DNA of 53,259 nucleotides. It comes from Solirubrobacterales bacterium (GTDB lineage Bacteria > Actinomycetota > Thermoleophilia > Solirubrobacterales > 70-9). The notes beneath the pieces are model-generated. The model was not told the DNA's origin and ran no database searches. It worked only from the letters and a program-made list of their open reading frames with translations. The DNA lies in contig JAGQUQ010000008.1 of assembly GCA_020438425.1 (NCBI GenBank), positions 1 to 53,259 of the forward strand, read 5' to 3'. This document shows, piece by piece, positions 1 through 53,259 of the stretch (the stretch's first letter is position 1; the number at the start of each line of letters is the position of its first letter). A program made the position numbers and the translations under genes.

Positions 1-1554
1 GTCCAGGACCTCCGCCGAGTTGTTGAAGGTCACGTGGAGAATCGCTGAGTAGCTGCGGTGGTCGGTGGGGGTGAACTTCACGTTCTGGAGGCAGCTACCG
101 AAGGCCGCCGCTATCGGCTGACCCGCGCAGGTGGTGGGGGGCAGTGTGAAGGCGCTGGCGTCGGTACCAGTAATCGTGACCTGACCGACTGTCGCGGTCG
201 GTCCGCCGGCGTTGCCGATGACCACTCCCTGCTGCTTCTCGCCGGAGTTGAGCACGACATCACCGAAGTCGATTGAATCCCGGTTCTTGGTCGGATCGAT
301 CTGGTTGCGCATCAGACGGATCGTGCCGGAATTTCCGTAACCCACCGCGAAGTCCCAGGCGCCGTCGTTGTTGAAGTCGCCACTGACCAGGTCGGTGGAT
401 GAAACGGTGGCCGACGAGACCTGGAACGTGGTGCTCGGCGAGGCCTGGAAAGAGCCCTCGCCATTGCCTCGGAGGATCGAGATCAACTCGTCGGGCGGAC
501 CGTTGGGGTCGGTGCGCTCGAGGTAGGCGAGATCGGTCCAGTTGTCGTTGTCGAAGTCGCGGGCGATCACCGCACCGGGCCGATTGTCGCTCTGGAATAC
601 ATCGAGGGTCTTGGCCAGGGTCGTCGAGGAACTTCCCAGGAAGATCTGGACGGTTCCCTTCCCGGGTGAATTGATGAAGCCCGTGGGGTCCGTGGCCACC
701 GCAATGTCATCGGCACCGTCGCCGTTGAAGCTTCCGACCGTCAGCGAGTTGATCTTGCCCTCGTAGCCTTCGGGCTGGGAGATCTGGAACCCGTGGGTCG
801 CTGCCTGGGTGAAGTTGCCGGCTCCGTCGCCGAGCATCACGAAGACCGCGACCTTCGTCGGGTCGCTGAGGTTGGTCGGAGCCGTGCCAAGCGCGATGTC
901 GGCGTGGCCGTCGTCGTTGAAGTCGCCGATGCCCGCGGCGGAGAACTTGTCGGAGAGCGCGGAGGGCGCGTCGGTGACGTAGGAGGCGTTGGCGGTCGAG
1001 AATCCGCCGCTCCCGTTGCTCAATGAGACGGCGAAGTCTCCATTTGAAAGAGGGAAGACGATGTCGTCGTTGCCGTCGTTGTTCAGATCTCCGGTGGTTA
1101 GCGCATTCCAGGACCCGAGAGAGTTCGACCCGTTCCACGGGGCGTTGATCGCAACTTCCGAGCCGAAGGTGCCGTCGCCGTTGCCGAAGAAGGCCCGGGT
1201 GCCTTCGCCCTGGGTGCGGTAGACCACGAGATCGACCCTGTTGTCGTTGTTGAAGTCACCCGCAGCAACCGAGTACGCCCCGTGGCTCGAGTCCACGGAA
1301 GTCGCGGCCGACCAGGTGCCGTCGCTCTGGGCCAGACGGATCGCTATTCCCGACGTGTTGGTGCTGGTCGAAGAAGCCAGGTCATCGCGACCGTCGTTGT
1401 TGAAGTCAGCGCTTACCACCGTCGAGACGTACGGGGAGACCCCGGTGATCGGGCTGCCGGTCGGGGCCGCGAACTTCATCGCCGAGGCGGATGCGGGAAG
1501 CGCGAGCAGGCAGGTGAAAGCGACCAGTACTGCGGCAATACGACCCTTTGACAT
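1..1554 (-). CDS. Secreted FG-GAP/VCBS repeat protein, 3' end missing
   Basis: The minus frame is open from the ATG at 1554 to the window edge, so the C terminus is cut off. The N terminus is a signal peptide (MSKGRIAAVLVAF, then LALPASASA). About seven FG-GAP-like calcium-loop motifs of the form DFNNDGxxDLA follow, encoded near 1410, 1260, 1090, 930, 735, 560 and 375, spaced about 50-60 residues, as in integrin-alpha-like beta-propellers. After them, from about 300 to 1, comes an ASH/choice-of-anchor-type beta domain (IDFGDVVLNSG, then VTITGTDASAF and LQNVKFTPTD). The family is extracellular, often adhesive or anchored; no catalytic motif is seen and the ligand is unknown. It is divergent from the glutathione peroxidase, with about 140 bp between the starts. 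Confidence 0.85.
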   Translation of the reverse strand, partial: MSKGRIAAVLVAFTCLLALPASASAMKFAAPTGSPITGVSPYVSTVVSADFNNDGRDDLASSTSTNTSGIAIRLAQSDGTWSAATSVDSSHGAYSVAAGDFNNDNRVDLVVYRTQGEGTRAFFGNGDGTFGSEVAINAPWNGSNSLGSWNALTTGDLNNDGNDDIVFPLSNGDFAVSLSNGSGGFSTANASYVTDAPSALSDKFSAAGIGDFNDDGHADIALGTAPTNLSDPTKVAVFVMLGDGAGNFTQAATHGFQISQPEGYEGKINSLTVGSFNGDGADDIAVATDPTGFINSPGKGTVQIFLGSSSTTLAKTLDVFQSDNRPGAVIARDFDNDNWTDLAYLERTDPNGPPDELISILRGNGEGSFQASPSTTFQVSSATVSSTDLVSGDFNNDGAWDFAVGYGNSGTIRLMRNQIDPTKNRDSIDFGDVVLNSGEKQQGVVIGNAGGPTATVGQVTITGTDASAFTLPPTTCAGQPIAAAFGSCLQNVKFTPTDHRSYSAILHVTFNNSAEVLD

Positions 1555-1694
1555 CACTCAACCCCCGTACCTGTTTTTTCCGAATGGGAAAGCTCCCCTT
1601 TCCCGACCATACTGAACAACATCAGGTATCGCCAGATGTTGCGGTGTCGAGCCGATTCTCGACTACCGGTCCGGACGCGGATACGATCCGCTCC

Positions 1695-2177
1695 ATGAGC
1701 GATTCCGAAACCCCGGTCGTCCTGACCGGAACCATGAACCGGCTGAACGGCAGCGAACAGGATCTCGGCGAGTACCTGGGCGACGTGACCCTGGTCGTAA
1801 ACACCGCCAGCAAGTGCGGGCTTACTCCGCAGTTCGAGGCCCTGCAGGCGGTCTATGCCGACAAGAAAGACGCCGGCTTCACCGTGCTCGGCTTCCCGGC
1901 CAATGACTTCATGGAGCAGGAGCCCGGCACTGCCGACGAGATCGCCGAGTTCTGCCAGATCAATTACGGGGTCGAGTTCCCGATGTTCGAGAAGACCACC
2001 GTGGTCGGGGACGAGGCCAATCCGCTCTTCGCCGAACTGGCCGCACAGTCCGAGCAGCCGGAATGGAACTTCGCCAAGTACCTGATCGACCGTGAAGGAC
2101 GGCTCGTGAAGAAGTTCCCCGCCCCGACCGCTCCGGATGACCCGGAGATCATCGAGGCAATCGAAGCCGAGCTCTAG
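1695..2177 (+). CDS. Glutathione peroxidase family thiol peroxidase
   Basis: A 160-residue protein of normal length for this family, which reduces H2O2 and organic hydroperoxides in the cytoplasm. The peroxidatic cysteine is in NTASKCGLTPQ. GFPANDFMEQEPG is the family's second signature, with Asp where many members have Gln. A further Cys (EFCQINYGVEFP) is in the position of a resolving cysteine, so it may work with thioredoxin rather than glutathione. WNFAKYLID supplies the conserved Trp/Asn. I chose the ATG at 1695 because the upstream in-frame extension to 1548 is atypical and overlaps the divergent gene's start. It is convergent with the HugZ-like gene: the two stop codons interlock in one CTAG at 2174-2177. 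Confidence 0.92.
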   Translation: MSDSETPVVLTGTMNRLNGSEQDLGEYLGDVTLVVNTASKCGLTPQFEALQAVYADKKDAGFTVLGFPANDFMEQEPGTADEIAEFCQINYGVEFPMFEKTTVVGDEANPLFAELAAQSEQPEWNFAKYLIDREGRLVKKFPAPTAPDDPEIIEAIEAEL

Positions 2178-3022
2178 GAGCCGAGCTTCTGGCGTGAGCG
2201 GCGGGCCAGGTCGACCGTGGCGGCGCGCAGGCCGCCCGGCTTGTCGATCCGGTCGGTGAAGCTGACCCGGGCGGCTTTCTCGCCTTCCGGTGTGACCAGC
2301 TGGAGATCCAGGCCGTAACGGTCGGCCCGGTCGCAGCTGGCCTCGGTCGCATCCGTGTACTTGGTGAAGGCCTTGGCCATCAGGAGCAGGGCGTCCGGAT
2401 GATCGGCGTTGAGGTGAGCGATCGCGTCGGGCACCTGCGGCTGGACCGGATCCGGTTCGGCGTCGCGGAAGTCCTCGGCCGAGGCCGAGTCCATGCGTCC
2501 GTAGCCGCCGACCCAGCGCACCCGGTCAACCTCGAGGATCCAGAAGGCGAAGTCGTTGAAGTCCGCGTACATCGCGGCTGAAGGCACGGCTTCGAGGTGG
2601 GCGGCCCGGGCCGACGCTTCGTCGGGGTGCTCGTCCGAGCGCTTGACCTTGCCGGCCAGGGTGACCCGGCCGCCGGCCAGGATCTCGCCGGTGTGGAAGG
2701 GATCGGAAACCATCAGCGAGGCCTGTCGGCTGTTCTCGAGGTTGCGGGCATGTTCGGCCAGGGTGGAGAGGCAGAAGACCGGGCTGCCGTCGTCCATGAC
2801 GCCGAAGGTGACCAGCGAAGCCCAGGGGGTGCCGTCGTCGCTCAGCGAGCCGAGAGTGCCGTGGGTCGCGTTGGCAAGAATGGTGCGTGACTCCTCGGCG
2901 GCACTGCGCCGCTTCCCGCCAAAGGCGATCGGCGCGACATCGGGGATCTCGGTGCCGGGTTCTGCGTCATGCACGCCGATCACGGCCTTGAGGTCTCGGT
3001 CATTCTTGGTCTCGGTCGACAC
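2174..3022 (-). CDS. HugZ-like haem utilisation protein (PNPOx-like split barrel + DUF2470)
   Basis: 282 residues. Residues about 35-175 form a pyridoxamine-phosphate-oxidase-like split barrel (HGTLGSLSDDGTPWASLV, then QASLMVSDP and RVTLAGKVKR) with the HugZ-type WVGGYGRM near residue 170. Residues about 195-280 are a DUF2470 domain (AIAHLNADHPDALLLMAKAF, with the HxxxDHxD arrangement). Members of this architecture bind or degrade haem, or act as related flavin/F420 proteins; haem cleavage to release iron is the best guess here because the gene is divergent from a haem/siderophore-type ABC importer and HtaA genes. The 3083-3096 palindrome lies upstream in the shared control region. Substrate is inferred, not shown. 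Confidence 0.8.
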   Translation of the reverse strand: MSTETKNDRDLKAVIGVHDAEPGTEIPDVAPIAFGGKRRSAAEESRTILANATHGTLGSLSDDGTPWASLVTFGVMDDGSPVFCLSTLAEHARNLENSRQASLMVSDPFHTGEILAGGRVTLAGKVKRSDEHPDEASARAAHLEAVPSAAMYADFNDFAFWILEVDRVRWVGGYGRMDSASAEDFRDAEPDPVQPQVPDAIAHLNADHPDALLLMAKAFTKYTDATEASCDRADRYGLDLQLVTPEGEKAARVSFTDRIDKPGGLRAATVDLARRSRQKLGS

Positions 3023-3082
3023 CGCTGTCTCGCTTTCGGTTCAGGTTGAGGGGGGAGGTCCGAAGGTACGGTCCAGAATAAG

Positions 3083-3096
3083 TTAGGGTACCCTAT
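3083..3096. promoter_or_regulatory. Candidate iron-responsive operator (IdeR/DtxR-like), site 1
   Basis: TTAGGGTACCCTAT fits TTAGG-N4-CCTAA with one mismatch, and its inner 12 bp (TAGGGTACCCTA) are a perfect palindrome. It lies between the divergent HugZ-like gene and the ABC importer, so one site could repress both. The same 14-bp pattern is contained in the known 19-bp IdeR box. Regulator identity is inferred; no regulator gene is in the window. Confidence 0.6.
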
Positions 3097-3196
3097 TCCT
3101 ACTTCAGCGCCGGGATTTATCGCAGGTCCACGACCTTTGTCTCCGCGCCGTGTTCCAAGGTTACTTGCCTACCCCTCAAGGAGTTCAGTTCCCAAA

Positions 3197-4105
3197 ATGA
3201 CGATCGCATCCGCACGCTCCATGTCCCGACCCGGCCGAATTTTCGGGGCGGTGATGGTGCTTGCCGCGATGCTCGTCAGCTTCGGCGGGTTGGCTCCGCA
3301 GGCCGATGCCGCAAAGCAGAAGCGGGTGGTAGCGCTCAGTCCCTTCGCCGCATCGGCGATGGTCAAGATGGGGGCCAGGCCGGTCGCGATCGGCGCCACG
3401 ATCGGTGGCGCGCGTCGGCTTGATCCGCGCCTCCGGAATGTGCGGAGCCTGCCCCTCTCGCATCCGAACGGCCCCAATCTCGAGGTGATGGCCAAGCTGA
3501 AGCCTGACCTGGTTTTCAGTTCCACTCGCTGGGCCAAGGGCACCAAGGCCCTCCAGAGCCTCGGCATCCGGGTGGTCTATGCCGACCCGACCGCCATCGG
3601 GCAGGTGAATCCGACGGTCACCAAGATCGGCAAGTGGCTGGGCAAGCAGAAGCAGGCCAACAACCTCAAGCGATCGATCCAGAACCGGATCCGCACGGCG
3701 ACCAAGGGCCTTCCGCCCTCCCGGCCAAAGGTTCTGGTCGTGCTCGGCATCGGCAACACCGCGATGGCTTTCCTCGGCAACAGCTGGGGCGGTCAGATCA
3801 TCCAGAAGGCCGGTGGCCGCCTGGTGACCGGTGGCGTCGGCAACCGGAGCGGCGGGTTCGTGAAGCTCTCCGACGAGGTGGTCGTTGCCCAGAACCCTGA
3901 CATCATCATCGTCGTGCCTCACGGCAACACCGATGACCTCAGTGAAGTCGCCGACTACATCAAGAACAACGAAGCCTGGAAGACGACCAATGCGATCCAG
4001 AACGACAAGGTCTACGTGTCGGTCGACAACGAACTGCTTCAGTCCGGGACCGATGTCGGCCAGATCATCGGCTCGGCCCGCAGCAAGTGGCTCAGAAACT
4101 GGTGA
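3197..4105 (+). CDS. Secreted substrate-binding protein of haem/siderophore/corrinoid ABC importer
   Basis: A class III periplasmic-type binding protein (TroA/BtuF/FepB fold): KRVVALSPFAASAMVKMGARPVAIG is the N-terminal lobe and LKPDLVFSSTRW the start of the hinge helix, followed by the second lobe (DIIIVVPHGNTDD). I prefer the ATG at 3197, preceded by AAGGAG about 13 nt upstream; in-frame starts at 3137 or 3224 are possible. The signal peptide ends QADAAKQKR and has no lipobox cysteine, which is unusual for a Gram-positive binding protein, normally a lipoprotein. It is the first gene of a three-gene importer. With HtaA proteins downstream and a HugZ-like protein divergent, haem is the favoured ligand; siderophore is the main alternative. 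Confidence 0.85.
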   Translation: MTIASARSMSRPGRIFGAVMVLAAMLVSFGGLAPQADAAKQKRVVALSPFAASAMVKMGARPVAIGATIGGARRLDPRLRNVRSLPLSHPNGPNLEVMAKLKPDLVFSSTRWAKGTKALQSLGIRVVYADPTAIGQVNPTVTKIGKWLGKQKQANNLKRSIQNRIRTATKGLPPSRPKVLVVLGIGNTAMAFLGNSWGGQIIQKAGGRLVTGGVGNRSGGFVKLSDEVVVAQNPDIIIVVPHGNTDDLSEVADYIKNNEAWKTTNAIQNDKVYVSVDNELLQSGTDVGQIIGSARSKWLRNW

Positions 4106-4173
4106 TCTCCGGGGCCTCCCCGGTCTGACCGCGGGACCGGGGGAGTGAGCTGACTCCTGTCAGGCCGATAGTC

Positions 4174-5139
4174 GTGGCCGTCTTCATGGCGGCGGCCCTG
4201 GTCCTGGCCTTCTGTGCCTCGCTCGCCTTCGGCGCGGTCCACATCCCGGTCAGCGACGTGATCGGGACGATTTTCGGTGACAAGGTCCCGGAAACCAGCC
4301 AGCAGATCATCGAGGTACTCCGCCTGCCCCGGACGATCGAGGCGATCCTGGTCGGTGCGGCGCTGGGAGTGGCCGGGGCCTGCCTTCAGGGGGCACTCAA
4401 CAACCCGCTCGCCTCGCCCGACGTGATCGGGGTGACCAGCGGGGCGGGCTTCGGAGCGATGCTGATCATCCTGCTCAACCCTGCCAGTGTCGAGCTTCTT
4501 CCCCTGAGCGCCCTGGCTTTCGGCCTGATTGCCGCCGGCATGGTCTTCCTGATCGGATTCACCGGCCGGGGCGGAGGCAACATCACCCGGGTGATCCTGG
4601 CCGGTATCGCGATCGCCGCCCTGTTCTCGGCCGCGACCGCGGCGCTGATGTCGGCCTACCCGGACCGGGTTCCGAACGCGGTCTTCTTTCTGGTCGGCGG
4701 GCTCACCTCGACCGGCTGGGAGAACCTCGAGACGGTCTGGCCCTACTTCGCCTTCGGGTTCGTGCTCGCGGTCTTCATGATCCGCCCGCTCGACAAGCTG
4801 ATGCTGGGCGATGACGTCGCCGCCTCGCTCGGCTCGAGGCCCAGGCTGATCCGGCTCCTCGCCGCTATCGCAGCCGCCGTGCTCGCCTCGGCCGCCGCCG
4901 CGATCGCCGGCCTGCTCGCCTTCCTCGGCCTGGTCATCCCGCACCTGGTCCGGCTGCTCGGCGGCACCAACAACCACACCTTCGTGATCCCGGTTTCGGC
5001 CCTGGCCGGCGCCGCCCTCCTGACCGCCGCCGACACCCTGGCCCGGACCATCGCCGCCCCGGTCGAGATGCCGGTCGGCCCTTTCCTGGTGCTGCTCGGC
5101 GTGCCGCTCTTCCTCTGGCTGCTGCGGAAGGCCGTCTGA
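4174..5139 (+). CDS. FecCD/BtuC-family ABC transporter permease
   Basis: 321 residues, about nine to ten hydrophobic segments, typical of the FecCD family that forms the membrane channel of iron-siderophore, haem and B12 importers. Family signatures are LRLPRTIEAILVGAALGVAG, GACLQGALNNPLASPDVIGV and, near the C terminus, GLLAFLGLVIPHLVRLLGG, the EAA-like loop that docks to the ATPase. The start is the GTG at 4174; an in-frame CTG at 4150, close behind a GGGGAG motif, would extend the basic N terminus and cannot be excluded. Its stop overlaps the ATPase start in TGATG, so the two are translationally coupled. Confidence 0.93.
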   Translation: MAVFMAAALVLAFCASLAFGAVHIPVSDVIGTIFGDKVPETSQQIIEVLRLPRTIEAILVGAALGVAGACLQGALNNPLASPDVIGVTSGAGFGAMLIILLNPASVELLPLSALAFGLIAAGMVFLIGFTGRGGGNITRVILAGIAIAALFSAATAALMSAYPDRVPNAVFFLVGGLTSTGWENLETVWPYFAFGFVLAVFMIRPLDKLMLGDDVAASLGSRPRLIRLLAAIAAAVLASAAAAIAGLLAFLGLVIPHLVRLLGGTNNHTFVIPVSALAGAALLTAADTLARTIAAPVEMPVGPFLVLLGVPLFLWLLRKAV

Positions 5140-5957
5140 TGGCGATCGGCAGAAAGACGATCCGGATCGACGAGCGGGCCCCGTTGCTGCAGGCCTCCGG
5201 GGTTCAGGTGACGATCGGCAAGAAGCGGATTCTCGAGTCGGCGGATCTGACGCTCGAGCGGGGAGAACTGGTCGCGATCGTCGGACCCAACGGGGCCGGC
5301 AAATCGACCTTCGCCCGGGGATTCTGCGGGCTGCGCCGGCCGGATGGAGGGTCGGTCAGGTGGATGGGCGTCGACCTCTCCGAACTGCGGGGACGCCGGC
5401 TCGCCGACATGCGGGCCTACGTGCCGCAGCGGGCCCAGGTTCCAGCCGGGGTGACCGTTCAGGCTGCTGTCAACATCGGCCGGTCCACCCATCTGAAGCC
5501 GCTGCAGGGACTTTCCTCCGAGGACCGGGATGTGATCGCGGAATCGATCGCCCGGGCCCGCATGGAAGGTTTCGAGGACCGCGACCTCGGAACTCTCTCG
5601 GGAGGCGAGATGCAGCGGGTCCAGATCGCCATCGCCCTGGCCCAGGGATCGCCGGTGCTGGTCGCCGATGAACCGACTGCCCAGCTCGACCTCGGAGCGA
5701 CCGCCGCGATCTCGAAGATGCTCCGTGAACTGGTCTCCGAGGGGATGGGGGTGGTGCTGATCGTTCACGACCTCGCTCTTGCCGCGGCGATCGCCGACCG
5801 GGTCGTGGTCATGTCTCACGGAAGGACGATCGCAACCGGAACCCCTGAAGCCGTGTTATCGAGTCAGTTGATCAGCGAAGTGTGGGGCGTCGAGGCGGAA
5901 CTCGTTCACAAGGATGGCCGCTCAGCACTCCACGTGGAATGGCTCGACCACCATTAG
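5139..5957 (+). CDS. ABC transporter ATPase (iron/haem importer, FepC/HmuV type)
   Basis: 272 residues with one complete nucleotide-binding domain: Walker A GPNGAGKST, Q-loop in YVPQRAQVP, signature LSGGEMQRVQIA, Walker B VLVADEPTAQLD and the switch histidine in LIVHDLALA. It energises the FecCD permease encoded directly upstream, and the C-terminal extension (VWGVEAELVHKDG) is typical of FepC/HmuV-like subunits. Its stop codon lies inside the palindromic operator candidate at 5954-5967, so the control region of the next gene begins within this one. Confidence 0.94.
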   Translation: MAIGRKTIRIDERAPLLQASGVQVTIGKKRILESADLTLERGELVAIVGPNGAGKSTFARGFCGLRRPDGGSVRWMGVDLSELRGRRLADMRAYVPQRAQVPAGVTVQAAVNIGRSTHLKPLQGLSSEDRDVIAESIARARMEGFEDRDLGTLSGGEMQRVQIAIALAQGSPVLVADEPTAQLDLGATAAISKMLRELVSEGMGVVLIVHDLALAAAIADRVVVMSHGRTIATGTPEAVLSSQLISEVWGVEAELVHKDGRSALHVEWLDHH

Positions 5958-5967
5958 GCGCTCCTAA
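5954..5967. promoter_or_regulatory. Candidate iron-responsive operator, site 2
   Basis: TTAGGCGCTCCTAA is a perfect TTAGG-N4-CCTAA palindrome. It overlaps the stop codon of the ABC ATPase and lies about 100 bp upstream of the first HtaA gene. It is 39 bp (about four helical turns) from site 3, start to start, so dimers at both could sit on the same DNA face. Confidence 0.65.
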
Positions 5968-5992
5968 TCCCAATCGTGTTAGTGTGGATTCA

Positions 5993-6006
5993 TAAGGCAG
6001 ACCTAA
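5993..6006. promoter_or_regulatory. Candidate iron-responsive operator, site 3
   Basis: TAAGGCAGACCTAA matches TTAGG-N4-CCTAA with one mismatch. It lies 60 bp upstream of the HtaA gene start at 6067, close to where a promoter or 5' leader would be expected. Confidence 0.55.
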
Positions 6007-6066
6007 TTCTCAGTACCTCTCGCAGTTTCCACCTCTCAGACCTAGTTCCAAGGAGATTTTCCACGC

Positions 6067-8055
6067 ATGAGTTCGCCCCTCGTCTCCCGTCGCGTCGTAC
6101 TGGCAGCCTTCGCTGCTTTCGCCGCTGCGGCCCTTCTGCTCGTCAGCCTCGCTTCCGGTTCTGCCAGCGCAGCTGACGTCACCTCCGGCAACACGACCTT
6201 CAACCTGACCTCCGGCAAGGCCGGCAAGGTCTCGGCCGTCAAGCCGGCCAACGTTTCCAAGCGTTTCGGCAAAAAGGGGGCGAAAGTCACTTCGGTCGCG
6301 AAGAACGGTTCCTTTGCCGGCACGGTCAGCCACAAGCTCGGTGGCGGGATTCGCTTCGCCAGCGGTAAGGGCAAGGTCACTGTCACCGGACTCACGGTCA
6401 AGACCTTCGCGAAGAAGTCCGTAGTCAGCGGCAAGCTGAAGGGCAAGACGATCAGCGTCTTCAATGCCTTCGGCAAGGCGACGATCAACATGTCCGGCAA
6501 GACCGCCAAGGTCACCGGCGCAAAGCTTTCACTCACCAACGTCGCCGCCGGCAAGATCCGCACGGCGCTGAAGCTGAAGAAGGCCCCCAAGGGCAAGATC
6601 GGCACCCTCTCGTATTTCCTCAAGGTGACCTCGGATGGACCGGTTGACCCCTGTGTCGCTGATCCGAACGCGGAAGGGTGTCAGCCCGAAGTGGTCGATC
6701 CCTACCTTGCCGAATGCGGACTGGAAGCTTCCAGCGAAATTGCGGGGACTCTCCCGGTCGCTGGTCCCGTTCCGACCTTCACAGGCACGGTCGAGAGCAC
6801 GCCGAATCCGATCACTTGGGGATTCAGGGCTTCGTTCCGAGGCTACTTCCTGGGTACGGGAGGCACCTATGCGGGAATCGACGGCGTGACAATCAACACG
6901 CTTCCCTTCCCGGGTCCGCCTCCGACCGGATTCACTTTCCCGGCCTCGAGTTCGACATACGCACCGGGTAGTTCTGCCTCAGCGACTGACGATCGAGTCG
7001 TAATCAACGGTTCGGGAACTTTGGTGCTTTGCCACAAGGCTCACGGCTTTCGTATCGCCCTTTCTGAACCGACGATCGTTGTCGACGGAACGGAGTCTCG
7101 TCTCATCGTTTCGGTTGACACAAACCGGACCGGAGAATGGACTCCGGCCCAGCGAGTTGTTCTCGCGAGTCTCGACACTTCCGCTACCAGCGTCGACTTC
7201 ACGAATGCCGGCGACACGGCGGTCTGGAATGACGTACCGGTGAGCCTTACCGAAGATGGTTCTAGTGCGCTTCGACTCTGTGATACGGCCGAAGGGGGTC
7301 CGACCGCATGCGAATATGAGGCGGGAGCAAACATGGATCCGATTTCTTTTTCGGTCCAGACCAGCTACCCGGAAGGTCTGTGTTCGATCGATTCAATCAC
7401 CGGGTTCACAACTCAACCGGGAAGTCTTGTTGGTCCGGCGGCCGAACCGATCCTCGATTCTCCCGAGGAAGTGACTGGAAGCCTCGATTGGGGTATTCGG
7501 CAGGGACTTAGGGGCTCGGCTATGACACCTCGTCAGTTCAACACGACGGCCAACACAACTCTGAGCAACCCCTCCGACATGACCGGTGTGGGCAAGTACT
7601 TCTCCTGGAACGCTGCGTCGGGTACATACGATGCCGGCGATCCGGGATCAGCGGACGATCGACTGGTTCTTAACGGTCTTGGTTCCATTGCGATCTGCAA
7701 CGTCAATCACGGTTACGGCGTCGTCTTTTCTGACCCGAGTGTGATTATCGATGGGGCTGATTCCCGTATCGTCGCTGACGTGGCCGCCCGAGTCGGTCCG
7801 GACTGGGTCTCGGGGAGGGTTGACTTGGTCGAGTTCGATTCGGCTGAAGCCGATGTCGCTGAGTCCAGCGAATCGATCGCATGGACACTCGATGACCCCA
7901 GTGTGAATCCTCCTCTGGGTGAGGTGACCTTGACGGGCGCTGGTGCGGCCATCCTTCAGGTGATGAATGGCCCTTCGCCCGCGCCTCCCACTTACTTCGA
8001 CGGAACCGTAATGCAGGGTTTCGTTGTCGAAGTAGCTCTTCCTGAAGGGGACTGA
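6067..8055 (+). CDS. Secreted multi-domain HtaA haem-binding protein
   Basis: 662 residues. A signal peptide with Ala-rich core ends near ASASAADV. Residues about 40-190 are a Lys-rich beta domain that itself resembles a degenerate HtaA domain (GGGIRFASGKGKVTVTGL, AKLSLTNVAAGKIRTAL). Two clearer HtaA domains follow: about 245-370 (ITWGFRASFRGYF, then CHKAHGFRIALSEPTIVVDG) and about 475-600 (LDWGIRQGLRGSA, then CNVNHGYGVVFSDPSVIIDG). HtaA domains bind haem, with a conserved Tyr and His; repeat 1 keeps both, repeat 2 keeps only the His. AAGGAG lies about 11 nt before the ATG. It has no C-terminal anchor, so it is probably a released or loosely held haemophore, the first gene of a three-gene unit. 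Confidence 0.85.
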   Translation: MSSPLVSRRVVLAAFAAFAAAALLLVSLASGSASAADVTSGNTTFNLTSGKAGKVSAVKPANVSKRFGKKGAKVTSVAKNGSFAGTVSHKLGGGIRFASGKGKVTVTGLTVKTFAKKSVVSGKLKGKTISVFNAFGKATINMSGKTAKVTGAKLSLTNVAAGKIRTALKLKKAPKGKIGTLSYFLKVTSDGPVDPCVADPNAEGCQPEVVDPYLAECGLEASSEIAGTLPVAGPVPTFTGTVESTPNPITWGFRASFRGYFLGTGGTYAGIDGVTINTLPFPGPPPTGFTFPASSSTYAPGSSASATDDRVVINGSGTLVLCHKAHGFRIALSEPTIVVDGTESRLIVSVDTNRTGEWTPAQRVVLASLDTSATSVDFTNAGDTAVWNDVPVSLTEDGSSALRLCDTAEGGPTACEYEAGANMDPISFSVQTSYPEGLCSIDSITGFTTQPGSLVGPAAEPILDSPEEVTGSLDWGIRQGLRGSAMTPRQFNTTANTTLSNPSDMTGVGKYFSWNAASGTYDAGDPGSADDRLVLNGLGSIAICNVNHGYGVVFSDPSVIIDGADSRIVADVAARVGPDWVSGRVDLVEFDSAEADVAESSESIAWTLDDPSVNPPLGEVTLTGAGAAILQVMNGPSPAPPTYFDGTVMQGFVVEVALPEGD

Positions 8056-8090
8056 TACTGAGGCTCAACGCCTCATATTCCGTCACTGAT

Positions 8091-9374
8091 GTGACAACGA
8101 CGAGGGCGGCCCTTTGCGGGTTCGCCCTCGTCGTGGTTCTGCTTGCCGTTTTCGTCGGGATCGGGGCCGCGCCTCCGACGGCTTCGGCCGCCAACCTTGA
8201 ACCCTGCGAGACCACCAACCCGACCGGGCCGATCGTCGAACTCGAAGGGGAGTTCACGCTCGCTCCGATGCATTCGACCCGCAAGGCCTGGAAGCGCAGC
8301 GGAATCCGCCAGAAACTGATCAAGCCGGCCAATCAGCTCACCGGCCGGCCCACCTTCCCTGTGGGCAAGGTCACCTACGGTTCCCCGGCCACGGTCGACT
8401 TCAAGGGCGGACTGAAGCTCCGCCACAGGAACCGCTCGGTATCCCTGACCCGTATCACCGTCCTCTCGGCCGCCGGCAAGCCCGCCTGGGTCAGGGCCTC
8501 CGCCGGTCAGGGCAAGGTCAACTTCTTTTCTGTCAAGGGTGGCCGGCGTACCTTCGACACCGAAACAGGGGAACTCTCCCGGGTCGGTTACGCCCGGCTC
8601 ACCGCCAGCGGCGCGAAAGTCCTCAACCGCCGGCTCGGTCTTTCCCGCAAGCAGAAGCTGAAAGCCGGAACAGTCTGGGGCTACCTCAATCTGTACGCGC
8701 TCTACAAGGTCACCGAGGTTGACGATCCGACCGGCGAGACCCCTGAAGAACCACCGGTCAAGCCCCAGCCTCCGTCGGCTCTGCCGGTCACTTCCGCGGC
8801 CACGGTCAAGTGGTATGTGCGCGACAGCTTCATCAACTACGTCGCCTCGGGGGCGGGAACCCGGGTCGAGAACGGAGCCACCGCCGACCCGGCGTCAGGG
8901 CCGCTCGATCTCGTTTACTCATTCAACTTCCCCTTCGCCTCCGGCTGGACCATCCCCGAGACCCCGGAAGATCCCGAGAACACCCTGATCAGGTCGAGTG
9001 GAACCGTTGGCTTCCGCTACTGCACCAACACCATCAACTTCACCGTTTCCGATCCCGAGATCGAGCTCGAAGGCGACACCGCTTCGCGCCTGATCTTCAA
9101 GGTCAACGGGACCGACGGCACGGCCTTCCCCGACCAGCGGGCGGTGATGGTGAAGCTGATGCCGGGCCTGGCCGAGTCCCACAACGTGATTGACAACGGC
9201 AACGGGACCAGGACGGTCAGTTACGTCAAGATTCCCGGCTTCGTCCCGCCCGAGGGCACCGGGATTTTCGCCGGCTTCTATCCCGGCTACAGCCCCGAGT
9301 TTGAAGGTCAGGACCCGCGCCCGGACCGCTTCGGTTTCTTCACCCTCACCTACACCTACTCGACCGGTTCCTGA
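8091..9374 (+). CDS. Secreted HtaA-domain protein, second of haem locus
   Basis: 427 residues from a GTG start. The signal peptide ends PPTASAANLEP. Residues about 40-210 repeat the basic beta domain of the upstream protein (FKGGLKLRHRNRSVSLTRITV, ASGAKVLNRRLGLS). After a Pro-rich linker (ETPEEPPVKPQPP) a C-terminal HtaA domain begins with VKWYVRDSFINYV, which keeps the aromatic/Tyr of the haem site, and continues FRYCTNTINFTVSDPEIELEG, which lacks the His seen in the upstream protein. The gene is 35 nt after the first HtaA gene and overlaps the next start (TGATG at 9374), consistent with one operon. A haem relay role is inferred from the family. Confidence 0.8.
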   Translation: MTTTRAALCGFALVVVLLAVFVGIGAAPPTASAANLEPCETTNPTGPIVELEGEFTLAPMHSTRKAWKRSGIRQKLIKPANQLTGRPTFPVGKVTYGSPATVDFKGGLKLRHRNRSVSLTRITVLSAAGKPAWVRASAGQGKVNFFSVKGGRRTFDTETGELSRVGYARLTASGAKVLNRRLGLSRKQKLKAGTVWGYLNLYALYKVTEVDDPTGETPEEPPVKPQPPSALPVTSAATVKWYVRDSFINYVASGAGTRVENGATADPASGPLDLVYSFNFPFASGWTIPETPEDPENTLIRSSGTVGFRYCTNTINFTVSDPEIELEGDTASRLIFKVNGTDGTAFPDQRAVMVKLMPGLAESHNVIDNGNGTRTVSYVKIPGFVPPEGTGIFAGFYPGYSPEFEGQDPRPDRFGFFTLTYTYSTGS

Positions 9375-10564
9375 TGGCTCCTGCGCTCGGCAAGAGAGGG
9401 CTTTGCCTGGCGTCGGCCGCGCTGTTCGCGGTTCTGCTCCTGGCTGGATCCCCCTCGGCAGTCAAGGCCGCCTTCTTTCCGTATCAGCCCGGACTGGTCG
9501 AAGTGAACGGTTACGCCTGGACGGCGAACCCGGTCAAGGTCGAACTGGAGGAGATTGCGCCGACCGACGGCGGGGCCACGACCTACACGGTCCGGGACAT
9601 CCTCGAAAACGCGGACTCCCGCTCCGGACAGTTCAACGTTGACACCGTTCCCGGGGTCGAGATCACCCTTCCTGGCGCGGCCTTCGGCGGACCTTCCTGC
9701 ACCGGTGACCAGATGAGGGCCGAGTCCGCTTCCTGTCCGCTCTTCAGCGCAACCGACACTTACACCGAGATGTCCTTCCGGAAGAACGGTCAGACCAAAC
9801 GGGTCCGCTACAAGGATTTCAACCCGGAGATCTACATCAGCAAACCGGCTGACCTCTCGGTCACCCTGACCCCGGCCGCGAAGACGATCGAGAGTGGCGA
9901 GACAGTCACCTTCAAGGCAAAGGTCACCGGCGCAAACGGCACCGCCACTTACAACTGGGACTTCGGGGACGGCGCATCAGACCAGACGACGAAGAACACC
10001 GTCTCCCACAGGTTCACCGGCAACGACGAACAGTTCTCGGTCATTCTGAACGTGACGGTCCCCGGCCAGGACGGCGGCGACGCGGCCGCTCTGATCACGG
10101 TCGGCAAGGTGAAGAAGGAAAAGCCGAAAGAGAAGGACAAGTCGAAGGACGAGAACGACTCGACCCCCGAGGATTCGGGCACCTACGACCCCGGTTATGT
10201 ACCCGGATACGACGACTACGACGACGGGACGGGCACCGGTGGCACGACCTCCGGCAGCACTCCGTCACCCTCGAACCGGCAGCAGCCCGAGAAGCAGCAG
10301 CCAGCCCCGGTTGAGCAATCGGGGGACACGGTCACCGGCCAGTTGATCGACCCGACCCAGATCGCCACGGTGGTGCCATCCACCGAAACACCGGCGACCG
10401 GAACCGAGGAGGCTGCTCCGGGGGACGATTCGAAGGGAATCTGGGGCAGCATCCCGAACGGCGCCAAGGCGGCCTTCGGGATCGGCGCGCTGCTCGGGCT
10501 CGGCGGCCTGGCCGAAGCCGGAGCCTTCAGCGGTGCTTTCCGCCGTTTCCGCTACCGCTTCTGA
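9374..10564 (+). CDS. Surface-anchored PKD-domain protein of haem locus
   Basis: 396 residues. It has a signal peptide (LCLASAALFAVLLLAGSPSAVKAA), a domain of unknown type at about 35-155 with two Cys (GGPSCTGDQ, SASCPLFS), then a PKD/Ig-like domain at about 160-240 with the hallmark TYNWDFGDG. A Lys/Glu- and then Gly/Ser/Pro/Gln-rich linker (about 245-350) leads to a hydrophobic segment (AAFGIGALLGLGGLAEAG) and a basic tail (RRFRYRF). The layout is that of a cell-surface protein on a long stalk held in the membrane. Being translationally coupled to the HtaA gene, it may be the haem receptor's anchor. Binding function is unknown. Confidence 0.75.
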   Translation: MAPALGKRGLCLASAALFAVLLLAGSPSAVKAAFFPYQPGLVEVNGYAWTANPVKVELEEIAPTDGGATTYTVRDILENADSRSGQFNVDTVPGVEITLPGAAFGGPSCTGDQMRAESASCPLFSATDTYTEMSFRKNGQTKRVRYKDFNPEIYISKPADLSVTLTPAAKTIESGETVTFKAKVTGANGTATYNWDFGDGASDQTTKNTVSHRFTGNDEQFSVILNVTVPGQDGGDAAALITVGKVKKEKPKEKDKSKDENDSTPEDSGTYDPGYVPGYDDYDDGTGTGGTTSGSTPSPSNRQQPEKQQPAPVEQSGDTVTGQLIDPTQIATVVPSTETPATGTEEAAPGDDSKGIWGSIPNGAKAAFGIGALLGLGGLAEAGAFSGAFRRFRYRF

Positions 10565-10578
10565 CGGCCGGTCCCGCC

Positions 10579-11328
10579 TTAACCCCGGCTGAGAATCTGT
10601 GATCCGCCGGTGATCTTGTCCTCGCCGTCGGGCAGCCGGATCCAGGCCTTGTTGGTCCCGTCATAGTCCGGCGCCCAGAGAACCAGCGTTGCCGAACCAA
10701 AGTTGTTCACTTCGCAGGGCTCGTCACCTTCCTCGTCGAGACCGCGCCAGACCCGGATGAACGGGTTGTTCTCCCACTCGTCACCAACCGTCGAGGGTTC
10801 GCAGTGGCCCGGGTGGATCCTGGTCTCCGGTGGCAGGGTCATCAGCCGGTCCATGATCGAGCTCTTCAGTTCCGGAAAGCCGGTGTCACCAGGGGCCACC
10901 GTGCCACCGACCGTGCCCTTGAAGATCACGTCGGCAGTGATCACGTCGGTGCCGTTGATCAGCAGCGCCATGTGACCGTCGGAATGGCCGGGAGTCGCGA
11001 TCCACTTGATGGTGAGATCGCCGGAAACGGTTTCGTCGCCGTCCCCGACGATCTCGTCCACCTTGAAATCGACCAGGTCGGCCGTCTTCTGGCTGGCCAC
11101 GATCGGGATCCCGTAGCGGTCCGCCACCTCGCGCAGATCGACGACGTGGTCCCAGTGTTCGTGGGTGAGCAGGATGTGGGTCAGCGTGATCCCTTCCCGG
11201 TCAACTCTCTCCAGCAGCGGCTCGATCACCCCGTTGCCGTCGACGAGCACGCCGGTCCCGCCTTCACGGTCGCAGACGAGGTACGAGTTGGAGAGCCATT
11301 CGGACTGTTCGACTCGCTGGATGATCAT
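10579..11328 (-). CDS. MBL-fold metallohydrolase (glyoxalase II-like)
   Basis: 249 residues. The metal site motif THEHWDH is at about residues 55-61, with further ligands in TPGHSDGHM, an Asp (VITADVIFKG) and PGHC near residue 174, giving a binuclear metallo-beta-lactamase fold close to glyoxalase II/thioester hydrolases. It lies 40 nt downstream of the class III alcohol dehydrogenase on the same strand. In other bacteria this pairing removes the S-formyl-thiol product of formaldehyde oxidation, so a thiol-ester hydrolase role is likely. The thiol (mycothiol, glutathione or other) cannot be read from the sequence. The C-terminal 70 residues are an extra domain of unknown role. Confidence 0.85.
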   Translation of the reverse strand: MIIQRVEQSEWLSNSYLVCDREGGTGVLVDGNGVIEPLLERVDREGITLTHILLTHEHWDHVVDLREVADRYGIPIVASQKTADLVDFKVDEIVGDGDETVSGDLTIKWIATPGHSDGHMALLINGTDVITADVIFKGTVGGTVAPGDTGFPELKSSIMDRLMTLPPETRIHPGHCEPSTVGDEWENNPFIRVWRGLDEEGDEPCEVNNFGSATLVLWAPDYDGTNKAWIRLPDGEDKITGGSQILSRG

Positions 11329-11368
11329 GGCCGGTCCTTTCCGGGTGAGGGGGAGGGGTGGGTGAGGG

Positions 11369-12475
11369 TCAATTGAACTCGATCACGCTGCGGATGCCGT
11401 CCTGGGCTTCCATCAGGTCGAAGCCCTTGTTGACTTCGTCGAGGCTGATCCGGTGGGAAAGGAAGGGCTCGACGTCGATCTCGCCGGCCAGATAGCGGTC
11501 GACCAGTTCGGGCACCTGGTCGCGGCCCTTGACCCCGCCGAAGGAGGAGCCCGCCACGCGGCGGCCGGTGATCAGGAGCCGCGGCACGATGTCCAGGGTC
11601 TCGCCCTTGCCGGCCACCCCGGCGACGGTGCAGAGTCCCCAGGCCATCCGGGTCGCCTCGACCGCCTGCTGCATCACATTGACGAGGCCGGTCGCCTCGA
11701 ATGTGTAGTCGGCGCCAAAGCCACCGGTCTCGTCGAGGATCCACTGGACCGTGTTCTCGTCGGCAACCTTCAGGTCGGTCGCGCCCTGACCCCTGGCCAG
11801 TTCGAGCCGGTCCTCCGAAAGGTCGACGCAGATGATCCGTTCGGCACCCTGGAGGCGGCAGCCGGCGACCGCACCGAGGCCGACCATGCCGGCTCCGAAG
11901 ACGACGCAGGTCGTGCCTTCGTCCACCTTTGCCGTGTACATCGCAGCGCCGAGACCGGTTGAGAGCCCGCAGGCAAAGAGGCAGGCATGGTCGAGCGGCG
12001 CTTCCGGGTTGATCTTCGCCAGGGCGATCTCCGGCATCACCGTGTACTCGGCAAAGGTCGAGGTGCCCATGAAGTGGCGGATGTCCTCTCCGTTCCGGGA
12101 AAGGCGGGTGGTGCCGTCGGGCAGGTGGCCGAGGCCCTGTTCGGCCCGGATCGCCATGCAGAGGTTGGTCCGCGGGTCGAGGCAGTGAACGCATTCGCGG
12201 CATTGGGGGGAGAACATGGTCACGACCTTGTCGCCGGGAGCGACCGAAGTGACGCCCTCGCCAACCTTTTCGACGATGCCGCCGCCTTCGTGGCCGAGCA
12301 CGCAGGGCGCGTACCCCGAAGGGTCGGCACCGGATGCGGTGTACATGTCCGTGTGGCAGACCCCGCAGGCCTCCAGCCGGACCAGTACCTCTCCCGCTTT
12401 CGGCTCGGCCAGGTCGACCTCCTGAACCACGAGCGGTTGACCAAATTCCTCGAGTACAGCAGCCCTCATCCTCAT
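11369..12475 (-). CDS. Class III zinc alcohol dehydrogenase (thiol-dependent formaldehyde dehydrogenase-like)
   Basis: 368 residues of the medium-chain dehydrogenase family. The catalytic zinc ligands are Cys in EACGVCHTD, the GHEGGG histidine and Cys in FACGLSTG; the structural zinc site is the Cys cluster CRECVHCLDPRTNLC. The NAD site is VFGAGMVGLGAV, with an Asp in ICVDLSED favouring NAD over NADP. The stretch RTNLCMAIRAEQGLGHLPDG and the tail SSFGGVKGRDQVPELV resemble FrmA/class III enzymes (S-hydroxymethylglutathione or mycothiol dehydrogenases) more than plain alcohol dehydrogenases. The operon with an MBL hydrolase supports formaldehyde detoxification. Cofactor thiol is not determinable here. 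Confidence 0.88.
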   Translation of the reverse strand: MRMRAAVLEEFGQPLVVQEVDLAEPKAGEVLVRLEACGVCHTDMYTASGADPSGYAPCVLGHEGGGIVEKVGEGVTSVAPGDKVVTMFSPQCRECVHCLDPRTNLCMAIRAEQGLGHLPDGTTRLSRNGEDIRHFMGTSTFAEYTVMPEIALAKINPEAPLDHACLFACGLSTGLGAAMYTAKVDEGTTCVVFGAGMVGLGAVAGCRLQGAERIICVDLSEDRLELARGQGATDLKVADENTVQWILDETGGFGADYTFEATGLVNVMQQAVEATRMAWGLCTVAGVAGKGETLDIVPRLLITGRRVAGSSFGGVKGRDQVPELVDRYLAGEIDVEPFLSHRISLDEVNKGFDLMEAQDGIRSVIEFN

Positions 12476-12560
12476 GACCCGATCCTAGAGGCCCAAGGAC
12501 CCGCGAGAAGCGGAAAGTCGTCGAATACGGACAATTTTCTGCTTCTCGTCTTACTAGGGT

Positions 12561-13670
12561 ATGGGCGTGCCTGCCTCCCGTTTCGTCTCCCTGTTCGCGG
12601 TTTCCGGCCTGATCGCGCTCGCCGGCTGCGGCTCTTCCGATGAAGGCGGGTCGGGGTCCGGTACGGACCAGGCAGGACCGTCCGGGGCGACCGAGACCGT
12701 GAAGGTCTTCTCGACCGAAGGGGAGCAGTTCAACCCGGTGGAGCGCGAGGTTCCGGCCGCAGAGGCGCCGGAAGCCGCGGCCGAAGCGCTGCTCGAAGTT
12801 CCGGCCGATCGCACCTACATCCCGCGGGGAACCGAAGTCGAGGGTGTGAAGGTGAACGGTGACGGCGAAGCGGTGATCGATTTCAGCGAGCGGTTCCTGG
12901 GCGGGATCCCGGCCGCTCCGGAGAAGCGGACCAGGCGGGAGCAGGAAGCGGTGGAGGGGAGGGTGGCCCAGGTCACCTACACGCTCACCTCGCTCAAGCG
13001 GGTGGATGAAGTGAAGGTGAAGTCGGGCGGATTGACCGTCAGCGCGCCGAAGCAGCGGGAGGATTTCGCCGAGCCGGAAAAGAAGCCCGCGCCGCCCGGC
13101 GAGGGTGGACGGTACGGGGTCCGTTCGACCGGGGCGATCTGGCTCCAGCAGAAGCTCGCCGATCTCGGCTACCTGCCCCAGAGCGGGGTGGACGGCGTGG
13201 TCGGCTACCAGACCGAGCAGGCGGTGATGGCCTTCCAGTCCTGGGAAGGTCTCGCCCGGGACGGGGTTGCCGGCCCGGCGACCAGGGCGGAGCTCAGGAC
13301 GGCGAAGCGGCCGCGACCCAGCGCCAAACGACCGAGGCGCCTGATGGAGGTCCGGATCGGCCGCGGGGTACTGATGCTGGTCCGCAACGGGCGTGCGGTC
13401 CGGACCATCCACATCTCGGCCGGTTCGCCGGGCAACGACACTCCGACCGGTCGCTACGAGGTGTTCCGCAAGGAACTGATGTCCTGGTCGGTTCCGTTCT
13501 CCACCTGGCTGCCCTACGCCTCGTACTTCAACAACGGGATCGCCTTCCACGAGTACCCGGATGTCCCGCCTTACCCGGCCTCTCACGGCTGCGTCCGGGT
13601 TCCCGCACCGGAAGCCCCGCTGGTCTACAAATTCGCCCGATTGGGAACGGTGGTAGTAGTCCGCTCCTGA
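12561..13670 (+). CDS. Lipoprotein L,D-transpeptidase with GerMN and peptidoglycan-binding domains
   Basis: 369 residues. The lipobox ALAGC at about residue 22 predicts membrane anchoring. Residues about 45-160 match a GerMN-type domain (AEALLEVPADRTYIPRGTEV, VNGDGEAVIDFSERF). Residues about 180-245 are a PG_binding_1 domain (IWLQQKLADLGYLPQSGVDGVVGYQT). Residues about 260-369 are a YkuD catalytic domain with the active-site HxxSHGC-type motif PASHGCVRV, the Cys being the nucleophile that makes 3-3 peptidoglycan crosslinks. An upstream His is in GIAFHEYPDV. All three domains occur in cell-wall proteins, but this order in one lipoprotein is uncommon. It is divergent from the alcohol dehydrogenase. 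Confidence 0.92.
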   Translation: MGVPASRFVSLFAVSGLIALAGCGSSDEGGSGSGTDQAGPSGATETVKVFSTEGEQFNPVEREVPAAEAPEAAAEALLEVPADRTYIPRGTEVEGVKVNGDGEAVIDFSERFLGGIPAAPEKRTRREQEAVEGRVAQVTYTLTSLKRVDEVKVKSGGLTVSAPKQREDFAEPEKKPAPPGEGGRYGVRSTGAIWLQQKLADLGYLPQSGVDGVVGYQTEQAVMAFQSWEGLARDGVAGPATRAELRTAKRPRPSAKRPRRLMEVRIGRGVLMLVRNGRAVRTIHISAGSPGNDTPTGRYEVFRKELMSWSVPFSTWLPYASYFNNGIAFHEYPDVPPYPASHGCVRVPAPEAPLVYKFARLGTVVVVRS

Positions 13671-13842
13671 CCAATGTTCTGATGGCGTTTGTCCACCGAT
13701 TCGGTGGACAGTTGATGCCAGAATCGGATCTATCGGCTCAGTCTCAGAACTGTTGCAGATGTGAACCACTTTTGAGGGAACTACCGGCATGCTCGAGGGA
13801 TGATTTCCCGCGGCTTGTTGAATCAGACAGGGACCATTTGAA

Positions 13843-14820
13843 ATGGGTCGACCGACTTCATCGGAAGTCTTCCGCCTGGCTGGCAGCCAATACGGAATGC
13901 TCACGAGGACCCAGCTTCTTGATCTGGGCATGTCGAGAAGGATGATCGATGCCAGGATCAGGAACCGTCGGTTGCTGCCGGTTGGCTACCGCCTCGGGGT
14001 CTACGCGGTGGGACGCCCGATCGACGGGCGTCGAGCGATGTGCATGGCAGCAACGCTGGCTGCCGGCGGCGACTCGGTGGTGGCGGGCAGTGCCGCCGCT
14101 GACCTCTGGGGTTTTCGGGATCACAAGGGTGCGATTGAGGTGGTTCGACCGGCAGGCGGGAAGAGGAGAGATTTCTGGCTCGACGGGTTGGGGGTTGCCA
14201 GCAGACAGAGAGTGGTGGTCCGCGGAAGCAGGTATCTGCCGAGTGCGGACCGAACGCGCAGACACGGAATCCCGGTCCTCAATGTTGCTCGGCTGTTTCT
14301 GGACTTATCGGCGATCCTCCCCGAGAAGGCCTTGTGGGATGCCTTCAAGGAGGCAGACATGCAGGGAGTGCTGAACGAGTCGGACTTGCTCCGGTGTGGT
14401 CAACTCGGAAAAGGCTGGAAGGGAGCGGGGAAGAACCGGGAACTTGTCAGGCGACGGCATCCCGAGATGAAGGATGCCCGTGCTTACATCGAGGGCTTGA
14501 TGCTGGAGATTGACCGGGACTTTGACCTCGGGGGGCCCGTGGTCAATCAGCCAAAGGGTCGCTACTACCCGGATTTCGTCTACGAAGACTGTGGTCTCCT
14601 TGTCGAAGTCGACGGGGCTGAATCCCACAGCGGAAGGCTCGCTTTCTACGACGACTCCTACCGCGAGAACGAACTGCGCCAGCAAGTCCGGCAGGTGATC
14701 CGATTCTCGACCGAAGAGATCATTCAGGACCGCGAGCGGGTAGCGAGGATCGTCAGGTTGGAGAAGGAAAAATGCTTCAAGCTCATGGCCCTCGAGGCGG
14801 AACCCGGCAGGGAATCGTGA
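13843..14820 (+). CDS. AbiEi-type HTH plus DUF559 endonuclease-like protein
   Basis: 325 residues. The N-terminal 60 residues form the winged-helix domain of AbiEi-family type IV antitoxins (GMLTRTQLLDLGMSRRMIDARI, then LLPVGYRLGVYAVG). The C-terminal 110 residues carry a DUF559/Vsr-like PD-(D/E)xK pattern (YYPDFVYEDCGLLVEVDGAESH; acidic residues D, E and D). Such proteins are widespread in actinobacteria; some are annotated as antitoxins, but no AbiEii nucleotidyltransferase toxin is next to it. The role is therefore open: orphan regulator or nuclease. Codon use looks slightly less GC-biased than the neighbours, which would fit mobile origin. Confidence 0.75.
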   Translation: MGRPTSSEVFRLAGSQYGMLTRTQLLDLGMSRRMIDARIRNRRLLPVGYRLGVYAVGRPIDGRRAMCMAATLAAGGDSVVAGSAAADLWGFRDHKGAIEVVRPAGGKRRDFWLDGLGVASRQRVVVRGSRYLPSADRTRRHGIPVLNVARLFLDLSAILPEKALWDAFKEADMQGVLNESDLLRCGQLGKGWKGAGKNRELVRRRHPEMKDARAYIEGLMLEIDRDFDLGGPVVNQPKGRYYPDFVYEDCGLLVEVDGAESHSGRLAFYDDSYRENELRQQVRQVIRFSTEEIIQDRERVARIVRLEKEKCFKLMALEAEPGRES

Positions 14821-15023
14821 GATACGCCGTCAACCCCCAAGGCCGGAGTCGAACCTCCATCGCCAGGAGCCGAATCCCGATTGCCGCGCTCGACTCGTAG
14901 AGGTTTCTGGTGGCGATATTCCCCCGGATCGGTGGAACAGCGCCAGCAGAAAGCGATTGATCGAAGCCGCATTCTGGCGGCTACCATGTCGGGGCAACCG
15001 TGACCAAGTCGGAAAGGCAATAA

Positions 15024-15329
15024 GTGGAAGCCAGCGAACCGAAGCACGACCTTCGCCAGCAGGCGATCAACCGCCTCGAGGCGAAGCGGGACTTCCTCTC
15101 GCACCTGGCCATCTACTTCGGCGTCAGCGTGCTCATGGTCGCGATCTGGGCCTGGACCGGAACCGACAACTTCTTCTGGCCGGCGATACCGATCCTCGCC
15201 TGGGGCATCTTCGGGATCATCCCGAACTGGTGGACCGCCTACAAGCAGTCCGGCATTCCCGAGGACAAGATCCAGGCCGAGATGGAGAAGATCCAGCGCG
15301 ACGGCGGCCCCGGCGGCCCCACTAATTAA
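15024..15329 (+). CDS. Small 2TM-domain membrane protein
   Basis: 101 residues from a GTG start with GGAAAGG about 8 nt upstream. The N-terminal amphipathic helix (LRQQAINRLEAKRDFLSHLAIY) is followed by two transmembrane segments (YFGVSVLMVAIWAWTG and FFWPAIPILAWGIFGIIPNWW) and a charged tail. This is the 2TM domain arrangement, often found alone or on histidine kinases. Function unknown. It converges on glnN across a strong shared hairpin. Confidence 0.8.
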   Translation: MEASEPKHDLRQQAINRLEAKRDFLSHLAIYFGVSVLMVAIWAWTGTDNFFWPAIPILAWGIFGIIPNWWTAYKQSGIPEDKIQAEMEKIQRDGGPGGPTN

Positions 15330-15334
15330 ACGGG

Positions 15335-15360
15335 AAGGGCCCCGGAATTCCGGGGCCCTT
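15335..15360. terminator. Bidirectional intrinsic terminator
   Basis: A perfect 26-nt palindrome (13-bp arms; centre GGAATTCC) lies between the 2TM gene and convergent glnN. The arms begin AAGGGCC and end GGCCCTT, so each strand reads a GC stem with a short T run. It could end both transcripts. Confidence 0.8.
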
Positions 15361-15397
15361 CTGGTCGCTTCCTCGTTCCCCCGAGGCGCGTTGGCCG

Positions 15398-17545
15398 CTA
15401 TTTGATGAACATCATCTCGCTGTACTTCGGCAGCGGCCAGTAGTTGTCGGCGACGATTCGCTCGAGCTTGTCAGCCACGACCCGGACCTCGTGCATGGCA
15501 GCGAGCTGCTTGTCGCGGGCGTAGATCGCGAGGTCCATGCCCTCCTCTTCGATGCCGTCCGGGTAGCCGTTGGCGTCCTCGAGGGCGATGGTCCTGTCGA
15601 CCAGCTCGTCGAAAAGCCCGCGGCTTTCCTTCTCGAGCAGATCGGCGTCGGCGTCGTCGAGCAGGATCAGGTGCTTTGCGACAGCCGGGATGATCTGCGT
15701 CCTGGCGATCGTCGCGGCAGTCTCCGCCTCGATGTTCGCGTTCATGGCGTACTGCTCGACCCAGACCTCGAAGCGGGCTTCAAGTTCGCGCTCGGAGAGC
15801 ACGTTGTACTTGTCGAAAGCTTCGATGGTCGAAGGGGCGACGACCTCGGGCAGGGCGTCCGGGGTGGTGCGCAGGTTCTTGAGGCCACGCTTCTCGGCTT
15901 CCTTCTGCCATTCCTCCGAGTAGCCGTCGCCGCCGAAGATGATGCGGCGGTTCTCGACGTAGGAGTCGGTCACGACCTTGATCACCTTGGCGGCCAGGTC
16001 GTCGCCCTCGGCGGTTTCCAGCTTGCCGGCAAGGTCGTCGATCGCTTCGGCGACGATCGTGTTCAGCACGGTGTTGGTGAAGGCCAGCGACATGCTCGAA
16101 CCGAGCGCCCGGAACTCGAACTTGTTGCCGGTAAAGGCGAAGGGCGAGGTCCGGTTGCGGTCGCCGCCGTCCATCGGCAGGTCGGGAAGGACTTCGGCTC
16201 CGAGATCGAGGACCTCGTCCGGGGTGTGGGGGTCACCCTCGCCGGCTGCCATCGTTTCGAAGACCTTCTCCAGCTCTGCGCCGAGGAAGATCGAGATGAT
16301 CGCCGGCGGCGCTTCGTTGGCACCGAGGCGGTGGTCCTGGCCGATGTTGGCCACGGTTGCCCGCATCAGGCCCTGATGCTTGTCCACCGCCTGGATCACG
16401 GCGGCACAGAAGAACAGGAAGCTGAGGTTCTCGGCCGGGGTGTCGCCCGGATCGAGCAGGTTGTGACCGGTGTCCGTGCCCATCGACCAGTTGTTGTGCT
16501 TGCCCGAGCCATTCACGCCGGCGAACGGCTTCTCGTGGAGCAGGCAGACCAAGCCGTACTGGCGGGCCTTGCTCTGGAGTACCTGCATCAGCAGCTGCTG
16601 ATGGTCGGAGCCCACGTTCGAGTTCTCGAACATCGGGGCGACCTCGTACTGGGCGGGAGCGACCTCGTTGTGGCGGGTGGTGATCGGCACGCCGAGCTTG
16701 GCCAGTTCGGCCTCGCAATCCATCATGTAGGCGAGCACCCGTTCCGGAATGGCGCCGAAGTAATGGTCGTCGAGCTCATGACCCTTGGCCGGCTGGGCGC
16801 CGAACAGGGTACGGCCGGTCAGGACCAGGTCGGGACGGGCGTAGTAGTACTGCTCGTCGATCAGGAAGTACTCCTGCTCCGGGCCGACCGTGGTCACCAC
16901 GCGGGAAGTTTCCTCGTCACCGAGCAGTTTGAGCGCCTTGACCGCGGAACGCGAAAGCGCGTCCATCGAACGCAGCAGCGGGATCTTGGCGTCCAGTGCC
17001 TCGCCGGTCCAGGAGGCGAAGGCGGTCGGGATGCAGAGCAGGGTGCCGTTCGGGTTGTCCAGCAGGAAGGCGGGGCTGGTCGGGTCCCAGGCGGTGTAAC
17101 CGCGGGCCTCGAAGGTGGCGCGAATACCGCCGGTGGGGAACGAGGAGGCGTCAGGTTCACCCTGGATCAGCTCGCTGCCCTTGAACTTGGCGATCGAGCC
17201 GCCTTCGTCGGTCGGCCGGAAGAACGAGTCGTGCTTTTCGGCGGTGAGACCGGTCAGCGGCTGGAAGACGTGGGTGTAGTGGGTGGCGCCGTTCTCGAGC
17301 GCCCAGTCCTTCATCGCGTCGGCGACGGCATCGGCCAGATCCACGTCGAGGGCTTCGCCCCGTTCGAGGGTGCCCTGAAGGCGTTCGAAGACATCGGCCG
17401 GGAGCCGCTCCTTCTGGGTCTTGATCGAGAAGACGTTGCTGCCGAAGACGACGTTCTCTTCCTTGGTCAGGTCAGTGGATTCAACGGCTGAACCGTTGGC
17501 GTTCCACTGGGCAGCGGTCACGTTCTTCTGGCGAATCGCGGTCAT
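15398..17545 (-). CDS. glnN: Type III glutamine synthetase
   Basis: 715 residues, matching the large (about 700 aa) GSIII family, which condenses glutamate and ammonia with ATP in a cytoplasmic dodecamer. Readable family segments are [21 protein letters not shown] in the N-terminal domain, [11 protein letters not shown] (metal-binding Glu), [17 protein letters not shown], the [18 protein letters not shown]/metal segment, and [22 protein letters not shown] start at the ATG at 17545 because AGGAGG lies about 10 nt upstream; an in-frame ATG 24 nt earlier would include that ribosome site. It is convergent with the 2TM gene and divergent from the M23 peptidase. No GlnK or regulatory gene is adjacent. 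Confidence 0.96.
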
Positions 17546-17771
17546 CTGGAGAGTTCCTCCTGGTGGCAAGATTTGATTTCGAGGGAAAAGCGAATGTCAG
17601 GCTATCCCCGGGCGGCCATGCGGTCGCTTGTACCTCAGGACAAGGTTAGTTCAGGGGCACCCTCCCGTGGGACAGGGTTGGCTTGTTTCCTGCGCAAAGT
17701 GCCACTGCCGGAATCCGGATCTGCAAGTTTGTGTGCAGCAGCTCACGGAATCATCGTCTACAACTCATGTT

Positions 17772-18761
17772 ATGGTTTCCCGGATGCGAGGAGCTCCAAC
17801 GCGCAGGGGCAGGAGGCAGACGATCACCCCGGCAACGCTGATGCTGGTCGTGCTCGGCTTCCTGGCACTCACATTCATCGTTCTCCTGCCGGCCCAGGCG
17901 GGTGCGGCATACCTGGACGGGGCCGGCACCGCTTCACTCGAGAACTCGCCGGTTGATCCGGTCGACCCCTCACCCGCGCCCGGCACGGTGAGCGAAGGGG
18001 CGGGTGACGCCTCATCCTCGGCCACAACCAGCGGCGGCGGCATCGGGGTGCCCGGTCTGCCGGTGATCACCCGGATCCTCTGCCTCCGTCAATGCGTCTC
18101 CGCCAGCCGGGCAACCCGGGGGGCGATCATCGCGGTCCGGGGCAACAACCTCAACCGGGTCACCCGGGTGATCTTCCGGAGCAGGAACGGTCGCATCCGC
18201 GCGAGGTGGAGGACCAGAAGCGTGGGAGCGATAAGAGTCACCGTTCCGAGAGGGACCGTCAAGGGTTACCTCTCGGTGGTCGATACCGGTGGCAACCGCG
18301 CCCGTTCCCCGCGGGAGTTGAGGATCTACCCGATCTCGTCGATTCCGGTCGAGGTATTTCCGGTCCGGGGGCCGTTCAGTTTCGGCAGTTCCGGCTCCCG
18401 TTTCGGGGCTGGCCGTCCCGGTCACATCCATCAGGGCCAGGACCTTTCGGCCTCCTGCGGAACCAGGCTGGTTTCGATCAAGAGGGCGAGGGTTCTCTAC
18501 AACGAGTGGGACGACGGCGGCGGCAACTACGTGGTGCTGCACAACATCGGCACCAACACAAACTTCGTCTTCATGCACATGATCCGCCGGTCGCCGCTCA
18601 AGGTGGGGCAGGTGGTCGGAGCCGGAGCACCGATCGGCCGCGTGGGCACCACCGGAAGTTCGTCCGGCTGCCACCTCCACTTCGAGTACTGGGTCGGACC
18701 GTGGCAAACCGGCGGCAGTCCGATCGACCCGCTTCCATACCTCAAGTCCCTGCTCGGGTAG
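17772..18761 (+). CDS. Secreted M23-family peptidase
   Basis: About 329 residues from the ATG at 17772 (ATG at 17784 is an alternative; neither has a clear ribosome site). It has an N-terminal membrane segment (LMLVVLGFLALTFIVLLPAQAGAA) and a Ser/Pro/Gly linker, then an IPT/TIG-like beta domain (RGAIIAVRGNNLNRVTRVIF, VTVPRGTVKGYLSVVD) at about 110-190. The catalytic LytM domain has the zinc ligands HIHQGQDLSA (His, Asp) and HLHFEYW near the C terminus. Such enzymes cut peptidoglycan crossbridges or act as adaptors; all metal ligands appear present, so hydrolysis is plausible. The SxGC motif (SSSGCHLHF) precedes the HxH. Confidence 0.88.
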   Translation: MVSRMRGAPTRRGRRQTITPATLMLVVLGFLALTFIVLLPAQAGAAYLDGAGTASLENSPVDPVDPSPAPGTVSEGAGDASSSATTSGGGIGVPGLPVITRILCLRQCVSASRATRGAIIAVRGNNLNRVTRVIFRSRNGRIRARWRTRSVGAIRVTVPRGTVKGYLSVVDTGGNRARSPRELRIYPISSIPVEVFPVRGPFSFGSSGSRFGAGRPGHIHQGQDLSASCGTRLVSIKRARVLYNEWDDGGGNYVVLHNIGTNTNFVFMHMIRRSPLKVGQVVGAGAPIGRVGTTGSSSGCHLHFEYWVGPWQTGGSPIDPLPYLKSLLG

Positions 18762-18843
18762 CTGCCCTGGTCCGCATCCTTCCACCCGGGCCGGGGTTGG
18801 TAAGTTGAGCCGGCACGGCAGGGACTGCCGGCACCAGGGAACA

Positions 18844-21423
18844 ATGCTGATCGAACTTCGAAAGACCCCAAGACGGCGATTGCCGTACCCCCTGTTAATG
18901 GTGGGTCTGTTTGCTGTGACCCTCCTGGCGGTCCCGGCCGCGCCGGTCGAGGCGAAGCCGAAGCCGAAAATTGCGGTCAACATCGTTGACCCGGGTCAGA
19001 ATCCGATGCTGAACCGTGGCCTGCTCAAAGTCAAGATCAGGTCCGACCGGAAGGGCAAGATCAGGGTCCGGGCGCTTTCTTCGACCTTTGACGGAAACGG
19101 CGTGATGAAGCCGCTGACCAACGTCGCCTATCCGCGCTTCAAGCGCCCCGGCCAGTGGCGCTCGATCGGACTGAAGCTGACTACGGTCGGGCGGACGCAG
19201 GTCGCGACCTGCCAGGACCGGGACATTCAGGTCAAGGCCGGAAAGGTGCTGAGCAGGCGCAAGGCGATGCTGAGACAGTCCGCCGACTGCAAGGCGCCGG
19301 AACCGGACCTGTCGAGGGCGGAGAACTGCAACTTCATCGCCGCACCGGATCCGGCGATCTGCATGTCGCCGTTTCCGGACAACTACTACACGCTGGCCGA
19401 CGCGACTACGGCAACGGGCCGCCGGATCAACTTCACCGGGGAAGCGATGCCGGAGAATTCCGGCGGGGTCGCGATCGACCCCGAGCCCTATCGCCAGAGC
19501 GACGGTTTCAGCCAGGGGCAGACGATCTCGGTCAGGGTGCCCGGGCTCGACAACCCGGCGGCCCTGGCCCAGACCAATCCGGTCGGGTTGGCCGACCCGG
19601 CCCAGTACCTATCGGCCACCGCACCAGTCATCGTGCTCGATGCCCGAACCCGGGAGCGGCAGCCAATCTGGGTCGAGATCGACTCGAACGCGACAACCTC
19701 GAATGCGACCAGCCTGCTGATCCACCCGATGGTCAACTTCAAGTCAGCTTCCCGGTACATCGTCGTGCTCCGCAACCTGAAGGACTCGGTCGGAAACGTG
19801 CTGGCGGCCCCCGACGGATTCCGTTACTACCGCGACTTCCTGCGTTCGACCGACTCGAGGATCAACGGTCGCAGGTCTTTCTACGAAGACATCTTCAAGC
19901 GTTTGCGGGCAGCGGGAATCAAGCGCTCCACTCTCTACCTGGCCTGGGACTTCACCACCGCCAGTGACGAGAACAACAGCGGCCGGGCACTCTCGATGAG
20001 GAACCAGGCCTTCGCCCAACTTGGGGACGAAGACCTCGATGACCGCGTTGCCCAGGGCGACGCGCCCGGCTTCGAGGTGACTTCAGTCCAGGTCGATCCG
20101 AGCAGCACCGTCGCCCGGCGGGTCGAGGGGACCTTCGAGGTTCCATGTTTTCTCGACCATCCTTCATCGGCCAATGAGTGCGCGACCGGGGCCACCCTGA
20201 ACCTCGATCAGGACGGAGTCCCTCAGCCAAACGGCACCTACGAGGCGAACTTCGAATGCATCATTCCGAACGCGATCGTCAATCCCGGCTCGGTCGATCC
20301 CGAAGATCTGCCGACACCAGACCTGCGTGGCCGCGCGATCGTGTACGGCCACGGACTGATGGGATCGATCGGCGGCGAGATTCACGCCGAGTCGCAGCGC
20401 AAGACCGCGGCGAAGGGATTCACGATCTGTGGCACCGACGAGATCGGCATGTCCACAGGAGACATCGTCACGGTCACCGGCGCCCTGATGAACCTTTCGA
20501 ATTTCCCCAAAGTCGCGGACCGGCTTCAGCAGGGTCTCTTGAACGAGCTCCTGCTTGGCCGGCTGATGATCCTCCCGGACGGTTTCGCCTCGAAGGCGGC
20601 TTTCCGGTTCGATCCCGGTGAGGTCAGCCCGGCCGAAGTCCCGGGCGGAGACGGAAACGCGGTCGTGCCGGATGTAAGCACCCTCGAAGCGGCCCTCAAG
20701 ACCGGTCCGAATGTCCGGGCCTGGTACCGCGGCATCAGCCAGGGCGGAATCATGGGCGGAGCGCTCATGGCATTGGCCCCCGACTTCGACAAGGGGGCGC
20801 TGGGAGTGGCAGCGATGAATTACTCGGTGCTCCTGACCCGCTCGGGCTCCTGGGGCACTTACGGCGCATTCTTCAATCCGGCCTACCCGAATCAGGTCGA
20901 GCGACCGCTTGCCCTGGGCCTGATCCAGATGCTCTGGGACAGGGGAGAGCCAAACGGGTATGCCAACCGCATGACTACGGACCCGCTTCCCGACACGCCA
21001 CCCCATCAGGTTCTGTTCGACACCGCCTTCGGCGATCACCTGGTCACCAACTGGCAGACCAACGTGGAAGCCCGCACGGTCGGGGCAAAGGCGATCAGCC
21101 CGCTGGTCGACGAGGCCCGGTGGCCCGGGGTGGACTGGGACTGGGGCCTCGAACCGGTGACCACTTTCCCGCACTACGGATCGGCAGTGGCCTACTGGGA
21201 CAGCGGGCCGCTCAGACCGGGGCCGGGGCCGGACGGATTCATCGGAACCGACCCCGCTCCGATCACGAATACTGCCCCGCCATCGGGCGAAGATCCGCAT
21301 GAACACCCCCGCGTGACCGACAGTGCAATCGAGATGATCGACGGCTTCCTGCGGACCAACGGAGCGGTCAACAATCCCTGTGCTCCCGGCCCCTGCCTCG
21401 CTGGCGGCTGGACCGGCTCTTGA
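18844..21423 (+). CDS. Large secreted alpha/beta-hydrolase (lipase/esterase-like)
   Basis: 859 residues from the ATG at 18844 (an in-frame TTG at 18805 is less likely). The signal peptide ends APVEAKPKPK. An N-terminal beta-rich domain (about 25-95) is followed by a region like bacterial lipase N-terminal domains (VNFKSASRYIVVLRNLKDS, then YLAWDFTTASDENNSGRALS). The hydrolase part has AIVYGHGLMGS (oxyanion region) and GISQGG, a GxSxG nucleophile elbow, near residue 640; HEHPRVTD near the C terminus may carry the catalytic His. It sits directly upstream of the MCE cluster on the same strand, so a role in releasing lipid substrates is tempting but unproven. Confidence 0.75.
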   Translation: MLIELRKTPRRRLPYPLLMVGLFAVTLLAVPAAPVEAKPKPKIAVNIVDPGQNPMLNRGLLKVKIRSDRKGKIRVRALSSTFDGNGVMKPLTNVAYPRFKRPGQWRSIGLKLTTVGRTQVATCQDRDIQVKAGKVLSRRKAMLRQSADCKAPEPDLSRAENCNFIAAPDPAICMSPFPDNYYTLADATTATGRRINFTGEAMPENSGGVAIDPEPYRQSDGFSQGQTISVRVPGLDNPAALAQTNPVGLADPAQYLSATAPVIVLDARTRERQPIWVEIDSNATTSNATSLLIHPMVNFKSASRYIVVLRNLKDSVGNVLAAPDGFRYYRDFLRSTDSRINGRRSFYEDIFKRLRAAGIKRSTLYLAWDFTTASDENNSGRALSMRNQAFAQLGDEDLDDRVAQGDAPGFEVTSVQVDPSSTVARRVEGTFEVPCFLDHPSSANECATGATLNLDQDGVPQPNGTYEANFECIIPNAIVNPGSVDPEDLPTPDLRGRAIVYGHGLMGSIGGEIHAESQRKTAAKGFTICGTDEIGMSTGDIVTVTGALMNLSNFPKVADRLQQGLLNELLLGRLMILPDGFASKAAFRFDPGEVSPAEVPGGDGNAVVPDVSTLEAALKTGPNVRAWYRGISQGGIMGGALMALAPDFDKGALGVAAMNYSVLLTRSGSWGTYGAFFNPAYPNQVERPLALGLIQMLWDRGEPNGYANRMTTDPLPDTPPHQVLFDTAFGDHLVTNWQTNVEARTVGAKAISPLVDEARWPGVDWDWGLEPVTTFPHYGSAVAYWDSGPLRPGPGPDGFIGTDPAPITNTAPPSGEDPHEHPRVTDSAIEMIDGFLRTNGAVNNPCAPGPCLAGGWTGS

Positions 21424-21508
21424 CGTAAGGCTCTTACGCCGGTCGCTCAGGTAGCATGCGCGCAGGAAGGAGGCTTCTTTGGTGGGGAGAATCACCGGGT
21501 AGCTCAGA

Positions 21509-25960
<4,452 letters not shown>

Positions 25961-25964
<4 letters not shown>

Positions 25965-27469
25965 GCCAGGACCACCGCAAGCCCAGCCGCTACAACCAGC
26001 AGTTCTTCCGTCAATGGGGAGGGCCCGGGCCGCTTTTCTTCGGCCTCGTCGCGGTGATCCTCGTACTGGTCGGGCTGTACCTGGCATTCACCAAGTCGAT
26101 TCCGTTCACAAGCCCCGGCTACGAGGTTCAGGCCACCTTCCGCAACGCCGTCAACATCGCGATCAAGTCGCCGGTCCGGATCTCCGGAGTCAACGTCGGC
26201 AAGGTCACCGAGATGGAGCAGAAGGGCGACAACACGGTCGTGACCTTCACCGTCGAAGATGAAGGCAGGCCGATCCGCGAGGACGCATCAGCCCAGATCC
26301 GTCCCCGGCTCTTCCTCGAGGGCAACTGGTTCGTCGACCTCGATCCCGGTACGCCCGATGCCAAGGAGATGCCGGACAACGGCATGATCCCGGTCAGCAA
26401 TACGGCCACCAGCGTTCAGGTCGGTGATCTCCTGAGGACCCTCCAGACGCCGGAACGGGCCAACATCCAGCGGCTTCTCGAGAGCCTCGGCACCGGTCTC
26501 AACTCCGAGCCCACGGCCGAACAGGACCTGACTTTCGAGCCGTTCGTGCAGGGCCTGAGCGGCGGCGAGGCCCTGAACCTTGCCTACCGTGAGGGCGAGG
26601 TTGCCGCTCGTGGTACCGCGATCGTCAGCGCCGCCACTCTGGGCACCGAGACCAACGATCTCGGCAACCTGCTGCGGGGCCTCTCCCGGGTCACCGGAGC
26701 GGTCAACGAGCGCGGCGATGACATCAAGGGATTCGTCACCAACTTCGCAACCTTCACCGGAGCCCTGGCCGCCGAGTCCGAGAACCTCGGCCTGACCATC
26801 CAGCGACTGGGCCCGACCCTTGTGGTCGCCCGTCGTGCTCTGACCAGCCTCAACGCCAGCCTGCCGGCGCTGCGCGGTTTCGCGATCGCGTCGCGGCCCG
26901 GCCTGAACGAGCTTCCGCGGACGATCCGCGTAACCCGGCCCTTCCTCAGGCAGCTCCAGCAGCTGCTCACCGAACCGGAGCTCGCCGGTCTGGCCAAGAT
27001 CATCCAGCGCACGACTCCGGCGGCGGCAAGGTCGGCGGCCGAGACCCTTGAACTGCTGCCGCAGCTGCGCCTGTTCGGTCTCTGTATCGCTGACACGATC
27101 AGCCCGACCGGAGACCAGGTGATCAGCGACGGTGCCTTCAGCAACGGTCAGAAGGCTTCGCGTGAGTTCTTCTACGCAGCGGTCAGCGCCACCGGCAGCA
27201 CCAACGGTCTTGACGGCAACGGCTCCTTCGCGAGGATCCAGGGTGGCGGCGGACCGGTCACGGTCAAGATGCCCGACGACGAAAACGCCGGTGACCCGAC
27301 CTCCGACACCCTTTATGGCCGTCTGCAGTCGGCACCGCTCGGCACCTCGCCGCTGGCACCCGGCACACCGCCTATCGTGAGCGACCAGCCCTGCTACCAG
27401 CAGGATCAACCCGATCTCAACGGGCCGATGGCCGGCCCGGGAGCACCAAGTCCGGTGGCTTACCCGTGA
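25961..27469 (+). CDS. MCE-family protein, fourth of six
   Basis: 502 residues from the GTG at 25961, chosen because it gives the standard 4-nt GTGA overlap; a TTG at 25949 would add four residues. A hydrophobic segment (PLFFGLVAVILVLVGLYLAF) precedes the MCE domain (YEVQATFRNAVNIAIKSPVR, ISGVNVGKVTEMEQ, then FLEGNWFVDLDPG). The long helical portion contains repeating 'LGNLLRGLSRVTGAV'-type heptads and the tail is disordered and Pro-rich (PGAPSPVAYP). Confidence 0.92.
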
Positions 27470-28776
27470 AGCGCGCGATAAAGACACATTTCAAGGATTT
27501 CCTGGCGATCGCCGGCCTGATCGTGATCGCGATTGCCGTACTGCTGTTCATCCTTTCGAACCAGAAGGCAGCGCTGCCGTCGTGGATCCCGGGACTGGGG
27601 CAGGAGTTCTACTCGATCAATGTCGAGATGGAAACCGCCCAGGCAGTTACGCCCGGTCAGGGCCAGGCCGCCGTGATCGCCGGCATCAACGTCGGCAAGG
27701 TCGGTGCCTCGACGCTTGACGACGGCATCGCGAAGGTGCGCCTCGACATCGAGCCGGAATACAAGGAACTGATCCACGAAGACGCGCAGTTCCTGCTCCG
27801 GCCAAAGACCGGCCTGAGCGACATGGTGGTCGAGATCGACCCCGGAACCAAGGGGCCGACCCCGCCCGAGGGGACGACCTTCCCGGTTGCCCAGAGCATG
27901 TCCAACGTCCAGATGGACCAGATCCTCGCCTCGCTCGACCGTGACACGCAGGACTACCTGGTGCTGCTCCTGAACGGTGCCGGCGAGGGCCTTCACAACA
28001 AGGGCCCCGAGCTCTCGCAGGCGCTGCGCCGGTTCGGTCCCTTCGCGACATACACCGCCAGGCTCAACGGCGAGCTGGAGAAGCGGCGCAAGTTCATCGC
28101 CCGTGGCGTCCACTCCTTCAGCGAGGTCGCCTCGGAACTCGGCGACAACGGCGAAATCGTCGCCGATTTCATCTCCGCCTCGAAGGAGAACCTCGGGAAC
28201 TACGCGGCCCAGGAAGCGGCCCTGCGGGAAGCTCTGCGCGAATTCCCCTCGACCCTCGAGGCCGGGCGGATCAACCTGACCAAGTCCGACCAGCTTTCAC
28301 AACTCACCCGACCCACCCTGCTGGGCCTGATTCCCGGCGCCCGCAACCTCAGGGATTCGCTGCGTTCCGTCCAGCGACTCGCCACCGACACCACGCCGCT
28401 GGTGCGGGACAACATCCGGCCCTTCACCAGGCAGGTCCAGCCGGTCTTCAAGGAGCTCGGAAGGACCAGTCGGGCCGGCGAGAAGACGACCCCGCAGCTC
28501 CGGGGCGCCTTCACCCACATCAACACCCTGCTCAACACCCTTGCCTACAACCCCTCCGGTGACTCGGAAGGCTTCCTCTTCTACGCACCCTGGGCCAACC
28601 ACAACTTCAACGCTTCGGTGGCCTTCCAGGACGGCCTCGGACTGGTCAGGCGCAGCGTCAACATGCTTTCCTGCGCGACCGGTAACGCCGCCAACGCCGT
28701 GGTCGATCAGAACGTCCAGCTCGAAACTGCCTACCGTCTGAATCAGCTCCCGCCTCCGGAAGCGGTCTGCCCGTGA
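27466..28776 (+). CDS. MCE-family protein, fifth of six
   Basis: 436 residues from a GTG overlapping the preceding stop. One transmembrane segment (FLAIAGLIVIAIAVLLFIL) is followed by an MCE domain (YSINVEMETAQAVTPGQGQA, VIAGINVGKVGASTLD, then TGLSDMVVEIDPG). The helical region ends near residue 350, and the last 60 residues (FYAPWANHNFNASVAFQDGLG) resemble the C-terminal part of other actinobacterial MCE proteins. Start and stop overlap both neighbours by 4 nt. Confidence 0.92.
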   Translation: MKRAIKTHFKDFLAIAGLIVIAIAVLLFILSNQKAALPSWIPGLGQEFYSINVEMETAQAVTPGQGQAAVIAGINVGKVGASTLDDGIAKVRLDIEPEYKELIHEDAQFLLRPKTGLSDMVVEIDPGTKGPTPPEGTTFPVAQSMSNVQMDQILASLDRDTQDYLVLLLNGAGEGLHNKGPELSQALRRFGPFATYTARLNGELEKRRKFIARGVHSFSEVASELGDNGEIVADFISASKENLGNYAAQEAALREALREFPSTLEAGRINLTKSDQLSQLTRPTLLGLIPGARNLRDSLRSVQRLATDTTPLVRDNIRPFTRQVQPVFKELGRTSRAGEKTTPQLRGAFTHINTLLNTLAYNPSGDSEGFLFYAPWANHNFNASVAFQDGLGLVRRSVNMLSCATGNAANAVVDQNVQLETAYRLNQLPPPEAVCP

Positions 28777-30335
28777 ATAAACAGGCACCCTCAGTCGGGC
28801 AACTCATCGCCATCGCGGGCTTCGCGCTCTCCTGCTTCGGCCTGCTGCTTTTCGTCTGGGTCGCCTTCGGCGGTCCGACCCCGCTGGCCGCCCGCGGCTA
28901 CGAAGTGAAGCTGCCCCTGACTCAGGTCGGCCAGCTGGCCGAGCAGTCGCAGGTCGACATCTCGGGAATTGAGGTTGGAAGGGTCAAGTCGATCGAACTC
29001 GGTGAAGGTGACGAGGAAGGCTCGGCGATAGTCACGCTCAACATCGAGCCCGAGTACGCGCCGGTGCCGAAGGACACTCGCGCGATTCTCCGGGCCAAGA
29101 GCCTGCTCGGCGAGGCATACATCGAACTGACCCCGGGCGACAAGCGGGACGGCCTGCTCGAGGACGGCGACCAGCTCCCGCCGGCACAGGTCGCCAGATC
29201 CGTACAGCTCGACGAGGTATTCAGGACCTTCGACGAGAAGACCCGCCAGGCATTCATGCAGGGAGCGATCGACAACTCGATCGCGATCGGTGGCCGCGGA
29301 GCCACCCTGAACCAGACCCTTGGCGTCCTTCCGGGAACGATCACCTCGCTCACCGACGTGCTCCAGGTGCTCAACGAGCAGGACCAGGACGTGTCGAAGC
29401 TGATCAGGAACACCGGCGTTGTGTTCGATGCGCTCAGCAAGCGGCAGGGCCAGCTCAGCGGCATGATCCGCAACACCGACACCGTCTTCAAGACCCTGGC
29501 CGACCGGGACGAGCAACTCAAGGACTTCTTCCGGGTCTTCCCGACCTTCCTGCGCGAATCCCGGGCCACCCAGGACCGCCTCGGTGATTTCTCCGACTTC
29601 GCCACCCCGGTGGTCCGGAAGCTGGTGCCGGTGGCCGAACAGCTCTCACCGACCTTCAAGGCCTCGGCCCGGCTGGCACCGGTCAGCGAGCGGCTGTACA
29701 CAAACCTGAAGCCGGTAATCCGCAAGGCACCGAGGGCCTTCCCCTCGCTCCGGGCCTTCCTCGACGAGGACGCTCCGACGCTGCTGGCCCGCCTGCCTGA
29801 CTATCTGGCGGAACTCGATCCCTTCCTCGAGACCGCCAGCCTCTACCGCAAGGAGATTCCCTCGCTGATCGCCAACGCGGCGGCAGCGACCCAGACCGAC
29901 GTCCGGGCCGGCCGAAACTTCATCCGAGCCGGTGTTAGGCTCGGCCCCGAGACCTACACGGCCTTCCCCGGAGGCGGCGCGTCATCGGGCCGGGTCAATC
30001 CGTACACGGCACCCGGCGGTAACGACGACTTCGCCTCGGGCGGCATGCAGGTGTTCTCGTCGGCCAACTGCGCAACCTCGGTGAACGCCACGATCGCTCC
30101 CTGGAGCGCGCTCACTCCGGTCGAGCAGGCACAGTTCGGCGCCAACCTCAGGTACGGCTTCAGCGCCGCCCAGCAGGAGGACTACTACACCAAGGCGATC
30201 ACCTACCTGATGTGGAACGCGAACCAGACCAACAACGTGCCCGCACCCGCCTGCACGCAGCAGGCCCCGTTCGAGCCGATCGGCGACGATTCGCAGCCCG
30301 CCACGCAGTACCTGCACGTCTTCCGCGAACAGTAG
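28773..30335 (+). CDS. MCE-family protein, sixth of six
   Basis: 520 residues from a GTG start overlapping the fifth gene. It has a transmembrane segment (LIAIAGFALSCFGLLLFVWV) and an MCE domain (YEVKLPLTQVGQLAEQSQVD, ISGIEVGRVKSIEL, then LLGEAYIELTPG). A long helical needle region (TLNQTLGVLPGTITSLTDVLQ, IRNTDTVFKTLADRDEQL) continues to about 360. The Cys-containing C-terminal domain (FSSANCATSVNATIAPWSAL, then PACTQQAPFEPIGDD) is probably disulphide-bonded outside the cell. Last gene of the overlap-coupled cluster; the 174 bp after it separate it from the secreted paralogue array. Confidence 0.92.
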   Translation: MNKQAPSVGQLIAIAGFALSCFGLLLFVWVAFGGPTPLAARGYEVKLPLTQVGQLAEQSQVDISGIEVGRVKSIELGEGDEEGSAIVTLNIEPEYAPVPKDTRAILRAKSLLGEAYIELTPGDKRDGLLEDGDQLPPAQVARSVQLDEVFRTFDEKTRQAFMQGAIDNSIAIGGRGATLNQTLGVLPGTITSLTDVLQVLNEQDQDVSKLIRNTGVVFDALSKRQGQLSGMIRNTDTVFKTLADRDEQLKDFFRVFPTFLRESRATQDRLGDFSDFATPVVRKLVPVAEQLSPTFKASARLAPVSERLYTNLKPVIRKAPRAFPSLRAFLDEDAPTLLARLPDYLAELDPFLETASLYRKEIPSLIANAAAATQTDVRAGRNFIRAGVRLGPETYTAFPGGGASSGRVNPYTAPGGNDDFASGGMQVFSSANCATSVNATIAPWSALTPVEQAQFGANLRYGFSAAQQEDYYTKAITYLMWNANQTNNVPAPACTQQAPFEPIGDDSQPATQYLHVFREQ

Positions 30336-30508
30336 GCGGGCACCGCGGTGGCATCGCGGTTTCGCGGGCTTCGCGGATCGCGGGTCGCAACCGCAACTAC
30401 CGGGCAATATCCGGGTTCGTGTTCATGTAAGCTGCGACCGGTTAGGGAGTGGGAGCGGCTGGACAAGTCGTAACCACGTGTAATCCACAGGAGAGAAGAG
30501 AGAACCAG

Positions 30509-31603
30509 ATGAAGAAGCTTGTAGCCATTTTTGTGGCGCTGATGGCGTCATTCGCGATGGTGGCGTCGGCCCAGGCGGCAGACGAAACCGTCGTCGGCAC
30601 GACCGACATCACGTCGCTGGGCGGCCCGCTTTACAAGGAAAAAGCGGTTCCGGTCAACATGGAGATCCATGCCGAAGTCACCACTCCGGTGTCCTCGCCG
30701 AAGGTGAACCCGCTCAAGAACACGAAGCTCACCTTCCCGAAGGGCGTTTCGTTCAATCCGAACAACAAGAAGACTCCGCCCTGCACTGACGACAAGCTGA
30801 GCACGACCTCGAACCTCGCTGATCCCGAGGGCGTTGTCGCGGCCTGCCCGAAGTCGATTGTCGGTACCGGTGTTTCGACGATCATCATCGCGAAGATCAA
30901 TAACAACCCGAACACGGTGATCTCCGACCCGATCCTGATCCTGTTCAACGCTGGCACTGACAGCCAGGGTCGAGCGATGCTCAAGGTCTACGGCTACTCG
31001 AAGTACACCAACGTCGGCATCCTGATGCACGGCACCCTGGTCGGCCAGGTCCTCGACCTCGCCGTTCCGGTTCTGTCGAACGACTCGGCCGTCAAGCTCT
31101 ACACCTTCAACATGCCGGGTCCGGTTCTTGACCGTCCCGAACTGGGCATCAACGTGAAGGGTCTTGACTCGAACTACGTTCAGGCCACCTGCGCCGACGG
31201 CGTCTGGAAGACCAACTCCGAGTTCATCCTCGGTGAGCGGACCTACCCGGGTGGCGTAGACACCACTCCGGAGACGACCGTTGTCTCGCCCGAGACCGAG
31301 CAGAACTGCGTCGGCCAGGCCGGCAAGGCGAAGCTGGCTCTGAAGGCGACCGGTCCGAAGTCGGTCAAGTCCGGCAAGAAGGGTTCCTTCAAGGTCACCG
31401 TCACCAACAGCGGCACCGCAAGTGCCAAGAACGTCAAGGTGACTGCCACCGGTGGTGGCAAGGGCTCCGCGGGCACTCTGAAGCCCGGTGCCAAGAAGAC
31501 CGTCACGGTCAAGACCAAGGTCACCGGCAGGAAGGGCAGCAAGAAGACGCTGACCTTCTCCGCTGGCGGCAGCAAGGCCAAGATCAAGGTCACCGTCAAG
31601 TAG
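30509..31603 (+). CDS. Secreted four-Cys paralogue family, member 1
   Basis: 364 residues from the ATG at 30509, preceded by a purine-rich AGGAGAGAAGAG. Signal peptide ends ASAQAADETV. N-terminal domain (about 25-265) has family motifs SSPKVNPLKN, KTPPCTDDKLSTTSNLADPEG, CPKSIVGTGVSTIIIAKINN, VYGYSKYTNVGILMHGTL, VPVLSNDSAV and LGERTYPGG, with four Cys (PPC, AAC, ATC, QNC) that are conserved in all seven tandem members. The C-terminal 95 residues are a Lys-rich CARDB/DUF11-like beta domain (KSGKKGSFKVTVTNSGTASA). I recognise no known function for the N-terminal domain. Its position after the MCE cluster suggests an envelope role. Confidence 0.85.
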   Translation: MKKLVAIFVALMASFAMVASAQAADETVVGTTDITSLGGPLYKEKAVPVNMEIHAEVTTPVSSPKVNPLKNTKLTFPKGVSFNPNNKKTPPCTDDKLSTTSNLADPEGVVAACPKSIVGTGVSTIIIAKINNNPNTVISDPILILFNAGTDSQGRAMLKVYGYSKYTNVGILMHGTLVGQVLDLAVPVLSNDSAVKLYTFNMPGPVLDRPELGINVKGLDSNYVQATCADGVWKTNSEFILGERTYPGGVDTTPETTVVSPETEQNCVGQAGKAKLALKATGPKSVKSGKKGSFKVTVTNSGTASAKNVKVTATGGGKGSAGTLKPGAKKTVTVKTKVTGRKGSKKTLTFSAGGSKAKIKVTVK

Positions 31604-31630
31604 GTCTCTCCTGCTGACAGAAGTTCGTGA

Positions 31631-31658
31631 AAAGGGCGGCCCTCCGGGGCCGCCCTTT
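31631..31658 (+). terminator. Intrinsic terminator after paralogue 1
   Basis: A 12-bp GC stem (arms starting AAAGGGCGGCCC) with a 4-nt loop. The same AAAGGGCGGCC arm recurs after members 3 and 6. Confidence 0.75.
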
Positions 31659-31687
31659 CACTTTTCCCGTCCCGGGCAGACACAGAA

Positions 31688-32824
31688 ATGAAGAAAGCGC
31701 TCATCAGCCTCGCTTTGACCCTGGCCACCCTGGTCGCAGTTCCCGCGGCCGATGCCGCCAACGAGTCGATCGGACTCTCCCTGGCCGCCGAGCCCGGCGC
31801 CGGTTCGCTTTACCGGGAGGTCCACCGTCCGGTCAACGCCAGTCTCACGGTAACCGTCTCGAATCCGCCTTCGGAGACGAAGATCACCCCGCTCAAGGTT
31901 GCCAATGTCACCTTCCCCGGGGACATGGACTTCTTCCCGGACGAGAAGAAGACCCCGGCCTGCCCCGATTCGAAGCTGAACGAGCAGAGCAACCTGGCGG
32001 CCGGAATTCTGGGCGTGGTGGCCCTCTGTCCCCGCTCGGTGGTGGGAGTCGGCACCGCCGTGGTCCAGATCAACCAGAACAAGGGTCCGTCCCCGATTCC
32101 CACGGTGACCGATCCGAAGCTGGTGGTCTTCAACGCCGGCCGCAACGGCCAGGGCCGGCCCCGGGTCCTGATCTACGGGTACTCGAAGCTGGTCGGTGTG
32201 GGCCTGCTGATGCGCGGGACCCTGGCCACCAACGGTGAACTCAGAATCGAGATCGGGGTGCTGCCATACGATTCCTCGATCAGCCAGTTCACGATGGGAA
32301 TCCCCGGGGAACCGATCGAGGTCGACGAGGGAACCGGCGAGACGGCGACGATCAAGGGGCTGGATCCGGGCTACCTGAGGGCAAAATGCTCGACTGGCAC
32401 CTGGAGGGCAACCGGTTCTTTCGTGCTGGGGACCCGGGAGCACCCGAGCGGAAAGCCGATCAGCGAGGACTTCTTTCTCAGCTCGAATCCGTTCGAACTC
32501 CCCTGTGAAGGACAAGCCGGAAAGCCAAAGCTGAAGATCAAGAGGATCTCCGGCCCGAAGAAGGTGAAGCCCGGCAAGCGGCTTGCCTACCGGCTGGCCA
32601 TCACCAATGCTGGCACTGCTACGGCCCGGTCGATCCGGCTCGCCGCGAAGGGTGCCGCCAGCGGTCGTGCGCAAACCGGTTCGCTGGCTCCGGGCAAGTC
32701 GCGGCAGGTCGTGATCCGGGCAAAGGCTTCCGGCCGGAAGCAGACCGGCCAGGTGAAGTTTGCCTTGAGCGGGGCGGGATTCCCGGCCGTCAACGGGACC
32801 AGGCGTCTCGTCGTAAGCAGATAA
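31688..32824 (+). CDS. Secreted four-Cys paralogue family, member 2 (divergent)
   Basis: 378 residues with signal peptide ending VPAADAANES. It keeps the family scaffold (SETKITPLKVANVTFPGDM, KTPACPDSKLNEQSNL, CPRSVVGVGTAVVQI, IYGYSKLVGVGLLMRGTL) and the four Cys (PAC, ALC, AKC, LPC) but has lost the LSNDSA motif (LPYDSSIS instead) and ERTYPGG (TREHPSG). The C-terminal beta domain is the CARDB/DUF11-like type with mixed Lys/Arg. The most divergent member, yet it lies between the two most similar ones (1 and 3). Confidence 0.82.
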   Translation: MKKALISLALTLATLVAVPAADAANESIGLSLAAEPGAGSLYREVHRPVNASLTVTVSNPPSETKITPLKVANVTFPGDMDFFPDEKKTPACPDSKLNEQSNLAAGILGVVALCPRSVVGVGTAVVQINQNKGPSPIPTVTDPKLVVFNAGRNGQGRPRVLIYGYSKLVGVGLLMRGTLATNGELRIEIGVLPYDSSISQFTMGIPGEPIEVDEGTGETATIKGLDPGYLRAKCSTGTWRATGSFVLGTREHPSGKPISEDFFLSSNPFELPCEGQAGKPKLKIKRISGPKKVKPGKRLAYRLAITNAGTATARSIRLAAKGAASGRAQTGSLAPGKSRQVVIRAKASGRKQTGQVKFALSGAGFPAVNGTRRLVVSR

Positions 32825-32983
32825 TTCGCGGGAATTTCCCCCCGGTGCAACTATCCTGCGATATGTTGCAGCCAGTTCGCAACTTGCGAGCGGGTTATGT
32901 GTTACATGGACAATGGTCTGCGGACGCTCAGGGAGCCGGACACGGCTGAAGTGCCGCAACGAACACACAGGAGAGAGGGCAAC

Positions 32984-34093
32984 ATGTTGAAGAAGTTTGC
33001 ATCAGTAATGGTGGCGCTGGTTGCGTCACTCGCGATGGCGGCGTCGGCCCAGGCGGCAGACGAGACCGTTGTCGGCACGACCGAGGTCAAGCCGATCAGC
33101 GGTCCGCTTTATCAGTCGAAGCCGGTTCCGGTGAACCTGACGATCAGGGCCGAGGTCACGACCCCGGTTTCGTCACCGAAGGTGAACCCGCTCAAGAACA
33201 CCACGACCACCTTCCCGAAGGGCGTCACGTTCAACCCGGACAACAAGAAGACGCCGCCCTGCACTGACGCGATGCTGAGCAATTCGTCGAACCTCGCTGA
33301 TCCCGAGGGCGTAGTCGCGGCCTGTCCGAAGTCGATCGTGGGTACCGGTGTCTCGGCGATCATCATCGCGAAGATCAATAACAACCCGAACACGGTGATC
33401 TCCGATCCGATCCTGATCCTCTTCAACGCTGGCACCGACAGCCAGGGTCGAGCCAAGATCAAGATCTACGGCTACTCGAAGTACACCAACGTCGGCATCC
33501 TGATGCACGGCACCGTCATCAACAGTGTCCTTGACGTTGCGGTCCCCGTCCTGTCGAATGACTCGGCGACCAGGTTCTACGAGTTCCAGATGCCGGGCGC
33601 GCCGCTGGTGCGGGACGATCTCGGCATCAACGTGAAGGGTCTCGACTCCGGCTACGTCGAAGCTGTCTGCCCGGCGAGCGGCGAGCTCTTCACCAACACC
33701 AAGTTCGTGCTTGGCGAGCGGACCTACCCGGGTGGTGTCGACACCACACCGTCGGTCACGGTCAATTCGCCTGAAACCGTCCAGAACTGCAACGGCCAGG
33801 TTGGCAAGGCGAAGCTGGCGGTGAAGGTGACTGGTCCGAAGTCGGTCAAGTCCGGCAAGAAGGGCGTTTTCAAGGTCACGGTCACCAATAACGGCACCGG
33901 TATCGCCAAGGGCGTGAAGGTGACTGCTACCGGTGGCGGCAAGGGCTCCGCCGGGAACCTGAACCCGGGTGCCAAGAAGACCGTCAAGGTCAAGACCAAG
34001 GTCACTGGTCGCAAGGGCAGCAAGAAGACGCTGACCTTCACTGCCAAGGGCGGGGCTACCGCCAAGGGCAAGATCAAGGTCAAGGTCAAGTAG
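32984..34093 (+). CDS. Secreted four-Cys paralogue family, member 3
   Basis: 369 residues from the ATG at 32984, preceded by ACACAGGAGAGAGGG as in member 1; the in-frame extension to 32897 is non-coding leader. Signal peptide ends ASAQAADETV, identical to member 1. Family motifs SSPKVNPLKN, KTPPCTDAMLSNSSNL, CPKSIVGTGVSAIIIAKINN, IYGYSKYTNVGILMHGTV and LGERTYPGG are present, with all four Cys. The Lys-rich C-terminal domain (KSGKKGVFKVTVTNNGTG) follows. Near-identical DNA to member 1 over the middle of the gene indicates recent duplication or conversion. Confidence 0.85.
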   Translation: MLKKFASVMVALVASLAMAASAQAADETVVGTTEVKPISGPLYQSKPVPVNLTIRAEVTTPVSSPKVNPLKNTTTTFPKGVTFNPDNKKTPPCTDAMLSNSSNLADPEGVVAACPKSIVGTGVSAIIIAKINNNPNTVISDPILILFNAGTDSQGRAKIKIYGYSKYTNVGILMHGTVINSVLDVAVPVLSNDSATRFYEFQMPGAPLVRDDLGINVKGLDSGYVEAVCPASGELFTNTKFVLGERTYPGGVDTTPSVTVNSPETVQNCNGQVGKAKLAVKVTGPKSVKSGKKGVFKVTVTNNGTGIAKGVKVTATGGGKGSAGNLNPGAKKTVKVKTKVTGRKGSKKTLTFTAKGGATAKGKIKVKVK

Positions 34094-34119
34094 GACTCTC
34101 CTGCTGGCAGAAGTACCGG

Positions 34120-34147
34120 AAAGGGCGGCCCCGCGGGGCCGCCCTTT
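34120..34147 (+). terminator. Intrinsic terminator after paralogue 3
   Basis: A perfect 28-nt palindrome (14-bp arms beginning AAAGGGCGGCCCCG) followed by a run of T. Confidence 0.85.
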
Positions 34148-34302
34148 TTCTGTCCGGTGCCGCCGGAGCGTTGCACTGGACCCAGTCCCAAAGCCGAAAA
34201 CAGGGGCGTTTACAAAGAAAGTGTTAGGAAATCCGGCGTCGGGTAATTAGGTAGCTGATCGAAGGATGTGCCCTCGGGGGCACTTCCGTTAGAGGAGGCT
34301 CT

Positions 34303-35139
34303 GTGTTTAACCTGAAGCGAGTAGCCGGACTGGTATGTGTGGCCGTAGTAACGGCGCTGTTCGGCATGGCGAACGTTGGAACCGCATCGGCGGCCAACGA
34401 GTCGATCACTCTGAAGACCACCGTCAAGCCCACCAAGGGCAAGGTCTACAAGACCCGCAGCGTTCCTGCCCGGATGCAGCTTTCCGTCAAGGTCAACGTG
34501 CCTGCCGGAACCGCCAAGATGAACCCGCTGAAGCGGGCAGTCGTCCGGTTCCCGAAGCAGATGACGTTCAACCCGAACAACCGGCGCACCCCGGTCTGCA
34601 CCGACAAGAAGCTCGGCAAGACGTCCAACCTGGCCGCAGGTACTGCTGGCGTCGCCAGCCTCTGCCCGAAGTCGATCATCGGCACGGGCACCGCGCAGAT
34701 CTACCTCGCCAAGGTCGTCTCGGACACCACCCTGGTGAAGGATCCGCAGCTGCTCGTCTTCAATGCCGGCAAGGACAAGAAGGGCAACGCGAAGATCAAG
34801 ATCTACGCCTACTCGAAGAACACCAACGTCGGCATCCTCATGTACGGCACGCTTTCCCGCAAGGCGGTCATCAACGTGGCGATCCCGGTGCTGAGCAATG
34901 ACTCGGCGACGACCAGCTTCGTGCTGGGTATCCCGGGCGCTCCGATCAAGGACGGTGGCAAGACGTTCAAGGGTCGAGACGGCGGTTACGCCCGGATCAA
35001 GTGCACCAACGGCAAGTGGGTTTCCGGCGGTACCTTCACCCTCGGCGAACGCACCTACCCGGCTGGTACTGCGACCGGACCGTCGAGCACGGTCAAGGCC
35101 AGGAACACGTCGGTCAAGTGCCGCGCCTCGCGAGGCTGA
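34303..35139 (+). CDS. Secreted four-Cys paralogue family, member 4 (single domain)
   Basis: 278 residues from a GTG with AGAGGAGG about 8 nt upstream. Signal peptide ends GTASAANES. It has the family N-terminal domain (TAKMNPLKRAVVRFPKQM, RTPVCTDKKLGKTSNL, CPKSIIGTGTAQIYLAKV, IYAYSKNTNVGILMYGTL, VPVLSNDSAT, LGERTYPAG) and all four Cys, the last in SVKCRASRG at its very end. It stops exactly where the others continue into the basic beta domain, and a terminator follows 37 nt later, so it looks like a natural one-domain form and not a frameshift remnant. Confidence 0.83.
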   Translation: MFNLKRVAGLVCVAVVTALFGMANVGTASAANESITLKTTVKPTKGKVYKTRSVPARMQLSVKVNVPAGTAKMNPLKRAVVRFPKQMTFNPNNRRTPVCTDKKLGKTSNLAAGTAGVASLCPKSIIGTGTAQIYLAKVVSDTTLVKDPQLLVFNAGKDKKGNAKIKIYAYSKNTNVGILMYGTLSRKAVINVAIPVLSNDSATTSFVLGIPGAPIKDGGKTFKGRDGGYARIKCTNGKWVSGGTFTLGERTYPAGTATGPSSTVKARNTSVKCRASRG

Positions 35140-35176
35140 CCAAGAGCACCTGACAGACAGGAACACCGCATCTCCA

Positions 35177-35207
35177 ACGGGCCGGGGCTGGCAAAGCTCC
35201 GGCCCGT
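35177..35207 (+). terminator. Intrinsic terminator after paralogue 4
   Basis: A 13-bp stem (ACGGGCCGGGGCT pairing with AGCTCCGGCCCGT, one G-T wobble) with a 5-nt loop, then TTGTCGTT. Confidence 0.75.
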
Positions 35208-35311
35208 TGTCGTTCCGGGACCCGGCCAGGTGTGAGAAAGCCTCCCACGGGGTAGGTTGTGCTCCAGCAACCGTCATGGGAGACGGCCGCTTGAAAAGGA
35301 GAGGGATTCAC

Positions 35312-36457
35312 TTGCTGTCGAAACGAGTCGCTGCGTTGACCTGCCTCGTCGTTCTGTACGGTCTGGCGGTTTCCGGCACGGCCTCGGCCGCAGGCGAAAC
35401 CATGACCCTCGAGACTTCCGTGAAACCGCTCGGAGGCAAGCTCTACAAGGAGATCAGCGTGCCGGCCAGCATGTCGCTCTCGGTTCGGGTCCACACGCCC
35501 GACGCCTCGCCCAAGGTGAACCCGCTCAAGCGGGCGGTGATGAAATTTCCGACCGATCTGAGCTACAACCCCGACAACAAACGCACTCCGGTCTGCTCCG
35601 ACTCGGCACTCAGCGAACAGTCGAATCTTTCCGGCGGCGTTGCAGCGACCGTCGACCTTTGTCCCCGTTCGGTGATCGGAACCGGCACCGCCGAGATCTA
35701 CCTGGCCAAGATCCACAAACCGGCCACGCTGGTCGACGATCCCGAACTGGTCATCTTCAACGCCGGGCGAGACGGGCAGGGCAACGCGAAGATGAAGATC
35801 TACGCCTATTCCAAGACCACCAACGTCGGGATCCTGATGTTCGGCTCTCTGACCCCGAAGGGGGTTCAGGACGTCTTGATTCCGGTTCTGGCCGAAGACT
35901 CGGCGACCGCCAGTTTCGTCCTCAGCATTCCCGGTCCCGGACTCACCGTCGCCGATCCCGAAGCGCCGGGCGGCACGCGAACGATCCGCGGACTCGACCC
36001 CTCCTACGCGAAGTCCCGTTGTTCGACCGGCGAGTGGACGACCGGGGGTACCTTCACCCTCGGCGAGCGTGCCTACCCGTCCGGAGTCGACACCGGCGCC
36101 GAAACGGTGGTCGAGGCAACTCCATACACGACTGAATGCCTCGGTCTTGCCGGCCGGGCCCGACTGGAAGGCGCCCGGGTCAAGGGACCGAAGACGGTCC
36201 GCCGCGGCACCCGCAGGGTGTTCCGGATCACGGTTCGAAACGGGGGAACGGCCACCGCAAAGTCGCTCAGGCTGAAAGTATCGGGCAGCGGCCGGGGTCA
36301 GGCAAACTCCGCCAGCATCCCTCCGGGTGCGAAGCGCTCGATTCCGGTCAGGGTCAAGGTCACCGGCAGGAAGGGGAGTGCGGCGCGCTTCACTTTCCGG
36401 ATCAGCGGCCGCGGCACAGCAACCCGCGTAGTGGCGCGGGCCAGAGTCGCGCGCTAA
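35312..36457 (+). CDS. Secreted four-Cys paralogue family, member 5
   Basis: 381 residues from a TTG at 35312, chosen because AAAAGGAGAGG lies just upstream and the resulting N terminus (MLSKRVAALTCLVVLYGLA) parallels member 4. An ATG at 35276 is the alternative. Signal peptide ends GTASAAGET. Family motifs are SPKVNPLKRAVMKFPTDL, RTPVCSDSALSEQSNL, CPRSVIGTGTAEIYLAKI, IYAYSKTTNVGILMFGSL and LGERAYPSG, with four Cys. Closest to member 4. The C-terminal domain is Arg-rich (RRGTRRVFRITVRNGGTATA), unlike the Lys-rich version in members 1, 3 and 6. Confidence 0.83.
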   Translation: MLSKRVAALTCLVVLYGLAVSGTASAAGETMTLETSVKPLGGKLYKEISVPASMSLSVRVHTPDASPKVNPLKRAVMKFPTDLSYNPDNKRTPVCSDSALSEQSNLSGGVAATVDLCPRSVIGTGTAEIYLAKIHKPATLVDDPELVIFNAGRDGQGNAKMKIYAYSKTTNVGILMFGSLTPKGVQDVLIPVLAEDSATASFVLSIPGPGLTVADPEAPGGTRTIRGLDPSYAKSRCSTGEWTTGGTFTLGERAYPSGVDTGAETVVEATPYTTECLGLAGRARLEGARVKGPKTVRRGTRRVFRITVRNGGTATAKSLRLKVSGSGRGQANSASIPPGAKRSIPVRVKVTGRKGSAARFTFRISGRGTATRVVARARVAR

Positions 36458-36575
36458 ACGTTTCGTAAACGGCGAAACTAAGCCGATTCCGGTGGGTACT
36501 TATAGGTGACGGGCCGCTCAGTAAGTGCGGCCGGTCATGTTCTCTCCAAACTCCCACATGATTGAGGCAATTCGA

Positions 36576-37694
36576 ATGAACTCCCTGAAGAAATACATCG
36601 CCCTCGCAGTCGCGATGCTCGTCCCCTTCGCGATGGTTTCATCCGCGAACGCCGCGGACGAAACCGTGAACGCGACGACGAACCTGACTCCCCGAAACGG
36701 CCCCTTCTACAAGGAAAAGGCCGTTGCTTCCAACCTGAAGATCGACGTCTCAGCGAACACTCCGGTTTCGTCGCCGAAGGTCAACCCCCTGAAGAACGTC
36801 AAGGTCACCTTCCCGGCCGGCATGACTTTCAACCCGAATGACTCCAAGACTCCGGTCTGCCCGGACAGCAAGCTGAGCACGACCTCGAACCTGGCTGATC
36901 CCGAGGGCGTCGTCAACTCCTGCAAGACCTCGGTTGTCGGTACCGGCACCGCGACGATCATCATCGCCAAGATCAACAACAACCCGAACACCGTGGTCTC
37001 CGACCCGATTCTGGTCGCTTTCAACGGTGGCAAGAACTCCCAGGGTCAGCCCAAGCTGAAGATCTACGGCTACTCGAAGTACACCAACGTCGGAATCCTC
37101 ATGGACGGCACCCTCAAGGGCAGCGTTCTGGACATCGCAGTCCCGGTGCTGAGCAATGACTCCGCCGTCCGGTTCTTCGACCTCGAGTTCCCCGGACCGG
37201 TCCTGAACCGTCCCGACATCGGTGTCAACACCCAGGGTCGTGACCCGAACTACGTCATGGCCAAGTGCGCCAGCAGCCCGCTGAAGACCAACGCCGTCTT
37301 CGAGCTCGGCGAGCGGACCTACCCGGGCGGAACTCCGACCACGCCGACCACCACGGTCAGCTCGCCGGAGACCACCCAGGACTGCACCGGCCAGGCCGGC
37401 AAGGCCAAGCTCGGTGTCACGAAGCTGGCGGGCCCAAGCGCCGTCAAGAACGGCAAGAAGGGCAGCTACAAGATCACCATCAAGAACAACGGCACCGCGA
37501 CCGCCAAGAACGTGGTCGTCACCAACAACCGCGGCGGCAAGGGCAAGGGTGGCAACATCGCCCCCGGCAAGTCCAAGACCATAGCCGTGAAGGCGAAGAT
37601 CAGCGGCAAGAAGGGCAAGAAGGTCGCCGTGAAGTTCACCGCCAAGGCCGGCAACGTCAAGGTCGTCAAGACCAAGCAGGTCAAGGTCAAGTAA
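36576..37694 (+). CDS. Secreted four-Cys paralogue family, member 6
   Basis: 372 residues from the ATG at 36576; the in-frame ATG at 36525 lacks signal-peptide logic. Signal peptide ends SSANAADETV. It has SSPKVNPLKNVKVTFPAGM, KTPVCPDSKLSTTSNL, CKTSVVGTGTATIIIAKINN, IYGYSKYTNVGILMDGTL, VPVLSNDSAV and LGERTYPGG, with all four Cys. The C-terminal domain is Lys-rich (KNGKKGSYKITIKNNGTATA). Closest to member 7 in the N-terminal domain. Confidence 0.85.
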   Translation: MNSLKKYIALAVAMLVPFAMVSSANAADETVNATTNLTPRNGPFYKEKAVASNLKIDVSANTPVSSPKVNPLKNVKVTFPAGMTFNPNDSKTPVCPDSKLSTTSNLADPEGVVNSCKTSVVGTGTATIIIAKINNNPNTVVSDPILVAFNGGKNSQGQPKLKIYGYSKYTNVGILMDGTLKGSVLDIAVPVLSNDSAVRFFDLEFPGPVLNRPDIGVNTQGRDPNYVMAKCASSPLKTNAVFELGERTYPGGTPTTPTTTVSSPETTQDCTGQAGKAKLGVTKLAGPSAVKNGKKGSYKITIKNNGTATAKNVVVTNNRGGKGKGGNIAPGKSKTIAVKAKISGKKGKKVAVKFTAKAGNVKVVKTKQVKVK

Positions 37695-37714
37695 GACTGT
37701 CTCAATCAACAGCG

Positions 37715-37740
37715 AAAGGGCGGCCTCCGGGCCGCCCTTT
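37715..37740 (+). terminator. Intrinsic terminator after paralogue 6
   Basis: An 11-bp perfect stem (AAAGGGCGGCC) around a TCCG loop, followed by T residues. Confidence 0.85.
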
Positions 37741-37865
37741 TTCGTGCTTGGATGTGGGTGATCCTGGAAAGTTAAGGTAGAGCGAAACCCGGACCCCGGT
37801 ACCGGGTTCTGGAAGAAAGAGACTTCAACCCGGTTCAAAAGAACCGAAGAGGATGAGGTAGGAAA

Positions 37866-38984
37866 ATGCGCACCCCTTCGAAGTACCTGCTCCTGGCAAT
37901 CGCAGTTGCCGCGTCGCTTCTGACGGCTCCCGCGGCGAACGCGGCTGACGAGACGGTCACCGCGACGACCAATCTCCAGCCCAGGAGTGGTCCATTCTTC
38001 CGCGAGAGCAGTGTCGCCTCAAACCTGACGGTCCGTGCCGAAGTGAACACGCCCGTTTCTTCCCCGAAGGTGAACCCGATGAAGAACGTGAAGGTGACCT
38101 TCCCGGCCGGGATGTCTTTCAGGCCCAACAATGCCCGGACCCCGGTCTGCACGGACGCCAAGCTGAGCACCACCTCGAACCTGGCCGATCCCGAGGGCGT
38201 GCTGAACTCCTGCCGGAACTCCGTGGTCGGCACCGGCACGGCGACGATCATCATCGCCAAGATCAACAACAACCCGGGGACCGTGGTTTCCGACCCGATC
38301 CTGATCGTCTTCAACAACGGCCGGACCGGCCAAGGGCAGCCCAGATTGAAGATCTACGGCTACTCGAAGTACACCAACGTCGGAATCCTGATGAGCGGCA
38401 CCCTCAGAGGAAGGGTGCTGGACATCGCGGTCCCGGTGCTGAGCAACGACTCGGCCGTACGGGTCTTCGAGCTGAACCTGCCCGGGGGTGCGCTCAACCG
38501 GCCGGACATCGGCGTTGTCACCCGCGGTCGTGACGCGAACTACGTCCAGGCAAGGTGTGCCGCAAGCCCGCTGAGAACCAACGCAGTGTTCGAGCTCGGC
38601 GAGCGGACCTACCCGGGCGGGACCCCGACTACTCCGACTACCACGGTCAATTCACCGGAGACCACTCAGAACTGCAATGGCCAGGCCGGTCGCGCGCGAC
38701 TGGCACTGCCCCGGGTTAATGCTCCCGGCTCGGTCAGAAGCGGCCGGGTCGCCAGGTTCCGGGTTACGGTTCGAAACAACGGAACCGCGACTGCACGCAA
38801 CCTGGTGGTCAGAACGAACCGTGGTGGCAAGAGGCGGGCGGGAAGCCTCGCGCCGGGAGCTTCGCGAACCGTGGTGGTCCAGACCAGGCTGCGCGGGCAG
38901 CGGAACCGTCGTGTCGCGGTCCGGATCATCGCCCGGGCTGGCAACATCCAGGCAGCTGCGACCCGCAGGGTTCGGATTCGCTGA
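37866..38984 (+). CDS. Secreted four-Cys paralogue family, member 7
   Basis: 372 residues, ATG preceded by GAGGTAGGAAA. Signal peptide ends APAANAADETV. It has SSPKVNPMKNVKVTFPAGM, RTPVCTDAKLSTTSNL, CRNSVVGTGTATIIIAKINN, IYGYSKYTNVGILMSGTL, VPVLSNDSAV and LGERTYPGG with four Cys. Its C-terminal domain aligns with that of member 6 but Lys is replaced almost throughout by Arg (RSGRVARFRVTVRNNGTATA, ending TRRVRIR). The leader contains a hairpin (AACCCGG at 37786-37792 with CCGGGTT at 37802-37808). Confidence 0.84.
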   Translation: MRTPSKYLLLAIAVAASLLTAPAANAADETVTATTNLQPRSGPFFRESSVASNLTVRAEVNTPVSSPKVNPMKNVKVTFPAGMSFRPNNARTPVCTDAKLSTTSNLADPEGVLNSCRNSVVGTGTATIIIAKINNNPGTVVSDPILIVFNNGRTGQGQPRLKIYGYSKYTNVGILMSGTLRGRVLDIAVPVLSNDSAVRVFELNLPGGALNRPDIGVVTRGRDANYVQARCAASPLRTNAVFELGERTYPGGTPTTPTTTVNSPETTQNCNGQAGRARLALPRVNAPGSVRSGRVARFRVTVRNNGTATARNLVVRTNRGGKRRAGSLAPGASRTVVVQTRLRGQRNRRVAVRIIARAGNIQAAATRRVRIR

Positions 38985-39008
38985 AACCGGAGAAGATACG
39001 CGTACCTG

Positions 39009-39032
39009 AGGGGCGGCTTCCGGGCCGCCCTT
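39009..39032 (+). terminator. Intrinsic terminator after paralogue 7
   Basis: Stem GGGCGGC with GCCGCCC and TTCTT tail, again the GGGCGGC arm used across the array. It also faces the end of convergent xthA. Confidence 0.7.
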
Positions 39033-39076
39033 CTTGGTGCAGAAATCCGACTGTCTTGCCGGACGCAACCAGGTTG

Positions 39077-39892
39077 TTAGAGACTCGCGAGCTTCTTTTC
39101 GTCGAGTTCGACGCTGACCGGGCAGTGATCGGAGCCCATCACGTCGCCGTGGATCCGGGCGCCCTTGATCGCGTCACGCAGCCGTTCGGAAGCCAGGAAG
39201 CAGTCGATTCTCCAGCCCGCATTCCTTTCCCGGGCCTTTGACATGTACGACCACCACGAGTAGTGGCCGTTTCCTTCGGTGAAGATCCGGAAGGTGTCGA
39301 GAAAGCCGGCATCGAGAAAGTTCTGGAAGCCCTGCCGCTCCTCATCGGTGAAGCCGTGTTCGCCCTTGTTTGACTTCGGGTTGGCCAGGTCGTCCTCGGT
39401 GTGGGCGACGTTCATGTCCCCGCAGACCAGAACCGGCTTCTTGGCATCCAGCATCTTCATGTGGTGGAGCAGGGCCGGGTCCCACTGCTTTTCACGCAGC
39501 TTCAGGCGGGAAAGATCCCTTTTTGCGTTCGGCACGTAGGTCGTGACCAGGAAGAAGTGGTCGTACTCGGCGGTGATCACGCGCCCTTCGGCTCTCGGAT
39601 CACCGTAGGAATCGTTGTGGAGGTTGTACTCGTCCGATATCTCGGCGGCGAAGTCATTGAGAACCGCGATCGGTTTTGGCTTGGTGAAGATCGAGGTTCC
39701 CGAATAGCCCTTCTTTTCAGCCGAGTTCCAGTACTCCTCGTACTGCGGGAGGTCGATCTCGGCCTGGCCCTGCTCGGCCTTGGTCTCCTGCATGCAGAGA
39801 ATGTCGGGGTCGTACTCTTCGACGAAGGAGCCGAAGTCGCCCTTGCGAATCACGGCCCGGATGCCGTTGACGTTCCAGGAAAAGATCTTCAT
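39077..39892 (-). CDS. xthA: Exodeoxyribonuclease III
   Basis: 271 residues, standard length. It is an AP endonuclease/3'-5' exonuclease of base-excision repair. The endonuclease/exonuclease/phosphatase motifs are SWNVNGIRA, ILCMQETKAE (metal-binding Glu), VLVCGDMNVAH (catalytic Asp/Asn), WRIDCFLAS and GSDHCPV (catalytic Asp-His). I start at the ATG at 39892. The open frame extends upstream to 40054, but that stretch is the tRNA-Leu gene read as protein. Confidence 0.96.
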   Translation of the reverse strand: MKIFSWNVNGIRAVIRKGDFGSFVEEYDPDILCMQETKAEQGQAEIDLPQYEEYWNSAEKKGYSGTSIFTKPKPIAVLNDFAAEISDEYNLHNDSYGDPRAEGRVITAEYDHFFLVTTYVPNAKRDLSRLKLREKQWDPALLHHMKMLDAKKPVLVCGDMNVAHTEDDLANPKSNKGEHGFTDEERQGFQNFLDAGFLDTFRIFTEGNGHYSWWSYMSKARERNAGWRIDCFLASERLRDAIKGARIHGDVMGSDHCPVSVELDEKKLASL

Positions 39893-39900
39893 CGGTTCGA

Positions 39901-39984
39901 TGCGGCTGAGAGGAGTCGAACCTCCACGTTCTTGCGAACACAGGCACCTGAAGCCTGCGCGTCTACCAGTTCCGCCACAGCCGC
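39901..39984 (-). tRNA. tRNA-Leu (anticodon CAG)
   Basis: On the minus strand the 84 nt fold as a class II tRNA: acceptor GCGGCTG pairs with CAGCCGC plus discriminator A, D-arm GGCGGAACTGGTAGACGC, anticodon stem CAGGC/GCCTG around TTCAGGT (anticodon CAG), a long variable arm (TGTTCGCAAGAACG) and a T-arm with GGTTCGACT. CCA is not encoded. It is 8 nt upstream of xthA. Confidence 0.95.
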
Positions 39985-40088
39985 GCGGAGGCGAAACTCT
40001 ACCTGCTCGGCCACTGGATGCGCGCTCCGGTAGCGCCGGTCGCCTCACGATCAAGACGATTGCCGAATTGTTAGAATGCCCGCCACGC

Positions 40089-40161
40089 GCCGCTATCGTC
40101 CAGGGGTCTAGGACGCCGGATTCTCAGTCCGGAAACCGGGGTTCGAATCCCCGTAGCGGTA
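40089..40161 (+). tRNA. tRNA-Glu (anticodon CTC)
   Basis: 73 nt: acceptor GCCGCTA/TAGCGGT with discriminator A, D-arm TCGTCCAGGGGTCTAGGA, anticodon stem CCGGA/TCCGG around TTCTCAG (anticodon CTC), and T-arm CGGGG TTCGAAT CCCCG. CCA is not encoded. It is divergent from tRNA-Leu. Confidence 0.96.
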
Positions 40162-40170
40162 CCTCTTGAG

Positions 40171-40192
40171 AACCCGCCGGTTGGCGGGTTTT
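40171..40192 (+). terminator. Intrinsic terminator of tRNA-Glu
   Basis: AACCCGCC and GGCGGGTT arms with a 4-nt loop, followed by TTTCGCTTTT, 10 nt after the tRNA. Confidence 0.85.
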
Positions 40193-40215
40193 CGCTTTTC
40201 GGGGAGAATCGGGTC

Positions 40216-41607
40216 GTGGACCGTGGACTAACCAGGCGGGAGCTGGGAAGGATTGCCCTGGGAGGGGCTGCCCTGGCCGGGCTCGGAAGCGCAGGGGTGC
40301 TGGCCGGTTGCGGCTCCGGAGGGGCTGGCCCGGACGAATCGGCAAAGGCGGTGCTCGATCGGTTGCCGAAGACGGGAGTACCGAAGCCGGTCGACTTCAT
40401 CCGGACCAACTGGTCGAAGGATCCGCTTGCCTACTGCTCTTACTCGTACCTGCCTCCGAACCCGCTCGGATCGGGAATCAGGCGGCTGCTGGCCGAACCG
40501 GCGGGACGTGTCGCTTTCGCCGGAGAGGCGACCGGAGACATTCCGGCTACCGTTCACGGGGCCGCCCAGTCCGGGAGGGATGCGGGCCTCTTTGCCGCGG
40601 ACGAACTTCGGTCAGGCTCCCGGGTCGCAATCGTCGGGGCCGGGGCTGCCGGCCTGGCCTGCGCCGGGGCGTTGCTTGAGAACGGCATGGAACCGTTCAT
40701 TCTCGAGGCTTCGGACCGGGTTGGAGGCCGAGTCAGAAGCGGAGAATTGACCGGATCCCCGGTTGAACTGGGAGCGTCCTGGATCCACGGCGTCGATGGC
40801 AACCCGCTGACCGAACTCGCGGGCGAGGCGGGAATCGACCTGCATCCCTTTGCCTACGAGCTCGACTTTCCGGTCCCGGGCCAGGGTGCACTTGGCAGGG
40901 CAGGGGAGAGGCGGTTCAGACGCGCGATCAATTCCTTTGAGCCGTACGCCTCTGGGGCGAATCAGCAGACGGTCGACTGGCTGCTGCCCTGGCAATGGGG
41001 GCCGGGACTGGAGTGGGCAGTCCAGACCGAGGTCCAGCAGGAGTACGGCGGGGACCCCGGCCAGGTCGCAGCCCTCGCCACCTGGGAGGGGGAATGGTTC
41101 CCCGGTGGTGACGCCCTGCTCGACGGAGCCTACGTCGACGTGATCAGCGGACTCTCCGGAGACGCCGAGATTCGCTTCGGCGCGAAGGTCCGGCGGATCG
41201 ACCAGGACTCGAACTCGGTCCGGCTCGTTTGGGACGGGGGAGAAGCTGAAGCGGACGCCGTGGTCGTCACGGTTCCGATCGGGGTGCTCAAGGCCGGAGT
41301 GATCGAGTTCAGGCCGGCGCTTCCGGCGCGGACGCTGGCGGCCATCGAGGGGCTGGGAGCCGGGCTTCTGGACAAGCTGTGGCTCGCCTTCGAGGAGCCC
41401 TTCTGGGACGAGGACGCGGAAGGATTCTCCTGGATCAACCCCCGTCTCCCGGGTCGCTGGGGCAGCTGGGTGAACGCGGTGCCGGTTACCGGCAAGCCGT
41501 TCCTGATGACGCTCTCCGGCGGATCGGACGCTCGCCGGCTTTCCGGTTGGAGCGACCTGGACCTCATCGCTGACGCGATGGGCGCGCTGGACGCGATGTT
41601 CGGCTAG
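40216..41607 (+). CDS. Tat-exported lipoprotein flavin amine oxidase, circularly permuted
   Basis: 463 residues. A twin-arginine signal (TRRELGRIAL) ends in a lipobox (VLAGC, Cys 32). Residues about 55-130 (FIRTNWSKDPLAYCSYSYLP, FAGEATGDIPATVHGAAQSG) are the segment that normally ends flavin amine oxidases, where GEAT and TVHGA contact FAD. Only then does the N-terminal Rossmann motif appear (VAIVGAGAAGLACA, 137-150; FILEASDRVGGR, 161-172; GASWIHG). The protein ends at DAMGALDAMFG, exactly where the usual enzymes run into RTxWxxDP. The whole fold thus appears present in permuted order. Such enzymes oxidise amines or amino acids using FAD. Downstream stop interlocks with the convergent gene in CTAG. 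Confidence 0.85.
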   Translation: MDRGLTRRELGRIALGGAALAGLGSAGVLAGCGSGGAGPDESAKAVLDRLPKTGVPKPVDFIRTNWSKDPLAYCSYSYLPPNPLGSGIRRLLAEPAGRVAFAGEATGDIPATVHGAAQSGRDAGLFAADELRSGSRVAIVGAGAAGLACAGALLENGMEPFILEASDRVGGRVRSGELTGSPVELGASWIHGVDGNPLTELAGEAGIDLHPFAYELDFPVPGQGALGRAGERRFRRAINSFEPYASGANQQTVDWLLPWQWGPGLEWAVQTEVQQEYGGDPGQVAALATWEGEWFPGGDALLDGAYVDVISGLSGDAEIRFGAKVRRIDQDSNSVRLVWDGGEAEADAVVVTVPIGVLKAGVIEFRPALPARTLAAIEGLGAGLLDKLWLAFEEPFWDEDAEGFSWINPRLPGRWGSWVNAVPVTGKPFLMTLSGGSDARRLSGWSDLDLIADAMGALDAMFG

Positions 41608-43217
41608 GAAGGATCCGATTGGCCGGCCGGGCCAGGGCGGATCCTGAAAGTGACCATGCGGAACGCGGAGATTGGAGAAACGGTCTCGGGATTGGTCTTG
41701 GCCGCGAACGAGATTCTCACCTTGACCTGGCGCGATTTGCCACTCCGCAGGATTGACTTTCGCAGCCTGCGATTCGCCTTGACGACTATCGAGACGGTGC
41801 CTGCCTTCTTGAACTTCCTGACGGTCCGGGACAGGAGGTCGGGCTTCTTTGCGTCATCGACAACCAGTTGTCCGGCGGCGGGGATGGTGACCTTGATCTT
41901 CGCCGTGCCATTGGATGAAGGGGTGACCTTGCGCACTTTGAAGACCTTGCCCTTCGGCGGCTCGGGCTGGCTCGGAACCCTGATTGCGGTCGGGTCGGAA
42001 TCGGAGTTGTTCGCGGTCGCGCCGAAATGCTCGCCGCCGCCAGAAACCGTTGCGACGTTGACCACGCTGTTCGGTGGTTTGTCTGCGGCGACCACTTTCA
42101 CGGTCACGTCCGGGTAGTAGGCCCCGGACTGGAGCGGGTCGGAGCGGGTGCATGAGACCGTCGCCAGGTCACAACTCCAGCCGTCACCGGAGATGGCGCT
42201 CGCGGTGAGGCCGGTCGGCAGCTGGTCGGTGACGGTCACCGGTCCCGAGGTGGAGAGGTTTCCGGTGTTGGTGACCCTGAGCGTGTAGTCACCGGCCCGC
42301 CCGGCAAGCAGGTCGCCATCGTGACTCTTGTCGATTTCAAGGTCCGGTCCCAGAACCGTGATCGAGGTGGAACCGCCCGCAACCTGGGGCCAGGGCCGGT
42401 CGTCGGCGCTGCTGGTGGCGACGATCGATGGCTGGCTGCTGTAGGTACCGGGCACGACGAAGGTCCTCGAGCAGTTGAAGGTCCAGGTTTCGCCCGGCGA
42501 GAGAACAGGCTTTTCGGCCGGGGGCACGGAGTCGCCGGACTGGTACTCGACGGGACCGCAGTTCCCGTCCGAGATCGCATCAAGGAGGCCGCCCGGGCCG
42601 GCCGGAACAAGCTGAGGTGCAGGGAGTCCCGCCGTCGGGATCGGGCTGGTATTGGTCAGTTCATAGGTGAAATCCACCTTCAGCGGCGGCGGCCCCGAGG
42701 TCACGCTCGGAGTCACCGAAAGTGTCGCCTGGGGGCGGGTCAGGGTGATCTTGGCGTCAGGACCTTCACCGGAGATCCTGCTGTCGCCGTCCCGATCGTG
42801 AACGGTCGCGCTCCAGTAGATCTCCAGAGGCGCTTCGAAGTCGTCTTCGCCGAGCGCTACGACGTAGGGGTTGTGGTTGACGGCCTTGACCGAGGTGCCG
42901 GCAGTCAGACTGACGTTGCTGATCAGGACAAAGTCCCCTTCCGGGTCTCCGCTCGAACCCGCCAGCCGTACCTTGACCATGATCTCGCTCAGGTTGCATG
43001 CGGAAGAACCCTGGTTCGTAATGACCGCCGCAAGGACTATCTCGTCGCCTTGCCGGACCGGCGAATCGAGCAGATCAAGGGTCTCATCGGCGAACCGGAC
43101 AGACGGATTCGAACCGGTACAGCCTTCGGGGCTCTGGTCCGCGCTTGCGGCAGGGGCGAAAACCAGCGCTGTCAAGAGCGCTGCGGCCACTGCCAGACAA
43201 CGTTTGATCTCCCTCAT
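41604..43217 (-). CDS. Secreted DUF11/CARDB-type beta-repeat protein
   Basis: 537 residues with signal peptide ending PAASADQSPEG. Several Ig-like beta domains follow: about 40-165 (DEIVLAAVITNQGSSACNLS), about 165-290 (PPPLKVDFTYELTNTSPIP), and a clear DUF11 domain at about 295-410 (LEIDKSHDGDLLAGRAGDYT, VTDQLPTGLTASAISGDGWSC). The C-terminal 110 residues are a basic beta domain (KIKVTIPAAGQLVVDDAKK). No enzyme motif or sorting signal is visible; a surface structural role is likely. Confidence 0.75.
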   Translation of the reverse strand: MREIKRCLAVAAALLTALVFAPAASADQSPEGCTGSNPSVRFADETLDLLDSPVRQGDEIVLAAVITNQGSSACNLSEIMVKVRLAGSSGDPEGDFVLISNVSLTAGTSVKAVNHNPYVVALGEDDFEAPLEIYWSATVHDRDGDSRISGEGPDAKITLTRPQATLSVTPSVTSGPPPLKVDFTYELTNTSPIPTAGLPAPQLVPAGPGGLLDAISDGNCGPVEYQSGDSVPPAEKPVLSPGETWTFNCSRTFVVPGTYSSQPSIVATSSADDRPWPQVAGGSTSITVLGPDLEIDKSHDGDLLAGRAGDYTLRVTNTGNLSTSGPVTVTDQLPTGLTASAISGDGWSCDLATVSCTRSDPLQSGAYYPDVTVKVVAADKPPNSVVNVATVSGGGEHFGATANNSDSDPTAIRVPSQPEPPKGKVFKVRKVTPSSNGTAKIKVTIPAAGQLVVDDAKKPDLLSRTVRKFKKAGTVSIVVKANRRLRKSILRSGKSRQVKVRISFAAKTNPETVSPISAFRMVTFRIRPGPAGQSDPS

Positions 43218-43279
43218 CGAACCCCTTGCCTTGAACTAAAGAGTAAGCCACCGGCGCGACGGCCGCAACCGTCGGCGGT

Positions 43280-44005
43280 TCAGGCCTCGTTCTCGGCGTG
43301 AATCGGTTCGCCCTCTTCGTCGATCGGGTTCTCGAAAGGTTCGGGCATCTGATGTGAATCCGCTTCCCGCTTGGCCTTGCGGATCTCCAACACGACCGGG
43401 ATGACGGAGGCGGCAACCACGCCCAGAAGAATGAACTCGATGTACTTCTCGACGAAGGCGATCTGGCCGAGGAAGTAGCCCAGGGTGGTGACGCCGGCGC
43501 CCCAGAGGATGCCGCCGACGATGTCGTAGGTGAGGAAGGTCCGGTAGTGCATGTGCGAGGTGCCGGCCATGACCGGAACGAAAGCCCGGACGATCGGAAC
43601 GAAGCGGGCCAGGATGATCGCCCGCGGGCCGTGCTTCTCGAAGAAGGCTGCGGTCTGATCGACGTACTCGCGCTTGAACAAACGACTATCCGGACGGTTG
43701 AAGAGCGGTGGTCCGAACTTTCGCCCGATCCAGTAGCCGGTCTGGTCACCGGCGATCGCGGCGATCGGAATCAGGATGCAGAGCACCCAGAGGTCGGGAA
43801 GGATGTCCGTCGTCGCGGAAAGCAGGCCGGCGGTGAAGAGCAACGAGTCGCCGGGCAGGAAGAAGCCGACCATCATTCCCGACTCCATGAAGACGATGAC
43901 CATCAGGCCGATCACCGAGAACTTCTCGATCAGGCTTTCCGGGTCAAGCCAGCTGGGGCCGAGGGCAAGCGGCATGTTGTGAAGTGCGGCGACGAAGAAG
44001 TCCAT
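43280..44005 (-). CDS. DedA-family membrane protein
   Basis: About 241 residues from the ATG at 44005; ribosome site is poor, and frames open to 44119 give an implausible basic N terminus. DedA/SNARE-associated motifs are FFLPGDSLLFTAGLLS, GDQTGYWIGRKFGPPL, FFEKHGPRAIILARFVPIVRAFVPVMAG and a GGILWGAGVTTLGYFLG helix, with about four to six membrane segments. DedA proteins include undecaprenyl-phosphate or phospholipid flippases; the Glu/Asp and two Arg motifs they need are present. The C-terminal tail is acidic (FENPIDEEGEPIHAENEA). Confidence 0.88.
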   Translation of the reverse strand: MDFFVAALHNMPLALGPSWLDPESLIEKFSVIGLMVIVFMESGMMVGFFLPGDSLLFTAGLLSATTDILPDLWVLCILIPIAAIAGDQTGYWIGRKFGPPLFNRPDSRLFKREYVDQTAAFFEKHGPRAIILARFVPIVRAFVPVMAGTSHMHYRTFLTYDIVGGILWGAGVTTLGYFLGQIAFVEKYIEFILLGVVAASVIPVVLEIRKAKREADSHQMPEPFENPIDEEGEPIHAENEA

Positions 44006-44094
44006 GAGGGAGGGTCCGCGACGGCGCGGAATCCGGCATTTTGACAGGTCACGCCACTTCGGGACCCCGCAGCCTCGTTGCGACGGGTCCTTTA

Positions 44095-44290
44095 TGATCG
44101 TTCGCGAAGTCGGTCGCACCCCTTTGCGGGGTCAGGGAATCCGGTCCAACTCCGGAACTGACGCGCAGCGGTAGGGACGTCCTTGAAGGCACATGGCCAC
44201 TGGACCAAAGGTCTGGGAAGGCTGCCTCCTCGAAAACGTCCAAGTCCGAAGACCTGCCGGCTTTGCGCCATGTGGCGCACCGAAATAGCG
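44095..44290 (+). ncRNA. Cobalamin riboswitch
   Basis: The core elements occur in order: AGGGAATCCGGT at 44134-44145, CCGGAACTGACGCGCAGCGG at 44152-44171, GCCACTGG at about 44195-44202, GGGAAGGC at 44215-44222, and the B12 box AAGTCCGAAGACCTGCC at 44242-44258. A hairpin (TGCGCC/GGCGCA, 44264-44279) follows. Its CCATGT (44268-44273) is complementary to ACATGG at 44191-44196, the loop expected to form the L5-L13 kissing contact. The first gene's ribosome site lies about 30 nt beyond, so translational control is most likely. Ends are approximate. The 320-bp gap before 44326 holds little else. Confidence 0.93.
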
Positions 44291-44325
44291 GTCTCGCGTA
44301 AGGCCGCCGGACAAAGAAGGAACGC

Positions 44326-45051
44326 ATGACCAATCGAATCACCAAACCCGCTATCGGGCTGCTGCTCGGACTGGCGCTGCTGCTCGGCTTCGTCTCGCAG
44401 CCGGCCATGGCCGCGAAGAAAGTACCGGTCAACCTGCGGGTTGTCACCTACAAGGGACAGATCGTCTTCGACGGGACCGTGAACACCGGTACCGCGAAGA
44501 TCAAGCCGAACGCCGACTGCCTCGGCGGTGCCGCCGGCCCGGCCAGGACCGTCGTCGGTCCGACCGCGCTGGGTCTGCTCTACCAGGCATCACTTCAGTA
44601 CAAGGCGCTCCGCCCTCTCGAGCTCTCCGATGGAGACTTTGGGTTCGGCATCTGCGGTATCGCGGGCGTCTCTGCCAGGGACAAAGAGTGGTGGGTCCTC
44701 CGCCAGAACTACAAGGACACGATGACCGGCGCCGAAACCACGAAGGTGAAGCGCGGCGACAAGATCCTTCTCTACCTCTCGAAGAGCTATGAGGACACGA
44801 CTCCTGACAGCCTCGCCCTGAACGCCCCCGGCAAGGTGCGCAAGGGCGCGAAGGTCAAGGTCCGTGTCTTCAAGTACACCGGCGCCGGCAAGCGTTCGGT
44901 CGTCGAAGGAGCGAAGGTCTCCGGCGCCAAGGGCGCCCTCACCGACGCTCAGGGTTACACGACCCTGACCATCACCGGCAAGACGAGGCTGGTCGCCCGC
45001 CAGGGCAGCCTGATCCCGTCGAACCGGGTCCAGGTCTCGATCAAGAAGTAA
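44326..45051 (+). CDS. Secreted DUF4430 protein (transcobalamin beta-domain-like)
   Basis: 241 residues, ATG with AAGAAGG upstream. Signal peptide ends QPAMAAKKVP. Residues about 30-155 fit DUF4430 (TALGLLYQASLQYKA, then DGDFGFGICGIAGVSARDKE, WWVLRQNY and VKRGDKILLYLS), the fold of the C-terminal half of animal transcobalamin and intrinsic factor. The C-terminal 75 residues are an Ig-like domain (GKVRKGAKVKVRVFKYTGAG). It has no lipobox or membrane anchor, so it may be free or bound to a partner. Being the first gene after a B12 riboswitch, it most likely binds cobalamin outside the cell. Direct B12 binding is inferred. Confidence 0.8.
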   Translation: MTNRITKPAIGLLLGLALLLGFVSQPAMAAKKVPVNLRVVTYKGQIVFDGTVNTGTAKIKPNADCLGGAAGPARTVVGPTALGLLYQASLQYKALRPLELSDGDFGFGICGIAGVSARDKEWWVLRQNYKDTMTGAETTKVKRGDKILLYLSKSYEDTTPDSLALNAPGKVRKGAKVKVRVFKYTGAGKRSVVEGAKVSGAKGALTDAQGYTTLTITGKTRLVARQGSLIPSNRVQVSIKK

Positions 45052-45061
45052 TCGGGCTGGA

Positions 45062-46027
45062 ATGAATCTCTCAGCCGCATGCCGGTGGTTCCAGGGCCTT
45101 TCGGCCCGGGCCACCGGCATGGCGGCTGTGGTTCTCGCGAGCTCGATTCTGGCCGGATGCGGCCTCGGGCCGGGCGAGGAAACAGGTGACGCGAAACTCT
45201 GGGTTACCCGCGACTATGGCGCGGAAATCCTGGTTGACCGGGAACTGCCGGTCAACGAATCAAGCAACGCGATGCGGGTGCTCGACGAAAGCGCCGAGCT
45301 CGAAACCGCTTACGGCGGCGAGTTCGTTCAGGCGGTCGACGGGCTGTCCGGAGACACGGAAAGCGGTCGCAGCTTCGACTGGTTCTTCTCGGTCAACGGG
45401 ATCGTGGCCGAGCGGGGTTCGGCCCAGTTCCCAGTCGAAGGAGGAGACACCGTCTGGTGGGACTTCCGCGACTGGACCGACGCGATGGAGGTCGGCGGAG
45501 TGGTCGGCGCCTACCCGGCACCGTTCTCGACCGGGTATGACGACCGGAACTGGGGGGTCGAGATCGACTGCCGCGGTGAAAGCTCCGCCTGCCGCATGGT
45601 TGAGAACCAGCTGGCGGGAGATGGCGTGACCCTCAGGGACACGGGGGAGAACATGCGGATCGTGGTCGGCACCCTTCCCGAACTGCTCGACATTCCCGAG
45701 ATGAAGCGCCTGCACAAAGGCCCGGACGCGAGCGGAGTGTTCGCCACCTTCGGCCCGGGCGGAATCCTGCCTGGAGAAGGAAAGCCGAACCCGACCCTGG
45801 CAATCGAAGGACTCGGGATCGACGGCAGTGTGGCCCGGGAGTTCGGTCCCGAGGCCGGACTGGTGGCCGCTATGCGCCGGGCCGAAGATCCGCCGGTCTG
45901 GTTGATCACCGGGGGTACCGACGAGGCGGTCCAGATGGCCGCCGCAGCATTGAACCCCGCCGATCTTGAACGGAGATACGCAGCGGTGGTCAGCGACGGA
46001 ATGGTGAGCTCGCTGCCCTTACCCTGA
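45062..46027 (+). CDS. DUF4430 lipoprotein with extra C-terminal domain
   Basis: 321 residues. The lipobox SILAGC is at about residue 33. Residues about 45-150 are a DUF4430 domain (AMRVLDESAELETAYGGEFV, SFDWFFSVNGIVAERGSAQF, GDTVWWDFRDW). Residues about 170-320 form a separate alpha/beta-looking domain I do not recognise (DRNWGVEIDCRGESSACRMV, VWLITGGTDEAVQMAAAAL), with a possible disulphide. It starts 10 nt after the previous stop and 10 nt before ecfT, within one operon. The likely role is a membrane-tethered B12-binding or hand-over protein. Confidence 0.8.
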   Translation: MNLSAACRWFQGLSARATGMAAVVLASSILAGCGLGPGEETGDAKLWVTRDYGAEILVDRELPVNESSNAMRVLDESAELETAYGGEFVQAVDGLSGDTESGRSFDWFFSVNGIVAERGSAQFPVEGGDTVWWDFRDWTDAMEVGGVVGAYPAPFSTGYDDRNWGVEIDCRGESSACRMVENQLAGDGVTLRDTGENMRIVVGTLPELLDIPEMKRLHKGPDASGVFATFGPGGILPGEGKPNPTLAIEGLGIDGSVAREFGPEAGLVAAMRRAEDPPVWLITGGTDEAVQMAAAALNPADLERRYAAVVSDGMVSSLPLP

Positions 46028-46037
46028 GTGGTCGACG

Positions 46038-46916
46038 ATGAAGAAGCTTTCCCCGATCGCCTTTGTACCTCGCCGGGAGACCGTGCAGACGGCCTCGCTG
46101 GCTCCGGTCGCCCTGTATCTGGGTGCCTACCTGCTGGTCTGCTTCTTCTCCTCCGACCCGATGGTGCTGATCGCCGCCACGGCCGGCGCCGCGATCGCCG
46201 GTTACGGATGCGGAGCGAAACGGGCGGTCAACTTCTCGCTCAAGCTCGGTGGCTTTCTGGCCCTGACCATGATCATCGTCAACGCGCTGGTGACCAGCCG
46301 GGGAGCGACCGTGCTGGCCCGGCTCGGTGACTGGCCGTTGCTCGGCCGGGTTGACGTGACCGCCGAGGCGATCGCCGCTGGTGGCGTGATCGGCCTGCGG
46401 GCCATGGGCACGATGGTCGTGATCGGGGTCTGGTCGGCCTGCGTTGATCCCGACCGGATCCTCCAGGCGGTACACGGAGTGGCCAGGCGTTCGGCCCTGA
46501 CCGCCACCCTGATCTCCAGGCTGGTGCCGCTGGCCGCGACCGACTACGCCCGGATCGGCGAGGCGGCATCGCTGCGCGGCCCGGGGGCCAGTCCGGTCGG
46601 ACGCGGGGCGATGGCCCACAGATTGCTGGCCGGCTCGCTCGACCGCGCGGTGGACGTGGCCGCGACGCTCGAACTTCGCGGCTACGGATCGAGCGGCGCC
46701 TCGGCCCGGTTCAGGCCGGTGCCCTCGCGCTTCGATCGCCGCTTCTGGCTGGCCGGTGCGGGGTTGATGGCAGCCGCGCTGGCTGAACTGCTCGCGGGTT
46801 CGGGGCGGTTTGAGACCTATCCCGAAATTGCCTACGGGATCGGGCTCGAAGGCCCGCTGGTCGCCGTCGCGTTTCTGGTCGGCGGGTTCGTCACCTGGCG
46901 AAGGGGAGGGCGATGA
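46038..46916 (+). CDS. ecfT: ECF transporter T component
   Basis: 292 residues, CbiQ/EcfT family, with about five to six membrane helices. The two coupling-helix motifs characteristic of EcfT are visible: EAASLRGPG and TLELRGYGS (A/E-x-R-G type), which contact the ATPase grooves. It overlaps the ATPase gene by 4 nt (ATGA). Together with the double ATPase and the S-domain protein it forms a complete energy-coupling-factor importer; the substrate is taken as cobalamin from the riboswitch. Confidence 0.9.
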   Translation: MKKLSPIAFVPRRETVQTASLAPVALYLGAYLLVCFFSSDPMVLIAATAGAAIAGYGCGAKRAVNFSLKLGGFLALTMIIVNALVTSRGATVLARLGDWPLLGRVDVTAEAIAAGGVIGLRAMGTMVVIGVWSACVDPDRILQAVHGVARRSALTATLISRLVPLAATDYARIGEAASLRGPGASPVGRGAMAHRLLAGSLDRAVDVAATLELRGYGSSGASARFRPVPSRFDRRFWLAGAGLMAAALAELLAGSGRFETYPEIAYGIGLEGPLVAVAFLVGGFVTWRRGGR

Positions 46917-48550
46917 ATCCCGTCGCAGCCCCGCGCGCCTCCGGGCTCGCCCTGGAGATGGAGAACCTCGGTTACCGGTACGCGGGAGCGGAGGTTCCGG
47001 CCCTGGAAGGAATCGACCTGACGATCGAGCCCGGCGAGTTCATCGTGCTGGCTGGTGGCTCCGGGTCCGGCAAGACTTCGCTGCTCAGGGCCGGATGCGG
47101 CCTGATTCCACACTTCCACGGCGGGGAGATCTCCGGATCGGCGAGGGTTGCCGGAAGGTCGATTACCGACTGCGGCCCGGGGGAGCTGGCCGACGTGGTC
47201 GGTTATGTCGCGCAGGACCCGGAGACCCAGATCGTCTCGACCACGGTCGCGGCAGAACTCGACCTGCCGCTTCGCTTCCGAGGTGACCACCCGGCCGAGA
47301 GGGCCCGCGCGGTCGAGGAAGTAGCGCTCGCGCTCGGGATTCCCCACCTCCTTCCGCGAACCGTGACCACGCTTTCGGGCGGGGAACTCCAGCGGGTCGC
47401 CCTCGCGGTGGCCCTGGTCACCCGGCCTCCGCTGATCCTGCTCGACGAACCCACCTCCCAGCTCGACCCGGTCTCCGGGGACGAGCTGATCTGGCTGCTC
47501 CGCCGCCTCAATGAGGAGTGGGGGGTCGCCGTCCTGCTCGCCGAGCACCGGCTGGAACGGTGCCTGGCGGCGGCCGACCGGGTCGTTGCCATGGACGCCG
47601 GCCGGATCGGCTTTGACGGCTCGCCGCGCGACTTCCTCGGCTGGGCGATCGAGTCGAGACCGGAACTGGCGACGCCCTCCGCGCTGATGTTCGCGGGGGC
47701 AGGGATCGAGCCACTGCCGGTTGGCGTGCGTGACGCGAGAAGAATTCTCCGGGATCGAGATGTTCATTCCGGGGGTCCTTTGGAGTCTCAGGGACCACAA
47801 GTGTCACCCGGAAGTGAATCGACACCGGTTCTGGAATCGAGTCGGCTCTGGGTCGAGCTCGACCCCGGGGAAGGACCCGTTGACGTACTGCGGGGCATCG
47901 ATCTCGAGATTCGGGCCGGCGAGAAGGTCGCCCTGATGGGCCGCAACGGAGCCGGAAAGTCGACCCTGCTCCGCGCCGCGGCCGGGCTGGTCGACCCGGT
48001 TTCGGGCAGGATCGAGACTCCGGGCGGAATCGCTCTGCTCACCCAGAATCCGGGCGACTTTCTGGTTCGAGAAAGAGTCGGGGATGAACTCTCCGGGGCG
48101 GAAGGGGAGGCAGCGCTCAGAGCGGTCGGGCTGGACGTGTCAGCGGACCGCGACCCCCGCGACCTGTCGGGAGGCGAGCGCCAGCGACTCGCCCTGGCGA
48201 TCGCGCTCGCGGGCCGCATGGAAGGCGAGGAACTGCCCGGGCTGATCGGCCTGGACGAGCCGACCCGGGGCATGGACCGGGGGCTCAAGTCACACCTGAC
48301 CGAACTGGCCGACCGGCTCGCCCTCCGTAGCGCGGCGGTACTGATCTCGACCCATGACGTCGAGTTCGCGGTGACCTTCGCCGACCGGGTCATCCTGCTC
48401 GGAGACGGCGAAGTGATTGCCGATGCGGACACGGCGACCGTGCTTAGCGGCGGCTGGTACTTCGCTTCCGAAGCGGCCCGGGTCTTTGACCGGCCCGGCC
48501 TTGTTTCAATCGAACAGGGAATCGCCTTGCTGCGGGAGGTGGAAAGGTGA
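46913..48550 (+). CDS. ecfA: Fused double ECF ATPase (EcfA-EcfA')
   Basis: 545 residues with two complete ABC ATPase domains. First: Walker A GGSGSGKT (48-55), Q-loop VAQDPETQ, signature LSGGE (154-158), Walker B LILLDEP (174-180), switch His in LLAEHRLE. Second: Walker A GRNGAGKS (343-350), LTQNPGDFL, LSGGE (418-422), Walker B LIGLDEP (444-450), His 481. A linker of about 60 residues (DRDVHSGGPLESQG) joins them. Separate EcfA and EcfA' subunits are more common; here a single polypeptide supplies both. Stop overlaps the next gene's GTG. Confidence 0.93.
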   Translation: MNPVAAPRASGLALEMENLGYRYAGAEVPALEGIDLTIEPGEFIVLAGGSGSGKTSLLRAGCGLIPHFHGGEISGSARVAGRSITDCGPGELADVVGYVAQDPETQIVSTTVAAELDLPLRFRGDHPAERARAVEEVALALGIPHLLPRTVTTLSGGELQRVALAVALVTRPPLILLDEPTSQLDPVSGDELIWLLRRLNEEWGVAVLLAEHRLERCLAAADRVVAMDAGRIGFDGSPRDFLGWAIESRPELATPSALMFAGAGIEPLPVGVRDARRILRDRDVHSGGPLESQGPQVSPGSESTPVLESSRLWVELDPGEGPVDVLRGIDLEIRAGEKVALMGRNGAGKSTLLRAAAGLVDPVSGRIETPGGIALLTQNPGDFLVRERVGDELSGAEGEAALRAVGLDVSADRDPRDLSGGERQRLALAIALAGRMEGEELPGLIGLDEPTRGMDRGLKSHLTELADRLALRSAAVLISTHDVEFAVTFADRVILLGDGEVIADADTATVLSGGWYFASEAARVFDRPGLVSIEQGIALLREVER

Positions 48551-50559
48551 GCTGGCAGCTGATCAGCGTGATCGTGCTGCTGGTCGCGATCGGGGTCGGA
48601 ATGCTCTGGTACGAGCGATCGCGACCGCCTTCGCAGATCGTCGCCCTGGTTGCGGTCCTGGCCGCGCTCGCGGTCGCCGGGAGGCTGGTGCTGGCGCCGA
48701 TCCCCAACGTGGTCGCCACCACCGACATCGTGATCATCGCCGGGTTCGTGCTCGGGCCCGCGCCCGGCTTCGCGGTCGGGGCTCTGGGTGGCCTCGTTTC
48801 CAACTTCTGGCTGGGGCAGGGGGTGTGGACTCCCTGGCAGATGGTCGCCTGGGGAATGTGCGGGGTGGGCGGCGCGGCCCTGTGGCAGATGACCCGTGGC
48901 AGGGTCAATCGCTGGGTGCTGGCGGTCTTCTGCGGGCTGGCCGGTGTTCTCTTCGGTGCCTGGATGAATCTTGAGACGATGGTCAGTTTCGGGGGGGAAA
49001 TCTCGCTGGAGCGGTACCTTGCACTTGAGGTAAGAGCAATTCCATTCGATGTCGCACACATGACCGGCAACATCATCTTCGCCCTGGCCGCCGGCCCGGC
49101 CATGATTGCTGCCCTGACCCGGTTTCGGGAAAGGTTCCAGTGGCAGCAGGTCGAGACCGGTGATTCGGAGCGGGGCGACGCTGCCGGTGGCGGGCGACCC
49201 GGGGCTCGGCCCCGCACCGCGACCGGGCTGACGATGATCCTGGCCGGGATGCTGCTCTTCACCTTTGCCGGAGGCAGCGCCCCGCCGAAAGCCGACGCCG
49301 CCTACACCGCGGAGGCCAAGGAGGCGGCCGCCTGGCTTGAGACGCAACAGAACTCGGATGGCGGATTCTCCTCGATGCCGGGAGGCACCTCATCGGTGAA
49401 CATCACCGCCCGGGCGATGTTCGCGCTCGCCGCGGCCGGGATCAATCCGCTCGACGTGAAGACCAATGCGACGCCGTACGGGTACCTGGTCAACAACCGG
49501 GACGACATCACCGAAGCCAGCGACATCGCCCTGACCATCCTCGCGATGAAGACGGTCGGGCAGGACCCGAAGGACTTCAAGGGCCGCAACCTGATCAAGG
49601 CGCTGCGGGCGCGCCGGGGCAACGGCTCGTTCGGCAATGACGTCAACGTGACCGCCTTCGCCGCCCTCGCCTTTCGATCGGCGGCCGCGACAAAGGACGC
49701 GCAGTACTCGATCAAGTGGCTTTACAAGGCCCAGAACGACAACGGTGGCTGGGGCATCGCCAAAGACGCCGACAGCGGAGCCGACTCGACCGGTGCCGCG
49801 ATGATGGCGATCACCGGCGAGAAGTCGGCCAACCGGGCGATCGGCTTCCTCGACGGAATCCAGAAGAAATCAGGCGGGTTCGGAAGCAGCGGCAACGTCA
49901 ACGCCCAGTCGACCGGCCTCGTCATGCAGGGTCTGGTCGCGCAAGAGCGAGGCGTCAACTACCTGAAGAAGAACGGCAATTCCCCCGCCGACTACCTGCT
50001 TTCGCTGCAGCAGGAGGACGGCAGCATCCTCTACGCCAAGGGCAACGACGCGACGAGGGTCTGGGTGACGGCCGACGGAACCACTGCCCTGGCCGGAAAG
50101 CCCTTGCCGATCCAGGCTCCGCCTCGGGAGAAGGACGACAACTCGAGCAACAACGGCACGGGTGGTGCCTCGCCCGGTGACGGAACCGGAGGCACCTCGA
50201 CCGGGGGGACCACGCCGACCTACACGCCACCGGCCGGATCACTGGCCACCCCCTCGAACTCGACGCCTTCGACCTCCGGAACCGCAAACAGTGGCGGGAA
50301 CAACGGCGGCAACAACGGCGGAAACCAGGGTGGAGGAAACGCGAACAACGCACCGGAAGATACCGTCGAACCGACGACTGAACTGCCGCCGGATGATGCT
50401 TCCGTTTCGCTGGTGCCTGAAGCGCCGAGCGCCGAGGTGCTGGCCGCTTCCGAGGCCGGGCCCCAGCCGTCGCCGGTGATTGCGATCCTGATCGCCCTGG
50501 GAGTCAGCGGAGCGCTCTGCGGCGGCACGATCCTGCTCGCGCGGCGGTTCCGTTGGTAG
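48547..50559 (+). CDS. ECF S-like domain fused to extracellular alpha/alpha-barrel (intrinsic-factor-like)
   Basis: 670 residues. Residues 1-195 have about six membrane helices and look like an ECF substrate-specific component (GRLVLAPIPNVVATTDIVII, GPAPGFAVGALGGLVSNF). After a helix at about 228-243, residues about 255-522 form a prenyltransferase/squalene-cyclase-type repeat domain: AAWLETQQNSDGGFSS (261-276), LRARRGNGSFGND, IKWLYKAQNDNGGWGI, IGFLDGIQKKSGGFGSSG and ADYLLSLQQEDGS. This is the alpha6/alpha6 fold of the N-terminal half of intrinsic factor. A Gly/Asn/Ser/Thr linker (530-640) precedes a final membrane helix and RRFRW tail. The barrel would sit outside the cell above the S domain. 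Confidence 0.82.
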   Translation: MSWQLISVIVLLVAIGVGMLWYERSRPPSQIVALVAVLAALAVAGRLVLAPIPNVVATTDIVIIAGFVLGPAPGFAVGALGGLVSNFWLGQGVWTPWQMVAWGMCGVGGAALWQMTRGRVNRWVLAVFCGLAGVLFGAWMNLETMVSFGGEISLERYLALEVRAIPFDVAHMTGNIIFALAAGPAMIAALTRFRERFQWQQVETGDSERGDAAGGGRPGARPRTATGLTMILAGMLLFTFAGGSAPPKADAAYTAEAKEAAAWLETQQNSDGGFSSMPGGTSSVNITARAMFALAAAGINPLDVKTNATPYGYLVNNRDDITEASDIALTILAMKTVGQDPKDFKGRNLIKALRARRGNGSFGNDVNVTAFAALAFRSAAATKDAQYSIKWLYKAQNDNGGWGIAKDADSGADSTGAAMMAITGEKSANRAIGFLDGIQKKSGGFGSSGNVNAQSTGLVMQGLVAQERGVNYLKKNGNSPADYLLSLQQEDGSILYAKGNDATRVWVTADGTTALAGKPLPIQAPPREKDDNSSNNGTGGASPGDGTGGTSTGGTTPTYTPPAGSLATPSNSTPSTSGTANSGGNNGGNNGGNQGGGNANNAPEDTVEPTTELPPDDASVSLVPEAPSAEVLAASEAGPQPSPVIAILIALGVSGALCGGTILLARRFRW

Positions 50560-52229
50560 GTCGAAGCGAGTCGCTCGAAGCGATCGCCGGGGCACATTTC
50601 GAGGTCGTGGTAATCGGCGGCGGAATCACCGGGGCCGGGGTGGCCCTTGACGCCGCTTCCCGCGGATACTCGGTCGCCCTGCTGGAGGGCCGCGACTACG
50701 CGATCGGAACTTCATCGCGCTCCTCGAAGATGGTCCATGGAGGACTCAGGTACCTCGAGAACTTTGACGTCGGCCTGGTTCGTGAGGCGTTGCTCGAGCG
50801 GCAGCTTCTGGTCGAGCTGGCCCCGCATCTCGTCTACCCGACCCCTTTCCTCGTGCCGACCCTTGGTGAGGACAAACCTGACCGCAAGCTGGGACTGGGG
50901 CTCAACGCATACGACGTGCTGGCCGGAGCAACCGGCGGCCGCAACCGGCGGGAGCGCCGCTGGCGACGCCGCCCGGCCGAGGCCGAGGAATCATGGTCAC
51001 CGGACCGTCACCGCACGGTCGACCGGGATGAACTGCTCGACCTGGTGCCGGCGCTCGAGAAGCGCGATCCGGAATCGGCCTATCTCTTCTACGACTGCCA
51101 GACCGATGACGTCCGGCTGGTCCTGACCGTGCTCGGGGAAGCTCAGCGTTTCGGAGCGGTCTGCCTGAACGGCGCCCGGGTCGAGCGGGTCATCGAGGTG
51201 AACGGCAAGGCCCGCCAGGTCGAGTTCACCGAAGCCGCCTCCGGAGAGACCGTGGTGGTCGAAGCCGACAATGTCGTCAACGCGACCGGGGTCTGGGCCG
51301 ACCAGATCCGTCCCGGTGAGATCGAGCGGGAAGAGGACATCCCGAAGATCGCTCCGAGCCGGGGCGCCCACCTTCTCTTTTCCTCCGACGACGTCGATAT
51401 GGGAAAGGCCGCCTGCATCGTGCCGGCCGGCGAAGGCCGCAGGATCTTCGCCCTGCCCTGGTATGGCCGGACCCTGGTCGGCACGACCGATGTCGACCAC
51501 GAAGGCGGCATCGAGGAGGTTGCCGCGACCGGCGACGACATCGAGTACCTGATGAACGCCGTCAACGAGTTCATGGACCTCTCGCTTACCGACTCGGACA
51601 TCGTCGGCGCCTACGCCGGAGTCCGGCCGCTGATCAGCACCGGCGACCCCCGTAAGTCGGTTGACATCTCCCGCCAGGCCGAGCTCTACGAGACATCGTC
51701 GGGAATGCTGACGATCACCGGTGGCAAGCTGACCACCTGGCGCCGCATGGCCAAGCAGACGGTGGACCGGATCGTCGAGCGGGCCGGCCGCGAAGCGAGG
51801 TGCCAGACCGCGGAGATTCCGCTCGGGATGGAAATCGACCCGGCCGAACTGAACGCGCCCGAAGGGGTCAGCAAGGAATCCCTGGCCCAGCTCGCCTTCC
51901 GTTACGGGCACGCGGCGCGCGGGGTAGTGCGGCTGGCCGAGGCGGATCCCGAGCTCGCCAAGCCGATTGTCGAAGGCTTGCCCGACCTGATGGCCGAGGC
52001 GCAGATCGCGATCGATTTCGAGCAGGCCCGTTCGCTGGCCGACGTGCTCCTCAGGCGCACCCGCCTGGGCCTGACCGCTGCTTCCAGTCTTGCGACCGCC
52101 GAATCGGTCGAACCGCTCGCCACGGTGATGGCCCGGGGTCTGGGCTGGGGAGACATCGAGAAAAAGCATCAGATCGACTCCTGGCTGGAGACCCTGAAGG
52201 CGGAAGGCCTCAACCCGGCCGGAGCCTGA
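50553..52229 (+). CDS. glpD: Glycerol-3-phosphate dehydrogenase (FAD)
   Basis: 558 residues from a TTG overlapping the preceding stop by 7 nt. FAD-binding motif VVVIGGGITGAGVALDAASR at the N terminus, then GTSSRSSKMVHGGLRYLENF, GRTLVGTTDVDHEGG and VRPLISTG, all GlpD hallmarks. It oxidises glycerol-3-phosphate to dihydroxyacetone phosphate at the membrane, feeding the quinone pool. A C-terminal helical domain (SLADVLLRRTRLGLT) is present. Functionally unrelated to B12 uptake, but transcript read-through from the operon is likely. Confidence 0.95.
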   Translation: MVGRSESLEAIAGAHFEVVVIGGGITGAGVALDAASRGYSVALLEGRDYAIGTSSRSSKMVHGGLRYLENFDVGLVREALLERQLLVELAPHLVYPTPFLVPTLGEDKPDRKLGLGLNAYDVLAGATGGRNRRERRWRRRPAEAEESWSPDRHRTVDRDELLDLVPALEKRDPESAYLFYDCQTDDVRLVLTVLGEAQRFGAVCLNGARVERVIEVNGKARQVEFTEAASGETVVVEADNVVNATGVWADQIRPGEIEREEDIPKIAPSRGAHLLFSSDDVDMGKAACIVPAGEGRRIFALPWYGRTLVGTTDVDHEGGIEEVAATGDDIEYLMNAVNEFMDLSLTDSDIVGAYAGVRPLISTGDPRKSVDISRQAELYETSSGMLTITGGKLTTWRRMAKQTVDRIVERAGREARCQTAEIPLGMEIDPAELNAPEGVSKESLAQLAFRYGHAARGVVRLAEADPELAKPIVEGLPDLMAEAQIAIDFEQARSLADVLLRRTRLGLTAASSLATAESVEPLATVMARGLGWGDIEKKHQIDSWLETLKAEGLNPAGA

Positions 52230-52255
52230 CCGCAAGACTCAATACCATTCGGGTC

Positions 52256-52942
52256 ATGGAACTTTTCATTGACACCGGTGCCGTTTCCGAGGTCGAGGAG
52301 ATTGCAAGCTGGGGCGTGCTGAGCGGCGCGACCACCAATCCCTCCCTGCTCGCCAAGGAAGACGGTGACCCCGGTGACATCATCCGCAAGATCGCGAACC
52401 TGGTCAACGGACCCACTTCGGCCGAAGTCGTCTCACCCGATGCCGAGGGAATGATCGCCGAGGGTCAGGCCCTGCGCACACTCCACGAGCACGTGACGGT
52501 CAAGGTCCCGTTCGGTCCCGAGGGACTGAAGGCGACCAGGGCCCTCACCGATGACGGGGCGATGGTCAACATGACCCTCGTCTTCTCGCCGAACCAGGCC
52601 CTGCTGGCCGCTTCGGCCGGAGCCACCTTCGTTTCCTGCTTCATGGGCCGGCTCGACGACATCTCGGTCGATTCGGCCAAGGTCGTCGAAGAGATCTGTG
52701 ACGTGCTGCGCTCCAGCAGCCTCGAGTCGAAAGTCCTGGCTGCCTCGATCCGTCACCCGGAGCACATGGTCACCGCCGCCTCGCTCGGCTGCGACATCGC
52801 CACCGTTCCGGCCAAGGTCTTCCACCAGATGCTCAATCACCCGCTGACCACCGAGGGCGCCGCCAAGTTCGAAGAGGACTGGAAGAGCCGCCCCGAGTTC
52901 GGCGAGTGGCTGAGTGGCCTGGTGGCCGCCAACAAAGGCTGA
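52256..52942 (+). CDS. Transaldolase / fructose-6-phosphate aldolase-like protein
   Basis: 228 residues, a short-form TalC/FSA-type TIM barrel. MELFIDTGAVSEVEEI and SGATTNPSLLAKEDG are the N-terminal signatures. The Schiff-base lysine is in HVTVKVPFGPEGLKA, followed by VNMTLVFSPNQALLAASAGA and AASIRHPEHMVTAASLGCDI. Either transaldolase in the pentose phosphate pathway or fructose-6-phosphate aldolase is possible; the length does not decide between them. The ATG at 52256 is 26 nt after glpD. Confidence 0.9.
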   Translation: MELFIDTGAVSEVEEIASWGVLSGATTNPSLLAKEDGDPGDIIRKIANLVNGPTSAEVVSPDAEGMIAEGQALRTLHEHVTVKVPFGPEGLKATRALTDDGAMVNMTLVFSPNQALLAASAGATFVSCFMGRLDDISVDSAKVVEEICDVLRSSSLESKVLAASIRHPEHMVTAASLGCDIATVPAKVFHQMLNHPLTTEGAAKFEEDWKSRPEFGEWLSGLVAANKG

Positions 52943-52943
52943 C

Positions 52944-53259
52944 ATGTCAGACCTCAAATCGAAGACTCTGGCCGAGCTCCACGAGCTCGCCGGCAAGGCT
53001 GGCATCGAGAAGTTCCGCCTGCTACGCCGGGAAGAGCTGATTGAGAAGCTCGGGGGTTCGGATGGCGCCGGGGACGGGGACTCCTCCGGCTCGGATGGTT
53101 CCGGCAACTCCGGTGGGGGCAGTCGCCGTCGCCGGGGTGACCGTGATCGCGGCCGCAAGGGTGATCGCGACCGCCGTGGCAGCCGCGACTCGGGTCGGGA
53201 CCGGAAGGGCAGCCGCGACGATGACCGCGGGCGTGACTCCGGTCGGGATGACGGCCAGG
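52944..53259 (+). CDS. rho: Transcription termination factor Rho, N-terminal part
   Basis: The gene starts 1 nt after the aldolase stop and runs off the window after 105 codons. Residues 1-38 are a Rho N-terminal SAP-like domain (LKSKTLAELHELAGKAGIEK). They lead into a Gly/Asp/Arg-rich disordered insert (GGGSRRRRGDRDRGRKGDRD) as in actinobacterial Rho. The RNA-binding and ATPase domains lie outside the window, so identity rests on the N-terminal domain and insert. Confidence 0.85.
   Translation, partial: MSDLKSKTLAELHELAGKAGIEKFRLLRREELIEKLGGSDGAGDGDSSGSDGSGNSGGGSRRRRGDRDRGRKGDRDRRGSRDSGRDRKGSRDDDRGRDSGRDDGQ

Follow-up and report, generated by a model that had tools for sequence, protein, structure and literature searches.

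Do the seven secreted proteins encoded directly behind a mce cluster of a Solirubrobacterales bacterium serve its lipid transporter, or do they decorate the cell surface? Monoderm Solirubrobacterales carry several copies of MlaDE homologues, the function of which was stated to be unknown in these bacteria (PMC10665443); this was the only report of use that we found in the open literature on mce in Solirubrobacterales or Thermoleophilia. For mycobacterial Mce1, the substrate route to the portal is open and might be direct or involve unknown factors (PMC9882608). A family of secreted proteins linked to a single inherited lineage of mce genes would be a concrete candidate for an outer partner in a cell without outer membrane, and might provide a handle for purification of the Mce complex.

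Seven paralogous genes downstream of six mce genes

The window, which is the whole analyzed stretch of 53,259 nucleotides, harbors a tandem array of seven adjacent plus strand paralogues at positions 30509-38984, coding for proteins of 278 to 381 aa. Six mce genes immediately precede the array on its 5′ side. The genes relevant to this study are as follows.

17628..18761, + strand: M23 peptidase gene (PF01551, E 8.6e-19), 5′ of a hydrolase-like gene
18805..21423, + strand: large exported protein of 872 aa, the hydrolase-like gene, directly 5′ of the mce genes; GHG and G-I-S-Q-G-G motifs read by eye
21509..30335, + strand: six consecutive mce genes (starts 21509, 22861, 24492, 25949, 27466, 28773), each with an MlaD domain (PF02470)
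30509..31603, + strand: gene 1; leader, four-Cys N-domain (30578-31324), basic CARDB-type C-domain (31325-31600; CARDB 25.2 bits, cut-off 22.7)
31688..32824, + strand: gene 2; architecture as gene 1, N-domain 31757-32521, CARDB 24.9 bits; the most diverged paralogue
32984..34093, + strand: gene 3; architecture as gene 1, N-domain 33056-33805; nearest paralogue gene 1 (78% identity)
34303..35139, + strand: gene 4; GTG start, N-domain alone (34393-35136) without CARDB domain, N-domain net charge +33
35312..36457, + strand: gene 5; TTG start, N-domain 35390-36154 followed by a basic C-domain
36576..37694, + strand: gene 6; N-domain 36654-37400 followed by a basic C-domain
37866..38984, + strand: gene 7; N-domain 37944-38690 followed by a basic C-domain; nearest paralogue gene 6

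A first-pass annotation had reported a seven-gene array of exported four-Cys proteins at these positions, immediately downstream of a MCE cluster. Its coordinates were correct, and the six genes immediately 5′ do carry MlaD/MCE domains. With gene 1 as query against its own genome, the six other array genes were matched with E values of 4e-177 to 8e-69, a similarity far beyond chance that establishes the homology of all seven; no further full-length copy was found with this query. Alignment of the seven proteins displayed four invariant cysteines (C92, C113, C228 and C267 in gene 1 numbering), as the annotation had claimed, and the same cysteines were invariant in 13 N-domains with identities down to 24%. 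The motifs quoted in the annotation were found in the array alignment with some variation among the copies.

Reading of the sequences by eye located a single hydrophobic segment in the array proteins. It corresponds to a Sec-type leader, which every gene has for itself and which ends in A-x-A, in agreement with the postulated export. A sortase motif, a lipobox or a C-terminal transmembrane segment was not seen in the same reading.

Domain architecture, predicted fold and charge

The N-domain is present in all seven proteins, but gene 4 lacks the C-terminal domain. The six other proteins consist of two parts, an N-domain of approx. 250 aa holding the four cysteines and approx. 95 C-terminal residues. 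The latter form a CARDB/DUF11-type Ig domain in genes 1, 2, 3, 5, 6 and 7. Genes 1 and 2 score above the gathering cut-off of CARDB, while genes 3, 5, 6 and 7 match below it at the same position.

Searches with all seven proteins gave no match of the N-domain in Pfam or NCBIfam, and a profile search against PDB sequences returned chance matches alone. The profile search that had been proposed as a test of novelty thus hit no characterized family in these three collections. The MlaD domain (PF02470) is absent from the array proteins according to the Pfam and NCBIfam searches and hhalign (0.1%), and the Pfam and NCBIfam searches gave no chaperone-like match either. As far as the searched open literature and domain libraries go, the N-domain family is undescribed. 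The earlier statement that no known family was recognized therefore stands for the N-domain, while the C-terminal domain is recognizable as CARDB/DUF11 and had been missed.

AlphaFold2 models were calculated from an input of 11 sequences, taken from the window and from locus L011. Mean pLDDT was 87 for the full protein and 85 for the N-domain alone (pTM 0.85). For the N-domain, an all-beta structure is predicted in which a single short helix lies between the first and second cysteine. Foldseek matches of the full model were dominated by the CARDB domain and were discarded as a guide to the N-domain fold; with the N-domain alone, nothing with E < 0.001 was retrieved. The nearest structural neighbors of the N-domain model are Ig-like domains of adhesins and pilins. 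Since the top VIA-align Z score of 7.4 (2okm, 138 aligned residues, 4.2 A) lies inside the noise range of the tool, neither an MSCRAMM/pilin Ig-like adhesin fold nor any other fold family is assigned.

A relationship that the first-pass annotation had overlooked emerged from profile comparison. The N-domain profile matched units of large modular surface proteins from the same order with an hhalign probability of 90.7%, and a deeper alignment raised this to 94.9% (P 4.2e-8), as against 0.7% for reversed units, 0.2% for CARDB domains and 0.1% for MCE domains. Modular units and N-domains have a common layout (C..CP-x-(A)S-x-I-G..C..C, or C..CPxxSxxG..C..C). One such modular protein of 971 aa (L144, 6501-9416), without Pfam match, adjoins a family gene next to mce. 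Judged from these profiles, the N-domains are homologous to the units of modular surface proteins.

The C-terminal domain is strongly basic, with net charges of +24 to +27 and a pI of 11 to 12, and in gene 4 basicity is carried by the N-domain. Among 123 family ORFs (near-copies included) 93% have a pI > 9. The median charge per 100 aa is +6.6 in the family versus -0.5 in 60 other exported proteins from the same loci. The strongly basic character of the family suggests attachment to anionic polymers of the cell wall.

These properties raise the main competing explanation, namely that the proteins are general wall-decorating or adhesive surface proteins whose N-domain is a single unit of a widespread surface-protein module. 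Their position beside mce would then stem from common regulation of envelope genes or from inheritance, without a role in transport. The homology to modular surface units, the adhesin and pilin Ig-like domains as nearest structures (with Z scores of at most 7.4, within noise), the CARDB-type tail and several unlinked copies in other genera all speak for it. What speaks against it is the genomic linkage described below, and we regard this explanation as a serious though somewhat doubtful one.

Paralogue history and putative transcription units

A tree of 50 N-domains revealed five lineages (genes 1/3, 2, 4, 5 and 6/7), which recur in the same order in the sister species. Two recent local duplications gave rise to the pairs 1/3 and 6/7, and the tandem expansion proposed in the first-pass annotation is borne out by the seven paralogues. 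The dN/dS ratio was 0.37 for genes 1 versus 3 and 0.30 for genes 6 versus 7. Most of the paralogues correspond to orthologous positions of considerable age that evolve under purifying selection, and the history of the array is one of constrained divergence rather than free exchange.

Separate leaders and terminators had also been claimed. Leaders are present throughout, and stable hairpins were found after five of the genes (folding energies are given in comparison with shuffles).

31634..31655, + strand: GC-rich hairpin with T-rich tail after gene 1; -36.1 kcal/mol vs. -22.7 +/- 3.3
34120..34147, + strand: terminator-like hairpin after gene 3; -44.5 vs. -31.0 +/- 3.3
35175..35209, + strand: long hairpin after gene 4; -36.7 vs. 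-21.5 +/- 3.3
37715..37740, + strand: terminator-like hairpin after gene 6; -30.1 vs. -22.7 +/- 3.2
39009..39032, + strand: terminator-like hairpin after gene 7; -32.4 vs. -23.7 +/- 3.5

The hairpins after genes 1, 3, 6 and 7 have T-rich tails, and no strong GC hairpin of that kind follows genes 2 and 5. A generic terminator scan performed near chance (14 found, 9.8 expected). Because of the stable hairpins after genes 1, 3, 4, 6 and 7, several transcription units in the array are plausible, and such an arrangement would be compatible with differential expression of the copies.

The annotation had interpreted the array as a set of interchangeable, differentially expressed surface proteins. On this view they would be antigens, and switching or swapping among them would vary the cell surface. 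The tandem arrangement of copies that each have a leader, the hairpins after five genes and the two recent duplications would fit this idea. However, interchangeability is not supported, because the old orthologous lineages are kept in order across sister species and the recent pairs have low dN/dS ratios. Incidental inspection of the sequence revealed no inverted promoters or phase-variable tracts either. An antigenic repertoire is thus very improbable.

Distribution of the family and linkage to one mce lineage

The array is present genus-wide with one to seven copies per genome, and full-length family members do not occur outside this genus, in which 18 of 18 sampled members were matched, some by fragments only. 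Most of the genomes compared are fragmented assemblies. A scan of genome contigs with a single protein detected one relative only, and profile searches were needed to determine the distribution. By this means the N-domain family was found in 71 of 201 genomes of Solirubrobacterales, representing 24 of the 51 sampled genera; draws of 299 genomes from the class and 396 from the phylum gave no match outside the order.

In the own genome, which is approx. 83% complete, the six genes at 21509..30335 are the only MCE-domain genes found, which leaves one Mce system for the array to serve. No yrbE gene lies beside them. Since the single yrbE pair is located on another contig (C99) and there are only six MCE genes, the cell likely has one Mce system whose permease is provided in trans.

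Examination of the neighborhood in relatives, likewise proposed in the first-pass annotation, confirmed the linkage. In genus mates with a contig covering the site, the array directly follows the sixth mce gene. Altogether, a family gene adjoins the mce cluster in 12 genera from two families of the order, separated from it by 0-541 bp in the loci that were fetched. In the first family, it is positioned after the sixth mce gene in genera g2, g3, g4, g6, g7, g8 and g9 and on both mce flanks in g11, while in g10 it is divergent and 5′ of the first mce gene, with further copies elsewhere. The second family has mce-linked copies in g16 and g27. Copies from g5, g17, g21, g23, g26, g31, g33, g46 and g48 were fetched without a mce gene in the stretch, and g12 was left out of the linked and unlinked counts due to its short contig.

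Two genomes with 15 and 3 mce sets have a family gene beside one set only. In a tree of MceF, the sixth Mce protein, nearly all linked sets belong to one lineage, with 25 sets from family f1 in one group (100/99) and 6 from family f2 in another (94/92), both next to yrbE-less sets without family gene. The linked label changes 3 times on this tree versus 13.6 times in shuffles, and two of these 3 changes stem from rows in which the locus ends within the sixth mce gene. These linked rows, L094 and L097, fall outside the linked group, probably because a different subunit was compared where the sixth gene is cut off. No yrbE gene is adjacent to the linked mce lineage in the loci read. The MceF tree and the adjacency to one set only therefore demonstrate that the linkage has been inherited and is specific to a single mce lineage, which lacks yrbE. 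Adjacency to the same orthologous mce lineage throughout 12 genera, whether on one flank or the other, exceeds generic envelope clustering, and the choice of one set where many exist likewise argues against general surface proteins with a non-functional mce link.

A tentative role in Mce-dependent transport

We tentatively favor, at less than even confidence, an accessory role for the seven proteins: exported and associated with the wall, they would assist the only Mce lipid-transport system that this bacterium has. After Sec export the N-domain would fold into a disulfide-stabilized all-beta Ig-like sandwich, with predicted pairs C92-C113 and C228-C267 (gene 1 numbering), and the strong positive charge would hold the protein in the anionic wall of the one-membrane cell. 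There it might act at the outer end of the Mce needle, either by capturing or handing over a hydrophobic substrate or by anchoring the needle, with YrbE permease and ATPase provided by another locus. Duplication might have produced several heads differing in specificity. Disulfides, wall anchoring, needle contact and substrate handling are all inferred.

Linkage to one mce lineage, the presence of only one Mce system, the basic charge and the M23 and hydrolase-like neighbors point in this direction, short of making it probable. According to its motifs the 872-aa protein is possibly a lipase or esterase of the alpha/beta-hydrolase type, which we treat as a lead only. An orthologue gave weak matches to VolA/Pla-1 phospholipase (E 0.027) and Lipase_bact_N (E 0.021), both below cut-off, and no PDB or Pfam match of the hydrolase-like protein exceeded the cut-off. 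Against an accessory role count the many family genes away from mce, the modular surface-protein homology, the generic Ig-like fold matches and, in the 15-set genome, the absence of a family gene from most other mce sets.

Alternatively, the proteins might be extracytoplasmic assembly or folding factors that aid assembly of the Mce needle through the wall without contacting substrate. Such factors could explain the mce linkage, the export leaders and the M23 peptidase within the cluster, but copy numbers of one to seven and the divergence of the paralogues better suit a ligand-diverse role, and the missing chaperone-like match also makes assembly factors improbable.

A more far-reaching version of the accessory role, which we consider unlikely as a whole, is that the family constitutes the missing outer component of the Mce transporter in one-membrane actinobacteria. 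It would be a secreted, wall-held, disulfide-stabilized array of receptors passing hydrophobic substrates into a wall-crossing needle; the hydrolase-like neighbor might release these substrates, and the paralogues would be tuned to different ones. If true, it would represent a type of Mce partner with no relation to Mas, LucA or LucB.

Comparison with known systems

Mce-associated extracytoplasmic proteins as such are already known; new here are those with a domain absent from the libraries searched. The Mas proteins of Actinomycetales are extracytoplasmic, occur in multiple copies mostly downstream of mce operons, with some unlinked, and were proposed to play an accessory role in ligand binding (PMC1810536). 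The family resembles them in mce-adjacent genes, multiplicity, location outside the membrane and additional unlinked copies. By this analogy the Mas precedent lends some weight to the accessory role, which nevertheless stays below even odds in our judgment. The Mas domain is predicted to comprise four helices followed by four strands in approx. 160 aa and is usually membrane-anchored, a minority of Mas proteins having cleavable leaders (PMC1810536). In contrast, the family has a predicted all-beta four-Cys domain of approx. 250 aa, without sequence match to Mas. Its leader, read by eye, is putatively cleavable (A-x-A). Membership in Mas was rejected on the basis of the all-beta AlphaFold2 models; the family appears to hold a position similar to Mas, yet it is not filed as Mas.

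Likeness to CARDB (PF07705) and DUF11 (PF01345) is limited to the C-terminal tail, the N-domain being unrelated to them by profile. The modular surface proteins combine several units in one large protein, whereas each family member contains a single unit. Finally, LucA and LucB assist the Mce transporters of mycobacteria as accessory factors (PMC9882608). They are small transmembrane proteins at the inner membrane, while the family consists of exported proteins; an accessory function to Mce would be common to both, for the family as proposed here.

Mce sets and family copies in the own and other genomes

Genome G005 (4.4 Mb; loci L150-L164) carries about 15 six-gene mce sets with 91 MCE-domain matches. 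Some of these sets are adjoined by yrbE and others are not; the latter look nearer to the set of the window. The own genome yielded a single yrbE pair (G000:C99:11012-12405, locus L165), which is unlinked to mce and is apparently followed by an ABC ATPase gene.

In the related locus L011 (5161-6074; = L050), the gene 4 orthologue is broken into two overlapping frames, reflecting either a frameshift or an assembly error. Members of genus g10 (L093-L100) contain up to three extra single-domain family genes, arranged in tandem about 3-7 kb from the mce-divergent copy.

Genes surrounding the array

Two tRNA genes, possibly marking the cluster boundary, and a riboswitch were located past the array:

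39901-39984, minus strand: tRNA-Leu(cag), just 3' of the array
40089-40163, plus strand: tRNA-Glu(ctc), just 3' of the array
44094-44275, plus strand: Cobalamin riboswitch (Rfam, 101.6 bits)

Behind the riboswitch, the stretch 44326-50559 encodes two DUF4430 proteins along with an ABC-type cluster, probably for B12 uptake. A comparable gene order was observed downstream of mce in the related loci L057, L092 and L103.

Upstream, the following features were noted:

3137-10564: heme-uptake-like cluster
18805-21423: exported protein of 872 aa with GHG and GISQGG motifs, 5' of mceA

The former encodes a PF01497 periplasmic binding protein, two HtaA proteins (PF04213), one PKD protein and, as judged by look, a permease and an ATPase. 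Close genus mates keep the 872-aa protein gene in this position; it is missing from the related locus L048. An orthologue of this protein displayed weak similarity to VolA/Pla-1 phospholipase.

Follow-up and report, generated by a model that had tools for sequence, protein, structure and literature searches.

The closest described importer is ECF-CbrT of Lactobacillus delbrueckii (PDB 6FNP), in which CbrT is the cobalamin S-component of an ECF transporter and which carries both cobalamin and cobinamide (PMC5997447). The locus described here has the same basic parts, namely a homologous S-component, an EcfT, and two ATPase domains. In contrast to L. delbrueckii, where one module is common to CbrT and other S-components, it has a dedicated EcfT and ATPase; furthermore its ATPases are fused, its S-component is fused to a barrel predicted to lie outside the membrane, it encodes additional DUF4430 proteins, and its regulation is linked to B12. 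The second point of comparison is provided by the animal B12 carriers intrinsic factor, transcobalamin, and haptocorrin, which share with the locus an alpha/alpha barrel, a DUF4430-type beta fold, and, judging by the profile alignment described below, Asp/Asn at putatively matching positions of the polar rim. Unlike in these carriers, the halves belong to different proteins of the cell envelope and are attached to an importer driven by ATP; the sequences are far diverged, and there is no receptor-endocytosis route. The domain order differs as well: animal carriers have alpha then beta in one chain, the locus has separate genes, and the sole natural fusion found has beta then barrel. A third relative is the SCO2321 family membrane protein of NCBIfam, which belongs to the same broad barrel family; a Streptomyces-like locus (L122) has the order EcfT-ATPase-S-barrel-DUF4430. 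Our protein differs in carrying the S-component in the barrel chain, and with 84.2 bits it scores far below the equivalog cut-off of 300. Finally, BtuFCD also imports corrinoids at the expense of ATP, but is an unrelated type of transporter with BtuF as its binding protein.

Little is known of the means by which bacteria of the Gram-positive type capture B12 for ECF importers when the vitamin is scarce. None of the three elements, riboswitch, import by a CbrT-type ECF transporter, and DUF4430, is new in itself; a bacterial importer with both carrier folds, or a bacterial counterpart of intrinsic factor and transcobalamin, was not found described in our literature search, which covered mostly non-subscription papers. 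In our reading, the locus belongs to a widespread type of B12 importer built on CbrT and equipped with a split capture module resembling intrinsic factor. We class it with the CbrT-type ECF importers, as a variant of them, rather than with the animal carriers, since the barrel scores 10.4 bits against PF01122 (cut-off 25) and the one-chain order of the carriers is absent.

The window, i.e. the whole stretch of 53,259 nucleotides that was analysed, is one entire contig from the metagenome bin of a soil-type bacterium; the bin has 2.57 Mb and a completeness of 82.8%, and the closest relatives that bear a name are Solirubrobacterales bins. Its features of interest are listed in the table. The preliminary description had recognised a cobalamin riboswitch heading an operon with two exported DUF4430 proteins, an ecfT, a fused double ATPase, and an S-like protein carrying an alpha/alpha barrel, and all of these parts were recovered. 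The riboswitch exceeds the gathering cut-off of the RF00174 covariance model (31.5 bits) and is followed by five ORFs on the same strand, separated by 11, 11, -3, and -3 bases. Both DUF4430 proteins, designated A and B, pass the curated Pfam cut-off for PF14478 (23.8 bits), and the ATPase has Walker A and signature motifs intact in both halves (GGSGSGKT, GRNGAGKS, LSGGELQ, LSGGERQ). Because this order recurs in dozens of genomes, the locus is neither a chance arrangement nor an assembly artefact.

Table. Features of the riboswitch-headed operon, with positions in the window.
Feature	Position	Strand	Evidence
Cobalamin riboswitch RF00174	44094-44275	+	101.6 bits, E 2.4e-24, full length
Protein A, exported DUF4430	44326-45051	+	Sec-type signal peptide; DUF4430 25.8 bits; C-terminal Ig-like stretch
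Protein B, lipoprotein DUF4430	45062-46027	+	DUF4430 41.1 bits; lipobox LAGC
EcfT transmembrane coupling subunit (CbiQ family)	46038-46916	+	PF02361 36 bits
Fused double ECF ATPase (EcfA-EcfA')	46913-48550	+	two ABC_tran domains
S-component + alpha/alpha barrel, one ORF	48547-50559	+	ECF S-component match; prenyltransferase/cyclase-type alpha/alpha toroid
S-component domain, CbrT-like, residues 1-205	48547-49161	+	6fnp_A match
Predicted linker transmembrane/signal-anchor segment, residues 225-243	49219-49275	+	hydropathy 1.62; preceded by Arg-rich 190-226
Alpha/alpha barrel domain, residues ~253-517	49303-50098	+	model pLDDT >90; fold and profile matches
Predicted C-terminal membrane anchor, residues 644-662, then ARRFRW	50476-50532	+	hydropathy 2.24

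The S-domain belongs to the cobalamin family and not to another substrate family, which would have spoken against the preliminary description. Its best solved relative is CbrT itself (6fnp_A; E 2.2e-15 over residues 28-201, profile E 9.5e-24). B12-binding domains are present in 31/31 genomes of the family, and the bin encodes methylmalonyl-CoA mutase-type and methionine synthase (MetH)-type proteins. The operon very likely imports B12. It is unlikely, but worth retaining, that the transported substrate is another corrinoid or a precursor (cobinamide, other cobamides), instead of or besides cobalamin: ECF-CbrT also transports cobinamide, and the riboswitch senses a shortage of coenzyme B12, not the molecule transported. 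Against this speaks that the corrin-synthesis marker CbiC gave no match in the 31 family genomes; such a substrate would fit either view of the capture proteins discussed below. FecCD permeases occur in only part of the family. The FecBCD-type genes of the window (3137-5957) were considered as a second B12 route but give no assignment to B12: heme, siderophore, and BtuFCD models match them alike and all below cut-off; no riboswitch was found in that region.

The riboswitch at the locus is the only cobalamin riboswitch detected in the bin. All 38 fetched S-positive genomes of the class have one on the same strand, 1.5-5.3 kb upstream of the S gene, and wherever a genome has a single cobalamin riboswitch it is the one at the S locus (28/28). 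Riboswitches at the corresponding loci also occur in three isolates: Conexibacter arvalis DSM 23288, Conexibacter sp. S30A1 (complete genome), and Solirubrobacter pratensis. The S-barrel query matches 107 of the 199 genomes of the class. The cassette DUF4430-EcfT-ATPases-S-barrel is found repeatedly; Solirubrobacterales have S and barrel in one protein, other families have a gene for each. The architecture is kept across Solirubrobacterales and Thermoleophilia and, with variations, in other Actinomycetota. The complete architecture, in which the preliminary description had seen the novelty, is not rare. Counting only the class genomes listed in both surveys, which are related and non-independent, S and DUF4430 agreed 15 to 0 and 0 to 12, for a Fisher p of 6e-8.

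Proteins A and B are the only DUF4430 proteins detected in the bin. The lipobox Cys33 of protein B is invariant across 28 relatives, and its AlphaFold2 model (pLDDT 89) has two domains, the DUF4430 beta domain at residues 38-139 and a second one at 146-314. In the predicted fold of the beta domain, the first 14 matches are all B12 carriers (haptocorrin, transcobalamin, intrinsic factor; Z 11.8-13.7, with 93-99 residues aligned); the next match is the solved bacterial protein RUMGNA_00854 (Z 11.4). Intrinsic factor itself obtains 18.4 bits with the DUF4430 model, which is below the cut-off. A-type proteins occur in 21 of the 22 fetched loci with a fused S-barrel, and the exception ends at a contig edge.

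That the two halves of the carrier are placed on different proteins is confirmed by the window, where A, B, and the barrel are encoded by separate genes. As to the DUF4430 half, two such proteins are indeed present, but they are not equivalent. In some genomes (L095, L096, L214) the operon falls into two units, riboswitch-B-EcfT-ATPases-S and riboswitch-A-barrel, and in another genome, one with extra riboswitch-linked barrels, a single chain of 658 residues has an A-type domain followed by a barrel. This natural fusion scores 99.7-109.3 bits for its A-type domain with profiles built without the fusion, and 155 bits for its barrel; PF14478 does not flag its beta part. From the split riboswitch units and the one-chain fusion, protein A most likely goes with the barrel, and lipoprotein B with the transporter.

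We regard the locus as probably encoding a B12-repressed, CbrT-type cobalamin importer with its own outer-surface, split capture module of the intrinsic-factor/transcobalamin type. When B12 is scarce, the riboswitch would permit expression of the operon. The exported protein A and the barrel attached to the S-component would then close round extracellular B12, much as the halves of transcobalamin do; the beta domain of the membrane-anchored lipoprotein B may help to hold B12 or to pass it to the S-component, which would bring it into the cell through the ECF toppling cycle powered by the double ATPase. The B12-closed clamp of barrel and protein A is putative and represents our best inference. 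Such a split clamp is physically reasonable, because the alpha and beta halves of human transcobalamin, when supplied separately, co-elute and assemble only with B12 present (PMC5599065). The wider proposition that bacteria evolved, or preserve, relatives of the animal two-domain clamp, consisting of an S-component barrel and a secreted beta protein that deliver into an importer, we consider evenly balanced; if true, this would be a bacterial, split, membrane-coupled counterpart, and possibly the ancestor, of intrinsic factor and transcobalamin. With a complete bacterial system that has both folds, is controlled by a B12 riboswitch, and is coupled to an importer, two questions become accessible to experiment: the way in which a large ligand reaches ECF S-components, and the origin of the animal B12 carriers by descent from, or convergence with, bacterial capture proteins.

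The operon might also import B12 without any clamp, the DUF4430 protein(s) binding B12 singly and the barrel serving as a structural tether or binding another partner, e.g. cell-wall or matrix glycans. We consider this improbable, albeit with several observations in its favour. The beta domain of human transcobalamin was crystallised alone with B12 bound (PMC5599065), and several related Actinomycetota operons have DUF4430-EcfT-ATPase-S with no adjoining barrel detected, so that the barrel is not obligatory for this type of importer. Alpha/alpha toroids are multifunctional, glycosidases and epimerases being among the fold matches of our barrel, and the second domain of protein B resembles a BcsB domain (Z up to 10.4) and domains found at the N-terminus of glycosidases. 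On the other hand, six of the seven tested barrels that lie remote from the S gene are also behind cobalamin riboswitches, a pair of A and barrel makes up a riboswitch unit of its own, one chain joins an A-type domain to a barrel, and most barrels retain the polar rim residues that align with the carriers.

The barrel is predicted to sit on the outer face, judging by hydropathy and charge: the Arg-rich stretch, the hydrophobic segment that follows, and the C-terminal anchor with its ARRFRW end. Its fold is predicted confidently, and both intrinsic-factor folds are found in the models, as the preliminary description had expected; in sequence and in fold, however, the barrel is nearer to barrels of the squalene-cyclase type. 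It aligns to intrinsic factor (2pmv_A, 7-273) with Z 20.1 over 233 residues, but squalene-hopene and drimenyl cyclases reach Z ~25, so the barrel fold alone is not specific. HMMER profiles A1, A2, and A3 likewise find cyclases among PDB sequences, and intrinsic factor is not among their matches listed (for A3, the best 60 of 89). A reading of the barrel as terpene cyclase or prenyltransferase, with an operon concerned with lipids, is nevertheless highly improbable, despite squalene-hopene and drimenyl diphosphate cyclases being its nearest matches: our protein has GADST and lacks DXDD, a motif that occurs in only 7 of 31 relatives, the scores fall far short of the NCBIfam cyclase cut-offs, and a barrel predicted outside the membrane shares its operon with a B12 riboswitch and B12 transporter genes.

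With cyclase-type barrels being closer, what ties the barrel to intrinsic factor is its context, the comparison of profiles, and the polar positions in common. For the profile comparison a four-sequence carrier alignment was used (the intrinsic factor sequence was verified on PDB chains, the others came from PDB alignments), with 60 column-shuffled decoys as control. With hhalign, the barrel matches the alpha domain of the carriers (score 46.3, E 7.1e-6, 226 columns; shuffle maximum 18.1) and DUF4430 matches their beta domain (35.1, E 7.6e-6, 68 columns; shuffle maximum 23.0). None of the 60 decoys reaches the real score in either pairing, and the crossed domain pairs score 14.6 and 13.7. The relation is clear only with the four-carrier profile; intrinsic factor as a single sequence was not significant against the barrel or DUF4430 profiles. 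In the alignment, Asp153, Asp204, and Gln252 of intrinsic factor, which we take to be B12 contacts, correspond to Asp413, Asn452, and Asp510 of the window protein. Asp413 also fits the Asp of the cyclase motif and is therefore not diagnostic. Across the 31 barrels, the columns of these putative contacts have D/N at Asp413 in 29, N/D at Asn452 in 28, and Q/D/E at Asp510 in 28.

The second domain of protein B, the DUF4430 lipoprotein, is well predicted; domains that it resembles occur in glycosidases and in BcsB, a subunit of cellulose synthase. Upstream, two genes diverge from the operon, and the start of the DedA/VTT-domain reading frame overlaps the left end of the cobalamin riboswitch by about 26 bases. 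The window also holds an ABC importer of the FecBCD/BtuFCD type, which has no riboswitch and is matched equally by heme, siderophore and B12 models, every score falling below the cut-off.

The same S-barrel gene, preceded by a strong cobalamin riboswitch (112 bits), is found on a contig labelled Bacillota bacterium (L202), reflecting either a transfer or a mislabelled bin. At four loci of other Actinomycetota (L111, L117, L118, L121) exported proteins of 1200-1900 residues carry one to three DUF4430 domains each, accompanied by Ig-type or propeller-like repeats; a smaller DUF4430 protein adjoins the large one in L111, L118 and L121, and in the latter two it heads ECF genes, among which no barrel was detected. 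Two larger genomes (loci L208, L209, L210, L211) encode several further secreted barrel proteins behind cobalamin riboswitches with no ECF genes nearby; some adjoin A-type proteins (relatives of the exported DUF4430 protein A), one is fused to such a domain, and a DUF2149 protein is among the neighbours.

Coordinates of the accessory features
Feature	Location	Strand	Remark
Protein B, second domain	window 45497-46000		residues 146-314
DedA/VTT-domain membrane protein and exported DUF11 protein	window 41604-44119	-	divergent to operon
ABC importer (binding protein, permease, ATPase)	window 3137-5957
Barrel and A-type domain	L210:7633-9609	+	one chain; riboswitch-linked

What the first reader, a model, noticed from the sequence alone, without database searches (positions are those of the whole stretch)
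48547..50559. ECF S component fused to its own extracellular substrate-capture barrel
S components are normally small lone membrane proteins. This one continues through an extra helix into five QxxDGGF-type repeats, a disordered stalk and a final membrane helix. That would fix a ligand-binding barrel directly over the substrate pocket, a domain combination I do not know as described.
Basis: partly seen in the sequence, partly recalled or inferred. Interest (0 to 1): 0.75.

Follow-up and report, generated by a model that had tools for sequence, protein, structure and literature searches.

The report
B12 importer with intrinsic-factor-like capture barrel
An actinobacterium carries a vitamin B12 importer whose membrane substrate-binding subunit is encoded in one gene with an outside-facing barrel like half of human intrinsic factor, while the other half sits on a lipoprotein encoded next door, suggesting bacteria catch B12 between the same two domains that animals use.

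Summary
ORF 48547-50559 encodes an S component, a connecting helix, an alpha6/alpha6 barrel, a disordered stalk and a final TM helix. At least 71 of 74 loci from Solirubrobacterales genomes carry the same fusion. The S part resembles one solved S component, the cobalamin subunit CbrT (6FNP). A cobalamin riboswitch (44094-44275), the only one found in this assembly, heads the operon: two secreted DUF4430 proteins, EcfT, fused EcfA-EcfA', S-barrel. The barrel matches the alpha domain of intrinsic factor/transcobalamin and the DUF4430 lipoprotein matches their beta domain, so both halves of a transcobalamin-like B12 binder sit beside a B12 ECF importer.

The barrel is extracellular: outside the order it is a neighbouring gene with its own signal peptide and usually a C-terminal anchor, and the connecting helix looks like that signal peptide with a conserved A-x-A site. 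The protein may be cut by signal peptidase, linkers are disordered, and about 40% of relatives lack the final TM helix. B12 binding is inferred. I rate it a new variant of a known kind: an ECF-CbrT-type importer with a split, transcobalamin-like capture device.

The parts
44094..44275 (+). Cobalamin riboswitch (RF00174) heading the operon
   Evidence: cmscan 101.6 bits vs gathering 31.5; the only RF00174 match in the assembly
44326..45051 (+). D1: secreted DUF4430 protein (241 aa, N-terminal signal-like helix)
   Evidence: Pfam DUF4430 25.8 bits, cut-off 23.8; conserved in the syntenic loci
45062..46027 (+). D2: lipoprotein (321 aa) with a transcobalamin-type beta domain and a second alpha/beta domain
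   Evidence: Pfam DUF4430 41.1 bits; invariant lipobox Cys33; AF2 model pLDDT 90.7
45158..45160 (+). Lipobox cysteine (C33) of D2
   Evidence: invariant in 54 sequences
45167..45478 (+). beta domain of D2 (residues 36-139)
   Evidence: haptocorrin 4kki Z 13.4, rmsd 1.7 over 95 residues; transcobalamin Z about 12; intrinsic factor Z 11.6
45497..46003 (+). C-terminal domain of D2 (residues 146-314), resembling a BcsB domain and GH84 N-terminal domains
   Evidence: VIA Z 8-10.4
46038..46916 (+). EcfT transmembrane coupling subunit (CbiQ family)
   Evidence: Pfam CbiQ 36 bits, cut-off 25
46913..48550 (+). EcfA-EcfA' fused double ATPase
   Evidence: two ABC_tran matches, 164.8 bits; best NCBIfam model ECF_ATPase_1
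48547..50559 (+). S component-barrel fusion protein (670 aa)
48559..48618 (+). extra N-terminal TM helix (residues 5-24), followed by positively charged YERSR
   Evidence: hydropathy and model
48628..49146 (+). CbrT-like S component domain (residues 28-200)
   Evidence: 6fnp_A E 2.2e-15; profile E 8.4e-23, the only ECF S component among PDB matches
49219..49266 (+). connecting helix (residues 225-240), signal-peptide-like
   Evidence: unfused homologues have a signal peptide at this place
49291..49299 (+). A-D-A (residues 249-251), signal peptidase I-like site
   Evidence: A-[DEQHRKN]-A after the helix in 38 of 51 non-redundant relatives vs 12.8 by shuffling, 0 of 1000 shuffles reach it
49300..50106 (+). 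alpha6/alpha6 barrel (residues 252-520), intrinsic-factor-alpha-like
   Evidence: pLDDT about 90-98; intrinsic factor 2pmv_A Z 20.6, rmsd 2.9, 231 aligned; hhalign P 2.2e-4
50107..50472 (+). disordered low-complexity stalk (residues 521-642)
   Evidence: pLDDT under 50 over most of it; fast evolving
50473..50547 (+). C-terminal TM helix (residues 643-667) with cytoplasmic RRFRW
   Evidence: hydropathy 2.28, helix in model; absent in about 40% of relatives

Best explanation
The operon encodes a vitamin B12 (corrinoid) importer of the ECF type: a CbrT-like S component with a dedicated EcfT and fused EcfA-EcfA', under a cobalamin riboswitch, so presumably switched on when B12 is scarce. Outside the membrane it has a split transcobalamin-like capture device. 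The alpha6/alpha6 barrel is encoded in the S gene and the beta (DUF4430) domain sits on a lipoprotein, with a second DUF4430 protein secreted. [quoted passage not shown] ATP hydrolysis by the ECF module then drives it inward. Shown by sequence, model or comparison: operon, riboswitch, CbrT-like S, extracellular barrel, both folds, lineage-specific gene fusion. Inferred: B12 binding by barrel plus beta domain, hand-over, and the order of steps. Open (about even odds): whether the S-barrel chain stays whole as a tether or is cut at A-x-A by signal peptidase into two working proteins.
For: The cobalamin riboswitch is the only one in the assembly. In 28 of 33 relatives it lies 4.0-5.3 kb upstream of the S gene on the same strand; in the other 5 it is on another contig. 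CbrT, shown to transport cobalamin and cobinamide (PMC5997447), is the only ECF S component matched in the PDB. B12-binding-domain proteins occur in all 21 genomes tested, no genome of the genus has CobI/CbiL over cut-off, and the assembly's only FecCD permease lies in a heme-type cluster. Lipoprotein residues 36-139: the 14 best structural matches are all haptocorrin, transcobalamin or intrinsic factor; profile P 2.4e-5 against their beta domains versus 0.21-0.26 for swapped controls. Barrel: intrinsic factor Z 20.6, profile P 2.2e-4 over 208 columns. Invariant N452 and near-invariant S455, T456 and Q461 coincide in spacing with GN-x-x-ST-x4-Q of transcobalamin and haptocorrin, and other near-invariant residues (D413, T415, W506, T508) also lie at the N-termini of the inner helices. 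Separately expressed human alpha and beta domains assemble only with cobalamin (PMC5599065), so a split device is workable. Topology: positive-inside pattern, and unfused homologues have a signal peptide and usually a C-terminal TM anchor or SLH domains.
Against: No binding or transport data. The barrel's best sequence and structure matches are terpene cyclases, not B12 carriers, and the window barrel scores only 10.4 bits against Pfam Cobalamin_bind (cut-off 25). The relation between barrel, beta domain and S pocket is not modelled. Streptomyces and some other loci have the barrel and ECF genes but no riboswitch match and no recognisable DUF4430 gene.
Confidence: 0.74

Rival explanations
1. 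The fusion is only a precursor. Signal peptidase I cuts after the connecting helix, giving a free S component and a barrel held by its C-terminal TM helix or by the lipoprotein. Function then equals that of the unfused actinobacterial systems, and the fusion merely couples synthesis one to one.
For: The connecting segment is a short hydrophobic stretch followed by A-[polar]-A in 38 of 51 non-redundant relatives, versus 12.8 expected, although the linker evolves fast. In the unfused neighbour lineage L157 the barrel gene starts with a signal peptide at this point and its GTG start overlaps the S stop codon. Bacterial cytochrome bc1 precursors (FbcH) are known to be cut this way (own knowledge).
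Against: In 22 of 51 relatives the C-terminal TM helix is missing, yet an A-x-A persists in 20 of them; cleavage would release the barrel unless it is held by a partner. Alanine-rich sequence alone gives A-x-A often (36.7 expected, 45 seen).
Confidence: 0.5
2. The whole chain stays intact and tethers the barrel over the S component, giving an ECF transporter with a built-in substrate-binding domain.
For: One reading frame in at least 71 of 74 loci; only about 12 residues between helix 225-240 and the barrel; relatives lacking the final TM helix would need the N-terminal tether.
Against: Signal-peptidase-like site retained. The disordered cytoplasmic loop and linker do not fix orientation. S components such as CbrT tilt in the membrane and leave the ECF module during transport (PMC5997447, PMC12075633), so a rigid lid is unlikely.
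Confidence: 0.45
3. The barrel is an extracellular class II terpene cyclase-like or other alpha/alpha-toroid enzyme, and the transporter moves another ligand or a product.
For: Best profile matches are drimenyl diphosphate synthase and squalene-hopene cyclase (E 1e-35 to 1e-30; Z about 25). A D-x-D-[DS]-T-like motif (D413 in 56 of 57) can be aligned with the DxDD motif of drimenyl synthase in one register.
Against: Cobalamin riboswitch, CbrT-like S and DUF4430 partners. The curated cut-off for squalene-hopene cyclase is not reached (21 vs 431 bits). The barrel repeats make the motif register ambiguous, and the window has A-D-S-T rather than D-x-D-D-T. Cyclase substrates are not expected outside the cell.
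Confidence: 0.06
4. The system takes up cobinamide, other corrinoids or cobalt rather than complete B12.
For: CbrT also takes cobinamide (PMC5997447); EcfT is of the CbiQ family.
Against: CbiM/CbiN-type S components are not what is matched; the riboswitch senses cobalamin; the genus lacks CobI/CbiL, so it probably cannot use cobalt to make B12 de novo.
Confidence: 0.12

Closest known systems
ECF-CbrT cobalamin transporter of Lactobacillus delbrueckii (PDB 6FNP; PMC5997447)
   Same: S-component family, EcfT plus two ATPase domains, cobalamin as presumed ligand
   Different: CbrT is a lone 182-aa subunit sharing one ECF module with other S components; here S has an extra N-terminal helix and a C-terminal barrel, and has its own EcfT and EcfA-EcfA'
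Human intrinsic factor / transcobalamin / haptocorrin (2PMV, 2BB5, 4KKI)
   Same: alpha6/alpha6 barrel plus beta domain of the same folds, presumed to sandwich B12
   Different: the two halves are on separate polypeptides, one in the S gene and one on a lipoprotein; no receptor; sequence identity about 11-21%
SCO2321 family membrane proteins (NCBIfam NF053823) of Streptomyces and other Actinomycetota
   Same: homologous barrel gene beside EcfT, EcfA and S genes, with signal peptide and C-terminal TM
   Different: a separate gene, not fused; the window protein scores 84 bits against a cut-off of 300
DUF4430 lipoproteins annotated 'additional lipoprotein component of putative cobalamin ECF transporter' (PMC9963975 table)
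   Same: DUF4430-type lipoprotein linked to a B12 ECF system
   Different: annotation only, in lactobacilli, without a described barrel partner
Squalene-hopene and drimenyl diphosphate cyclases
   Same: alpha/alpha toroid superfamily, repeat motifs
   Different: secreted single barrel in a B12 operon; DxDD catalytic motif not intact in the window

Membership tests
ECF transporter | EcfT, two EcfA-type ATPase domains and an S component | tested here: met
   CbiQ, two ABC_tran and ECF S matches in one operon
CbrT (cobalamin S component) | specific sequence similarity to CbrT | tested here: met
   6fnp_A is the only ECF S component matched in the PDB: E 2.2e-15 single sequence, 8.4e-23 profile
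CbrT (cobalamin S component) | high-affinity cobalamin/cobinamide binding and ATP-driven uptake | not testable with these tools
   needs assays; the riboswitch is supporting context only
Transcobalamin / intrinsic factor family | alpha6/alpha6 barrel of the alpha-domain fold | tested here: met
   2pmv_A Z 20.6, rmsd 2.9, 231 aligned; hhalign P 2.2e-4. The fold is shared with many other toroids
Transcobalamin / intrinsic factor family | beta domain | tested here: met
   in the neighbouring lipoprotein: Z 11.6-13.4, hhalign P 2.4e-5
Transcobalamin / intrinsic factor family | both domains in one polypeptide | tested here: not met
   barrel at 48547-50559, beta domains at 44326-46027
Transcobalamin / intrinsic factor family | Pfam Cobalamin_bind (PF01122) at gathering score | tested here: not met
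   10.4 bits vs 25
SCO2321 family (NF053823) | curated cut-off of 300 bits | tested here: not met
   84.2 bits: related, not a member
Squalene-hopene cyclase | TIGR01507 cut-off 431 bits | tested here: not met
   21.2 bits
Class II terpene cyclase | catalytic DxDD motif at the active site | tested here: inconclusive
   window has G-A-D-S-T; relatives often D-x-D-D-T; the register against drimenyl synthase is ambiguous because of the repeats

The most novel reading that the evidence does not exclude
An ECF transporter carries a covalently attached extracellular substrate-binding domain on its S component, and this domain with a lipoprotein partner forms a bacterial, cobalamin-closed alpha/beta clamp homologous to transcobalamin and intrinsic factor. 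That would make it an ECF importer with a built-in binding protein and the prokaryotic counterpart of animal B12 carriers.
Probability: 0.38. Interest if true: 0.88.

Novelty: new variant of a known kind. Interest (0 to 1): 0.72.

Why it matters
ECF importers are described as needing no extracellular binding protein, because the S component itself captures substrate. Here a B12 ECF importer is paired, and in one lineage fused, with domains that match both halves of the B12 carriers of animal gut and blood. If confirmed, it gives a prokaryotic counterpart, and perhaps a source, for intrinsic factor and transcobalamin. It also gives functions to DUF4430 proteins and to the SCO2321-type 'prenyltransferase-like' membrane proteins found across Actinomycetota, and it is a testable case of a polytopic membrane protein with an internal signal peptide.

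Tried and rejected
Riboflavin or folate specificity: the Pfam name ECF-ribofla_trS is a superfamily label; the folate model reaches 19 of 60 bits, and no riboflavin or folate S structure is matched. BtuCDF-type B12 uptake elsewhere in the assembly: the only FecCD permease (4174-5139) lies with an IsdE-like binding protein, HtaA proteins and a DUF2470/PNPOx protein, so heme. Assembly or frameshift artefact: rejected by at least 71 fused loci. Cytoplasmic barrel: rejected by the positive-inside pattern and by signal peptides in unfused homologues. Simple A-x-A counting was weak because of alanine content (45 vs 36.7), so a polar-middle motif was used; this choice was made after seeing the sequences. 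Literature: no paper on this fusion or on bacterial transcobalamin-like proteins was found, but the library holds only open-licence papers, and the founding ECF paper (PMC2612444) was not held. Domain-architecture databases such as InterPro could not be searched.
Full report
Observation. The ORF 48547-50559 is real. Its first 200 residues match the S component CbrT (6fnp_A, E 2.2e-15; profile E 8.4e-23, the only ECF S component among the PDB matches). Residues 252-520 form an alpha6/alpha6 barrel predicted with pLDDT of about 90-98; residues 538-625 are disordered and 643-667 form a TM helix. Five Q/R-x-x-D/N-G-G/S-type repeats are visible.

Surroundings. The ORF is the last gene of an operon that starts with a cobalamin riboswitch at 44094-44275 (101.6 bits), the only such element found in the assembly. 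The genes are D1 (secreted, DUF4430), D2 (lipoprotein, DUF4430), EcfT, EcfA-EcfA', S-barrel. The order riboswitch-D1-D2-T-A-S recurs across the order. In 28 of 33 genomes the riboswitch lies 4.0-5.3 kb upstream of the S gene on the same strand; in the other five it is on another contig. No genome of the genus has CobI/CbiL over cut-off, while B12-binding-domain proteins are present in all 21 genomes tested. The only FecCD permease of the assembly belongs to a heme-type cluster in the same window. This importer is therefore probably the B12 supply of these cells; the assembly is about 83% complete, so absence in it alone is weak, and the relatives carry the argument.

The two halves of a transcobalamin. 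The AlphaFold2 model of D2 (pLDDT 90.7) has an N-terminal domain (36-139) whose 14 best structural matches are all haptocorrin, transcobalamin or intrinsic factor: 4kki Z 13.4, rmsd 1.7 over 95 residues; 2bb5 Z 12.0; 2pmv Z 11.6. The next match is a bacterial DUF4430-like structure (3u7z, Z 11.1), and the remaining rows concern mostly the C-terminal domain. Profile-profile comparison of that domain with the beta domains of intrinsic factor, haptocorrin and transcobalamin gives P 2.4e-5; the barrel against the alpha domains gives P 2.2e-4 over 208 columns; the two swapped controls give 0.26 and 0.21. The barrel superposes on intrinsic factor with Z 20.6 over 231 residues, though squalene-hopene cyclase (Z 25.8) and other toroids fit as well or better, so the fold alone is not specific. 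Invariant N452 and near-invariant S455, T456 and Q461 have the spacing GN-x-x-ST-x4-Q seen in transcobalamin and haptocorrin (intrinsic factor has D for N). From memory, Asn224 in that motif contacts cobalamin in human transcobalamin; the numbering fits but the contact was not verified here. D413, T415, W506 and T508, also near-invariant, lie at the N-termini of other inner helices. Separately expressed human alpha and beta domains assemble only when cobalamin is present (PMC5599065), which makes a split device plausible.

Origin of the fusion. In the order's families f1-f3 S and barrel are one frame; in other families of the class they are mostly adjacent separate genes. In L157 the S gene ends and the barrel gene starts at an overlapping GTG with a typical signal peptide. 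In L161, L154 and L147 the barrel also has a signal peptide and a C-terminal TM helix; the Streptomyces SCO2321-type gene has the same layout, and in L148 and L156 the barrel carries S-layer homology domains. Unfused barrel operons often carry a cobalamin riboswitch too (L151, L153, L157, L158; L144, L155). The connecting helix of the fused protein (225-240) is thus best read as the old signal peptide. After it, A-[DEQHRKN]-A occurs in 38 of 51 non-redundant fused relatives against 12.8 in shuffles, with none of 1000 shuffles reaching 38. The motif was defined after inspection. This suggests, but does not show, cleavage by signal peptidase I.

Topology. Charges (YERSR after the first helix, RFRER after the last S helix, RRFRW at the end) and the signal peptides of unfused homologues place the barrel outside. 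The picture of a barrel fixed over the pocket is not supported by the model, since loops 199-224 and 238-249 are disordered and no error matrix or complex model was available.

Mechanism. Most likely, B12 scarcity turns on the operon; the barrel and the lipoprotein beta domain capture corrinoid cooperatively at the cell surface; the S component takes it over; the ECF module imports it with ATP. Shown: genes, riboswitch, predicted folds, topology by inference from homologues, conservation. Inferred: ligand binding, hand-over. Undecided: tether or cleaved precursor (about even).

Known or new. ECF-CbrT is a known B12 transporter (PMC5997447). DUF4430 in the C-terminal part of transcobalamins (PMC4350170) and a 'lipoprotein component of putative cobalamin ECF transporter' annotation (PMC9963975) exist. 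I found no description of the barrel partner, of the split-transcobalamin arrangement, or of the S-barrel fusion in the open-licence library. It does not satisfy the definition of the transcobalamin family (two chains; PF01122 cut-off not reached), but it probably works like one.

Noticed in passing
window 2174-10564: Heme uptake cluster: DUF2470/PNPOx protein, IsdE-like Peripla_BP_2 protein, FecCD permease, ATPase, two HtaA proteins.
   Followed up: partly
L030 2475-6316: A second cobalamin-riboswitch locus in a same-genus genome (G012) with barrel ORFs, one open frame of which combines a D1-like (DUF4430-related) region and a barrel region: possibly a single-chain bacterial alpha/beta B12 binder.
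   Followed up: partly
L148 6341-8149, L156 6278-8074: Unfused barrels carrying S-layer homology domains, i.e. probably anchored to the cell wall instead of the membrane.
   Followed up: no
L031 5251-7185: Riboswitch, D2 and then a T-like fragment running into a barrel fragment with no A or S genes nearby: looks like a deletion or decay of the operon.
   Followed up: no
L073, L086, L118, L111: Records labelled Bifidobacterium breve or Chlamydiae carry this Solirubrobacterales-type operon; the labels of these MAG records are probably wrong.
   Followed up: no
L121 7001-8552 (Svornostia abyssi): S and barrel are in different frames, unlike other members of the order: a frameshift or an unfused pair.
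   Followed up: no
window 45497-46003: The C-terminal domain of lipoprotein D2 resembles domains of cellulose synthase subunit BcsB and of GH84 enzymes (Z 8-10); its role is unknown.
   Followed up: no
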